The notes under the pieces were generated by a model that ran no database searches, was not told the origin of the DNA, and was given only the letters and a program-made list of their open reading frames with translations. Below are positions 1 through 64,000 of a stretch of DNA of 64,000 bases, one piece after another; within the stretch, counting starts at the first letter, position 1, and each line of letters begins with the position of its first letter. Both the position numbers and the translations under genes were made by a program. Origin of the DNA: Channallabes apus (Eukaryota > Chordata > Actinopteri > Siluriformes > Clariidae); NCBI GenBank assembly GCA_030522415.1, contig CM060109.1, positions 4,370,655 through 4,434,654 of the forward strand, given 5' to 3'.

Positions 1-21
1 TTCTAATGCCTGGTCGATCCG

Positions 22-324
22 CTACAAAATGGATGAGATACAATTGGAATTGACGATGCATAGGTTTTAAGCAAACTGTTGCAGCATGATTTTCAGCGAC
101 ACCTGACTGGATAGCACAGTCCCGATGTGGATATTGGGCTGACCGACTTCATCGTGCACAAAGCTGATATGACAGCAGACTCGGGTAAGAAGACCAACAG
201 GGGCCTGTGCATCTATTCATGGACCATGCTAATAGATAGAATTTGTTGTCCTGATGTAGAATTTATTCTGCTAAAGTGTAGACTGTTTTATGTTTCTCAT
301 GAATTTGAATCTTTTTTTTTTTAA
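22..324 (+). pseudogene. LINE endonuclease fragment
   Basis: The conceptual protein of 127-324 carries the block TADSGKKTNRGLCIY and, further on, CCPDVEFILLKCRLFY. This is the middle of an apurinic-like endonuclease from a fish non-LTR retrotransposon, which normally nicks target DNA for reverse transcription. Just upstream (about 27-55) another frame reads KMDEIQLEL, which fits the same domain, so the fragment is frameshifted. Both ends of the endonuclease and all of the reverse transcriptase are missing. Assignment rests on remembered family patterns. The clade is not settled (Rex1/CR1- or Tx1-like). Confidence 0.55.
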
Positions 325-738
325 ACAACAACAAAAAAGATGCTCAGACATTTAGAATTCAGGTGTGTTCTTCTGTTACTTATTTATTTAAGATTATTAT
401 TTTATATAAAGTAAAAGCTATGCTTGTGTTTTCTATTAAAAGCTAAACGTGTAAAAAACAGGTGCAGCTCCTTAACCCTGCTTTCTGAGTGTGAAAGTTG
501 CGTACTGTGTCTCCAGCCTTGGTACACTTGTGGTTTTACCATACAGTGGTTACCTAATCGGTAAATAAAAGGTCTTTCTGAGTGTTATAATATAGTTTTA
601 AATAACAGATGTACAAATGTACAAAGATTTAGCTGAGAGGGAGACAAGACAAAAGCTGTGTTGGTAGGCAAATTGTTCCCTGTCCCCTTTTTTCAAAAAG
701 CATGACTTTAAAAAGTTACACAGGCAAGGTAACTACAT
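325..738. other. No gene seen
   Basis: AT-rich sequence with short homopolymers. I see no open frame, RNA gene or recognisable repeat. Confidence 0.5.
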
Positions 739-935
739 TGACATTTAGGCATTTGGCAGACGCTCTTATCCAGAGCGACTTACATTTTTATCTTATTATA
801 CATCTGAGCAGTTGAGGGTTAAGGGCCTTGCTCAAGGGCCCAACAGTGGCAACTTGGTGGTTGTGGGGTTTGAACCTGGGATCTTCCGAACCGTAGTCCA
901 ATGCCTTAACCACTGAGCTACCCCTGGCCCCCAGG
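739..935 (-). mobile_element. tRNA-derived SINE
   Basis: On the minus strand the element begins with a tRNA-like head: GGGGCCAGGGGTAGCTCAGT as A box, and the B-box-like GGTTCAAACCCC near 868. A body follows, then the fish SINE/LINE tail AAGTCGCTCTGGATAAGAGC, giving CATTTAGGCATTTGGCAGAC on the plus strand near 748. A related copy in plus orientation lies at 40943-41116. It is a retroposed repeat, not a tRNA gene. Confidence 0.85.
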
Positions 936-946
936 GTTATAACTAA

Positions 947-1058
947 CCTGGGGTCTCAGGAAGGCGCCTAATGTGGGGCCTCAGGAAGGTGCCTAACCTG
1001 GAGTCTCAGGAAGACGCCTAACCTGGGGTCTCAGGAAGACGCCTAACCTGGGGTCTCA
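947..1058 (+). repeat. 25-bp minisatellite, about 4.5 copies
   Basis: The unit is close to AAGACGCCTAACCTGGGGTC followed by TCAGG and repeats head to tail with a few substitutions. It starts directly after the SINE. Confidence 0.85.
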
Positions 1059-4000
1059 GATGTTAGCACCTTGCTTAGTATTTCTCTATATAAGCATTAT
1101 ATAAGGATATAAGCATTCTCTTACTCTAAGTGCTCCGCTGTTTAGCTAGTAGGTTGTGGAGGGGCTGTAAGGTGTTCTCTATGATGGTTAACAGTTTGTG
1201 ATCACACTTTGTACAGTTTGTGTAGCATCATTCTTTACTACCATTCTTTACTACCATCTCAAAACCCTCCAGGGGACTGCCCAATATTGAGCTACATTAG
1301 CCTTTATGATGGCTTTGTTGAGCATCTTAGAATCATCGCTGCTAATGCAGCTGTCCCAGCAGATAGATGCAAGAATACTGCATTTACTAGGAATGTAACG
1401 GTATTGTAAATACCGTCGTACCGCAATAACAATTTATTTCGATAATACCGTGGTCGCATGACGATAAAATGATAGGTCTTCTGAGAAAAGTTTGCTCAGG
1501 CGAATGGAGCGAACGGGAGGAAGCGGGAACTACAATTCCCATCAGCCCAGGCTGTAATGATCCAGTAATGCGGAAATGGCGGGTGCTGCTATTAGCGGTG
1601 AAGGAAAAGAGATGGAAAGAGTAATTAATCATTACGGAGTAAGCAGGTTTTAAAACGGATGAGGAGAAATACTTCTATTTAAGTACCTACCTGCCAATAC
1701 CTAGAACCAATTATAGTTATTAGGGGACAAAAATAGAAAATTGGACAAACGTGGACAAAATCAGTGTCCACAGACACTCACTCAATCAATATCTATAGCG
1801 CTTTATCCTTTAATCAGAGTTGTGGAGAGCCTGGAACCTATCTCCTAATTTTTTTTAAAATAAATAAATAAGTAAAAAGTCGTTATTTTTTTATTACAGT
1901 AAGACATTTACAATCAGTGCATCTCTAATAAGAAATGTCATGTGTTTCTTTTATTTATAATATTCTGTTTTTAATTTATGTTGATATATATTCTTAATGG
2001 TCTGTTTTATCTAATGTCTATCCATTTCTTTATTTTCTTAATGTTTAAAAAAAAATCATCAAATTATTGATGCATCAAATGAGAGCGACTATACTGGGGG
2101 AGAGTTACTGGACAAATACATTTTCAGCTGGTGGACATTAAAATAACGTAACTCACTGGTCATTAATTGGTTCAGCTATGACAGTCGGCGGATGCAGCAG
2201 GTTGGGTGGATGACGAACGATCTCACTCAGTGTGGACGTAACAAGTTGATTTTCATACCGGAACACAGCAGCACAGAGACATCCTGAGGTTAGACTGTTA
2301 AACTGCTGATACAGTCTCACTCAGAGTGCTAGAGAAAGTTCTGGTGGGATTTATGAGCACAAACGATAACAATATAAATTATTAGTAAATAATAAATTCA
2401 CAACTTACCAGTCGAGCAGAAATAACGTTAAATCTGTGTCCGTTTGGAAATGACTCCTCTCCCTCAACTATCTCCATCTGCTGAAAGCAGCACCGATATA
2501 AATCTCTGACCCCGAGTCATTTTTGTCAGATGCTTTTTGATTTCCTTGCTCTTCTTCAGACTTCTCTCCTTTCTTGCACTTCTTTTTAATAGACGCTGGC
2601 TCAGCTGAAACAGGAACTGATAGATCGCTAGCCTGAGAGTCGTCTAGTGACGTCTGAAGCCTCGCTGGAAAGAGAGCAGTAGAACTGAAGAGCTTCTAAA
2701 TTAAACTACCGCTTTTAGAAAACCTCTAATAGAAAAAACAGAAATAATAATATTTTTTCTTTGTTATCAAAAATTGTACGCATTAAAAGCCTCATGCGTC
2801 CGCACACTCACTGTCAAGTTGAGTTTTGATATTTTGGAGGCGTTTGAGGCAGTAAAACGTCGCCATTTCTTTATAATCCTACAGGTGGCGCACTCTGTAT
2901 ACAACTATTCACACATTTTCATCCTGTGGTAGGAGTAAATTATTAATATGATCTGAACATTTATGATAAACATTTTTAAAGGTTTAAAATTGTAACAAAA
3001 TCAGGGAAAATGCGATATTGAATCGGGATATTAATAAAATCATGATTTTTCAATTTTAACCAAATCAGCACTCTGCCAAAACATAGTATCAGTGCTGATT
3101 TAAGTTCTAAATATAATACAGAAAATGTGAAGCGAAGAGAAGCTACTTCTTGGGCAATGAATTTGAGCGTATCTTGCTTCCCTAAAATTTTAATTGTTAA
3201 CTTCAGTCATTTTTAATGTTGTCTTGCGTCACCCAATAATAATTTAAAATGCTAATTATTTATATTTCTTTGAGTATTGATACTAAAATTGGTGTTCAGA
3301 ATGACAATTAAGATCTTCAAAACATTTGAACTGAAATGTTGCGACACTAAAACATAAAAGGGCATGAGATTGTACAGTATGTAGCAAATGTGTTTCTTTT
3401 TATCTGATAAAAATGTAAATGTGTATGCGTATTTACAAAAAAACAAAGCATGGACCGGGAGATAAGACGTGTTAAGTATTATGAAAGATGGTGTTACAGT
3501 ACATGATCCTATATTAAAGTGTCACTATTTCACCTGGGTCAGACACTGCAAAACTCACTCCACAGACTTTAATAGGGTTCTGTCAAGTGGACACAATAAT
3601 TTTTGGACCACTTTGAGAAAACTGCTGTTCCGTGTTTAATTGTTGGAATATAAATGAAACTTGACATCCCATCATGTCATCTTTTTTGTTTGTTTGTTAG
3701 CACCAAGGAGGAGATGCAAATTTATCTCATCTTACCTTTGCATTTGAAGGCAATGACAAGAAGGGCAATCAAGCTATCCATCTAAAAGGAGCGAGAAAGC
3801 AAAACATATAGGTGGATTTGCTGATCATCAACTGCTCCCACTGGATCAATGTTTCATCATGCTTGTCCTAGAGCGAAATTCCTGGTAAGGGAAATCTGAC
3901 CTGAGGAATGAGGGGCACCTGATTCTATATTTTTACTACACTATAGTAAAACTATAGTAATTATAATGTGAATCTGAATCTGGCACTGGTGCATAGATGT

Positions 4001-4136
4001 GTGATTACACCCTGAGGTAACCAATGTCAGATGTGTACCCCCTTGCATGCTGTCTCGGGAAATCCCCACCTTTCCTGCTCTGGTAGTAATCCTGCCTGGG
4101 CTTTACCTCAGTTACAGGTGCCACAGAATTTTCCCC
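1059..4136. other. Gene-free, old repeat scraps
   Basis: No gene is supported. Visible scraps are a transposon-end-like stretch at 1387-1450 (AATGTAACGGTATTGTAAAT, with no matching opposite end found), a LINE-tail-like stretch near 1776-1850, and a dispersed repeat at 2837-2925. The short frames here have no recognisable motif. Confidence 0.5.
2837..2925 (+). repeat. Dispersed repeat, copy 1
   Basis: Contains CGCCATTTCTTTATAATCCT followed by ACAGGTGGC. The same stretch, with similar flanks, recurs at 44429-44510 inside an intron of the PRDM9-like gene. Probably parts of one transposon family that I cannot name. Confidence 0.7.
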
Positions 4137-4186
4137 ATTTTATTTTATTTTATTTTATTTTATTTTATTTTATTTTATTTTATTAA
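4137..4186 (+). repeat. (TTTTA)n microsatellite
   Basis: About ten pentanucleotide copies in an uninterrupted run. Confidence 0.95.
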
Positions 4187-4453
4187 TAGCCTTTTTCAGG
4201 TTGGAGTACTCCAGCATGATTTCTACTGGCAATTATTAGGTGGCCAGCTGGGCCTTGGTAATGAGCAGATGGGTTTCCTATTGGGACTCACAGCAGCCCC
4301 ACATAGAGCAGACCTTAGGGTTAGCTTGCTTGTCCGTCTTTAAGTAATATTAATTGCTTCCTTAAAAGTCTAGATGCTAGAACAGGCGTACAGTATCTGC
4401 TTCATCTATCCCAGGTTTCAGCACCTACATGTTCTCAATAATTGACCATAGGT

Positions 4454-4633
4454 CAGTGGTTCTCAATCATATTCCTGGAGGTTCTGTGAAATTTTAGTTT
4501 TTTCCCCCTCTACTGACTTCAATCAGGAAAAGTATGTTAATTAGTTGATTGGTTAAATCAGTTGTGCAGAGAGCTAAGATAGCACTAAATGTGCAGGGAA
4601 GTGGTCCTCCATGACAGTAGTTGAGAATCATTG
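4454..4633. mobile_element. Small hAT-like MITE
   Basis: 180 bp bounded by CAGTGGTTCTCAA and its near inverse TTGAGAATCATTG. The flanking octamers CCATAGGT and CCATAAAA match at 5 of 8 positions, a weak 8-bp target duplication. The same terminal motif bounds the larger elements at 57797 and 61055. Confidence 0.55.
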
Positions 4634-4887
4634 CCATAAAAGGGAACTATTACACCTTACCTAATGGTTCAACCTGCTCCTCTCCACTCCCAGTTAACAC
4701 TCAACCAGACAGCCATGTATCAGAGGTAAAATACTGTCTGAAATCTTTGATTCATTTATCAAGAAGTTTAACTCATATAGAGGCCCCACCTTGCAACTTG
4801 TAGAACTTAAAGGATCTGCTGCTAACAACTTGGTGTCCGCTACCAAAGAACTCCTTCAGTCCATGCCTGGGTGGATCAGAGCTTTCA
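4634..4887. other. No gene seen
   Basis: A short stretch between the MITE and the Gypsy LTR. The part at 4810-4887 looks like the degraded end of an unidentified repeat. Confidence 0.4.
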
Positions 4888-5271
4888 TGTCAGAGATGAA
4901 CTAACCTGAGGTGACCAGAAGATGTAGCTTTAGCGGTTAGCCCGATGTAGCGTGGATGGTAAACCCAAACGCGGAGTAACAGCGAGTAGGCAGGATAACC
5001 ACGCGATTTAGTTTAAGGACTCTCACGAAAGGGGAGCAAAGGAAAAACACAAATTTAACCCGCGTCCTATAAATACACACACAACGGTAGGAAGCAACAA
5101 CCAAAAGATTGTGAGTACTCACGGTTTGATGAACGCCAACCTGAACCGACATGGGCCGAACTCAATGACTGAGCGGTAAGCCACCGTTTGTTTACTCCTC
5201 TTATACTTCCTGGTAGGCGGCCGTCTTACTTCCAGGTCCTAGTGCCGGCCGCAGATTGGGTGTGCATGACA
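4888..5271 (-). repeat. Gypsy 3' LTR
   Basis: Read on the minus strand it starts TGTCATGCACACCC at 5271 and ends TGACA at 4888, giving the expected TG...CA ends. The boundaries come from comparison with a second, solo copy at 49554-49917, with which it shares ACTAGGACC, ACGCGGGTT, CTCCCCTT and GTTATCCTGCC in the same order. Confidence 0.8.
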
Positions 5272-6561
5272 GTACCATCCTGTCCAGGACCGACTCCCGA
5301 CGGTCCTGGGGTGGAGGATACCCTGCGACGGTAGTCTTGGATTAGTTCGGGGTCGAGGATGAACCGGGCCGGGATCCAAGACCGCTCCTCGGGGCCGTAA
5401 CCCTCCCAATCGACCAGGTACTGAGTACCTCTGCCCCGAGGGCGCAAATCGAGGATCCGGCGCACGGTGTAGGCGAGACCACCGTCGATGATCCGGGGAG
5501 GAGGAGCAGGGGGGGGAGGGTGGAATCATGGGGGATGTGATGAAGGGCTTTAGCTGTGAGATGTGAAAGACTGGGTGGATACGGAGCGCCGCAGGCAGCT
5601 GGAACCGGTAGGTGACAGGGTTTATCCGGTGAGTGATGTGGTATGGACCAATGAACCTGGGTGAAAGTTTTCTTGACTCAGTGCGGAGGTGAAGATTTTT
5701 GGTTGAAAGCCATAGCTTATCACCTACGTGGAACAATCGTCCCGGGGGGTGCCGACGGCGATGTTGAGTTGTGTAGCGGGCGTTGGCCTGTTGGATGGCC
5801 CGATTGGCTTGCATCCACAACCGTCGACACCTGCGGACCAACTGTTGGGCTGACGGCACATCAACCTCTGGTTCCTGGTGTTTGAACATCGAAGGTTGGA
5901 AGCCGTGGCATACCTCAAATGGGCTTAGCTTCGTGGCCGATGAGACATGAAGATTATGGGAAAGTTCTGCCCAGATGAGGTAGCGAGCCCAGGAGCGCTG
6001 ACGATCGGCAATAAAGCATCTTAGGTAGCACTCCAGTTGTTGGTTGGCCCGCTCCGTCTGACCGTTAGTCTGTGGGTGGTATCCGGATGAAAGACTGCAG
6101 GTCGAATCGATCAGACGGCAGAAGGCTTTCCAGAATCTGGCAGTGAACTGGGGCCCTCTGTCCAAGACGATGCCCTTGGGGAACCCATGCAGACGGACTA
6201 CGTGCTCTAATATCAGCTCAGCTGTTTCCTTGGCTGACGGGAGTCCGGTGAGAGCCACCAAGTGCACGGCCTTAGAGAACCGGTCAATGATGGTCATGAT
6301 GGTGTCCTTTCCTTCTGAGGTCGGCAGGCCCACAACAAAGTCGACGGCAATGTGCGTCCAGGGCCGACGGGGAACCGGAAGAGGTTGAAGATCTCCTGGG
6401 GTTGGTTGATTTGGGTTTTTGGCCCTGGCACACACTGGGCACACGCCTGAACGAACTCTTTGGTGTCCTTCACCATTGATGGCCACCAGAAGTCCCGTTG
6501 AAGGAACTGAAGGGTCCGTTTGGTGCCTGGATGCCCCGCGATGGTGGAAGAGTGGCCCCAC
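5226..6561 (-). pseudogene. Gypsy integrase and chromodomain
   Basis: Two overlapping minus frames. 6561-5239 encodes the integrase: zinc-domain cysteines CPVCARAK, the D,D,E core (AVDFVVGLP, VLDRGPQFT, NGQTERANQ) and a GPY/F-type stretch FIGPYHI. Around 5500, in a run of Gs, the frame shifts, and 5465-5226 encodes the chromodomain ([19 protein letters not shown]), which in chromoviruses directs integration to marked chromatin. The core triad is intact but the frames are not continuous, so no working protein is expected. The last codons run into the LTR, as is usual for the family. Confidence 0.88.
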
Positions 6562-6947
6562 TGAAGGACTTCGGACTTCATGGCGTTGTGCACGTAGAGT
6601 CGTCCAGGCGGCACACCTGCTGGTTCGGTTTCTAAGGTCTGTGCCTGGCGGACCCTCGTCTCCAGATTCAGGTGTAGTGGTGCAATGATTTTGGAGGAGG
6701 GTAGGACAGGCGCAGGGTCCGCCCGGGGTGGTTCCATCTCTAGTTGATGCGAGAGGGCATCTGCCTTGGTGTTCTTCGACCCCGGGCGGTATGAGAGGTG
6801 GAAGTTATAATGTTCAAAGAACAATGCCCACCGCGCCTGTCGGGGATTCAGCTGTTTTAAGCTTCTGATGGTGATGAGATTCTGGTGGTCAGTCCAGATG
6901 ATGAATGGCTCCCTGGTGCCCTGGAGCCAGTGACGCCATTCCTCCAA
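6294..6947 (-). pseudogene. Gypsy RNase H to zinc-binding region
   Basis: The frame contains the RNase H segment FIIWTDHQNLITI, the typical LSYRPGSKNTKADALSHQL, and the histidine half of the integrase HHCC domain (about 6560-6480). It overlaps the integrase frame near 6294-6561 in another register, so at least one frameshift separates it from the downstream integrase core. Confidence 0.85.
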
Positions 6948-7055
6948 AGCCCACTTTATGGCCAGCAGCTCGCGGTCCCCTACCCCGTATCGCTGCTGAG
7001 TGGTGTCAAATTTTTTGGAGAAGAAACTACATGGATGTAGTTTCTGATCTGGACC

Positions 7056-7365
7056 TCATTGTGAGAGAACAGCTCCAGCGCCCACATCTGAAGCGTCCAC
7101 CTCCACAACGAATGGCTTACTGGTGTCGGGATGGAGAAGGATGGGAGCGGTGGTGAAGCGGTTACAGAGTCCTTCAAAGGCAGAGATGGCAGCAGGGTTG
7201 AGGTGGAAAGGGAGAGAGGAAGGACGAGTCAGAGCGGTTAAGGGGGCGGCAACTGTACTGTAGTCCTGGATAAAGTGACGGTAGAAATTCGCAAACCCGA
7301 GAAACCGTTGAAGTTGCTTGAGGGTCTTGGGTAGGGGCCAATGACGCACAATTTCCAGCTTGAGG
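7056..7365 (-). pseudogene. Gypsy reverse transcriptase, C-terminal end
   Basis: Encodes [19 protein letters not shown] and [18 protein letters not shown], the RT thumb and the start of RNase H. The catalytic YxDD box lies upstream in the family and is absent, lost at the truncation near 7365. A frameshift separates it from the RNase H frame that starts at 6947. Confidence 0.85.
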
Positions 7366-7435
7366 AGAGGAATCAGTAAAAGTCTAACGTGTAGTTTTCT
7401 CAGTACTGAATGAGTTATCCTTAATATTGTTTGAC

Positions 7436-8932
7436 AATATGGCGACGTGTTTTCAGGATCCTAAGTGTGACGGACGGCGGTCCTCACTAGTTTGTGAATC
7501 CCTGCCCTATGCCGATGATTCCTGTTTTGAGAAGGAATTGGGGCAGATGTTGGATAAATTGTGTAGCAAAAAAAAGGTGAAGCTATGCAAATTTCTTGGT
7601 GTTAAAGATGAGGATAAATGGACTAGAGAGCAATGTTTTTCTGCTTTGGAAAGGTGTGTGCAGCGTAAAGACCTTGAAGCTGCAGTTCAAGTATTTAGGC
7701 AGTGGCATGCTCTTCTAATACAATCACACGCTGCAGAGCGGGATTGTGAGAAGCGTGAGAGTGACGAAAAGATCAGTAAACTTGCGCAGGAATGCGCTAA
7801 TCATAAGCGTGCCACTCAATCTACTCAAAAAACATGTGAGCAGTCTCAGCGCTCAATTAACTCTCTCCAAACCAAACTCGAGGTTTTCGAAAAACAAGCA
7901 GGGAAGCTGTCTCTGTCTAAATCAAAGCCATTGTTTCCATCTCTTCCTAATCTTGGCTATGATATACAATTAAGAGAGCAGTCAGAGGTTGAGGATTCTG
8001 ACTTAGATCCAACACGCATCGGTGTGGCTCCGATGGCTGTGAGAGAATCTCACTCTAAAAAAGATGAAGACTCAAAAGTAACAATCACATACAAGCCACT
8101 GAGTCCTGCTGAAGTCGATCGTATGGCAAAAGACATGGGCCCTTTCTTAACGCAGATGCAGCGTAAAATTCAGTTGTATAATTTCCACCCTCTGGATGTG
8201 ATTGCCTTAACTTCCCAGATTTTTCTGCCCTCAGAAGTAGATAGGTTAAGAGCTTATTATCAGGCTTGTGAGGACAAACAAAAGCTTACTTCAGCAAAAG
8301 CTGTGCAGAAGTGTTCTGATGACCTTCTTATGATTATTCGTGATTTTGTGGACTGTAATGAATGCTGGCGTAAAGTTGTGGATTGTCAGCAGGCAAAAAA
8401 TTAGTCTGTCCTTGAATACACTCAGCGCTATGCCCAGGTGTTTATGTTGTATGGTGGGAATGGTTTGAGCTCTACAGACGAGGTGATGGCAAGCCGAATT
8501 CCCCTTGCGCAGTTGGCTGATGGCTTACGTGCTGAGTTACGCAAGGTGTTGCCGCTTCTGAAACCTGGGTGGCAGAAGTCCACACTTAATGATCTCTCTG
8601 ACAGTCTTTCAGCATATGAAAGAGATTCCAATGTGAAAACACATGTGTCTGCATTGATGCAAGCTGCTGTTGATGTGGAAAATGCTCAATCTGTTCCACG
8701 TGATGTCTGTCGCTATTGTCATAAGCCTGGACACTGGTACAAGGCTTGCCGGAAGCGAAAGGCAGACATGAAAAAGCAGAAATGTGCTTCAGACTCTGGA
8801 GGTTCTCAGCCTGACTTGAGGGGCGGAGCTCTTTCGCCTGACATGGCAGGGCAGATCATTCAGATCTTGCAAAGTGCTTCCCAGGCAGCGTCACTTGGTT
8901 TGCCTCCTCCCCCACCGCCGCAGTCTTTTTAG
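7436..8932 (+). pseudogene. gag: ERV gag
   Basis: The likely start is ATG at 7436; an in-frame ATG at 7427 is also possible. The frame is open to a TAG at 8402-8404 and continues in the same register to 8932. The region around 7700-7900 is rich in charged residues with coiled-coil character. A retroviral zinc knuckle CRYCHKPGHWYKAC (C-x2-C-x4-H-x4-C) lies at about 8709-8750, and the end is proline-rich. Gag forms the particle and binds RNA through the knuckle. The stop separates the N-terminal part from the knuckle. Confidence 0.85.
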
Positions 8933-8934
8933 AT

Positions 8935-9300
8935 ATGAAAGCTGTGAGAGCCTATTTGCAGCCAATTACCTTTGAGCAAGATAACAGACTGTATGTTGTC
9001 ATCACTGTTAATGGTGTGGAATGTAGCTTTTTAATTGACACAGGTGCACAAGTTTCTATAATTCCATTAGAGATGGCTAAGAAGCTGGGTCTTCATTTAA
9101 CCAAATCAAACACTATCATTGCTGGTGTGACTGGGAAAGTTGTCATATTTACATAACAGAGCCTGTTTGCTTATGTTTTGGTCCTAGATCACTTGATGTC
9201 TCTCTAATGGTAGCAGAAATTAATACTTCCCCTATTTTGGGTATTGATGTTATCTCACATTTACACATGCAGTTGGATTTTGAAGCAGATCCCATGATTG
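8935..9300 (+). pseudogene. pro: ERV aspartic protease
   Basis: Lies just after the gag stop in a different frame. It carries the retropepsin motif FLIDTGAQVS (active-site D-T-G) and, after a frame change near 9150, the family's second conserved block ILGIDVISHLHM at about 9234. The enzyme would cleave the polyproteins. The frameshift between the two blocks makes it inactive as it stands. Confidence 0.82.
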
Positions 9301-9511
9301 CTAATCATCCTATTTGGGCTAAAGATAAGAACGATTGTGGTCTATTGGACATTGAACCAGTGCGGCTCACTGGAAAACCCCCACCTATGACCAAACAGTA
9401 CCCTCTTTCACAGGAAGCTATTGAGGGGATTCGGCCTGTAATCACTGATTTGGTAAGCCGAGGCATTTTGATTAAGGCATATAGCTCCTCTTCCTCTCCG
9501 TTGTGGCCTGT
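9301..9511 (+). pseudogene. pol: ERV reverse transcriptase, N-terminal part
   Basis: Continues the 9207 frame through the start of the RT fingers (PPMTKQYPLSQEAIEGI, then SSSSSPLWPVR). The coding sequence stops at 9511, where a solo LTR is inserted, and resumes at 10376 on the far side. The 4-bp duplication CAGG at 9512-9515 and 10372-10375 marks the event. Confidence 0.85.
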
Positions 9512-9515
9512 CAGG

Positions 9516-10371
9516 TGTTACGACCCGCGACATGATGGTCGCTGTTTGTGTGTTATGCGTCTGTGTTGCTGTGCTTCGAAGCATGTGTGTATGTATATTG
9601 TGTCCAGGTCCCGCTCCAGGTTTTCTGGCTGCCACTACAGCGTGTCCAGGTCGCGTGCCGCTCCGGATTCCAGTCCAGGTCTTCACTCCAGGCCTGACCT
9701 TCCACACGTGCGCTTCCGCCCTGAGTGACGTCAGCAACGAGCGGACCAGTGATAAACCGAAGAGAGACATGGGAACGGGGAGGCGTGTAGGCGAGGTGTT
9801 GATTGTTTGGAGAGAGAGTTTGTGATTTTGGAGTTTGTTGATATTGGATTGTGTTTTCTGGTTTTGACTTTATTGCATCCCTTGACTTTGATTCTTGCTT
9901 TGTCCCTTTTGGTTTGTTTGCTTGGTTTTTGTTTATATATATTTTTGTGAATCATTTCTTTGTATGTTTGTGCACTCACCAGTTGTAGGGGTGTGGCTGC
10001 CATTTGCTTTGGGTAAAAGGGGATTTATTCACTGTTTTTCGTTTAGGAAGTTAGGTAAGGTATCTGTATTTTTATTTGTGTTTTGTTTGCTAGGTAACTT
10101 AGCTTATCAAGTACAGATACCCGTTTTGTTTATTATTTTGGCCTGGGTCCACCCTGAAGCTGATCCTGGTGTGGTGTTTGTACCTTTATTTATACCTTTA
10201 TTTGCATTCGCTTTGTGTAAAGCAATACAAACCATCATTTGGCCAGTTGAAGTATCTGTCTATTCCTTTCTGGTATCTTACACAATTATATTCCACGTTT
10301 TCTCACAGTTTAAAATAGAACCCCGAACCAATCATTTGCTATACGGCCCAACCCTAGACTGGGACATAACA
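9516..10371 (+). mobile_element. Solo LTR inserted in ERV RT
   Basis: 856 bp starting TGTTACGACCC and ending GGGACATAACA, so TG...CA with short inverted ends, flanked by the direct repeat CAGG (9512-9515, 10372-10375). It contains no coding region. A relative in reverse orientation lies at 62394-63035. It is a different family from the host ERV, whose own LTR (16890-17267) is unrelated. Confidence 0.85.
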
Positions 10372-10375
10372 CAGG

Positions 10376-12199
10376 AAAGGTGGGGCCCAGAGAGATGCAA
10401 CAGGAAATGCACCAAAAACTCTTTGGCGTCTGACAGTCGATTATCGTGTCGCCAATACATGCATTGATCGCATCCCACCTCGAGTAGCTGACCCTAGTAC
10501 TGTTTTTGATGGAATCCCTATTTCACATACAGTGTTTTCAGTCATTGATATGGCTAATGGGTTTTGGTCTGTTCCTTTACATCCAGACAGCCAGCCATGG
10601 TTTGCTTTCTTTTTCGATGGTGATCAGTATTTGTGGTCGCGTCTGCCACAGGGCCTGCATAATAGCCCAACAATATATCATCAAGCATTAAGGCGTCACC
10701 TGTCAGAGCCAGAATGTCCAGTTAAAGAGTCTAGCCTGGTCATTGATGACATTCTTTTAGCCTCACCTAATCATGAAGTGCATAACAGAGAGTTACTAGG
10801 GCTGCTGACATATCTCAGTGCACATGGTCATAAAGCTAACATTGCCAAAGCTCAACTAGCTACCACTTCTGTACAATTTCTAGGACAATCAGTGATGGCA
10901 GGACAGAGATCCATCCTCCCTAATCGAGTTGCAGCAGTACAAATGTTCACTGCTCCATCAACAGTAAAAGGGCTCCGCTCATTCCTGGGTATGTGTAATT
11001 ACTGTCGCCCATGGATTGAGGATTATGCCCGAATAGCTCAGCCTCTGTATGATTTGTTGAAAGGATCTCCTAATGAGACAGACAGTATTCAGTTTTCTGA
11101 GTCAGCTGAAACCGCATTCACCGATCTTAAAGCTGCTCTTACATCTGCACCCGCTTTAGGTTTTGCGCAACCTGAGCTGCCGTTCACCCAATATGTGCAT
11201 GAGCATGCGGGGTTCATGACTGCGTGTTTGATGCAGGATCATGGTGGCCAATTGCGTCCAGTCCAATCCTATTCAGCTAAGTTGGATGTGAATGCTAGCG
11301 GTTTTGGTCCATGCCTTTGCGCTGTTCAAGCTACATTTCTAGCTGTTACTGCCTGTGCTCCGATAGTGTTGACGCAACATCTCACTGTACATTGTCCTCA
11401 TGCTGTTCTCTCTTTGTTGTCCTCAGCTCGTGTGATCACAGTAACTGCTCAAAGATGGAGCAACTGGCTCAATACTCTCACAGCTCCTAACATCACCCTG
11501 AAAAGGGCAAAGGTCACCAACCCCTCATCGTTAATGATGGCTGCAATGTCTGATTCCTTAGATGAGGGCGCGTGGGGTGATCATGACTGTGTGATGCTTT
11601 CACACTCACCACCTTCTAAGGTCTCTGAAATTCCTCTGGAAAACCCAGACATGGTCTTGTTCACTGATGGTTCAGCCCAGGTGCTGAATGGATGCAGATG
11701 AGCTGGATGGGCTGTGTGCTCATTACATGCTGTTATAGATCAGGGTCGTCTCCCTGATCATCTCTCTGCACAAGTTGCGGAGCTTGTTGCCCTGACTAAT
11801 GCATGTGTTTTGGCTACAGGATGTTCAGCCACAATCTACACTGACAGCCGTTATTGCCACGGCACAATACATGACTATGCGAGCATTTGGCGACGACGTG
11901 CCTTTCTAACAGCTTCAGGAACGGCAATCAAAAATGCTTCATATGTGTCTGACCTCTTGTCCGCCTGTGAGCTTCCAAAAATTTTAGCAGTAGTCAAGGT
12001 CAAAGCACACTGTCCAAAAAACATTGATGAAAGCAGAGGAAACGCCCTGGCTGATGCTGCGGCCAAAGCTGCATGCAGGCTGCCTGCTATCACAATCTCA
12101 GCCGTCAAAATCTCGAACTCTGCTGATGTCAAGGTTGAGTCACAACAACTTCGATCTTCCCTGATGGACATGTACTGTATGCTAATGCTCCTGCACTAG
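10376..12199 (+). pseudogene. pol: ERV reverse transcriptase and RNase H
   Basis: RT palm blocks include WRLTVDYR, FSVIDMANGFWSVPLHP, LPQGLHNSPTIYHQAL and the catalytic box, which reads LVIDDILLAS: both aspartates are present but the usual tyrosine of YxDD is valine. Thumb: FLGMCNYCRPWIEDYA. RNase H keeps its acidic residues in FTDGSA, AELVAL and YTDSRY and a later ALADAAAKAA block. A TGA at 11699-11701 falls inside RNase H, and the frame ends in a stop at 12197-12199, before integrase. RT copies the viral RNA and RNase H removes the template. Confidence 0.88.
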
Positions 12200-12214
12200 A
12201 AGTGTGGTTCTGGG

Positions 12215-13310
12215 TTGATAAGGGGGCAAGCCTATGTAGACTCTGCTGGTGCTTGGACAAAGGGAGGTAAATATGTTGCCCCTGAGTCCTTGCTGCCATA
12301 CTTGGCCCAACAAATTCACAGTTTGGGACATGTGGGTGTTCAGACAATGGTTCACAGATTTTCTTCTATGTGGTGGAACCCCAAGTTCTGCGCACATGCA
12401 TCGGATGTCATGAAACACTGTGTTCTGTGCCAGGCTAACAACAGTGCAGCTGGAGTGCCAACTCCTGCAGTTCACACTCCAGCGCCAGCAGGTCCATTCA
12501 AACACCTGCAGGTCGACTACATCACCCTTCCTCCATGTCAAGGTAAACGAGATGTGTTGGTGGTGGTTGACCAATTTTCTCGATGGATTGAAGCCTATCC
12601 AACTAAAACAGGCACAGCTCTGCACACTGCAAAATCACTGGTCAAGGACTTCTTCCCTCGCTGGGGAATTGCCGAATGCATTGATTCAGATCGTGGAACT
12701 CATTTCACTGGACAGGTTGTGGAGAAAGTAATGAAATTGTTGAACGTTCAATGGAAGCTTCACTGCCCTTACAGGCCCCAGGCTTCTGGGCAGGTTGAAC
12801 GTCAAAACCTGACGCTAAAGCTACGATTGTCCAAGCTCCATCAGAGTGGAGTGTCATGGGTAGACGCACTACCAGCTGTTCTGTGCAGCATTCGGTCATC
12901 TCCGACAAGGGGGATTGGTCTCAGTCCATATGAGATCATAACTGGTCGACCCATGGCCTTGCCAGGCACACTTTTGAGACAGATCAGGGTCATCAGATCA
13001 GACAGATTTGAGACAGGCAGATGTTCATCTGACCTCTGATGCGCTGTTGAAGTATTGTGAAGAGCTCACTGATGCAGTCAGTGCTGCTCAGCAGCGTGTC
13101 TCAGAGGCATGGATCTCACCTGGAAAGGGAGGCCATGCCATTGTACCAGGACAGTGGGTGATGATCAAAAATCACACTGCTGGACCATTGGAGGCGAAAT
13201 GGAAAGGTCCTTTCCAAGTTCTTTTAGTAACTGATTCAGCAGTTTTATGTCAGGGGTGTAAGACCTGGACTCATGCTTCGCACTGTAAAGTGGTGTTACC
13301 TCCTAAATAG
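12215..13310 (+). pseudogene. pol: ERV integrase
   Basis: Frame 12215-13039 has the zinc-binding HSLGH and CVLCQ pairs, then the D,D,E core: HLQVDYITL, DSDRGTHFTG and ASGQVERQN. A frame change near 13000 moves the C-terminal domain into 13008-13310 (KWKGPFQVLLVTD), which resembles the gammaretroviral DNA-binding C-terminus. The core looks complete; the break before the C-terminal domain should inactivate it. Integrase inserts proviral DNA into the host chromosome. Confidence 0.88.
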
Positions 13311-13536
13311 GGTCAGTTTGGGTGGCTCTGGGAGAAGAGCTTTGAGAGGATCCGATGGCGTTTAGGCCGCGGGGGTTAAACTCGAAGTGAAGATTCCCTT
13401 TTCCCCAACATGCGGTTAGCGCTCCCTACTTCTCTCAGTGGACAGGACCCAAGTTGGGAAGGGAAAGATGGTCACCCTTTACAGTGGTCATATGATGGAT
13501 CCTGAACTGTTGCCAGTTAAAAAACTAATGCATGTG

Positions 13537-13562
13537 AGAGAGAGAGAGAGAGAGAGAGAGAA
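13537..13562 (+). repeat. (GA)n microsatellite
   Basis: Run of GA dinucleotides between pol and env. Confidence 0.95.
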
Positions 13563-13608
13563 TAAAAGCCGTACCATCTCTGTGTTTACTACCTGATTCT
13601 GCTATCTC

Positions 13609-13610
<2 letters not shown>

Positions 13611-13660
<50 letters not shown>
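13611..13660 (+). repeat. (GT)n microsatellite before env
   Basis: About 25 GT units followed directly by TTTTTTGCAG, a possible 3' splice site for an env message at about 13669. Confidence 0.9.
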
Positions 13661-13663
<3 letters not shown>

Positions 13664-14254
13664 TTGCAGGAACAACCAAGTAAGGCATTCCGGAAGTTGG
13701 AGAAGCTGATACGAGATAACCACGAGTCTGCTACTGGATACATCGGGTTCCCGCTTTCTCCCAGTTGGCCACACAGCACGCCTCAGCGTCCTTCGACATC
13801 TATTTGTGCCGTGCTGAGACAAGATCCAGCAATCCTCGCTGTCATTGCCACCACATCTCAAGAAGCTAATCTTGTCGATTACACACATAGACTTTCTCAA
13901 AATTGTGATCATAAACTAGTTACAATCACTGGATTCACATTATACAATCACACTTATGCTGCCACTGGAGCTCGAGGTTATTTTATTAAGAATTTCAGAA
14001 GATTACCTTCTCCTATAGTCTGGGGGAGACATGTAAAGGCCATTACTTGTTCAGCATATGCCATAACCATCAATTCATGTCCTGTATTACATTGTCAAAA
14101 AGTAAGAACATATCAGTTGTGTCCTAAAATCAAGGTCAGAGTGTTCTTTAATAAGTATCAACAAAAGTTGACATACATCTGTTATCTGCGGTATGCTAAT
14201 GGTATTGATTTCAATGCAGGGAGCTTAGCTGTTGGTAATGTTAATACATGGTGG

Positions 14255-14591
14255 CAGGGGCGGACTGGCCATCGGGAGCACCGGGACATTTCCCGGTGGC
14301 CTGACGGTCGTTCTGGCCTGCCGGCTGCCGCTGTGCAGACGATCAGCCTGGCATGTGATAGACTGGTGTGCAACTACTAATTAATTGACGAATCTCTCAA
14401 TCTACGAATCAGGCAATGGAAAGGGAAGATTAGACGATCAGGAGGGAAAAATTACACTCCCACATGACCTCTCACATGACCTCCCACATGACCCAACGTC
14501 AGCAGCGCACTGCCTAATATCTGGCTATATCCAGAGACAGGGTATATCTGACTAAATCGTTCAAAAAATGGAGCGTAAACGCAAAGGAGGA

Positions 14592-14631
<40 letters not shown>

Positions 14632-15689
14632 TAAAAAAGGAAAAAGCCCCGGCCGCAGACGCAGCAAGCTGCTGCAAAATCCCAGCCATGTTCGCCAGTA
14701 AGGGAACAGGTCGGTCAAGATTACATTTACATTATATTTATAATAATTTGGCAGACGAACACTTTCATCCAAATCACTTAGATAATCACAATAGATAAAA
14801 TTAAACCAACAAACGAGCAACAATATGTAAGTGCTGCTGTGCTGTGTCAAGTCTCGTTTCGTCTACATGTAGCATATTTTTAATATAATAAATAAAAATG
14901 AATAAAAAGTAGACAGAATAGTGTTAGTGGGTCAAATTGTTTTAAATAATAAATAAATCAAGTAGATGGTATGGAAAAGAATACAGTATTAGTTATTTAG
15001 ATTTTTCATTTCTAGTGTACAATATGCAGCCTACAATGTTTGTTTGTTTGTTTATGTATTTAGAAAAGGTGAGGAAGGAAGCAGCAGTAGCACTAGTGCT
15101 GCAAATGCTCCTGCTGTTGAGCTACAGTAGAGGTGGTGGACAGTTCAGCGTTTGAGTCAGAGCAGGAACCTTCAGGTAAAGTTTAAGATAAGCAAAACTA
15201 AACATGCAGGTAGCAGCTATACTTTTTAAACATGTGCTTTTTATGATTTATAAGATCAGTAGTAGGACTGTAATTTTGGGGACATACAACTGATGGTTGC
15301 ACAATTATAAATACAGATTATTGAACGCAGATTATTTGTGTTTGTGTTTCTGATACATTTGGTATACTAGAGTTGAGCACTGAAAATAAAATGTAAAATT
15401 TCAACATGTGAATGTGTCTCTTATTATCTCTTTTAAAAAGCCAATTTTCTATTTGTCATTGGTTTGGTAGTATAAATGGTGTATTCCTAGTGAGTTGTTA
15501 AGGGTTCTTTTTTTTATTCATTTATATTGCATCTGGTAGTCTACTGTACCTGTTACAATAATAGGGTTAGCCTACAAGTTTATCAGTCCAGTAGATTACA
15601 TGAATAGGGTGGTGGTGACTGCAGCAGCAGAGGTGGCCTGGGAGTGGAGTCAAATTCCCGGCCTGAATTATTGTCCCAGTCCGCCACTG
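14255..15689 (+). mobile_element. hAT element inserted in env
   Basis: Ends are CAGGGGCGGACTGG and its inverse CCAGTCCGCCACTG. The 8-bp direct repeat CATGGTGG flanks it exactly (14247-14254, 15690-15697), the hAT hallmark. Inside, 14568-14720 reads MERKRKGGAE then a GA-repeat-coded ER run, similar to the first residues of TTF-type hAT transposases; the rest of the transposase is absent. A SINE-tail-like scrap lies at 14718-14790. Non-autonomous. Confidence 0.92.
14586..14625 (+). repeat. (GA)n microsatellite
   Basis: GA run inside the hAT element, read as alternating Glu-Arg in the fragmentary transposase start. Confidence 0.9.
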
Positions 15690-16889
15690 CATGGTGGGAA
15701 ATTCTCAAATTGTACAATGGGGAAACTGAAATTTGGGACACTTTCACTTTCGCTCTTCTGATGATATTAAACTGTCTGGTAAATGTGTTAGGTGCTGATT
15801 TTGATAAGAGAAACACTTTCCATGCTTTGTTTACATTAACTCAGAACACACTGTACCCAGGCTGTGAAGTCTGCATTCCTCACCCAGTGAGTGTCTCTGC
15901 TGGCATTGCGTGGTCAAGACATGCCATTTCAGTCTGTGACACTTGTACTTTATTGCATATTAATGTATCAGAATTCAACATAACTACTTGTCATAATGTA
16001 ACTCAAGCAGTCGCTACTCAGTGTTGTTCTCCAGGAGTGGGAGTCTGTAATCAGACTTATCTTCCCTCTCATAGTGTAACTGACGTCATTATCTTGACCA
16101 AATTTCCATGGTGTGTTGAAAATCATGTAAGGGACTCTCCCTTTATGGGTGAAATCTCTGGGGCATTGTGCAGTCAGACTTTCTGGAGTAGATCACTCGG
16201 TGCTCTTATTCCTAATTATGGTATTATGGTTAGTTTGGATCAGATCCGTATCTTATCTCATGAAGTTGAGAAATTGGCTAATGACATTGCCCAAGCCCTA
16301 GGTGTGATATCTACCACACTACAATCACATCGCATGATGATTTTGCAAAATTGAGTTGCTTTAGATTATATCTTAGCACAACAGGGGGGTACCTGTGCAG
16401 TTGTAGGCCCTGAATGTTGTACAGACATTTTTGACCCTACCTTAAACCTAACTCAGTACATTAAAAACTTAGAGGAGTTACGTGATCATGTTAAACATAT
16501 TGATCAAGTTAACAATGATGGTCTGGGGGCCTGGCTTGGTTCCTGGTGGATATATGGCCGTGAAATTTTATTAGCTTTCATGGTTTTCCTTTCCATCCTT
16601 CTGTTAGCCTATGTGGCTATTCGTTGCTGTTGTTTGTGTGTCTCTAAAAGTGTAAAACACACTCAAATAGCAGAAACTACAATAATGTTGACTCCTAGGC
16701 CTAATGCCTACATTTGACGTGACCTTTTCCTTATTTTATGCTCGGTACGCGGATTAGAAGTGTAAGCCCTATTTCCGTTGTGGAATATGTACGAGTAATC
16801 GCCTGGCCAGTGGTTACAGATTGTAAGACATGTTTCAAAAGATTAAGCTTGCTGTTATGAATGCTTTTAGGGCATTCACAGGGGGGAAT

Positions 16890-17267
16890 TGAGGGATTTA
16901 TTTCTAATTTTCCTTAATATTTTAAATGAATATGGCACAATCATTAATAATGGATTTATGTCAGCGTGATCTTTAAGTGTCCTTGTTTACTTAGTAAGTG
17001 CTCTTGTTTACTTAGTTCTCACATGATGTTTTTAACCTTGATTGTATTTTTCTTCCTTTGTTTTTCCTTTCTTGGACTCGGGTCGATGTTTACATCGTAG
17101 TATAAAATGGGTGTTTTGCCATTTATGTTTGGATTTCATTGCTCAGGCTGGCTGACTGGCGCATGCATGCAAATTAAAACCATCTTCTCCAGCTGAACCC
17201 TGGCTCTGAGTCTCCTGATTCCTTGATCATCTAATGCTCTGGTCAGATCCAGATTTTATTTACAACA
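16890..17267 (+). repeat. ERV 3' LTR
   Basis: A polypurine tract AGGGGGGAA ends just before TGAGGGATTTATTT at 16890. A TATA-like GTATAAAATGGG lies near 17099, an AATTAAA polyadenylation-like signal near 17171, and the end ...TTTACAACA at 17267 gives TG...CA. Without a 5' LTR the borders cannot be confirmed. Confidence 0.65.
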
Positions 17268-17269
17268 CT

Positions 17270-17285
17270 ACTTGATTGATTGATT

Positions 17286-17360
<75 letters not shown>

Positions 17361-17361
17361 G
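17270..17361 (+). repeat. (GATA)n microsatellite, left
   Basis: GATT then GATA tetranucleotides, about 22 copies, directly left of an L2 LINE. A second GATA tract lies directly right of the same LINE. Confidence 0.95.
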
Positions 17362-17565
17362 CAGACTGCAGATTGTGGTATTCTCAACACGGATGAACTG
17401 CTTGAAATGTTCAACTCCACATATTCTCCTATTTTGTACTCAGTAGCTCCTATGAGGATTAAACGCTCTAAACCAGTAGCTGAATGAGACCACACGCGCT
17501 CTCAGACGCCTTCAGGAATATCAGAGAGCAGTTTTAAAACATCGAAATCACATTACTTCTTAGAG

Positions 17566-19334
17566 GTGGTGTCAAACAATAGTCAAAAAACGCATGTTCT
17601 TTTTAATACTTTGAATAGTTTAATTAATCCTAATAGTTTAATTAGTTCTGCTGTTATTGAACCTTCACCTTCACTCTGTGAACAATTTCTTCACTTTTTT
17701 AAAGATAAAATTGCAAATACCAGATGCCCTCTATCTACCCCTACCTCTGTTTTAGACGTGGTGCCAAGCTCTACTTGCCAAGCTGTTTTTCATCAGTTTG
17801 AACCAGTTTCTCTCTCTACCCTATAATGAAATAATTAAGCATCTGCGGCCATCTTTTTGTCCTTTTGACACCATTCCACCACGCCTTTGCAAGGATGTAT
17901 TGAATTCCATCGGACCATATTTTGTGGACTTAATTAATTCATTTTTGATGTTTGGTTGTGTTCCAGCTGCCTTTAAACATGATGTAGTACAACCGCTCAT
18001 CAAAAAGAGCAATCTGGATCACTCTGTTCTTTACAACTTCAGGCCCATTTCTAAGCACCCCTTTTTATCAAAAGTTTTAGAAAAGTTTGTTTATAATCAC
18101 TTACAGGCACACCTTGATTTTAATGGGATCTCTGAAAAATTTCAGTCTGGTTTTAAGGCACAACATAGCACTGAAACTGCTCTTATTATAGTGTTTAATG
18201 ATTTGCTTTTAGCTGCTGACTCTGGTGATTCTGCCATTCTGGTTTTATTGGGCCTGACTGCAGCTTTTGACACAGTAGACCATAACATCCTTTTATCACG
18301 CCTCGAGAAATGCGTTGGAATTAAAGGTTCTGTTCTTAAATGGTTCCAATCATATCTGTCAGACAGGAGTTTCTCAGTCCATCTAGTGAAGTATTCATCC
18401 ACAGTGTCTTCTCTTAGCTGTGGGGTACCCCATGGCTCCATCTTAGGTCCAATTCTCTTCTTACTGTATGTGCTTCCATTGGAGTCCATTTTCAGGAAGC
18501 ATAAAATTGCCTTCCACTGCTTTTCTGATGATCTTCAAATCTATCTCTTTATCCCAACAAACAATCATCCATCTATTCAGACCTTGTTGAATTGTCTCAG
18601 AGATGTTCAAACATGGATGGAGATAAACTTTCTTACTCTGAACAAAAATAAAACAGAAATTATTGTTTTTGTAAAGTCTAATCTCCTCAGTGGTTATGAC
18701 AGTGTTATTGGATCGCTGGAATTTTTTTCTCATCAGTCTGCCAGAAATCTTGGGGTAATTTTTGACTCTGCCTTTAAGTTGAATGAACAGATCAGCTCAG
18801 TTGTAAGGTCCAGCTTCTTCCAACTTCGACTTCTTAGTGAAGTTAAGCACTATATCCCCCCTGAACAGTTTGAGACAGTAATTCATGCTTTCATCACGTC
18901 ACGCCTTGACTACTGTAACTCGTTATACATAGGTCTCAGTCAGTCATAACTTCAACGGCTACAAGTCGCTCAAAATGCAGCAGCTCGCCTTCTGACTGGG
19001 AAGAGAAAACGTGATCATATTACTTCCTGTACATTTCAGGATCCAGTTTAAAACAGTACTTATTGTAATGTTTTTGAAAGCCTAAATAATTTGGCCTGCT
19101 TATCTGTCGGAGCTTCTTGTCCTGTACTCCCCTTCCAGAGACTTGCGATCCTCTGATCATTTACTGGACATCCCCAGAACAAAGCTCAAAACCAGAGGTG
19201 GCAGAGCCTTTTCGGTAGTAGCCCTAAGCCTGTGGAACAGCCTCCCTTTGCAGTTGAGAGTTGCCCAGAATCTTAATCATTTTAAAACCATGCTTAAAAC
19301 ACATCTGTTTTCATGTACAATTTATTCCTTTTGA
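17566..19334 (+). pseudogene. L2 LINE reverse transcriptase
   Basis: Frame 17566-17826 is the linker before RT; 17798-18949, after a frameshift near 17815, is RT with STETALIIVFNDLL, LTAAFDTVDHNIL, SCGVPHGSILGPILF and the catalytic box, which reads CFSDDLQIY where YADD is usual. A stop at 18947-18949 ends the frame; the C-terminal part reappears at 19143-19334 (GGRAFSVVALSLWNSLP). A target-primed retrotransposon RT, inactive by several breaks. Confidence 0.88.
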
Positions 19335-19373
19335 TTTATTAAGCTATTTTTATTTTATTTATTACTATTATTA

Positions 19374-20953
19374 CAAACCGGATTCCAAAAAAGTTGGGAC
19401 ACTAAACAAATTATGAATAAAAACTGAATGCAATGATGTGGAGATGGCAAATGTCAATATTTTATTCAGAATAGAACATAGATGACAGATCAAAAGTTTA
19501 ATCCGAGAAACTGTATCATTTTAAAGGAAAAATATGTTGATTCCAAATTTCACGGTGTCAACAAATCACAAAAAAGTTGGGACAAGTAGCAATAAGAGGC
19601 TGGAAAAAGTAAATTTGAGCATAACGAAGAGCTGGAAGACCAATTAACAGTAATTAGGTTAATTGGCAACATGATTGGGTATAAAAAGAGCTTCTCAGAG
19701 TGGCAGTGTCTCTCAGAAGCCAAGATGGGTAGAGGATCACCAATTCCCACAATGTTGCGCAGAAAGATAGTGGAGCAATATCAGAAAGGTGTTACCCAGC
19801 GAAAAATTGCAAAGACTTTGCAGTTATCATCATCAACTGTGCACAATATCATCCGAAGATTCAGAGAATCTGGAACATTCTCTGTGCGTAAGGGTCAAAG
19901 GCGTAGAACCATACTGAATACCCGTGATCTCCGGGCCCTTAAACGACACTGCACCACAAACAGGAATGCTACTGTAAAGGAAATCACAGAATGGCCTCAG
20001 GAATACTTCCAGAAACCATTGTCAGTGAACACAATCCACCGTGCCATCCGCCGTTGCCAGCTGAAACTCTACAGTGCAAAGAGAAGCCATTTCTAAGCAA
20101 GATCCACAAGCACAGGCGTTTTCATTGGGCCAGGGATCATTTAAAATGGAGTGTGGCAAAATGGAAGACTGTTCTGTGGTCAGACGAGTCACGATTCGAA
20201 GTTCTTGTTGGAAATGTGGGACGCCATGTCATCCGGACCAAAGAGGACAAGGACAACCCAAGTTGTTATCAACGCTCAGTTCAGAAGCCTGCATCTCTGA
20301 TGGTATGGGGTTGCATGAGTGCGTGTGGCATGGGCAGCTTGCATGTCTGGAAAGGCACCGTCAATGCAGAAAAATATATTCAGGTTCTAGAACAACATCT
20401 AGTCATCTCTTTCAGGGAAGACCCTGCATTTTACAACAAGATAATGCCAGACCACCTTCTGCATCAATCACAACATCATGGCTGCGTAGGAGAAGGATCC
20501 GGGTACTGAAATGGCCAGTCTGCAGTCCAGATCTTTCCCCTATAGAGAACATTTGGCGCATCATAAAGAGGAAGGTGCGACAAAGAAGGCCCAAGACGAT
20601 TGAACAGTTAGATGCCTGTATTAGACAAGAATGGGAGAGCATTCCTATTTCTAAACTTGAGAAACTGGTCTCCTCTGTCCCCAGACGTCTGTTGGGTGTT
20701 GTAAGAAGAAGGGGAGATGCCACACAGTGGTGAAAATGGCCTTGTCCCAACTTTTTTGGGATTTGTTGACACCGTGAAATTTGGAATCAACATATTTTTC
20801 CTTTAAAATTATACATTTTCTAGGATTAAACTTTTGATCTGTCATCTATGTTCTATTCTGAATAAAATATTGACATTTGCCATCTCCACGTCATTGCATT
20901 CAGTTTTTATTCACAATTTGTTTGGTGTCCCAACTTTTTTGGAATCCGGTTTG
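19374..20953 (+). mobile_element. Tc1/mariner transposon with long TIRs
   Basis: Bounded by TA on both sides (19372-19373, 20954-20955). The terminal inverted repeats are long: about 135 bp starting CAAACCGGATTCCAAAAAAG match the inverse at the right end with few changes. One transposase gene lies between them. It sits in the 3' part of the L2 LINE and therefore arrived after it. Confidence 0.95.
19671..20733 (+). pseudogene. Tc1-like transposase, frameshifted
   Basis: The likely start is MGRGSPIPTMLRRKIVEQY near 19724. A helix-turn-helix region (GVTQRKIAKTLQLSSSTVHN) binds the TIRs. The DD34E core is visible: VLWSDESRFEV, LQQDNARPP and SPIENIW. The reading frame changes near 20070-20090 and again near 20412, so three frames are needed to read the protein. 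A single-gene cut-and-paste transposase, now inactive. The TIRs are well preserved, so it could still be mobilised in trans. Confidence 0.9.
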
Positions 20954-21140
20954 TATTATAATTTTTTTTTTTTTATCCTATGGATTTCTGTCTTGTGGTT
21001 TGTAATAGTGAGTGATGAATATTAAGTAGATACGCTGTATAGTACCTGCTGATTTATTGTTTTATACTTGTACAGCACTTTGGTCAACGGAAGTTTTTTT
21101 TTAATGTGCTTTATAAATAAATAAATACTTTTTTTATTTT

Positions 21141-21143
<3 letters not shown>

Positions 21144-21185
<42 letters not shown>

Positions 21186-21215
21186 GGATAGATAGATGGA
21201 TAGATAGATAGATAA
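21144..21215 (+). repeat. (GATA)n microsatellite, right
   Basis: GATA run with two GGATA variants, directly right of the L2 tail. Confidence 0.95.
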
Positions 21216-21828
21216 TATCTTGGAGGATTAACCCAAATACTAACAAAAAAACAGATGTCTTAAGTCACTTTTTAAATTCTTCAGGCCAGTCAAGTTCTCC
21301 CACACCAAACTTATCAAACCATGTCTTTATAGTCCTTGCATGTTGGAATAGAAAAGGGCCTTCCCCAAACTGCTGCCATAAAGTTGGAAGCATAGCCTTG
21401 TCTTGGTATGCTGAAGCATTAACAATCCCATGATGGAGGACTAATAAGAGGAGGGTCTATAACCATTGCATTAAGCCCATCACACTACTCACAGCATAAA
21501 GAAAGCATCCCATCGCCCCTTGAGGACCAAGACTTCCAAGAAATCTTATTTTCCTTTTGGAAAATAAAAAGTGTGGTCTCAGGCCTGGGATTTTTTTACC
21601 AGGGTTTGAAGGAGTTCACTGTAAAATATCATAGTTTTTGCTTTTGTACCCAAAACGATCACTTACTTCCCGTGTACGCACACTTTAACCCAGTATAGAC
21701 TCGACATCAACTTCCTACATTAACACTGACCTAACTAGAAGGAAGATGCTGAATTCTCCATCTCCTCATATGCTTCTCCTCTACCTGTCTGCCGTATAAC
21801 TCCATCTCCTTGTGACATCACAGCCACA
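21216..21828. other. No gene seen
   Basis: 21290-21500 has the look of a degraded DNA-transposon repeat on the minus strand, but I cannot name it. No coding region is supported. Confidence 0.4.
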
Positions 21829-22783
21829 CTGCAACTCTCCTTGGGCAGGATCTTCTGGGTCTTAAAGAAAACCGGGCCTTTTGTACAGCCGCCCCCGAGT
21901 TCAGGAACTGAATTCGCTCATCTAACAAAAGGTCTGTTTATTGTCTTAGTTATCCTTGGGTATGGTTGGAAGTTGGATGAGATGGGGCACAACTCGTAGG
22001 TCTTCCCCTTGACGTCTACACTGGCAGTTCGAATGTGACCATCAGCGCCTGGAAACACCTTAGTGACTCTGCGTACTGGCCAGAAGGCTCGAGGAAGTTG
22101 GGGGTCGATGATTAAGACTACATCTCCGATTTCAATGGCCGCATTCTCCGTTTTCCAATTCTGCCGTGCTTGGAGACCTGGTAAGTAATACTTCAGAAAA
22201 TGCCCCCAAAAGTGTTCCACAAGCAGTTGGCTGTGGCGCCAGCATCAACTCAGAATCTCAGACTCCTGGTAGATGACTTGAGGTAATGACGCATCTCAAC
22301 GGCCAATTAGGAAGCAGTATGGGGTGATCTGGTCAAGGTCAGCTATGTCAGAGCAGGTGTACCCAAGAGGCTTTGAATTAAGGATGCCTTCCACCTCAAT
22401 CAGGACTGTCCTCAACACTTCCTCAGAAACAGTCTGGGCTCCGATGGTTACTCTGAGGGCTGCCTTGATAGAACGGATCTCCCTCTCCCAGCATCCACCG
22501 AAGTGAGGAGCGCTTGGCGGGTTGTAAGTGAACTTGATCTGCTGCTCGGCAAGATGGCTCTGTAATTCGTCTTGGAGCCATCATTCAGCTCATGTTCTCC
22601 TCCCTTGAAGTTGGTACCTTGGTCACACAACAACTCATGGTTTGCCTCGTCTAGCAATAAACCGTTGCAGAGGCATCAGAAACGAGTCTGAATCAATACT
22701 GGTGAGAAGATCAAGATGGGTTGCCGCAACTCTGACTGGGCAGGATCTTCTGGGTCTTAAAGAGAATGGGACCTTTTGTACAG
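21829..22783 (-). mobile_element. BEL/Pao retroelement remnant
   Basis: A 60-bp direct repeat (21829-21888 and 22724-22783, sharing GGGCAGGATCTTCTGGGTCT) brackets a minus-strand integrase fragment. The most economical reading is two LTR pieces around an internally deleted BEL/Pao element, but whole LTR borders are not visible. Confidence 0.6.
21918..22690 (-). pseudogene. BEL/Pao integrase C-terminal part
   Basis: Minus-strand reading gives LLCDQGTNFKGGEHEL (second catalytic aspartate of integrase), NPPSAPHFGGCWEREI (the region with the catalytic glutamate) and then the DUF5641-type end LPRAFWPVRRVTKVFPG, DGHIRTASVDVKG. This order is diagnostic of BEL/Pao Pol. The frames are interrupted (22657-22448 and 22220-21918 are separate, with a stop near 22310). 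RT, protease and gag are missing. Confidence 0.85.
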
Positions 22784-23374
22784 TTGTTGAAAAGTTTATT
22801 TTCTTCTACTTTAAAAACTGGTTAATCACTAATTCATAACTCCCTAGGCACAGGTTTTCAGCAGCAAGTAAAGGCAACTAATAAGAAGATGATTTTGGAA
22901 AACTTTTGTGTGTGTGTGAAGAATCAGGAGGACTGTCCAAAATTTCTTTCCTGGAGAGGAAAAGTGTGCTCTGGTAATAAGGAACTCACCTTACCACATT
23001 TCAGAGTATTCTAACCACTGTTTTTTCTTTGGAATGCCAATTCCACAAACCTACCTGCCATTGAAAACTGACACCTAGATGCAGACAAGTCTGGGAGCAT
23101 TATCACCATCATCTAGTGTGGTCTCCCAAGGTGACCAAGAAACCTAAAAGGCAATATCAGGAAGAAACTGCAATGGACAAACAGGGCGATGAGATTTAGC
23201 TCTCCACCCAGGTCCCGTGCATAACTAAACAATGCAAAAAAATTTACTCATGTGACTAGGGCAGAAATTAGGGTGTCCCGGATAAACTATGTTAATGTTA
23301 TGGCATTTATGTTTTTTGTTATTTTTAAAGAAGGTAAGAGAAGCAGTGAAATGTTCAGTGGATCAGCATAATAT
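22784..23374. other. No gene seen
   Basis: No recognisable domain. From about 23270 the sequence starts to resemble the L2 copy that follows. Confidence 0.4.
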
Positions 23375-25292
<1,918 letters not shown>

Positions 25293-25880
25293 CTGGAGAA
25301 GTAAAAGGAGAAAGAAAAATTAGACATTGAACACAAAATGTAATAAGGTTAGATTCTGAGATCATAAAATGTAAATGTAATCTATAGTAAATGTACAGTG
25401 AGAACATTACCCAACAAAAAGGAGTGTTTGAGATCAAATAAAACATTTGAGATTCTACATGAATGAAAATGTACTACTTTGTGGTCCAAGAAACCAACAG
25501 ATAGGAATTATTGGACTTGGAAACAGCTTTGATTGTGTAAAGATTCATGAGGCTCAGGGTCACCAACATGGATTTGTACAAAAAACTGCAGAGTGCTATT
25601 GATGTTCGTGATGTTGCACTCATCTAACTACAAGTGGCATTTCATTTGACACGAACCATACTGGCCCTAAAACAATTTTTGTAAATCATAATATGCTAAA
25701 TCTGCTGTAATATTTTTGTTATAATTGTGTAAAGATATGCAAGTTAATCACTCAAGATCAATTAAATGGATTGTCATTCCTATAAATGTCTTGGTTCAAT
25801 CATAATTTATCCACTCACAACATTCCGACTTCCTTATAGTTTTCTCCCATCTTATCCTATAGGCACTCTTTCACACATGT

Positions 25881-25953
<73 letters not shown>

Positions 25954-26025
25954 ACCAGTATAAAGGCCTGCAATAACCAACATTTGTTAGAACTACAGTC
26001 GACTCCGACTATCGTTGTGTGCACA
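25293..26025. other. Intron remnant and unannotated DNA
   Basis: The first 40 bases or so are the intron end of the decayed finger exon. No further gene is seen. Confidence 0.5.
25889..25951 (+). repeat. (CA)n microsatellite
   Basis: About 31 uninterrupted CA units. Confidence 0.97.
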
Positions 26026-26732
26026 TTAACACTAGAAGTGCCGGGCCAGTGTGACCTACTTACAGTATAACGCGGTTCACAGTCATTTTGACCGCCTATT
26101 GTTTTGAATGGGAAGCTGTTGCTGACACACAATGATCGCTAGATGGCGCTTTGACCCAAAGCAAATAGTTTAGCTCCAAGATCAACTTGCACTTGGGCAA
26201 TGCGCCGTTCATTCCCACGTTGATAATCAGCTGTATTTTTTTTTTTCATATTCAACTGAGAAAACCTACTACAGAGTCTCTAATGGGAGTCACTAAGTCT
26301 CTACTTAATTTTATAACGTTTTAAGAAAATTAATTAGTTTGTTCATTCTATTGGAAGCTTTTGAACTTTTCGGATGTTTTTTTAGTGTTTCAGTGCTTTA
26401 AATTAGTTCTGAACTCGCTTCCGTGAAATTATCGCTAAAACAATGTAATGACCCTCCTGAGGATATAAAACTTTATTATTGTGTTTGAATAAACATCACA
26501 GATCTACCACAAACTGAACAACTTCATTTTCCGGTATGGTAACATAAGCACCTCGGATACCCGTCGCTGCTGCTGTGGAAATATTACGCTACTGATATTA
26601 AATATAGAATATTTATTGAAACAAAAACTAATATCATTATAAAATATATAACTTATTGAATCGTTTATAACTTATCGAAAATGATTCGATGGATTTACAA
26701 GATGTATGCTATATAATTCTAAGGGTTTCCGG

Positions 26733-26806
26733 GTCGCTGGTGGCTCATTGGTATGTGTTTCGCTTGCCGTGTGGGAGACCTGGGTTCGATTCCCAGCCAG
26801 TGACCA
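26733..26806 (+). pseudogene. Retroposed tRNA-Gly(GCC)-like sequence
   Basis: Folds as a tRNA: acceptor TCGCTGG/CCAGTGA, anticodon stem TTCGC/GTGGG with loop TTGCCGT (anticodon GCC), and T arm CTGGGTTCGATTCCCAG. The sequence ends with an encoded CA tail and a (CAA)n-like stretch. The D stem is poor. The 11-bp direct repeat CTAAGGGTTTC flanks it exactly (26719-26729, 26819-26829), which shows it was retroposed. A tRNA pseudogene or minimal SINE, not a functional tRNA gene. Confidence 0.8.
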
Positions 26807-27068
26807 ACAACAATAATGCTAAGGGTTTCTAAATTAAGTTGAAATGTAAATTATTGTGTCCTACTTATACGATGTCCTTGTGATTATAATGATTATAATA
26901 AATAATACAGTAAATATAAACACTGCCTTTTGCAAAGTGAAAGTGAGTGCCGTTGATCAAAAGGCTGATAAACGCGCACGCAGATATGAGCAGATTTATC
27001 GATAAAACGTCACTGAATGCGTCATTCAGTGAGTATATGGAACTATCTCAGGTTTCACTCCATATATG

Positions 27069-27072
<4 letters not shown>

Positions 27073-27112
<40 letters not shown>
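27073..27112 (+). repeat. (TA)n microsatellite
   Basis: About 20 TA units inside the composite element. Confidence 0.95.
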
Positions 27113-27114
<2 letters not shown>

Positions 27115-28139
27115 TTCCATGAAATATCGACAATTCGCCATTCATTCCCGCATTGATAATCAGCGATATTTTATAAGGAGATTTAGGGATTTAGCTCTAC
27201 TTGATTTTATATAATTTTTAGAAAATTCATTAGTTCGTTCATTCTATTTGACGCCTCTGAATGTCTCGGATGGAGCAGGAGCAGCGATTTAGTTCTGAAC
27301 ACGCTTCCGTGAAATTATCGCTAAAACAATGTTAAACGTTATAATATAATATAAACGTTTCAATAAGTTATATATTTTATAATGGTATTTGTTTTTGTTT
27401 CAATATATATTCTATATTTAATATCAGTAGCGTAATATTTCCACAGCAGCAGCGACAGGTATCCGAGGGGCTTATGTTACCATACCGGAAAAGTGAAGTT
27501 GTTCATTTGTGGTAGATCTGATATATTCAAACACAATAATAAAGCTTTATATCCTCAGGCACTGTCACACACACAAAAAAAAAACATCCGGGATGTTCAG
27601 AAGCTTCAAATAGACTGAACGAACTAATGAATTTTCTTAAAACGTTATAAAATTAACTAGAGCTAAATCGCTAAATCTCCTCATAAAATATGAGTTGATA
27701 TTTCACAGAAGCATATTATATATATATAAACTGCATATCTGCATATATGGAGTGAAACCTGAGATAGTTCCATATACTCACTGAATGACACATAGATAAT
27801 ATGCGCGATCCCATGCGCCATCTGCTGAGAGTAATGAGAATCGCAGGTTGGAAAAGGCAGGAAACGTCATGCCGCCGCGCAGCTGTCAGGAATTTCACGT
27901 AAATAAGAGCAAAATAGCTTTATACTGCCTTTTACTGGTGCGATTTAAAAAATTTAAGCATGCAGGGTGATTAAGCTCACATATCTTGGAAAAGTCATGA
28001 AAGGAGGATCCTGGATTTTGATTGAGTGTGAAGTTTTTTTTTTCCCCCTTGCGGTCAAAATGACCGTGCTCGGTGCTTCTAGTGTTAAATCATTCCTCTT
28101 TCATTACAAGGTGGCTCTTACTTTTTCCACATTATTTAA

Positions 28140-28809
28140 TTGTCACGCTCTCAGCACTAAGGAGAGACAGGCACTGGAGAATCAAGGCGCTCTCCTTGGT
28201 AAACATCAGGAGGAGCTTGTCACCACCAGGCAGACGCTTGATGATGTCACCGCCCAAATGCAGCGCCTCCAGAAGCCTACAGCACGGTCCACACTCACAG
28301 ATCTCCCGCGAGAGCCATGCCTGCCAGCCCTTCCCACTTACGGCAGAGAGCCAGGTACATTCTTCCTGTCTCAATGTTCCCTGATTTTTGAACTTCAGGC
28401 CTCCACCTTCTCTTCTGAAAGATCCCGGGTAGCCTATGTTATCACACTTCTCACGGGTAGGGCCCGGGAGTGGAGCACAGCTCTCAGGGATGCACATGAC
28501 CCATGTTGTGATATTTTTGAGGACTTTTCATGTCGCTTCCTCCTCATCGCCCATACGACTGCCCCATCAACCTTCTCCCGGGCACCTCCCCGCCCAAAGG
28601 GACTCTTGGAGAACAACCTCTATGTGAAAGCAGAGCAATGCGAGTTCCACACATCCTCTACCACCTTCCTGGGATTTGTCATCTCACCGTCCATGCTGGA
28701 GATAGAACCAGCCAAGGTCCAGGCTGTCACTGGCTGGCCTATACCAGCTTTGCGGCGAGACCTCCAATGGTTCCTGGGTTTTGCCAACTTCTACAGCTGC
28801 TTCATATGA
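28140..28809 (+). pseudogene. Gypsy gag joined in frame to RT end
   Basis: One open frame (it extends upstream to 27967 across the neighbouring element's end). The gag part includes the coiled-coil-like [20 protein letters not shown] and the Gypsy capsid block [14 protein letters not shown]. Near 28590 it passes directly, without a stop, to [22 protein letters not shown] and [15 protein letters not shown]. The catalytic RT core is absent, so the join is an internal deletion that preserved frame by chance. Ends at TGA 28807-28809. Confidence 0.82.
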
Positions 28810-30100
28810 GGATACAGCTCCGTTGCCAACCCCCTGACCTTCCTGACCTCCGCAAAGACCCGGTTCTGCTGGGATAAGGAAGCCGACCAAGCCTTCGCTA
28901 ACCTTAAGAAAAGATTTACCTCTGCTCCCATCCTCACTACCCCTGACCCTTCTCTCCAGTTTGTGGTGGAGGTCGGCGCCTCGAATAGCGGGGTTGGAGG
29001 CATCCTCTCCCAAATGTCCACCTAGGACAACCAGATGCACCCATGCGCATGCTAAGAGACTCAATGCTCGTCAAGCTAGATGGTCATTCTTCTTCTCCAG
29101 ATTTAATTTCACCCTGTCCTACCGGCCAGGCTCAAGGAATTCTAAGCCAGACACCCTCTCACGCCAGTTTTCACCCTCCCAGGAGCCTACACCATATGAC
29201 ACCATCCTCCCGTCCCACTGCTTTGCGCAGCCATGGAACTGGACATAGAGAGCAAGGTTCGGCAGGCTCTGGCCCAGGAGCCCAGACTAAGTGATGTTCC
29301 ACCTAACCATCTCTTTATTCCCCCTCACCTGTGCTCACAAGTCCTGGACTGGGCCCATGAATCCAAGCTATCTTGTCACCCAGGCGCTGCCTGAACCTGC
29401 TTCATCGTCCAGAAATGATTCTTGTGGTCCACGTTGGAGGAAGATGTGTCCAGATCCGTGGAGGCTTGCGACATCTGCACCCGTTGTAAGAATCACAACC
29501 GACCAACTGCTGGCCATCTCAGACACATAGTGCGGTTGATTTTGTCACCGGCCTACCCTCGTCCGATGGCAACAACTGCATTATGACCATTGTCGACCGT
29601 TTTTTCAAATCAGTGCACCTTGTGCCCCTTCCTAAGCTGCCATCTGCCAAAGAGACTGCAGAACTACTCGTCCTCCATGTATTTCATCTCCATGCCCCCC
29701 CCCCACGGACATTGTGTCAGACTGGGTCCCGCAGTTCACCTCTTGGTTTTGGGGCGTGTTCTGCAGGCTCGTCGGGGCCACTCTAGCCTATCATCGGGTT
29801 TCCATATCCAGTCCAATGGGCAAACTGAGCGCATGAACCGTGTCTGCTAGAGGTTTCCCTCCGCTGCATGATGACCCGGGACTCTACCACCTGGAGCAAG
29901 TTTCTCCCTTGGGTCGAATATGCCCACAACTTTCTGCCCTCTGCATCGACAGGCTTGTCCCCCGTTCCAGTGCTGCTTAGGCTACCAACCTCCACTCTTC
30001 CCAGTCCAAGAATAAGAGGTGGAGACTCCGTCAGCCCAAGACTTCGTCCGTTGCTGCAAGCAAACGTGGCTACGTGCTAGACAAACTCTGCTATGAACTA
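28810..30100 (+). pseudogene. Gypsy RNase H and integrase, decayed
   Basis: RNase H scraps: [19 protein letters not shown] near 28960 and [20 protein letters not shown] near 29110. Integrase scraps: [13 protein letters not shown] near 29470, [32 protein letters not shown] (29580-29640) and IQSNGQTERMNRVC (29810-29850). At least five frame changes or stops occur. The family matches the Gypsy at 4888-7365 in motif order, but chromodomain and LTR are not seen here. Confidence 0.82.
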
Positions 30101-30424
30101 TCTCCTCTTATAAGAAACAGGCGAGTAAAGGGCTGCAGAGCACGCTTGACCACCTTCTTGGCATCCCACCTTCATCCTCAGCTGACCACAACCTCAACAT
30201 AGTCTGTAAAGGGCCGAAGATTGCATTGCCTGCCCTTCCTTAAAACTTCCACTCTCCATCCTGGCACCCTTCCGAATTTTTCTAAATAAATGAGCACCTT
30301 TCCCACCAATCAGTTTTTCCACATATCTGTGAGACACTTGTCTAGATCAGGCTGTAATCGGAATGAAAAAAATTATAAATAATAGGAGACCAATAGTGCA
30401 TTTGCCCAGTGTTTATTTACAAGA
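30101..30424. other. No gene seen
   Basis: No open frame or repeat recognised beyond the decayed Gypsy end. Confidence 0.4.
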
Positions 30425-31400
30425 AGCGAATAATTCAATTAAATTTTATTTACATAGCGCTTTTAACAATGCTCATTGTCTCAAAGCAGCTTCACAAAAA
30501 TTTAAGAAATTTTACAAAAAAATAAAAGAATTTTTTTTTTTTAGAAAATAAAATTATTGGAAGTGTGTATGTGTGAGAAAAATGTGTCTAGATAATAATG
30601 ACATGAATGAATGATGAATGAAATGTCTCTGATGAGCAAGCCAAGGGTGACAACGACGGTGGCAAGGAAAAACTCCCTGAGATGGCATTAGGAAGAAACC
30701 TTGAGAGGAACCAGACTCAACAGGGAACCCATCCTCATTTGGGTGATAATAAATAGAAATGATATAACATCATGTGTGTTGTGCAGGTGAAAGTTCAATA
30801 TGACAGAAATCTTTTAAATTGACATGAAGACCAGTTCAGCATAGGGACGAGTCAGTAGGTGCAGAGGGCAGATGAGGTCTGGATCACTGGAAGCTCAGGA
30901 GCAGCATGTGTAACTCCAACCATCATAAAGCTGAATCCAGCTGGAGCTGGTCCTTCTCTGGATGCCTCAGGAACCTCGCAGGGTTGGCCTTTGTCTACTG
31001 AAGCTGGCACAATCTCCCGATGCCTCGGGATGGGTAGAGAAAATACAGAACAGATGGGGAGAATTAGCGTAGTTGCCATTTAGGATAGGTGTACTGGAGT
31101 ATGAGGTTATGGGATGAGTTATGTGTATGCCAGATTATGAGGTTATGGGATGAGTTATGTGTATGCCAGATTAAAAAGATGCGTCTTGAGTCTACTTTTG
31201 AACTGGGAAACCGAGTCTGCTCCCCGAACACTGTCTGGAAGGCTATTCCAAAGCTTTGGAGCTAAATATGAAAATGCCCTACCCCCTTTTGTAGATTTTG
31301 AAATTGTGGGAACTACCAGAAGTCCAGAGTTTTGTGATCTTAAGGAGCATGGTGGATTGTAGCGTATCAGAAGACTGGTTAGGTATGTGTTAGGTAATCA
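30425..31400 (-). mobile_element. L2 LINE 3' end, minus strand
   Basis: 30425-31080 is the L2 3' UTR in reverse (CCTTGAGAGGAACCAGACTC at about 30700, start ATTAAATTTTATTTACATAG). 31170-31360 is the reverse of the RT C-terminal end (minus reading ...APKLWNSLP...). A 36-bp unit beginning TGAGGTTATGGGATGAGTTA is duplicated head to tail at about 31102-31173. Confidence 0.85.
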
Positions 31401-31411
31401 TTTAAATTAGC

Positions 31412-32353
31412 AGTTATCAAACCTATAATTAAGAAACCTGACCTCGACCCCTTTCAGCTGTCCAATTACAGGCCAATATCAAACCTCCCCTTTATCTCTA
31501 AGATTCTGGAAAAGATAGTAGCGAAGCAGCTATGCTCATATCTACATAGAAATGGCATACATGAACTGTATCAGTCAGGATTTAGGCCTCATCACAGCAC
31601 AGAAACAGCACTCGTTAAAGTAGTAAATGACCTCCTATTGGCCTCTGATCAGGGTTGTGTAACTATGCTTGTATTACTCGACCTCAGTGCAGCTTTGGAC
31701 ACCATTGATCATGCTATTCTTTTTCACAGATTAGAAAATCTAGTAGGAATTAAGGGTACAGCCCTCTCCTGGCTCAGATCCTATTTGACCGATCGTTATC
31801 AGTATGTAGACTTAAATGGTGATTATTCTGCATGTTCTCTAGTGGAGTTTGGCGTTCCGCAGGGTTCAGTTTTAGGCCCACTGCTTTTTTCCCTTTACAT
31901 GCTTCCTCTGGGCACCACAATCCATAAGCATGGTATTAGTTTTCATTGTTATGCTTATGACACACAGTTATATGTCTCAGCAAAACCTGATGAGAAAAAC
32001 CAGCTTACTAAAGTTGAGCAATGAGTGAAGTACATAAGAAATTGGATGCTAATTAACGTCCTTCTGCTTAATCCGGATAAGACAAAAGTTCTAGTCATAG
32101 GACCGCAAACAGCTAAGAGTAAAATTTTAGATCACCCCGTAACTTTAGATGGTCTTTCTGTTCCATCAAGTGCAACAGTAAAAGACCTCAGTGTGATTAT
32201 AGATTCCAGCCTTTCATTTGAAGGTCATGTATATAATATTACCAGGATAGCATTCTTTCACCTCAGAAATATTGCCAAGATAAGAAATATATTGTCGCTA
32301 AACGATGCAGAAAAACTAGTTCATGCTTTTATCATCTCTAGGTTGGACTATAG
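31412..32353 (+). pseudogene. L2 LINE reverse transcriptase fragment
   Basis: Plus-strand [22 protein letters not shown] then [57 protein letters not shown] and a damaged catalytic box, [10 protein letters not shown] (YADD to YAYD). A TGA at 32022-32024 splits it; the frame continues to DAEKLVHAFIISRLDY at 32350, where sequence is cut off by other repeats. It lies head to head with the minus-strand L2 at 30425-31400. Confidence 0.88.
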
Positions 32354-32388
32354 CAGTGGTTCTCAAAGTGTGGGGCACACCCCACTAG
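32354..32388 (+). mobile_element. hAT terminal fragment, 35 bp
   Basis: CAGTGGTTCTCAAAGTGTGG and CACCCCACTAG match the left end of the elements at 57797 and 61055. It is cut off by the TCAA tail of the next LINE. Confidence 0.75.
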
Positions 32389-33425
32389 TCAATCAATCAA
32401 TCAACATTTATTTATATAGCACTTTACAGCAACCAAAGTTGAACCAAAGTGCTTCACAGCACTAAAAAATGACAATAAAATAGCAATAAAAATTTTTATA
32501 GTTATAAATAAATAAATTAATATTATAAATGGAAGTTATAGTAACAGTAATAATGATAACAATAATAAAAAAATAAATAAAAATTAATAAAACTAAATTA
32601 TAAAAAGCATAAAATTATAAAATATTAAAAGCCATTCTAAATAAGTGGGTCTTTAGTTGTGCTTTAAACAAAGGAAGGTCCTTAATTTTGCGTAACTCTG
32701 GTGGAATGGTGTTCCAGAGTTTAGGGCCAGCGACTGCAAAGGAGCGATCACCCCATTGCTTGTATCTTGACCGAGGGACCACTAGCAGGTTTTGGTTTGC
32801 AGAATGTAAGGCTCTACCTTGGTGATAGGAGCTTATTGTCTCACACAAGTAGGGCGGTGCCAGACCATTAATCGCATTAAAAACAAACATCAAAAGATTA
32901 AACTGTATCCGGAACTGTACCGGAAGCCAGTGTAGGGAATACAAGATTGGTGTGATGTGATAATTTTTTCGGTTATTGGTCAGCATACGAGCCGCAGCAT
33001 TCTGCACAAGTTGCAGACGATGTAACCGAGCTTGAGTGATTCCCACATAAAGTGCGTTGCAATAGTCTAGCCGCGAACTAATAAAAGCATGAATTGCTTT
33101 CTCCAGGTCGCTCTGGTTCAAAAAGGGTTTGACCTTTGCAAGGAGGCGAAGATGAAAAAATCCTGCCCTGACAACCGAGTCAATGTGAGTCTGAAAGTTT
33201 AAACTGCTGTCTAAAGTCACCCCCAAATTTTTGACTGCATGGCTCAAATTAGGAACTGGAAAATCAAGACCAGCAGTGATAAAACCAGAAACGTTTGGGG
33301 TCCCAAACATAATACACTCTGTTTTACGCTCATTCACACAGAGATAGTTTTGTGACAGCCAGAGTTTGATGTCATACAGACAACTGTGAATTGATTTAAG
33401 TGCTTCAGAAGAATTTGGCACAATT
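32389..33425 (-). pseudogene. LINE C (L2 clade), RT C-terminal part and tail
   Basis: Minus frame 33421-32615: NSSEALKSIHSCLYDIKLWL, HAVKNLGVTLDSSLNFQTHI, ISSRLDYCNALYVG, LVQNAAARMLT and PKLWNTIPPELR, the complete C-terminal half of an L2-type protein. Its 3' tail is (TTGA)n on the minus strand at 32389. The N-terminal neighbour lies at 35897-36341: LINE B was inserted between the two halves, and both sides join at codon level across the 5-bp duplication CAATT. Confidence 0.9.
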
Positions 33426-33446
33426 AATAATAATAATAAGTTTATT

Positions 33447-35306
33447 TTATATAGCGCCTTTCAAGAGACTCAAGGTCGCTTTACAATAACAAAAATGCTT
33501 ACACATAGAAAGAGACATCTGAAAAATGACAGAACAAAATATAGATAAACATGAAAACTGGTAGTGTTTATCTAACACATATTCAAAGAGTGGAAAAACA
33601 GGACGAGAAAAGATATGTTTTAAGGTGGGTTTTGAAATCCTGTAATGAAGAAAGATCACGGAAACACACATGTGTTTGGGAATAGAATTCCAGAGTGTGG
33701 GGGCAGAAATGCTAAATGCTCGTCCTACAAATGATGCTAATCTATGATGAGAAATTACCAGTAGACCATCATCTGCAGATCGGAGTGTGCGAGCAGGGGA
33801 GTAAGTATGAATAAGATCTGAGATATATGGAGGGGCAAGACCATGGAGTCCTTTGAAGGTGATAAGGAGAATCTTGTATTGGATGCGGGAGCGAATGGGT
33901 AGCCAATGAAGTTTGTGTAGGATGGGAGTGATGTGTGAGGATTTCTTTGTATAAGTGAGGACCCTAGCAGCAGAGTTCTGAATGTATTGGAGCTTATTTA
34001 ATGTTGTATTTGGTAGACCATAGAAAAGAGAATTACAGTAGTCGAGTCGAGAAGTAATGAAAGCGTGGACCAGTGTCTCAGCATCCTTGATGTCTAAGAA
34101 GGGTCGTAGACGAGCTATATTATGGAGGTGATAGAAGGCAGATTTAGTAAGTGAAGAAATGTGAGGTAGAAAGGAAAGATGGGAGTCAAAAGTTATACCC
34201 AGATTTTTAACGGTGGTGGAAGATCTAACCAAGGTCCCGGAAATGTTAACAGTATCAGTACAGAGAGCTGCAATGGTTTTAGGTGAACCAACAAGTAAAA
34301 AATCTGTTTTGTCAGTATTGAGCTTGAGAAGGTTACCAGTCATCCAAGCATTTATGTCATCAATACAATCAGAAACGGAGTTAGTGGGAAAGGGATGGTA
34401 GTGTCGAAAGCTGATATAGAGTTGAGTGTCGTCTGCATAACAGTGGAAATTGAAACCATGGCGGCGGATGATTTTACCTAGAGGAAGCATGTAGATGATG
34501 AACAGTAGTGGGCCAAGAACAGAACCCTGCGGAACACCATGAGAAACAGGAGCGGTAGAAGATTTAGACTGGCGGATAGTAATATAGTGTTGTCGGTCAG
34601 ACAGATAAGAAGCGAACCAGGATAAGGCAGTTCCAGAAATACCAAGAGCAGAGAGTCGTGAGATGAGAATATTGTGAGAGATAGTATCAAATGCAGAAGA
34701 GAGGTCTAACAGAATCAAAATGCTAGCAGAGCCAGCATCAGAAGCCATAAGAAGGTCATTGACAACCTTAAGAAGCGCTGTCTCTGTACTGTGGTGAGGG
34801 CGAAAACCGGATTGGAAACATTCATACAGATTATGAGATGACAAATAGGATTGTAGTTGAACAGCAACAACTTTTTCAAGTATTTTGGAGAGTAGCGGAA
34901 GATTTGAAATTGGTCGGTAGTTGGCCATATCAGCCGGGTCAAGGCCAGGTTTCTTTAAGACTGGTGTGACAGCTGCAGTTTTTAATTCAAGAGGAACAAC
35001 ACCAGTGTTCAAGATTTTAGAAATGAGAAGTGAAATAGGCCGTGAAATAACAGGTGCAGAGTATTTAAGCAGGGACGTAGGGGCAGGATCAAGGTGACAG
35101 AAAGAAGGATTGACTTTACTGAGTAATTCAGAAATAAAAGCAGGAGTTGGAGGATCGAAATCAGTAAAAATACCAGTTGCAAAGTCCATGGGGAAGTCAT
35201 TTGAGTGAATAGGGGAGTATACTGTTGAAAAGAGAGAATGTATATGAGTTATTTTATTTTGGAAGTAAAGTAAGAATGACTCACAGAGATCTACAGAGTT
35301 GGTCAT
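33447..35306 (-). CDS. LINE B reverse transcriptase, long open frame
   Basis: 619 codons without a stop. It contains [77 protein letters not shown], the intact catalytic box CYADDTQLYIS, and the C-terminal FITSRLDYCNSLFYGLP, LQYIQNSAARVLT and APTLWNSIP. This is the least damaged LINE RT in the window. The last 60 or so residues look out of register with the family, so a late frameshift is likely. The endonuclease lies upstream in another frame, so a full ORF2 is not intact. Confidence 0.9.
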   Translation of the reverse strand: MTNSVDLCESFLLYFQNKITHIHSLFSTVYSPIHSNDFPMDFATGIFTDFDPPTPAFISELLSKVNPSFCHLDPAPTSLLKYSAPVISRPISLLISKILNTGVVPLELKTAAVTPVLKKPGLDPADMANYRPISNLPLLSKILEKVVAVQLQSYLSSHNLYECFQSGFRPHHSTETALLKVVNDLLMASDAGSASILILLDLSSAFDTISHNILISRLSALGISGTALSWFASYLSDRQHYITIRQSKSSTAPVSHGVPQGSVLGPLLFIIYMLPLGKIIRRHGFNFHCYADDTQLYISFRHYHPFPTNSVSDCIDDINAWMTGNLLKLNTDKTDFLLVGSPKTIAALCTDTVNISGTLVRSSTTVKNLGITFDSHLSFLPHISSLTKSAFYHLHNIARLRPFLDIKDAETLVHAFITSRLDYCNSLFYGLPNTTLNKLQYIQNSAARVLTYTKKSSHITPILHKLHWLPIRSRIQYKILLITFKGLHGLAPPYISDLIHTYSPARTLRSADDGLLVISHHRLASFVGRAFSISAPTLWNSIPKHMCVSVIFLHYRISKPTLKHIFSRPVFPLFEYVLDKHYQFSCLSIFCSVIFQMSLSMCKHFCYCKATLSLLKGAI

Positions 35307-35896
35307 AGGAGGGACAGGAGGGCTAGTTTGTTAACTACAGAAAACAGTGTTTTAGGACGGGAAGATGCATTTGTGATCAGAGTAGAATAATAGCTGGATC
35401 GTGCATTATTTAAAGCTAATTTATATAGCTGAATGTGATCCTTGTATGCAAGAAGATGCACGGTCAAGCCAGTTTTCCTATAAAGGCGTTCCAGGCGACG
35501 ACCAGTGGTTTTCAATTTGCGAAGTGAGGGGGTAAACCAGGGTGATGTATGTGTAGAAGGTACGATTCTGCATTTGAGTGGGGCGTGAATATTAAGGGCG
35601 GTAGAAAGAGCGTTATTATATTTGGCAAGAATATCAAGAGCAGAGCTGTGTTCAGTAATATCTGAAAGATGTGTCTGTACAGAATCAGTAAACAGTGAAT
35701 GATCAACAGAAGTAATTTTACTAAAAGTAATGGTTGATTTTACCCTGAGGCAGGGGAGAGGCATTTCACAATTGAGTTCAATGAGAAGGTGATCAGAAAG
35801 TCCAATCTGCGACCCATTCACAGAGACATTGCGTAAACCAGTTGTACAAATTAAATCCAGTGTGTGACCTTTTATATGTGTAGGAAAATTAACGTC
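35303..35896 (-). pseudogene. LINE B endonuclease C-terminal part
   Basis: The minus frame reads HTLDLICTTGL and LSDHLLIELNC, the end of an L2-type endonuclease (the SDH motif carries catalytic residues), then the linker TSPWFTPSLRKLKTTGRRLE and LYKLALNNARSSYYSTLI. It ends in a stop overlapping the RT frame by 4 bp in another register. The N-terminal half of the endonuclease is missing. Confidence 0.85.
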
Positions 35897-36341
35897 CAAT
35901 TGGCAGATAGATTTGTAAATCATCTGCATATAGATGAAAAGAAACATTGTGCTTTGAAATGATCGACCCTAATGGCAGCATGTACAAGGAAAATAGAACA
36001 GGGCCCAAAATGGAACCCTGTGGAACACCAGAGGTCAAAGGGGCTGAGGAGGAAGAGAGATCACCAATCATGACTGAGAAAGTCCTATTTGTTAAATATG
36101 ACCTAAACCATTGTAGTACAGGACCTTGAAGGCCAACTTCTTGTGCCAGACGTGTCAGGAGAGTCGAGTGGTCAACAGTATCAAAGGCTGCAGTGAGGTC
36201 CAACATCACGAGCAGCACAGGTTTTTTGGAATCAAGGGATAGGAGGATAGCATTCTGTACCTTCAGGAGAGCGGATTCAGTGCTGTGACGAGTTCTAAAA
36301 CCGGATTGGAATTTCTCAAGAACATGATTTTTTTCTAGAAC
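35897..36341 (-). pseudogene. LINE C reverse transcriptase, central part
   Basis: Minus reading: VLEKFQSGFRTRHSTESALL, LDLTAAFDTVDHSTLLTRL, TSGVPQGSILGPVLFSLYML and the intact catalytic LYADDLQIYLPI. The coding sequence is then interrupted by LINE B and continues at 33421. It is 5'-truncated at 36341, where an L2 3' UTR on the plus strand begins. Confidence 0.88.
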
Positions 36342-37048
36342 CATGCCTATGCCTCATGACCATGCCTAACTGCCATCTCTCCTCTTCTGCTCTTTCTCCC
36401 CATCTTCCTCTTCCCTCTCTCCCCCCTTTCACTCTTGGTCTCTCTCTGTTGAGCTATACATGCCATTCCTGAGCTGCCAGTGATCCAGACTCCCTCTGCC
36501 CTCCGGACCTGTCTGACCCATCCTGGTGCCCCGCTTCTGCTTGGCGATCTCGTCACACGCCCGGTGTGTCTCTTTGGGATGCGTCTGGTGTCTGGGGATG
36601 ATTCTCTCTACCCAGAAGATGGCTCTGGCCTCGACTGGTGTTGGCAACTGTTTCTCTTGGGACTTGATATTTCAGGATTGGAACTTCCTACAAGTCTACC
36701 TGAGTCTCCAATAACTACCTGGACTCCATATTAACATCAACTATTATAGCTGAACTGCCTGCCACCTAACACACTGTATAAATGCAGATCATTTCCTGCG
36801 ATCTGTTTCAACCAAATGAGGATGGGTTCCCTGCTGAGTCTGGTTCCTCTCAAGGTTTCTTCCTATTACCATCTCAGGGAGTTTTTCCTTGCCACTGTCG
36901 CCCTCGGCTTGCTCACCAGGGACAATCTGACCATTTTGTTTCATACACATTCACATTCCATACAAACTTAAATAATTCTTGATTGTGTAAAGCTGCTTTG
37001 CGACAATGACAATTGTTAAAAGCCCTATACAAATAAAATTTAATTGAA
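36342..37048 (+). mobile_element. L2 3' UTR, plus strand
   Basis: Carries the conserved fish L2 tail: GGATGGGTTCCCTG, CTGGTTCCTCTCAAGG, CATCTCAGGGAGTTTTTCCT and GCTGCTTTGCGACAATGACA, ending CAAATAAAATTTAATTGAA. No RT is attached upstream. Similar tails occur at 24270-24861, 30425-31080 (reverse) and 43230-43870. Confidence 0.88.
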
Positions 37049-38000
37049 TATCAAACCTCTCATTTATCTCTATGATTCTGGAAAAGATAGTAACACACCA
37101 ACTATTTTCATATCTACATAGGAATGGCGTAAACAAACTATCAGTCAGGATTTAGGCCTCATCACAGCACAGAGACACTTGTTAAAGTAGTAAATGACCT
37201 CCAATTGACCTCTGATCAGGATTGGGTCACTATACTTGTGTTACTCGACCTCAGTGCAGCTTTTGATCAAAGTATTCTTCTTCACAGATTAGAAAACGTA
37301 GTAGGAATTAAGGGAACATCCTATTTGACTGATAGTTATCAGTTTGTAGATTTAAATGGTGATCATTCTGAATGTTCTGAAGTGGAGTTTGGTGTTCCAC
37401 AGGGTCGGGTTTTTGGCCCACTGCTTTTTTCCCTTTGCATGCTTCCTCCGGGCAACATAATTCGTATGGTATTTGTTTTCATTGGTATGCTGATGATACA
37501 TAGTTGTACATCTCAGCAAAACCAGATGAGAAAAAACAGCTTATTAAAGTTGAGCAATGTGTGCAGGACATAAGAGATTGGATGCTAAGGACCACAAGCA
37601 GCTAGAAGCAAGCTTTCTGATCACACTGTTACTTTAAATGGCCTTTCTGTTCCATCAAGTGCAAGAATGAAAGACCTGTGATGACAGATCCCAGCCATTC
37701 ATTTGAAGCAAATATTGATAATATTACCAGGATAGCATTCTTTCACCAATATTGCCAAGATAAGAAATATATATGCAGCGAGAGTCCTCACTAGAACCAG
37801 AAGATACGAGCACATCACCCCGATCTTATCCACACTGCATTGCCTCCCTGTGAAATTTCGCATTGATTTAAAAATACTACTATTGATGTATATGCTTGTG
37901 TATTCGATCCGCCACACCTACTTTGATCAAAGGATGCATGCTGCTTGTCAGTACCACGTATTATGAAAACAACAACAGGGGGCAGAGCTTTTTCTAACAT
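37049..38000 (+). pseudogene. L2 LINE RT fragment, strongly decayed
   Basis: 37205-37573 reads [17 protein letters not shown] and [19 protein letters not shown]; the catalytic box is lost in a frameshift near 37480. Later scraps match the RT C-terminal part up to about 38000 (AARVLTRTRRYEHITPIL in a broken frame near 37780). Several internal deletions compared with the copy at 31412. Confidence 0.82.
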
Positions 38001-38736
38001 TAAGTGAAATAATTAAGTATGTAGAATTAAATGAAGCAAATTTTTTCAGGTACAGTTATGTAAATCAGCCAAAGTCTAACAGGTAGCAGAGCAAGTGTTG
38101 CAATCATAATCCAACCATCAAAAGACACAAACGTGATGCATAAATAAAACAGACTTTTAAACGGGATTTTTAATTAGGAAGAACAAACATGTGCTGTTTG
38201 GGAAGGGGGTGAATTCATCAAAATGTGACCTAAAAACTATTGTATGCTAAGTTAAAGTAAAGTATAGGTTGCAACAGTGTCCTACAGTCTACTGCAAATT
38301 GTCACTTTGGTACAGACATGATCCAAATGTCCGCAAATCCCATTTTGTAAGCCCTTGCGTCACATAGAGACGATCAAATAATTTTTCGCTAAATAAAACT
38401 AATTTTGTTAACCAAGTAGTAAACTAAGCTAAGCTAACTAAGACTGTCCGTCACGGATGCTCACCTGAACCTCAGCATGAACTGAAATGAAGGTACTGTT
38501 TCTACCCTATTTTCATTTGAGGATCACATTTAAATAAAAACTTCTTGCTGGCTCTCCAAGTCTAATGATGCAGAACTACACTGGTAATAGTGTTGTAATG
38601 AGTTCATAAGTTTGTGATGATAAATTATGTTACAACTACAGTAGTTAGAAAAGAAAGTTAGACCATTTAGCCCAAACAGTAATTTAAATCATGCATGTTC
38701 AAGTCAATGCATTTGCTTTTCCTGCTGTAAGCAGGG
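38001..38736. other. 3' flank of the PRDM9-like gene
   Basis: No coding sequence or named repeat. It should contain the 3' UTR on the minus strand, but I find no canonical AATAAA on that strand before 38001, so the polyadenylation site is undetermined. Confidence 0.45.
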
Positions 38737-40268
38737 TTAAGGTATGTCTCTGGTATGAACACGCTGGTGTCGATACAAAGCACTCGGTCGATTAAAACGT
38801 TTCCCACACTCTAAGCACTGATGCGGCCTCTCTCCTGTGTGAATAAGCTGATGATCTTTGAGGGTACGTTGCTGAGTAAAACTCTTTCCGCACTCAGAAC
38901 ACTGATACGGCCTCTTTCCCGTGTGAATACTCTGGTGATCTTTGAGTTTACGTGGCTGAGCAAAAGTCTTTCCACACTCTGAACACTGATACGGCCTCTC
39001 TCCTGTGTGAAGGCGCTCGTGTTCTTTGAAACTACCTTGCAGAGAAAAACTCTTTCCACACTGTGAGCAATGATATGGCTTCTCTCCTGTGTGAATGTGT
39101 TGGTGGTTTTTTAAAGTACTGTGTACAGCAAACCTCTTTCCGCAGTGTGAGCAAATATACGGCTTCTCTCCTGTGTGAATGCGCTCATGTTTTTGGAGAT
39201 GACTCTTGCAATTAAAACATTTCCCACACTGTGAGCAGTGATACGGCGTCTCTCCTGTGTGAAGGCGCTGGTGTTCGTGAAGTCTACTCTGCCAAGGAAA
39301 TTTTTTCCCACACTGTGAGCACTGATAAGGCTTTTCTCCGGAGTGAGTGCGCTGATGGATTTGAAGGGATCTCTGATGAGTAAATTTTTTCCCACATTGT
39401 GAGCACTGATACCGCTTCTCTCCAGTGTGAATACGCTGATGTTGTCGAAATGTACTATCGTGAATAAACGTTTTTCCACACTGTGAGCAATGATATGGCC
39501 TCTCTCCGGTATGGATGCGTTGGTGTGCTTGAAGACTACCCAGCAGAGGGAAACTCTTTCCACACTGTGAGCACTGATATGGCTTTTCTCCTGTGTGAAT
39601 GCGTTGGTGGTTTTTTAAAGTACTGTGTTGAGAAAAACTCTTTTCGCACTGGGAACACTTATACGGCTTCTCGCCATTGTGAATGCGCTCATGTCCTTGG
39701 AGATGACTCTTGTAATGAAAACATTTTCCACACTGTGAGCAGTGATACGGCTTCTCTCCTGTGTGAATGCGCTGATGTCGGGAGAGATTACACCGCTGAG
39801 TAAATCTCTTTCCACACTGAGAGCATTGGTACGGCCTCTCTCCTGTGTGAATGCGCTGGTGATCTTTAAGGTTTCTTTGCCCAGGAAAACTCTTTCCACA
39901 CTGTGAGCAGTGATACGGCTTTTCTCCTGTGTGAATGCGCTGGTGTTGGGAGAGATTCCTCTGCCGAGTAAAACTCTTTCCACACTGTGAGCACTGATAC
40001 GGCTTTTCTCCTGTGTGAATGAGTTGGTGGTTTTTTAAAGTACTGTGTCGAGAAAAACTCTTTTCGCACTGGGTACACTTATACGGCTTCTCGCCAGTGT
40101 GAATGCGCTCATGTCCTTGGAGATGACTCTTGGAATTAAAACTCTTTCCACACTGTGAGCAGTGATACGGCTTCTCTACTGTATGAATGCACTCATGTGT
40201 TTTGAGGGCATTCTGATAAACAAAACTCTTTCCACAGTCTGAGCAGTGGTGAACAGTGTTCTTTGATT
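38737..40268 (-). CDS. prdm9: PRDM9-like exon 6: 18-finger C2H2 array
   Basis: Acceptor CTTTCACTTCCCCAG precedes 40268; phase 1 joins E259. I translated the whole exon on the minus strand: 18 consecutive 28-residue fingers of the form C-x2-C-x12-H-x3-H with TGEKPY-type linkers, residues 266-768, ending TAA at 38737-38739. No frameshift or degenerate finger. Variation is concentrated at helix positions -1, 3 and 6, the DNA contacts. Fingers 2-3, 7-8 and 13-14 share KSHLQ and HSTLKN helices, showing block duplication. Finger 1 lacks the TGEKP linker (TVEKP). The exon goes straight from ESKNTV to finger 1, so the post-SET finger of the family is absent. Confidence 0.93.
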
Positions 40269-43200
40269 CTGGGGAAGTGAAAGGAAAAAAATATCAGAAA
40301 CTGAACATTTTTCAATAACTTCCCTCTAGGGTAAAGGAGGGGATCTTAAACTTCTTGAGAGCTAAAGTCAAGCTGTACATGTTAGTCCTCCTGCCTAATA
40401 GGGTGCCACTGCAGATCCAGACAAGCCTGAAATTTTCAGGCTTATTTACTTTAAAATATAATTAAATAGAACTGAAGTGATTTACAGTAAGTATGAATAG
40501 ACTTTACCATTCGTGGAGGACTTTTTGTTCCACAGGTAGCCAAAGGCAGGACTGAGTGCTTTGGCGTACTTTTCTTCATACCACACTAAGAGCTCCTGTC
40601 CTGGGTTAATGGGTCGACAGCACCGATACAGAATTCCACCTCGATACTGAAATGCCACAAGATTCTGTTCATCATTACGAGCGCAATTCACGTACCTACA
40701 AGAAAGTGGCAGAAAGGGTGAAAAATTACATCAGAGTGACAGTTTAAGAAAAAGTATGAGACATACAACGGTGATAAGAATAAGAAATTCATTCCAAAAA
40801 TCAGGAGCTGTAAACTGTGACTAAACAAAGTTAAGCCTTTATTTGTCACATATACATTACTACACAGTAGTATGATTTGAATGATTCAGCACTCCTGGAG
40901 CAGATAGGGTTAAGGGCCCAACAATGGCAACCTGGTGAAGCTGGGGCCAGGGGTAGCTCAGTGGTTAAGGCACCAGAAGGTCCCAGGTTCAAAACCACGA
41001 CCACCAAGTTGCCACTGTTGGGCCCTTAACCCTCAACTGCTCAGATGTATAATGAGATAAAAATGTAAGTCGCTCTGGATACAGGAATCTACCTGTTGTC
41101 TAAATGTAAATGTAAACCACCGACCTTACGATCGGTAACTCGGTGCCTTAGCCCTCTGACCTACCACTGTACCAACAACTGGAGTCCTCACCTCATCCAA
41201 TTTGCATGCACTTCTCTTGTGGCATCTATGTATTCTTCATACTGCCTGCTCCTGTAGATCTGTAGAAATACACCATATATTTCCATTTTTTATTAATCAA
41301 TGAATGCCTTAAAATTAAATGAGGTGCACAGCCAAAGGAACCAGAATAAGGACAAACTGATCCATTATCATGAACACAGAAATAAATGTTCTTGATCATA
41401 TCTTTAGTTTTGCAGAAAAAGTTTTAAAGTAACTAAGAAAACTGGACCTACCAAACGTAGTCTGAGAAAGTGTCCTTGGGTTCTGGAATTCATGTGGATG
41501 TTTTTGACACAACCCACCTACCTACACATTGTTGCACACTAAGTATACCCTTCATGGAACATATTGCCTATTGATAGCTGCCTCTTTCAGTTGGATAAGG
41601 TCCCCTGCCCACTGGGAAAAAAAATGTCCATGAATGATTTAAGGTACATGACAGTTCAAATCGACATAACCTCCAAAGTCATCAAAGCTCAATCTGATCA
41701 AGCATATTTATGCAGCCCTGCCGTTGAGCCATCTATGGCATCAAAGGGTAAAGATCACCCTGGCCAAGTTCAGGGAAGACCATGGAAAGGGGCAGTGGTG
41801 GCTCATTGTGTTAAGGCTCTGAGTTACGGATCGGAAGATCGGCGGTTCGAGCCCCAGCTCCGCCAGGTGGTGAAGTGGTGAAGGTCAGGGATATAGTTAT
41901 TGAGAAATTTCAAGCAGGCTTAGGCTACAAAAAGATTTCCAAAGCCTTGAACATCCCACGGAGCCACTGTTCAAGCGATCATTCAGAAATGGAAGGAGTA
42001 TGGCACAACTGTAAACCTACCAAGACACGGCCGTCCACCTAAACTCACAGGCCGAACAAGGAGAGCGCTGATCAGAAATGCAGCCAAGAGGCCCATGGTG
42101 TCTCTGGACGAGCTGCAGAGATCTACAGCTCAGGTGGGGGAATCTGTCCATAGGACAACTATTAGTCGTGCACTGCACAAAGTTGGCCTTTATGGAAGAG
42201 TGGCAAGAAGAAAGCCATTGTTAACAGAAAACCATAAGAAGTCCCGTTTGCACAGCAAACATGTGGAAGAAGGTGCTCTGGTCAGATGGTCATCTTGTCG
42301 GCCAAAATGCATAACGCTGCGTGTGGCGGAAAACTAACACTGCACATCACTCTGAACACACCATCCCAACTGTCAAATATGGTGGTGGCAGCATTATGCT
42401 CTGGGGGTGCTTCTCTTCAGCAGGGACAGGGAAGCTGGTCAGAGTTGATGGGAAGATGGATGGAGCCAAATACAGGGCAATCTTGGAAGAAAACCTCTTG
42501 GAGTCTGCAAAAGACTTGAGACTGGGGCGGAGGTTCACCTTCCAGCAGGACAACGACCCTAAACATAAAGCCAGGGCAACAATGGAATGGTTTAAAACAA
42601 AACATATCCATGTGTTAGAATGGCCCAGACAAAGTCCAGATCTAAATTCAATCGAGAATCTGTGGAAAGATCTGAAAACTGCTGTTCACAAACGCGGTCC
42701 ATCTAATCTGACTGAGCTGGAGCTGTTTTGCAAAGAAGAATGGGCAAGGATTTTAGTCTCTAGATGTGCAAAGCTGGTAGAGACATACCCTAAAAGACTG
42801 GCAGCTGTAATTGCAGCAAAAGGTGGTTCTACAAAGTATTGACTCAGGGGGCTGAATAATTATCCACACCCCACTTTTCAGTTATTTATTTGTAAAAAAT
42901 ATTTGGAATCATGTATGATTTACGTTCCACTTCTCACGTGTACAGCACTTTGTATTGGTCTTTCACGTGGAATTCCAATAAAATTGATTCATGTTTGTGA
43001 CAAAATGTGGAAAAGTTCAAGGGGGCCGAATACTTTCGTAAGCCGCTGTATATAACTGCCAATACAATTGATTTAATTTACATGATCAATAAATTTGTTG
43101 GTTGTTGGATACTGATGGAAACATCAGGACAATCACAGCTGTTCTCATCTCATAGCACAGAAATATCTTGTTCCTCTACCTTCAGCAGTCATGCAGTTGC

Positions 43201-46200
43201 TGGTCTTGTAATTGGTAATATCACACCTGCCGTGAGTGGTTGTTGATGAAGTGAGCCTTAATCTTCCTCTTATAGGCTGCTTAAGCATCCTTAATCCCCC
43301 CCTTTTAGGTTGGCCCCCTCTGCCCTCTGGATCTGTCTGACTTGTCCTGGTATCCCGCTTTTGGTTGGAGATCTTGTCACATGTGTGGTCTGCCTGGGAT
43401 GCGTGTGGTAACTGGGGACGGTTCCACTTTAACATGAAGACACTCTTGGCTTCGGCTGATGCAGACACCTATTTCTGCGAGGACTCTTGACTGCAGTCAT
43501 TCGATAGTTCAGGACTAGAGTTTCCTACAGTCTATCTGAGCCTCCAAAAATGAACTGGAATCATATTAACTTATACTGTTATACTGAATTTCCAGTCTCA
43601 GATAGTATGATGCGGATCAATCCTTGCTATCCGTTTTCACCCAAATGAGGATGGGTTCCCTGTCGAGTCTGGTTCCTCTCAAGGTTTCTTCCTACCGCCA
43701 TCTCAGGGAGTTTTTCCTTGCCCTTGTTGCCGTCGCCCTCAGCTTGCTCATCAGGGACAATCTGATCAGATTGATTCATTCCATCCACATTTCATACAAA
43801 ATTCTTTCATTCTATTCATTCTGTAAAGCTGCTTTGCAACAATGACAATTGTTAATTTAATTTCTTTGTCTACTGTGACACTGTCGCATTCTTATGCAGC
43901 AATGTACTGATAATATATAGCCTCATAACAGAGTATGACCACAGATCAATTCCTGCTATCTGGAGAGCAGAGTCAGCTCTTCGAGCAAGACCTAACCTCT
44001 TGAGGTCCGAATGCATGTAGAGGACATGACATTTCCTCATTTACTACACTGTCTAAATTTTGTGAAACAAAAATTTATTCAGTTTGAATCAGGATTCTAT
44101 TGTGTGCTGATTCATGTATCGTCACACTGGTGCCAAAACCTTTTAAAAACTATTTATTACATTTATAATAGAGATGAACCGGTTGGTCGGTCAATAACCA
44201 GAATCGGCTGGTTTACAGTTTGCGCGTGACTGGTGATCAACCTCATATATAAAGATTTTGGAGCTTCCGAGTGGCACAAGAGAAACAATTTTTTTGGTGT
44301 TGGAGCTGTGAGAATTATTCTTAAACACGACCATTAAACATGCTTACACCAGTCTCAAAACACTGTTAAAAATCACTCAGTTAAAAATCGCATGCGTTAG
44401 AACCCACTCGCAGCCATTCAACCCGTATAGAGGCATTTGAGGGAGTAATACTTCGCCATTTCTTTATAATCCTACAGGTGGCACTCTAAACTATTCTCAC
44501 ATTTCCATTCAAATAACTCATTCACACCATTCTGTGTGGTGCGAATGAATTATTTGCCAAGTTCGTTTAGAAATAATAATTATGGCGCTGCTCAGTAACA
44601 AGTGGCTTTGTGTTTCATTTAATTAGAAATTAAATGTTAAACTCTTGTATTTGGAGCTAAACTGTATTGTTTTAATGCTGTACTTGTTAATACGTATCCT
44701 AATTATATATTTGGCAGAAGTGTTTGCAGGCTTATGTACGTTGTATTACTCTGGCTTAAAGTGAAAAATTTATTTAGCTTGTAAAAATGTTGGTACTCTT
44801 GTGTGAATTTAACCTTGACAAGTTTTTTAAAGCTTAAACAACATATGCATGTAATTTCATTCAAAAGCACATTTGGTGAAACTCAGTTGTTTTATATGAA
44901 TAGATCTCTGAAAAGAGTTTGGAGTGATCATAATATATTTTAGTTATTAGCAGGCTGATGGACCTCAAGCTGTGTTTAAAGTGTCTCCACACATAGTCAG
45001 TAAGAATAAACTGATTAATTGAAGTAACCTTTAATTAGTGGTAACATTTTGCTGTTTAAAAACGCACATATATTAAAAATCTTTCTGATTAAAATTTATC
45101 TATTTATAAACTCACCACCCAGGAGTATCCGCTGTTCTTGGCTTCCTCTCGGTCTACTGTCTCTCCCTGGTAGGGTCCGAAATGTGCACCTACTGGAACA
45201 GTCTCCCCCTTATTAAACACTCCCAGACCTGCATCAGGAATACTGGACTTCTGAATCTCTAGTCCAGGAGGAAGAGTTAGTCTGGCTCGGTCAGAGACGC
45301 CCACGGGAACAGGAGTATCAGGGATGAAGAGAGGCAGGCCATGTACCTCACACTTGTTGAAGAAGACGGATTTGCAAACCTCACAGTCTGGGAGTAGAGA
45401 AAACACAATGGGAAACAATGATGTCATATGTTTCTTTTACTGTAAGTGTCCGTATATCTGAGGAAATATACAGTGGCTTAAAGGTTTAAGGCTCTGATCG
45501 GAAGGTTGGGTTTTTTTTTTTTTTTAATTAAAATTACATTAAACATTTGAATAAAGTAAGCACTAAGAAATTGTTAGACTTTTCAATGAATAGAGTATCA
45601 GCCATAATTCAATTACATTACAATTGCACAATCAATTGCTATTACAGTAAATGATAAAGATTATGTTAAGTCAACATGATTCTTTCACACAAGTTCAACA
45701 CGAATGAAATACTTTGGCTTAGCAGGCGAAAATTGTGTAATTTGGCCACATTTTGATGATGTGGGACTGATGTACACATTAAAATCAAGTAATTTCAAAG
45801 GATTCTTTTTTCAGTGTACAGTGAGGTCAATAAGTATTTGATCACCGTGTGATTTTGCAAGTTTTCTTACTTAGAAATCATGGAGGGTCTACAATTTTCA
45901 GCATAGGTGCATTTCTGTGGGAGACAGAATCTAAAAAGAAAAATCCGGAAATTACATTGTATGATTTTTTTTAACAATTTATTGGTGAATAACGGTGTCA
46001 AAAAACAATTTGATCACTTATCAGCCACATTTCTGACCCTCAAAGATCTGTTATTTTGCTTTTAAATAGTCCAGCTACACTCTGCTCATGATTCTAAATT
46101 AGAAGAACCTGTTTGAGGTCGTTAGCTGTCATAAAGACACCTGTGCACCCCACAATCAGCCAAAATCAAAGAGCTGTCAAAAGACACAAGAGACAAAATT

Positions 46201-49200
46201 GTAGACCTTCACAGAGCTGGAAAGGGCTACGGGGCAATTGCCAAGCAGCTTGGTGAAAAAAGAACAACTGTTGGAGCAATTGTCAGAGAATGGAAGAGGC
46301 TAATGATGACTGTCAATGTCCCTCGGACTGTGGCCCCACGGAGGATCTCTCCTCGTGGGGGATCAACAATGCTAAGAATGGTGAAGAATCAGCCCAGAAC
46401 TACACGAGAGGAGCTGGTCAATGCCGTGAAGAGAGCTGGGACCATCGTTTCCAAGGCTACTATCAGTAATACACTAAGACGTCATGGTTTAAAATCTTGC
46501 ATCGCACAGAAGGTTCCCCTGCTTAAGTCAGCCCATGTCCAGGCCCATCTGAAGTTTGCCAGGGCCCATCTGGATGATACAGAGGAGTCATGGGAGAAAG
46601 TCCTGTGGTCAGATGAGGCCAAAGTAGAACTTTTTGGTCTTAACTACACTCGCCATGTTTGGACGAAGAAGAATGATGAGTATCATCCCAATAATACCAT
46701 ACCTACAGTGAAGCATGGGGCTGGAAGCATCATGCTCTGGGGGTGTTTTTCTGCACAGGGGACAGGATGACTGGACTGTGTTAAGGAGAGGATGAACGGG
46801 CCATGTATTGTGACATATTGGGCAAAAACCTCCTTGCCTCAGTCAGAGCATTAAACATCGGTCGTGGCTGGGTCTTCCAACATGACCCAAAGCACACAGC
46901 CAGGAAAACCAAGGAGTGGCTCCGGAAGAAGCATATCAAGGTTCTGGAGTGGTATAGATAGTCTCCAGAACTAAATCCAATAGAAAATCTTTGGATGGAG
47001 CTGAAACTTCATGTTGCTCAGCGACAGCCCCGAAACCTGACAGATCTAGAGAAGATCTGTATGAAGGAGGGGGTCAAAATCCCTCCTGCAGTGTGTGCAA
47101 ACCTGGTGAAGAACTACAGGAACCGTTTGACCTCTGTAATTGTTAACAAAGGCTTCTGTACCAAATATAAATTATTTTTTTACTCAAGTGATCAGATACT
47201 TATTTGACACAGTAATTCACAAAGTGCAATACAATGTGATTTCCGGGTTTTTTATTTTTAGATTCGGTCTCACACTGGAAATGCACCTATGCTGAAAATT
47301 GTAGATCTATTATAGAATTCTAAGTAAGACAACTTGCCAAATCACAGGGTGATCAAATACTTATTGACTTCACTGTATATATATATAAAAAAAAAAAAAA
47401 CAATGGAACTTTTTATAAAGAAAAAATATCTTGCACATAGCTTTGCCTCTTCCTGAGAAACTGAAAGAAACTAAATAAAATCAGTGCCTTATGAAATCAT
47501 GAAATGTATAAGTTATGGTATGAACAGTATTTCTCTCAGAAAGGCTTACACTTATATAATTTATTCTAAATCTATGAATGAAGAAAAGTTCATAGTCGTT
47601 ACCTCTGGCCTAATGAAAAAGTGTACAGTGGAACCTCGGATTACGAGCATAATTCGTTCCGGAAGCGGGCTCGTATTCCAAAACACTCGCAAACTAAATA
47701 AAATTTTCCCATAAGAAATAATGGTAAGGGGGGGCGCTGTTGAGCTTGTGAAGGAGTAGGACGTGTTTTGGGAGGCTCCGGAGGATTATTATTAAAAAAT
47801 TGTTATTAAATTGCGCTTTCCAGTTTTAATTTTAAAAATTCTTCCCCGTTAGCAGTCTTATTTATATATTTGTCTCTAAAGGCGGTTACAATGTCCGGTA
47901 AAAATTCTAAAACCCGTAGCACAAGGCAGTCACAACTCAGGCCTAATCCACAGGTCACGGCCGCACCTTCGCGTGAATTGCCACCGCGCGCTGACCCCAC
48001 GGTTCACCAGGCAGTCTCTGATTGACACGGGTGCGCTGAAGCTCGAGATATTGTCCTCATTGAGGAACGAAATCGCGGATATTTTTAAGGCGGAACTGCG
48101 TGCTGCATTGGGGGATGACTTGTCTACAATTAAACCGGAATTACAGGCTGTAAAGACGCAACTGGCTAATGACAAGGCCGCCATTGATGCTGGACTGTCT
48201 GTGCTAAAGGGTACCATAGGGGAGATGGAGCGCTCGCTCTCTAATTGTACCGATGGTCATCGGGGTTCTCTCGCGGCACGGCTGCGCATGCGCGCGTGAG
48301 CGTAACCCCGGAACCAAGGCACCGTTGTCTTGGTGACGAAAATAACCGACTGGGGCCAGTTTGTTGGTGCAGGTGAGCAACATTAGCTCCTAGTTCATTC
48401 CCCTGCTGTTTAACTGCCCCTTTATGTGGCCGCGCTACAGGCTGATGAAGCAAAAGATTACATCAAAACTATCCAAACTGCGTGAACTATACTGGTAGTT
48501 TTTTTTATAGTTCGTTATACATTTTATTTGAATTCTGTTTTGTTATGTGTGATGTTAACATTTTCTGATGCTACCTCTGTCTATACAAGCTTCTTATTTT
48601 ACAAAGTTAGTATTTTTGATTGATATATTGCATTCCAGCTGTTATGTCGTTTTGGGAACCAAATATTTAACTTATGCCAATATGTATTATTATGCATGCC
48701 TGGTCAATGTATGAGGGGTGATCCTAGCAGTATCCTCTAGGGTTTTCTTTTTCTGTTGTTGCTGATGCTGTTGTTTTTTTCCTCTTCTCTTTTTTTCTCT
48801 CAAGTTGGATGTCATTTACTTGTACATTATTATAAGCTGGAGATGAGAATACTTCCATTTGCACATTATTTTTGTTCTATTTAATCTGTGGGAGCCTTTT
48901 TGTTTTCTTTTGTTTAGTTTTTTTCCTTCTACATCGGGCTCTCTCTACGAGTCGTGGCCACAGTTACTGTGAGAGCGACTTTTGTTTTAGTTAGTTTACT
49001 TTGCCGTCTCCTAGGGTTTGTTAGGATGGAGACTAGGGCTGCACGATATTAGGAAAATATGCGATATGCGATATTGTTGAATACTGCGATAACGATATTT
49101 CTTGCGATATAACATTTCCCTAGAGAAATGCATTTTTTTATTATTATTATTGCCTATTTTTTTTATTATTTATTTATTTATTTATTTATATGTAATGATC

Positions 49201-49960
49201 ATACTAAAATAAACAGGTAATAGATATTCGTCTGATGTAATTAAATCTAATTCAGGCTAAAAAGAAACTATATGTCAAGGAAGTTGCAAATATTTAGACT
49301 TCAAAACACTATGAATGACTTAAAACCCTCAGCAGATATTCTGACTTCTGGTTTGCTGTTACTATAAACCTGCCAACACAATATGAATTACTTTCAAACA
49401 TTACTTTATATTTACATGTAACCATACACTCATCAATAGTGTCTTAAAACAAGAGCATCTTTTAAACTAAATATTCTCTTTGGCTTGTCTGTTTTTTTTT
49501 TTTTTAGAAAAATAAATATTATTAAACAAAAATGTAATAAAAAAAATACTATTTGTCACACACACACACGCGCACACACACACGCACGCACACACGCTCC
49601 GCGACCGGCACTAGGACCCAGAAGTAATGCGGGCGCAAACCCGGAAGTATAAGAGGAGTAAACAAACTAGTGCATACAGCTTAGTCACTGTGTTCGCCAT
49701 GTCGGTTCAGATTCGAGTGCGTGTTTATAGGACGCGGGTTAAATGTGTGTTTTTCCTTTGCTCCCCTTCTGTGAGAGTCCTTAAACTAATTCACGTGGTT
49801 ATCCTGCCTACTCGCTTGCTTCCGCGTTTGGGTTTACCGTCTATAAAGGGCTAACGGCTAATCGCGGCGAACGGCTAATCGCTAAATCTTCTGATCATCC
49901 GGGGTTAGTTCGCGACAGAATGAAGTATAAAGATATAAATAATATATATATATATATATA

Positions 49961-50003
<43 letters not shown>

Positions 50004-53000
50004 ATATAAGCGGGTATAAACATAGTAAGGGCCCATCTGATTGGGCAAATTTGGACACACAAATGCTTGGCAAATAAAGTATTTATACTCCTTGCGATAT
50101 GGTTATCGCGCATGCCATTATCGCGATAACGATATTTTTTCGATATATCGTACAGCCCTAATGGAGACTTTAGATTTGTGTTTGAGTGCATGTGCGGGGG
50201 AGGGGGAGGGGGGTGTCATCCTTCAGGCTCTTTGTGAATCCTTATGATTTCCACAATTTTTTGGCTAAATGGCTAATTCCTATGTAGGCCCAAGTTTAGC
50301 TGGGAGTGGTACACCTGTCCGTTTCCTTAGCTGGAACATCAGAGGTATGGGTAATCCAATTAAAAGATCTAGGGTATTTAATCACCTGAAACGTTTACAT
50401 ACAGATATAGTGTTTTTTTTTACAAGAAACACATCTTCAAGTTAAGGATCATCATAGGCTTCTTCGTCCTTGGGTAGGTCAAATATTTAATTTTAAGTCA
50501 CGGGGTGTGGCCATATTAGTTAACAAAAAGAATTGATTATTTTTTCATTGACCGTCATCTTAACCCTTCTGTTGTTTCTTCAGATTATTTAAGTATTGTA
50601 ATTTCTGACCATGCTCCCTTATCACTGGATATACAATTATCAATGCATAAACAAAACATCGTCTTGGCGATTTAACTTACATCTTTTATCGGACAAAGTT
50701 TTGTACATTCATTTCTAACACTATTGATGAATTTTTGTTGTTTAACCAACTTGAGTCCACTTCTTATTCGTTATTATGGGAAACTCTCAAGGGTTATCTT
50801 AGAGGGCAAATTATCTCATACTCTGCTTTTCTAAATCGAAGTCGCAAGACTAGGCTCAACGAACTCACATCTGCTATTAGCAAGCACGACCATATTTATG
50901 CATCTAATCCTTCTCCAGAGTTGTACAAGCAGCGCATTGATTTACAAACAGAATTTGATCTTTCAACTAAAGAAACAGAACGTATGTTGCTGCAGACTCG
51001 GGGAACATATTACGAATATGGTGATAAATCAAGTAGATTGTTAGCACATCAGCTAAAACGACAGCATGCCTCACGCCTAATACCACAAATTAAAAATGAC
51101 TTAAATGTTATCACTACTGATCCCATGGAGATCAACGCATTTTTTAAATCATATTACTCGTCCCTTTATCAATCTGAATGCCTTAAATATGATATAAAAT
51201 TGGATGATTTCCTTCGAAGTATTGATATTCCGGTTATTGATACAATATCTGAAAGGGACTTGGACTCTCCATTATCTCTTGAAGAAATCATAGTTTCAAT
51301 TAAGTCAATGCAGTCTAATAAAGCTCCAGGCCCAGACGGTTTTCCAATTGAGTTTTATAAAAAGTTTATAGATAAATTGGCACCATTGCTTCTTGGTGTG
51401 TTCAATGAATCCCTAGACCAGGGCTCATTACCATCTCCTTTTAACCAAGCCTCAATTGCTCTTCTTCTTAAAAAGGGAAAGCAATGATAGTGGCCTACAG
51501 TATATGATCCACACTGAAGGGGATCATATACTGTAGGCCACTATCATTGCTGAATGCTGATGTGAAAGTTCTGGCTAAAGTAATTGCATCCCGTTTAGAG
51601 GATGTATTACCACATGTTATATCTGAGGAGCAGACCGGTTTCATAAAAGGACGGCATTTATGTTTTAATACTCGTACACTTTTTAATATAATTTACTCAA
51701 AACAAACATCTGTATTACCTGAGGTTGTAATTTCACTGGATGCTGAGAAAGCTTTTGATAGGGTTGAGTGGGAATACTTGTTTGCAGTATTAAAGGAATT
51801 TGGGTTTGGTGATACATTTATTTCTTGGATTCGCCTTCTTTACAAATCCCCGCAAGCTAGTGTTCATACAAATTATATAAGCTCTGATTATTTCACTCTT
51901 GGGTGTCACCACTGCTTTTTGCCCTTGCTATTGAACCATTGTCTATTAAGCTTATATCTTCTCTTGCTTTTAAAGGTATTACTCGTAATGGGTTGGAGCA
52001 AAAATTATCCCTATATGCCGACGACTTGTTGTTATATGTTACTGATCCTGCAGCCTCTATTCCTGTTATTTTAACCATTTTGGATAATTTTGGTTCTTTC
52101 TCTGGGTATAAACTAAATTTGCATAAGAGTGAATACTACCCAGTTAATAATAATGCTTTACAGCTTCAGCATCTAAACCTGCCTTTTAAACTCAATTGTT
52201 CAGGCTTTATATATCTTGGTATCACAGTGACTCGTTCTCTATCTGACCTTTCTCATGCCAACTTTTCTTCTCTTATTTCCGATATCTGATATTCAGAGAT
52301 GGAGCAATTTGCCTCTTTCTTTAATTGGAAAAATCAATGCAGTTAAAATGACCATTCTTCCTAAATTTCTTTATTTTTTTCAATCACTCCCTTTATTTCT
52401 TCCTAAGTATTTTTTGATTCCTTAGATAAAATCATAATCTCTTTTCTTTGGAAAACCTCCTAGAATCCGTAAGACCTTACTACAGAGATGTAGACTTAGT
52501 GGTGGACTAGCTCTGCCTAATTTTCTAATTTACTACTGGGCTGCACAAATTCAAAAATTAAACATTTTGGATAAACTCATCTGAATCCCCATCCATCCAT
52601 CCATCCATCCATCTTCTTCCGCTTATCCGAGGTCGGGTCACGGGGTCAGCAGCTTCAGCAGGGATGCCCAGACTTCCCGCTCCCTGGCCACTTCTTCCAG
52701 CTCTTCCGGGGGGATCCCAAGGCGTTCCCAGGCCAGCCGAGAGACATAGTCCCTCCAGCGTGTCCTGGGTCTTCCCCGGGGTCTCTTTCCGGTGGGGCGT
52801 GTCCGGAACACCTCACAAGGGAGGCGTCCAGGGGGCATCCTAAACAGATGCCCAAGCCACCTCATCTGGCTCCTCTCAATGCGGAGGAGCAGCGGCTCTA
52901 CTCTGAGCCCCTCCCGGATGACTGAGCTTCTCAACCTATCTCTAAGGGAGAGCCCAGACACCCTGCGGAGGAAACTCATTTCGGCCGCTTGTATTCGCGA

Positions 53001-56000
53001 TCTCGTTCTTTCGGTCACTACCCACAGCTCATGACCATAGGTGAGGGTAGGAACGTAGATCGACCGGTAAATTGAGAGCTTTGCCTTTTGGCTCAGCTCC
53101 TTCTTCACCATGACGGACCGATACAGAGCCCGCATCACTGCAGACGCTGCCCCGATCCGCCTGTCGATCTCCCGCTCCATTTTACCCTCACTCGTGAACA
53201 AGACCCCGAGATACTTAAACTCCTCCACTTGGGGCAGGATCTCACTCCCAACCCTGAGAGGGCACTCCACCGTTTTCCGGCTGAGGACCATGGCCTCAGA
53301 TTTGGAGGTGCTGATTCTCATCCCAGCCGCTTCACACTCGGCTGCGAACCGATCCAGTGAGAGCTGTAGGTCGCAGGATGATGAGGGCAACAGAACAACG
53401 TCATCTGCAAAAAGCAGTGACCCAATCCTGAGCCCACCAAACTGTACCCCCTCAATGACCTGGCTGCGCCTAGAAATCCTGTCCATAAAAATTATGAACA
53501 GGATCAGTGACAAAGGGCAGCCCTGTCGGAGTCCTACCCTCACCGGAAACAGGTCCGACTTACTACCGGCAATGCGGACCAAGCTCCGACACCGGTCGTA
53601 CAGGGACCGGACAGCCCTTACCAGGGAATCCAATATCCCATACTCCCGGAGTACCCCCCACAGGACTCCCCGAGGGACACGGTCAAATGCCTTCTCCAAG
53701 TCCACAAAGCACATGTAGACTGGTTGGGCAAACTCCCATGCCCCCTCCAGGACCCTGCTAAGGGTGTAGAGCTGGTCCACTGTTCCGCGACCTGGATGAA
53801 AACCACACTGCTCCTCCTGAATCCGAGGTTCGACTATCCGACGGACCCTCCTTTCCAGGACCCCTGAATAGACTTTCCCGGGGAGGCTGAGGAGTGTGAT
53901 CCCTCTGTAGTTGGAACACACTCTCCTCTCCGGTCCCCCTTCTTGAAGAGGGGGACCATCACCCCAGTTTGCCAGTCCAGAGGCACTGTCCCCGATGTCC
54001 ATGCAATGTTGCAGAGACGTGTCAACCATGACAGCCCTACAACATCCAGAGCCTTGAGAAACTCCGGGCGGATCTCATCCACCCCCGGGGCCCCGCCACC
54101 ATGGATCTTTTTGATCACCTCGGCCCCAGAGATGGAAGAGTCCACCTCTATGTCCCCAGACTCTGCTTCCTCATCGGAAGGCATGTTGGTGGAATTAAGG
54201 AGGGCTTCAAAGTACTCCCCCCACCGACCCACAACGTCCCTAGTCGAGGTCAGCAGCGCACCATCCCCACTATACACTGTGTTGACCGTGCACTGCTTTC
54301 CCCTCCTGAGACGCCGGATGGTGGACCAGAATTTCTTCGAAGCCGTCTGGAAGTCATTCTCCATGGCCTCCCCAAACTCCTCCCACGCCCGGGTTTTTGC
54401 CACAGCAACCACCGAAGCTGCATTCCGCTTGGCCTGCCGGTACCTCTCAGCTGCCTCCGGAGTGCCATCAGCCAAAAAGGCCCGGTAAGACTCCTTCAGC
54501 TTGATGGCATCCCTCACCACCGGTGTCCACCAACGGGTTCTTGGGTTGCCACCGCGACAGGCACCGACCACCTTACGGCCACAGCTCCGGTCGGCCGCCT
54601 CGACAATGGAGGCGCGGAACATAGTCCGAATGTCCCCCACCTCCCCCAGTACGTGGTTGAAGCTTTGCCGGAGGTGGGAGTTGAAGCTCGTCCTAACAGG
54701 GGACTCTGCCAGACGTTCCCAGCAGACCCTCACAATACGTTTGGGTCTACCAGGCCTGACCGGCATCCTACCCCGCCAACGAAGCCAACTCACCACCAGG
54801 TGGTGATCAGTTGACAGCTCCGCCTCTCTTTTCACCCGAGTGTCCAAGACATGTGGCCGCAAGTCCGACGATACGACCACAAAGTCGATCATCGAACTGC
54901 GGCCTAGGGTGTCCTGGTGCCAGGTGCACATATGGACACCCTTATGCCTGAACATGGTGTTCGTTATGGACAATCCGTGACGAGCACAGAAGTCCAATAA
55001 CAAAACACCGCTCTGGTTCAGATCGGGGGCACCGTTCATCCCAATCACGCCCTTCCAGGTCTCACTGTCATTGCCCACGTGAGCATTGAAGTCTCCCAAC
55101 AGAACGATGGAGTCTCCAGGAGGGACGCTCTCTAGCGCCCCCTCCAGAGACCCCAAAAAGGGCGGGTACTCCAAACTGCTGTTCGGCGCTTAAGCGCAAA
55201 CAGTAAGGATCCGTCCCCCCACCCGAAGGCGGAGGGAGGCCACCCTCTCGTCCACTGCGGTGAACCCCAATGTACAGGCCCCGAGCCGGGGGGGCAATAA
55301 GTATGCCCACACCTGCTCGTCGCCTCTCACCGGTGGCAACTCCAGAGTAGAAGAGAGTCCAGCCCCTCTCAAGGAGACTGGTTCCAGAGTCCAAGCTGTG
55401 CGTCGAGGTGAGTCCAACTATATCTAGCCGGAACTTCTCAACCTCACACACTAGCTCAGGCTCCTTCCCCGCCAGAGAGGTGACATTCCACGTCCCTAGA
55501 ACCAGCTTCTGCAGCCGAGGATCAGACCGCCAAGGCCCCTGTCCTCTGCCACCGCCCAGCTCACACTGCACCCGACCTCTTTGGCCCCTCCTACAGGTGG
55601 TGAGCCCATGGGAAGGGGGACCCACGTTGCCTCTTCGGGCTGTGCCCGGCCGGGCCCCATGGGTGCAGGCCCGACCACCAGGCGCTCGCCATCGGGCCCC
55701 ACCTCCAGGCATCTGAATCCCCATGGTGCAAATTATAGTTACTGTCTTGTAAACCATCCTGTATATTAGCTCTACTTTGCACTTCATTTCCAATCAAACC
55801 CACTCAATACACTGATAACCCAGTGCTACTCAACACACTTAAGATTTGGTATCAGTTTAGATGGCTCTTTAAATTTGGATCTGTGTCAGCAATGGGTCCA
55901 TTGCATAAAAATCATTTGTTTCCCCCGTCACTTTTAGATTCAGCATTTTCATCATGGCACGACAAAGGCATCACAGATTTTTATCATTTGTATGAAGATG

Positions 56001-59000
56001 GAGTATTTAAAAGCTTTGCTAATCTGTTCTCTGAGTATGAGCTGCCCTCAGCTCATTTCTTTCGCTATCTGCAAATTCGCAACTTTGTATCCAAGCGCTT
56101 TCCTAATTTTCCTTCTGTACCTCCCGAGCTGCCCTGGGAGAATCTGATCACATTTAATCCCTATCGGCAAGGTGTGATAATATATAATTTTATTTTATCT
56201 TTTGGTGATTGTAAAATCGCTAAAGCCAGAGCTGTTTGGGAAAATTAACTGGGATTGCAGTTGAGTGAGGAATGTTGGGAGAAGGCTATAGACAGGATAC
56301 GCTCCAGCTCTTCATGCGCCCGTCTCAGTCAAATTCAGTTTAAGGTTTTGCACAGAGTCCATTATTCCAAATCAAGGCTAGCAGAAATATTTCCTGATGT
56401 TGAGGATAGATGACAGTGACAGATGCCACGCCTCTCCCTGTAATTTATGTCACATGGTTTTTTTGTGCCCAAACCTGCACAACTTTGACAGGTTTTTTTA
56501 ATCTCATGTCCACTATACATGGGGTACAGTTGAAGCCATGTCCATTAACTGCTATATTTGGCATTACAGATGTTTCAGTCACGTTAAGTTCTGCACATAA
56601 AGATGTCGTCGCCTTCTCATCTTTGTTGGCAAGACGTACAATACTTTTACACTGGAAGTCCCTCAATCTCTCAGTGGATTAAAGATTTATTATTTTTTCT
56701 TAAGCTAGAAAAGATAAAATATACACTGAGAGGTTCTAATAATGTTTTTTCACAAATGGCAACCATTTATTGCTTATTTTGCAGGCTTACAGGTACTGCC
56801 TGAATGATTATCTGGATTGGGTCAAGTATCGGAATGTATGTACGACCAATCTAATTCACATAGATTGGGTTGAGCCGAAGGATAATGGGGTGCGTGCGTG
56901 TGTGTGTGTGTTTTAGGGTATGTTCGGGGTGGTTAGGGAGTTTTTCATTTTTCTTTTCATCTAATAATAATAATACATTTAATTAGTTGCTTTCGATATA
57001 TTTATGTATGTTCAATTGTTTAATAAAAAAAATTTTGAAGAAAAAAAAGAAATAATGGAAACTTAAAATTATTCGTTCTACAGCCCCAAAAAAAAAAAAT
57101 TATTCATACAAAATATAAAGTAAAAATTAAACAAATTAACCTGCTCTTTACCTATAAAAAAACTAAATAATAAATTCCGACAGATAAGTGTGTGTGTGGG
57201 TGTGTGTGTGTGTGTGAGAGGCTAGAGTAAGTGAAGACACTTGCTTTCAGCCCCTCCTGTCTCTCCCTTCTCATCTTACACTGTAAAACTCTCCTCTCGT
57301 CTGAAGACACACACACATTAACGGAAAGACTGTTGTTCTCTAATCCAAATTATTAAAACTTCTCCACTTTATTTTAATGTTGCTCGCGACCGGGTAACAG
57401 CCCGTTAATTAATGCTTGTGTAATGGTGAGATGGACAAACTGGTCGATGTCCCCGTTCTTTTATTTTCTGCATTGTCAGGGTATAGTACAAACTTTCGGG
57501 TGGATCCTGCATTTAATCCAACTAAAAAAACTACTGAAGAACAAAACGCAGGCTCTATATCCTAATTTTACATCTTGCATTCGCATTCAGTGCCGGCACT
57601 GCATCTACCTACAATGCATCTCCCGCACTGGACTACACTTCCGTAAACAGCGGTCATAAATCAACATCTCTCTCCTGCTGATTTAATCTGAAAAAAAAAA
57701 AAAAAAACGATAAACATCGCTAATGACACTCGTGTGAGCGCAAACAGAAACAATGCTGTAAAATAAAACAAAAACAAACCGCACCTTAGCTTACTCCAGT
57801 GGTTCTCAAAGTGTGGGGCGCGCCCCACTAGTGGGGAATACAGACATGACAGGTGGGGCACAATGAACGGGAGGAAATTAGTGGAAAATACTAGGAAAGT
57901 ACCTATTCTAATTCATGCTTTTCTTTATTGATAATGAAGAGCGTACGCTCAAAACTAAACAATCACACACAAATAAATGGATCATTAATACAAGTAAATT
58001 TAAAATAACATCAGTTGTGGGCTGGGAGAAAAAGTGGAACCATAGTGGAACAATAACGGTTTAACGTCGGACAAACTTGAGCAGCTGCTCGAATCACAAA
58101 CCTGCGCGAGCCACTGGGCAGCGCTGCGCGACTCTGACAGAAATAAATCGCGCCGACCATCAAAATAAATTTTACCCAGCTGGGATGCGCACGTACAAAC
58201 CAGGCATGGCAAGGCGGAAACAATATTAAACAGTCCTGACATTTTAAATTGTTTTTAAATAAAAACATAGTGGGTCGCGCAGGTTTGTGATTCGAGCGGC
58301 GCTGCGCGATCCACCGGGCTGCGCAAATAAACCAGATCATCACTGCGCTATCCAGATAGTCGCGCTGCGCTGTATTTGCACAGATATTTGGTTCAATCGG
58401 GTGCCGCGGTTTCGTCCCACTTTTGATGTGTTTGGCTTCACATACACTTCGACAATGGAAGAAGACGTTGCAGCAGCAGTGAGTTTGCTTACATGTGACA
58501 AAACCAACAATGAGGAGATTGTAAAGAAAAAAGCTGCCTCGTCTGTGGTGTGGAATTGGTTTGGGTATAAGAAAAGTGATACGGATGAGATGAACGTGAT
58601 TTGGAAGGTACACAAGTGCACTGTTTTAACAAGTGGTGGAAACACATCAAACCTTTTCTATCATCTGAAATCCAAACGTCCAAACGAATATGGCCAAAGT
58701 AAAAAAAATGTGGCAAACCTCAGCAATTCACAGTTTAAATAAAATTACATTAAAAAAATAAAATTATGTAAAACAATTTCTTTGTGTTTTCATTTTTATT
58801 TATTCATTTTCAGATACAAATTGCTATATTGTGATATATATCGTTATTGAGTTAGAAAATTGCTTCTACCGTGATAGAAGATTTTGGTTATATCGCCCAC
58901 CCCTAATGAAGTCTATCTTCAGCTTGGATTCATGGTGGTGATGGTGGGGGCAGAGGAGAGGCTCGTGTGTGTTTTGTGTCTTAAACTGCTGGCAGCAGAC

Positions 59001-59476
59001 TGCATGAGACCCAACAAATTAGGAAGACACTTAGAGACAACACACTCCAGTCACGTTAATAAACCACTGGACGTCTTTGAAAGAAAGCTGGCAGAATACA
59101 GACAGCAGGATAATCGCATGGTAACATCTGAATCAGTGGACAGCAAAGCACAAATGGCTTCATTCAAAGTTACATACAGAATTGGCCAGTGCAAAAAAAC
59201 TACAAACGATTGCTGAGCAGCTAATAAACATGGGGTCAATTATGCAAAGATAAGTGACAACGTGAGCCTTGTAACAATTGCACGTGTATTTTATCTTTTT
59301 TTAACTTGGTGGTGTTTGATCGTATTGGTTTAGGAATTGATATTTCAATAAACAGTAAACTTGGCCGATTTCGTTATTATTTTGTTGACAAGTGGGGCTT
59401 GAAAATTCGCTCAACCCCTTAAGTGGGGAATGACAGAAAAAGTTTGAGAACCACTGGCTCACTCTGTGTGTCAGAG

Positions 59477-59537
<61 letters not shown>

Positions 59538-60532
59538 AGAAACAAACGCACACACGCACATGCGGCCGGCACGGTGTCGGGTTGCAGTGTTGAGCTGAGG
59601 AAGAATTTTTATTTTTTTTTTAACCTCTGTATTGAGAATTTCTTTTGCTTTACTCACGCGACCACATGTGTGTTATGAGAAACGGTACACGCGCTGTACA
59701 CACGCGCTTCTGAACACAAAATAAAATGTTTTACACTCACGCGTGCACGGATGTTGATTATACCAGTAGGAGACGAGCACTAAGACCCAGCAGGGGAGAC
59801 TATTACTCACAATTTGCCGCGCAAGAGAGGGAAAAAACTTTGGCGCAGATGTGATGACGTGACACTCGGCGTCAAAACAAGAAGCGCATGCGTGATACAT
59901 GATACTCGCTGCTCTTAAACCAAGACAACACTCGTTTTCCAAAAAAAAAATTATTAAAAATCTTTGCTCGTCTTGCGGAACACTCGTAATCCACGTTACT
60001 CGTAATCCGAGGTTTCACTGTATTGTGCTTTTAAATGCACTAGATAGTGTGTAGGGTGCAGCATTAGTGATGTCTTACACAGGTAGTCTTTATGGTCAGG
60101 ATCTTCCTCTTTAAGGCAGAGATCTTCAGGTGTGTTGTTGAGGTCGTGCTCATTTTTGTGGATGTCCAGCTCCAGCGTCTCCTCTTTCTTCACACAGTCT
60201 TCTGACACTTCAGGGGTCTCTCCATCTGGAGTCTCAGTTTTCATGTTCTCACAAACCTAAAGACCAAACAATAACACTGACTCAGAAAAGTTTTGATTTC
60301 CTTTTACACCGCTCGTTCTGTATAAAGAGATTTTGTGTGATTAACAGGACAACATGTAGACCAGCAGGGAAGCAGAGCAATAAAATACAAGCAGTGGTTC
60401 AACTTTAACCTGTTATTGTAATTATTGCTTTTTTGTAAAATAATTCATCATTAATCATCGTACCTGTAAGAAAGGAGGATACGGAGCTTGAGGCCGGCCG
60501 AAGGGGCGCTGTGTGTCTCCTTCTGTACTCAT
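38737..60532 (-). CDS. prdm9: PRDM9-like histone methyltransferase, six exons
   Basis: Join of 60464-60532, 60079-60256, 45116-45387, 41192-41259, 40508-40695 and 38737-40268 on the minus strand: 2307 nt, 768 residues, no stop, all introns GT-AG with matching phases (0,1,0,2,1). Domains: acidic N-terminus (1-82), zinc motif C84-x2-C87/C95-x2-H98, PR/SET (about 99-250), 18 C2H2 fingers (266-768). Tyrosines 155, 219 and 235 line up with human Tyr276, Tyr341 and Tyr357. PRDM9 trimethylates histone H3 Lys4/Lys36 at sites its fingers bind and so places meiotic recombination. KRAB, SSXRD and the post-SET finger are not seen. The start is the first ATG of exon 1, but a 3'-splice-like site just upstream leaves room for a further 5' exon. 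Expression is not shown. Confidence 0.9.
40508..40695 (-). CDS. prdm9: PRDM9-like exon 5: C-terminal half of SET
   Basis: Acceptor CTTTCTTGTAG, donor ATG|GTAAAG; 188 nt, phases 2 in and 1 out. Encodes [18 protein letters not shown], then ILYRCCRPI (Tyr219) and [10 protein letters not shown] (Tyr235), the substrate and cofactor pocket of PR/SET. Very close to the PRDM9 pattern and unlike most other PRDM proteins. Confidence 0.93.
40828..41172 (-). mobile_element. tRNA-derived SINE, outer copy
   Basis: The minus strand starts GGTACAGTGGTAGGTCAGAG at 41172 (tRNA-like A box), has GGTCGGTGG at its B box, and ends near 40828. It is interrupted by a second SINE at 40943-41116 in the opposite orientation. 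It lies in intron 4 of the PRDM9-like gene. Confidence 0.75.
40943..41116 (+). mobile_element. tRNA-derived SINE, nested copy
   Basis: Plus strand GGGGCCAGGGGTAGCTCAGT, B-box-like CCCAGGTTCAAAACC, tail TAAGTCGCTCTGGATA and CTAAATGTAAATG. Same family as 739-935. It interrupts the outer SINE between its GGTGGTTT and CCCAGCTTCACC. Confidence 0.8.
41192..41259 (-). CDS. prdm9: PRDM9-like exon 4: central SET segment
   Basis: 68 nt, acceptor TATTTCTACAG, donor ATGAG|GTGAGG; phases 0 in, 2 out. Encodes [20 protein letters not shown] then WMR, matching the short PRDM9 exon that ends ...ANWMR|YVNCAR. Identified from phase and family pattern; too short to show as an open frame. Confidence 0.88.
41797..41875 (+). 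mobile_element. tRNA-like SINE head fused to Tc1 remnant
   Basis: GGGGCAGTGGTGGCTCATTG, then GCGGTTCGAGCCCC as B box; the SINE body is missing and Tc1 transposase sequence begins about 41880. The fragment near 45473-45530 is a more decayed relative. Confidence 0.65.
41880..43048 (+). mobile_element. Tc1 element, 5' end missing
   Basis: Begins inside the transposase N-terminal region and runs to a preserved right terminal repeat (CCGAATACTTTCGTAAGCCG then CTG at 43048) followed by TA. No left TIR is present. It lies in intron 3 of the PRDM9-like gene. Confidence 0.9.
41883..42842 (+). pseudogene. Tc1 transposase, broken
   Basis: [20 protein letters not shown] gives the DNA-binding region (frameshift near 41965), [11 protein letters not shown] the AT-hook-like linker. 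The catalytic part is VLWSD near 42275 with a stop soon after, [11 protein letters not shown] near 42540 and [11 protein letters not shown] near 42640 (DD34E spacing). A deletion before VLWSD removes part of the region that normally precedes it. Frame 42321-42842 is the intact C-terminal portion. Confidence 0.9.
43230..43870 (+). mobile_element. L2 3' UTR
   Basis: GGATGGGTTCCCTGTCGAGT, CTGGTTCCTCTCAAGG and GCTGCTTTGCAACAATGACA mark the L2 tail. No RT sequence remains. In intron 3 of the PRDM9-like gene. Confidence 0.85.
43871..45115. other. Rest of intron 3
   Basis: No coding region. Contains a transposon-end-like stretch at 44170-44235 (GATGAACCGGTTGGTCGGTC) and the dispersed repeat at 44429-44510. 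Confidence 0.5.
44429..44510 (+). repeat. Dispersed repeat, copy 2
   Basis: CGCCATTTCTTTATAATCCT then ACAGGTGGC, matching 2837-2925 with a few changes. Confidence 0.7.
45116..45387 (-). CDS. prdm9: PRDM9-like exon 3: pre-SET zinc motif and N-SET
   Basis: 272 nt; acceptor TTTCTCTACTCCCAG, donor GGGTG|GTGAGT; phases 1 in, 0 out. Encodes [17 protein letters not shown] (C-x2-C, C-x2-H zinc motif), [20 protein letters not shown] and [11 protein letters not shown] (Tyr155), ending NSGYSWV. Motif order is the same as in mammalian PRDM9. Confidence 0.93.
45388..45816. other. Intron 2, 3' part
   Basis: No gene. A SINE-head-like scrap at 45473-45530 (GTTTAAGGCTCTGATCGGAA) ends in a poly-T run. Confidence 0.5.
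45819..47375 (+). mobile_element. Tc1/mariner transposon
   Basis: TA on both sides (45817-45818, 47376-47377) and matching ends: CAGTGAGGTCAATAAGTATT on the left, and the inverse of TACTTATTGACTTCACTG on the right. A third Tc1 family, distinct from those at 19374 and 41880. It lies in intron 2 of the PRDM9-like gene. Confidence 0.93.
46160..47207 (+). pseudogene. Tc1 transposase, broken
   Basis: [20 protein letters not shown] and [20 protein letters not shown] form the DNA-binding half. [23 protein letters not shown] and the [11 protein letters not shown] region form the DD34E core. Frame 46303-46770 ends in TGA after CFSAQGTG; the second aspartate lies in another frame, and the C-terminal part is 46995-47207. 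Stops near 46850, 46960 and 46980 in the intervening frames rule out activity. Confidence 0.88.
47378..47623. other. Intron 2 spacer
   Basis: A-rich, no feature seen. Confidence 0.5.
47891..48299 (+). pseudogene. L1 ORF1
   Basis: Starts [20 protein letters not shown], basic and low-complexity, then after a stop or frame change near 48022 continues in 47973-48299 as [20 protein letters not shown] and further heptad-like sequence, a coiled coil. This is the layout of fish L1 ORF1 RNA-binding proteins. The C-terminal RNA-binding part is not recognisable. Confidence 0.65.
49554..49917 (+). repeat. Solo Gypsy LTR inside the hAT element
   Basis: Starts TGTCACACACAC and ends CGCGACA; matches the Gypsy LTR at 4888-5271 (opposite strand) along its length. 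No clear target duplication is seen, so capture by another route is possible. Confidence 0.78.
49946..50000 (+). repeat. (TA)n microsatellite
   Basis: Two TA runs separated by a short AAATAA break. Confidence 0.9.
50323..52300 (+). pseudogene. L1 ORF2: endonuclease and reverse transcriptase
   Basis: The endonuclease start [20 protein letters not shown] and [10 protein letters not shown] is followed by a large deletion near 50535 to its end ([13 protein letters not shown]). RT: 50735-51487 includes [18 protein letters not shown]; 51547-52074 includes [31 protein letters not shown] and [13 protein letters not shown]; after a frame change near 51900, 51903-52289 has [12 protein letters not shown] and the catalytic [10 protein letters not shown] palindrome at 51480-51551 interrupts it. 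Retrotransposition enzyme of an L1, inactive. Confidence 0.9.
51480..51551. repeat. Perfect 31-bp palindrome, 10-nt loop
   Basis: Arms 51480-51510 and 51521-51551, e.g. CAATGATAGTGGCCTACAGT on the left, pair without mismatch around ACACTGAAGG. The right arm is normal L1 coding sequence (CRPLSLL); the left arm is its inverted copy and ends the reading frame at KKGKQ. Confidence 0.93.
52638..54029 (-). CDS. LINE reverse transcriptase, long open frame
   Basis: 463 codons. RT blocks: [76 protein letters not shown] and the catalytic box [11 protein letters not shown]-terminal: [38 protein letters not shown] and [19 protein letters not shown], then a basic [14 protein letters not shown]. It ends at the element's 3' tail. 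The N-terminal part overlaps the endonuclease frame by about 200 bp in another register, so one frameshift separates them. RT core residues look intact. Confidence 0.9.
53834..55709 (-). pseudogene. LINE endonuclease and linker
   Basis: Frame 55174-53834 has the endonuclease end: [38 protein letters not shown] and [14 protein letters not shown], then a linker with [20 protein letters not shown] and the RT start [20 protein letters not shown]. The N-terminal endonuclease ([28 protein letters not shown]) lies in 55793-55068 in another frame. Frame breaks near 55200 and 53950 separate endonuclease, linker and RT. Confidence 0.87.
55725..57046 (+). pseudogene. L1 ORF2 C-terminal region and 3' UTR
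   Basis: 55823-56248 reads [39 protein letters not shown] and [20 protein letters not shown], the C-terminal domain of fish L1 ORF2. A stop follows at 56246-56248; later scraps continue in other frames to about 56660. The 3' UTR ends in an A-rich tail before the target duplication. Confidence 0.82.
57059..57788. other. Body of the outer TA-flanked element
   Basis: (TG)n-rich sequence near 57190-57220 and no recognisable transposase. Confidence 0.45.
57797..59456 (+). mobile_element. hAT element with BED-type transposase scraps
   Basis: Ends CAGTGGTTCTCAAA and inverse TTTGAGAACCACTG. Flanking octamers GCTTACTC (57789-57796) and GCTCACTC (59457-59464) match at 7 of 8, the hAT target duplication. 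It lies in intron 2 of the PRDM9-like gene. A near-identical partial copy is at 61055-61745. Confidence 0.9.
58287..59216 (+). pseudogene. hAT BED-finger transposase fragments
   Basis: 58287-58742 contains [12 protein letters not shown] and a BED-type finger region ([30 protein letters not shown]) in which one zinc cysteine pair is not seen. 58743-58905 is the right-hand end of another transposon (TATATCGCCCACCCCTAA). 58884-59216 is from a different transposase of the ZBED/SCAND3-like type: [56 protein letters not shown]. No DDE/RNase H core is present. A composite of pieces, not a working gene. Confidence 0.8.
59480..59534 (+). repeat. (TG)n microsatellite
   Basis: About 27 TG units just after the hAT element. 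Confidence 0.95.
60079..60256 (-). CDS. prdm9: PRDM9-like exon 2: acidic linker
   Basis: 178 nt; acceptor TTTGGTCTTTAG, donor CTGT|GTAAGA; phases 0 in, 1 out. Encodes [40 protein letters not shown] and ends DPDHKDYL, which joins YCEVC of exon 3, just as DYLYCE reads in mammalian PRDM9. Acidic, no folded domain recognised; no SSXRD motif. Confidence 0.88.
60464..60532 (-). CDS. prdm9: PRDM9-like exon 1: N-terminus
   Basis: ATG at 60532-60530, donor TTACAG|GTACGA, 69 nt, phase 0. Encodes [20 protein letters not shown] then FLQ. No KRAB sequence. Just upstream on the minus strand, ATCTTTTTTAG before ATCTATTATAATG resembles a 3' splice site, so this could be an internal exon with the true start further out; the frame stays open to that site. 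Confidence 0.7.
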
Positions 60533-61054
60533 TATAATAGATCTAAAAAAGATTCATAATAAGAGTCATTAATAATGATTATAATAATAACGGCTTCAGC
60601 ATTTCCATCAAATGAAATAAAAATATTTTCCAATTTCTCAGAGCTCCCTAAAACTGTCCGATCTGTTTATCTCCTCTACTAAACACACGTGTGTCATGTC
60701 TGACTGGCAGACCTGGGCGGAGCTGAGCAACAAGCCGGAGGAGGATCTTCTTATATGAGATCACATTAGAGAGAACATATTATATAAGAGACGATCACAA
60801 ATTATACTCAATGATCGGTTGACTTCCTGGGCATTTGAAGCTACTTATTATGAAAAATGGCTAGCAATTTTAACCATAAAAAATTCCTAAAAGCGCAACA
60901 TTGCACGAAACAACGAACGTCTAAACATGACTAAAGTAAAATTTTTCACAAGATTTCCCTTTAACTCAGTATAACTCAGTACCTTTTATTGATAAAATAT
61001 ACAGTATGGGATTTCTGAAACTCTGACTAGCGTTACAAACCTGTCAGTTTAGAT
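60533..61054. other. 5' flank of the PRDM9-like gene
   Basis: No further exon recognised. 60660-60760 is GC-richer with CCGCCCAGGTC (minus strand) and could hold the promoter, but no TATA box or other core element is clear. Confidence 0.4.
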
Positions 61055-61745
61055 CAGTGGTTCTCAAACTGTGGGGCGCGCCCCACTAGTGGGGAATACA
61101 GACATGACAGGTGGGGCGCAATGAACGGGAGGAAAAACAGGAAAGTACCTATTCTAATTCATGCTTTTCTTTATTGATAATCAAGAGCGTACGCTCAAAA
61201 CTAAACAATCACACACAAATAAATGGATCATGAATACAAGTAAATTTAAAATAACATCAGTTGTGGGCCAGGAGAAAAAGTGGAACCATAGTGGAACAAT
61301 AACGGTTTAACGTCGGACAAACTTGAGCAGCTGCTCGAATCACAAACCTGCGCGAGCCACTGGGCAGCGCTGCGCGACTCTGACAGAAATAAACCGCGCC
61401 GACCATCAAAATACATTTTACCCAGCTGGGATGCGCACGTACAATCCAGGCATGGCAAGGCGGAAACAATATTAAACAGTCCTGACATTTTAAATTGTTT
61501 TTAAATAAAAACATAGTGGGTCGCGCAGGTTTGTGATTCGAGCGGCGCTGCGCGATCCACCGGGCTGCGCAAATAAACCAGATCATCACTGCGCTATCCA
61601 GATAGTCGCGCTGCACTGTATTTGCGCAGATATTTGGTTCAATCGGGTGCCGCGGTTTCGTCCCACTTTTGATGTGTTTGGCTTCACATTCACTTCGACA
61701 ATGGAAGAAGACGTTGCAGCAGCAGTGAGTTTGCTTACATGTGAC
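61055..61745 (+). mobile_element. hAT element, second partial copy
   Basis: Starts CAGTGGTTCTCAAACTGTGG and follows 57797-58499 base for base with few differences and one small deletion, including the [12 protein letters not shown] start. It is cut off at 61745, where Gypsy sequence begins. Same orientation as the first copy; the two flank exons 1 and 2 of the PRDM9-like gene. Confidence 0.9.
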
Positions 61746-62213
61746 CCTGCAAGAGGAAGGAGAACCAAGACCAAATCTCCCGACTTAAAATTACGTGACA
61801 CACTTTCAACATCAAAACGTTTCTTCAGTTGTTGTTGTTTAACAGACAAGTTTATTTTTGCCATTTCCAATACTCAGAGGTGGAAAGAGTAATAAAATTT
61901 TGTACTCAAGTACAAGTACTGTTACTGCAGTGAAATTTTACTTAAGTACAAGTAAAGTTACCCTTATAAAAATCTACTCAAATAAAAGTAAAAAGTAGCT
62001 CATTAAAAAATTTACTCATAGTAAAAGTTACCGAGTTACTTTTTTATTTAAATTTTTTTAACAGTGGGGGTGATTCTTTTGCTGAATTGTTTTGCCCTTG
62101 GGTGTTTCCATGTTCACTCTTATATTAACAGATTGTTTGTGTTTAAATGTTTGCTGTGGGTGTCGATTGTATATTGATCTGGCTCTGCTTTTTTTTTTTT
62201 TGTTTGTTAAATA

Positions 62214-62238
62214 TCAAAAAAAAAAAAAAAAAAAAAAA
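62214..62238 (+). repeat. Poly-A run
   Basis: About 25 adenines in the MITE, left of the LTR. Confidence 0.9.
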
Positions 62239-62393
62239 CACAGCGGGGGTGGGATGAGGCATTCTAGCATAGTTCAAAAAAGATGAGCAGATATAAATCT
62301 CAAACTAGTTGTTTTTAACTGAAGGAACACCTTTGCATAATAAAGCTGTTGTCTTTCTTGTGCTTGAAAATCAAAGTGGTCACTTAAATATGG

Positions 62394-63035
62394 TGTTACG
62401 TCCCAGTCTAGGGCCAAACAGCAAAAGAATGGTTCAGGGTTCTATTTTAAACTGTATGGAAATGGTGGCATATGGCAGAAAGAACTAGATCCAATCATTA
62501 ACTGATGAAATAATGAGGTTTGTATATACAAACACACAAACACACACACACAACAGGATGAGGAGGATCAGATTCAGGATGGACCCAGGCCAAAATAACA
62601 AACAAAATGGTATTTATATTTAGTAGGTAGATTACCTGCAAAAAAAAAAAAAAAAAAAACCCACAAACAAAAATACAGGTACCTTCCCGGACTCCCTAAA
62701 CCAAAAACAGTGAAATTATCTACAAATATATACAAAGACCAACCAAACCAAAGGGACAAAGCAATAATCAAAGTCAATTGGAGGCAAAAAGTCAAAACCG
62801 GAATACACAACCAAATATCAAAACGCCAAAATCAAAACCTCTTTCATCTTTCCCGCGTCTCTCTCCGGTTTATATATGGTCGCGCTAGTCGATGACGTCA
62901 CTCTCAGGGCGGAAGCGACTGTGTGGAAGGTCAGGTAGATGCCGATGTCAGAAAACCTGAAGTGGAGTCTGGATCGGCGCGCGACCAGGACATGATACAC
63001 ACACGCGAGCGCAACGGAGCATTTATACAAAGCAC
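62394..63035 (-). repeat. LTR copy inside the MITE
   Basis: TGTTACGTCCCAGTCTAGGG at 62394 is the inverse of the right end of the LTR at 9516-10371, and further blocks (GACCAACCAAACCAAAGGGA, GGTCAGGTAGATG) match in order. The other end is diverged near 63000-63035, so its border is approximate. Confidence 0.78.
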
Positions 63036-63292
63036 AATATTTTTATTATTTTAGCATTTTCATTTCATTTATTTTTTACTCAGTAGCGAATATGATTTAA
63101 AATGTAGCGAATTACAATACTTCAAACAAAACGTACTTAAGTAAAAGTAAAATTACAGATTTTTAAAACTACTTTAAAAAGTAGAAATACACAAAAAAGC
63201 TACTCAATTACAGTAACGCGAGTAAATGTCATTCGTTACTTTCCACCTCTGCCAATACTCGATTTAAATGTTGTCGCATTTGAGTCACATAC

Positions 63293-63960
63293 TCACATAC
63301 TGTCATTGGGTTTTTTTTCTGATGATAAAAACTGCTCTTTTAAAAGTTTCAGAGGGCCCTGCACAGTGTATCCAAAGACCAGTTTAGCCAGACTGAAGCC
63401 CAACGATTCCTGCACCGTCTCACGAACTGCAAACATCAGCATCGGGAGCCCTTCATCCCAGTCCTTTCCCGTTTCCAGACAGAAATCCCGGAGCATGGAC
63501 TTGAGAGTTTGGTGAAACCTCTCCAACATACCTTGCGACTCCGGATGGAAGGCGCTCGAAAGCTGATGCTTAACAGCTAGTTCACGAAGAACCTGGGAAA
63601 ACAGCTTAGAGGTAAAATTAGAACCCTGATCAGTTTGTATTAGTTTTGGCAACCCAAATAACGAAAAGAATTTAATTATTTCTTTCGCATCAACTTAGCC
63701 TTAATACTGCGCATTGGAATGGCCTCCGGAAAACGAGTGGCAGCATACATAAAAGTGAGTATGTATTGGTGACCTGCTTTCGATTTTGGTAAGGGATCTA
63801 CACAGTCAACCACTATATGCTCAAATGGTTCTCGTATTACAGGAATTGGGTGTAAAGGAGCCAGAGGAATGACTTGATTCGGTTTCACCGTCACTTGACA
63901 AGCATGGCATGATCTGCAATGAGCAACAACATCGGCTTTTAAGCCAGGCCAAAAAAATTA
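63293..63960 (-). pseudogene. Gypsy integrase
   Basis: 63894-63676 includes FEHIVVDCVDPLPKSKAGHQ (first catalytic aspartate), preceded by HCRSCHACQ cysteines of the zinc domain near 63905-63925. 63652-63293 includes IQTDQGSNFTSKLF (second aspartate) and PESQGMLERFHQ (glutamate), then AVRETVQESLGFSLAKLVFG. A one-base deletion near 63680 separates the two frames. The rest of pol lies beyond 64000. Confidence 0.9.
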
Positions 63961-64000
63961 TCATAAAATACGGTCATAGGTTTTTGTAATCCCCAAATGG

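Follow-up and report, generated by a model that had tools for sequence, protein, structure and literature searches.

A KRAB-less PRDM9-alpha gene within a tandem cluster of the clariid catfish Channallabes apus

Gene structure and PRDM9-alpha membership

The PRDM9 family is known for choosing where chromosomes recombine. A PRDM9-like gene is found on the minus strand of a 64,000 nucleotide stretch of the Channallabes apus genome (C6:4370655-4434654, here termed the window; the searched genome comprises 1.165 Gb in 93 contigs), arranged as six exons separated by five introns with GT-AG ends and compatible phases. When joined, the exons give 768 codons and a single terminal stop, with no internal stop. 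A six-exon, stop-free frame of 768 residues, with GT-AG sites and agreeing phases, had been put forward in the original prediction, and both its coordinates and its joins were reproduced; the accompanying statement that exon 6 has no open frame beginning with Met also holds, as the only Met residues of the protein are 1, 28 and 195, none of them in this exon. The features are listed below, where P is the share of amino-acid diversity falling at the contact positions -1, 2, 3 and 6 of the fingers.

60464..60532, minus strand: exon 1, 23 codons with the ATG at 60532-60530, open, with a GT donor
60079..60256, minus strand: exon 2, acidic N-terminal region, GT-AG, with no KRAB or SSXRD match in Pfam
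45116..45387, minus strand: exon 3, zinc knuckle (45338-45385) and first part of PR/SET, matching PRDM9 in the PDB
41192..41259, minus strand: exon 4, middle of PR/SET
40508..40695, minus strand: exon 5, end of PR/SET, one codon fewer than in 20 other cluster copies
38737..40268, minus strand: exon 6, zinc-finger exon with the terminal stop, without Met codon, proximal finger or linker
38740..40251, minus strand: finger array of 18 contiguous 28-residue C2H2 fingers, P = 0.304
45170-45172, minus strand: catalytic Tyr155 (human Y276), in exon 3
40626-40628, minus strand: catalytic Tyr219 (Y341), in exon 5
40578-40580, minus strand: catalytic Tyr235 (Y357), in exon 5

The start of exon 1 coincides with residue 1 of the PRDM9-like proteins annotated in Clarias and Ictalurus, and residues 1-84, including the start Met, align with the annotated catfish models P0018, P0021 and P0044 from their first residue onwards. 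The encoded protein consists of a zinc knuckle, a PR/SET domain with all three catalytic tyrosines and 18 contiguous C2H2 fingers, in that order. The zinc knuckle precedes SET, SET is spread over three exons and the fingers lie within one, which is the PRDM9 plan and is the same in PMC11703093 (this and the other publications cited are drawn on in the parts consulted). The array begins directly after SET, lacking the proximal finger that in some copies is set apart from it by a linker, and the SET domain is one codon shorter than in all 20 of the other cluster copies examined; a one-residue gap close to the missing codon is also present in the database relatives P0002, P0030 and P0031.

That this gene structure is real, far beyond chance, is confirmed by the match of the SET part to solved PRDM9 structures in the PDB (215 bits, E 8e-63), with PRDM11 (147 bits, E 6e-42) and PRDM12 (83 bits) scoring lower. 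In a 47-row SET tree, named beforehand as the test able to refute the family assignment, the gene was placed in PRDM9 and not elsewhere, relative to a sole non-PRDM9 outgroup, PRDM11, the long branch of which meets the long lamprey branch. Within PRDM9, it falls among catfish PRDM9-alpha sequences, inside teleost alpha (support 97/89). The PDB matches and the tree thus agree with the earlier identification of the SET and zinc motifs as being of the PRDM9 type, and membership of PRDM9-alpha is shown.

Neither KRAB nor SSXRD was found by a Pfam search of the window protein. The N-terminal parts of 12 PRDM9 proteins from other vertebrates (13 were taken, with one shorter than 60 residues dropped) had no match at E 0.1 in the window and 22 loci, and family searches of the whole genome, run without a positive control, returned zero matches to KRAB and zero to SSXRD. 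The SSXRD segment of the electric eel, including its acidic tail, did not match exon 2 of the window gene (P0001) at E 0.01, and weakly matched some other catfish proteins (P0107, P0092 and P0018 among them; 40-56% over 16-27 residues). Among the fish proteins within the best 120 of 629 database matches, KRAB homology was confined to Electrophorus (P0091) and Brachyhypopomus (P0094), with none seen in catfishes. A missed upstream exon encoding KRAB or SSXRD was considered and rejected, there being no match in the window or loci and annotated relatives sharing the start Met.

The lack of these two domains is a feature of all beta genes according to PMC5519329, which would be compatible with the window gene being a PRDM9-beta. 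This identity is scarcely conceivable given the rest of the gene, which has a single long array and retains tyrosines at all three catalytic positions (YYY at 276, 341 and 357), and was rejected on the tyrosines together with the SET tree, in which the gene lies in alpha and a separate clade (100/99) unites the five beta-type rows, all of them from outside the catfishes. Four of these five have tyrosine substitutions (FYY, FYY, FFY and YYH), unlike the window gene. More widely, all three tyrosines are present in 190 of the 220 relatives in a SET alignment, and one is missing from 29 of 174 relative rows, which include many catfish copies at 69-85% identity to the window gene as well as gar and bat sequences. 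Some of these may be gene-model errors; they contrast with the statement in PMC5519329 that no alpha gene has lost its catalytic tyrosines.

The original prediction described the surrounding DNA as almost wholly mobile elements, and many ORFs in the window do read like transposases and reverse transcriptases. For instance, ORFs resembling those of Tc1/mariner transposases are found at 46-47 kb, in intron 2, and at 41.5-43 kb, in intron 3, while on the plus strand successive ORFs at 7388-16714 resemble retroviral gag, pol/integrase and env, suggestive of a putative retrovirus-like element. Matches to the 218 kb of cluster loci or to itself cover 43-47% of the window, a figure that includes the exons of the gene and its paralogs.

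The tandem cluster and catfish relatives

The original prediction described the gene as hidden, but it is neither hidden nor singular: PRDM9-like relatives are annotated in several catfishes, and at least 22 matches to SET exon 5 (PF21549), the window gene included, lie within approximately 1.5 Mb at C6:3.42-4.91 Mb, 21 of them on the minus strand. This copy number is based on PF21549 alone and is a lower bound. Further PF21549 matches, which may belong to alpha, beta or other PRDM genes, lie on several other contigs.

Twenty-one copies were examined, these being the window gene and 20 of the other 21, with the match at C6:4500509 left out. Exons 4 and 5 are open with AG/GT borders in every one of these copies, which seems to be new, and no stop is present in exon 3 of the 12 for which this exon was in hand. 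Y341 and Y357 are likewise kept in 21/21 copies, and Y276 in 12/12 with exon 3 in hand. Pooled values of pN/pS for SET, from Nei-Gojobori counts, are 0.53 over exons 4 and 5 (210 pairs of 21 copies) and, over exons 3-5, 0.42 (55 pairs of 11 copies); hence the domain is constrained across the cluster, though perhaps loosely. A finger ORF was present in the fetched stretch of 17 of the 21 copies, with the array of L019 split over two ORFs; for L027, one of the remaining four, an ORF with seven fingers lies in the neighbouring sequence. L009, L010, L026 and L028 retain the proximal finger with its linker, and the direct SET-to-array layout of the window gene is common to L015, L018, L020, L021, L023, L024 and L025, nine fetched copies being left out of this assignment. 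Upstream of L026 lies an exon 2 that is 88% identical to that of the window gene.

The top database matches are from Clarias magur, and the nearest relative by SET identity is P0017 of C. gariepinus, among the best 120 of 629 matches. Its SET domain is 93% identical to that of the window gene, but it has only eight fingers and keeps the proximal finger; P0014 of the same species, at 90% SET identity, has 13 fingers and similarly lacks the proximal finger. Neither is a clear 1:1 orthologue of the window gene. Elsewhere in the cluster, L012 is 99% identical to C. gariepinus P0024. These identities are in keeping with a clariid genome.

Amplification of KRAB-less PRDM9-alpha in catfish has been published, with 34 candidates reported in one Clarias species (PMC11600626), and the window gene itself is one more gene of this kind. 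Partial alpha genes of Ictalurus punctatus (PMC5519329) and of class I (PMC11600626) likewise combine SET with an array, retain the tyrosines, are amplified and lack KRAB and SSXRD; the window gene differs in its 18 fingers, in the absence of the proximal finger and in a SET domain shorter by one codon. Neither tandem organisation nor selection on contact codons is described in the consulted parts of this literature, and both were absent from the titles and abstract openings of the matches listed by a search for PRDM9 in catfish, Siluriformes or Clarias. PMC4379976 mentions PRDM9 in catfish only as a future question, in the parts consulted. When compared with complete mammalian and salmonid PRDM9, the window gene shares the zinc knuckle, the PR/SET domain by sequence, the three tyrosines and the terminal array, yet is without KRAB, SSXRD and the proximal finger, and its array is less homogenised.

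Divergence of the finger arrays

Of the 20,475 sets of four finger positions in the window array, 16, counting the contact set itself, reach the diversity of the contact positions. Its P is ordinary for partial alpha genes, since Ictalurus alpha genes range from 0.253 to 0.320 and those Ictalurus arrays with values of 0.303-0.306 rank 24-25 of 140 in their own genome (PMC5519329, Table 1). For complete, hotspot-setting PRDM9, the benchmark is an array among the top 5% of its genome in contact-site diversity. Among the best 120 of 629 matches, 96 have arrays of at least four fingers, with a median P of 0.298 over 95 (Triplophysa being left out). Thirteen in this set have P of at least 0.4 with at least six fingers, comprising 12 catfish proteins and one from Electrophorus; none is from Clarias, and 16 C. 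gariepinus values span 0.244-0.313. Five Neoarius graeffei copies (P0060, P0064, P0055, P0051 and P0061) have P of 0.42-0.62 yet have lost one catalytic tyrosine, and high contact diversity can therefore occur without all three.

The closest array to that of the window gene is L015. Over their 15 shared fingers, the contact codons exhibit 14 nonsynonymous and no synonymous differences; pN/pS is 2.09 at contact positions (Fisher p 0.032) and 0.48 at other positions (p 0.051); nonsynonymous change at contact relative to other positions differs with p 8e-5, all p values being uncorrected. Of the 136 possible pairs between 17 arrays, 26 pass a threshold of our own setting (at least six fingers and 0.85 identity). 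In all 26, pN/pS exceeds 1 at contact codons (1.06-2.62) and is below 1 at the non-contact finger positions, although the pairs share copies and so are not independent. An excess of amino-acid change at the contact codons of close cluster arrays is thereby shown, even if finger misregister or gene conversion could inflate the contact differences. Two neighbouring copies have more homogenised arrays: L026 (C6:3828500-3838400) has 13 fingers with a mean nucleotide identity of 89% and P of 0.489, and L028 (C6:3879700-3889600) has 5+11 fingers with P of 0.378 and 0.392. Along 4 kb of gene and flanking sequence, both have 94-95% identity to L027, yet only two of 13 aligned contact quartets are shared between L026 and L028. 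Published values for partial PRDM9-alpha reach at most 0.331 (PMC5519329, Table 1), which both exceed. The contact-codon excess and the homogenised neighbouring arrays beyond published P seem to be new.

These patterns bear on whether the window gene is a passively amplified copy, mostly neutral or decaying. It lacks KRAB, SSXRD, the proximal finger and one SET codon, constraint may be relaxed, as a pairwise pN/pS of about 0.5 suggests, a catalytic tyrosine is missing from several catfish relatives and the array of L019 is split. Such decay is nonetheless unlikely, being difficult to reconcile with the intact 18-finger frame, the freedom of exons 4-5 from stops and splice damage in 21 copies and the low ratios at non-contact finger positions in every close pair.

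Predicted role of the cluster

The reading that we favour, with moderate confidence, is of a clariid PRDM9-alpha, lacking KRAB and SSXRD and belonging to a cluster of at least 22 copies over 1.5 Mb, that acts as a sequence-specific H3 methyltransferase and is probably not a hotspot setter. The window protein would most likely bind copy-specific DNA through its 18 fingers, and its catalytically intact SET domain would then most likely methylate nearby histone H3 at K4 and K36, an activity that might be weaker for want of one SET codon. In the absence of KRAB and SSXRD, the protein would probably, unlike mammalian PRDM9, not pass these sites on to the machinery that makes meiotic breaks. In this reading the cluster behaves like other fast-evolving zinc-finger families, in which duplication generates copies, SET being kept here as the base-reading residues are driven apart. 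The pairing of conserved catalytic residues with contact residues in flux points to a methyltransferase that is directed to particular targets, which shift over time; we infer the expression, enzymatic activity, target and biological role of the window protein from its sequence.

The hotspot-setting role implied by the original prediction did not gain support, as KRAB and SSXRD were not found and published work ties this role to the complete protein (PMC5519329, PMC8892340). Retention of the three tyrosines, diversification of the contact sites and the presence of neighbours with homogenised arrays would each suit a gene that still sets hotspots without these domains. Furthermore, a zf-CW exon on C14 has ZCWPW1 as its best match (E 1e-10, compared with 4.5e-7 for MORC3 and 0.004 for ZCWPW2). 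ZCWPW1 is a reader of H3K4me3 and H3K36me3, such that, judging from this ZCWPW1-like exon, a reader of PRDM9 marks seems to be retained in the genome. Eight of the 13 zf-CW matches lie within 0.6 Mb elsewhere, at C6:22.5-23.1 Mb (L031, L033-L039), where the CW domains read as MORC-type and may represent a tandem MORC expansion. A hotspot role for the window gene is still improbable. The domains were not found in the protein, in the loci or, by searches run without a positive control, in the genome; in published work, fast evolution of the array and control of hotspots accompany complete PRDM9 (PMC5519329); and siluriforms have been scored as having lost PRDM9, 3/3 being without ZCWPW2 and one without ZCWPW1 (PMC8892340). 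Around 22 paralogs of differing specificity also fit poorly with a single setter.

The main rival explanation is that these genes make up a zinc-finger family directed against transposons, the copies of which track mobile elements in a catfish parallel to KRAB-ZNF and the cyprinid FiNZ-ZNF genes. This is a genuine possibility, if a less probable one. It would accommodate a tandem cluster in DNA with many transposon-like ORFs, the 138 distinct contact quartets among the 205 fingers of 17 arrays and the sign of positive selection at contact codons. Set against it, a PRDM9-type SET domain lays down H3K4 and H3K36 marks, not the H3K9me3 used in KRAB silencing. FiNZ-ZNFs constitute a published precedent in fish, and the FiNZ-ZNF and KRAB-ZNF clusters, like that of the catfish, consist of physically clustered copies under positive selection, but have FiNZ or KRAB, encoded by a short effector exon, where the catfish cluster has PR/SET (PMC10547256).

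The predicted function of the cluster is thus that of a set of histone methyltransferases, each directed to its own targets and diversifying. The broader proposal, that clariid PRDM9-alpha forms a multi-gene, KRAB-less and catalytically intact battery with specificities under ongoing positive selection, and that rapid PRDM9 finger evolution thus does not depend on KRAB, SSXRD or the designation of hotspots, is advanced only tentatively. As copies lacking KRAB combine an excess of contact-codon change with, in two cases, homogenised arrays, the rule linking rapid finger evolution to complete PRDM9 becomes directly testable, and with it the question of whether the erosion of hotspots or another arms race drives the evolution of the fingers.
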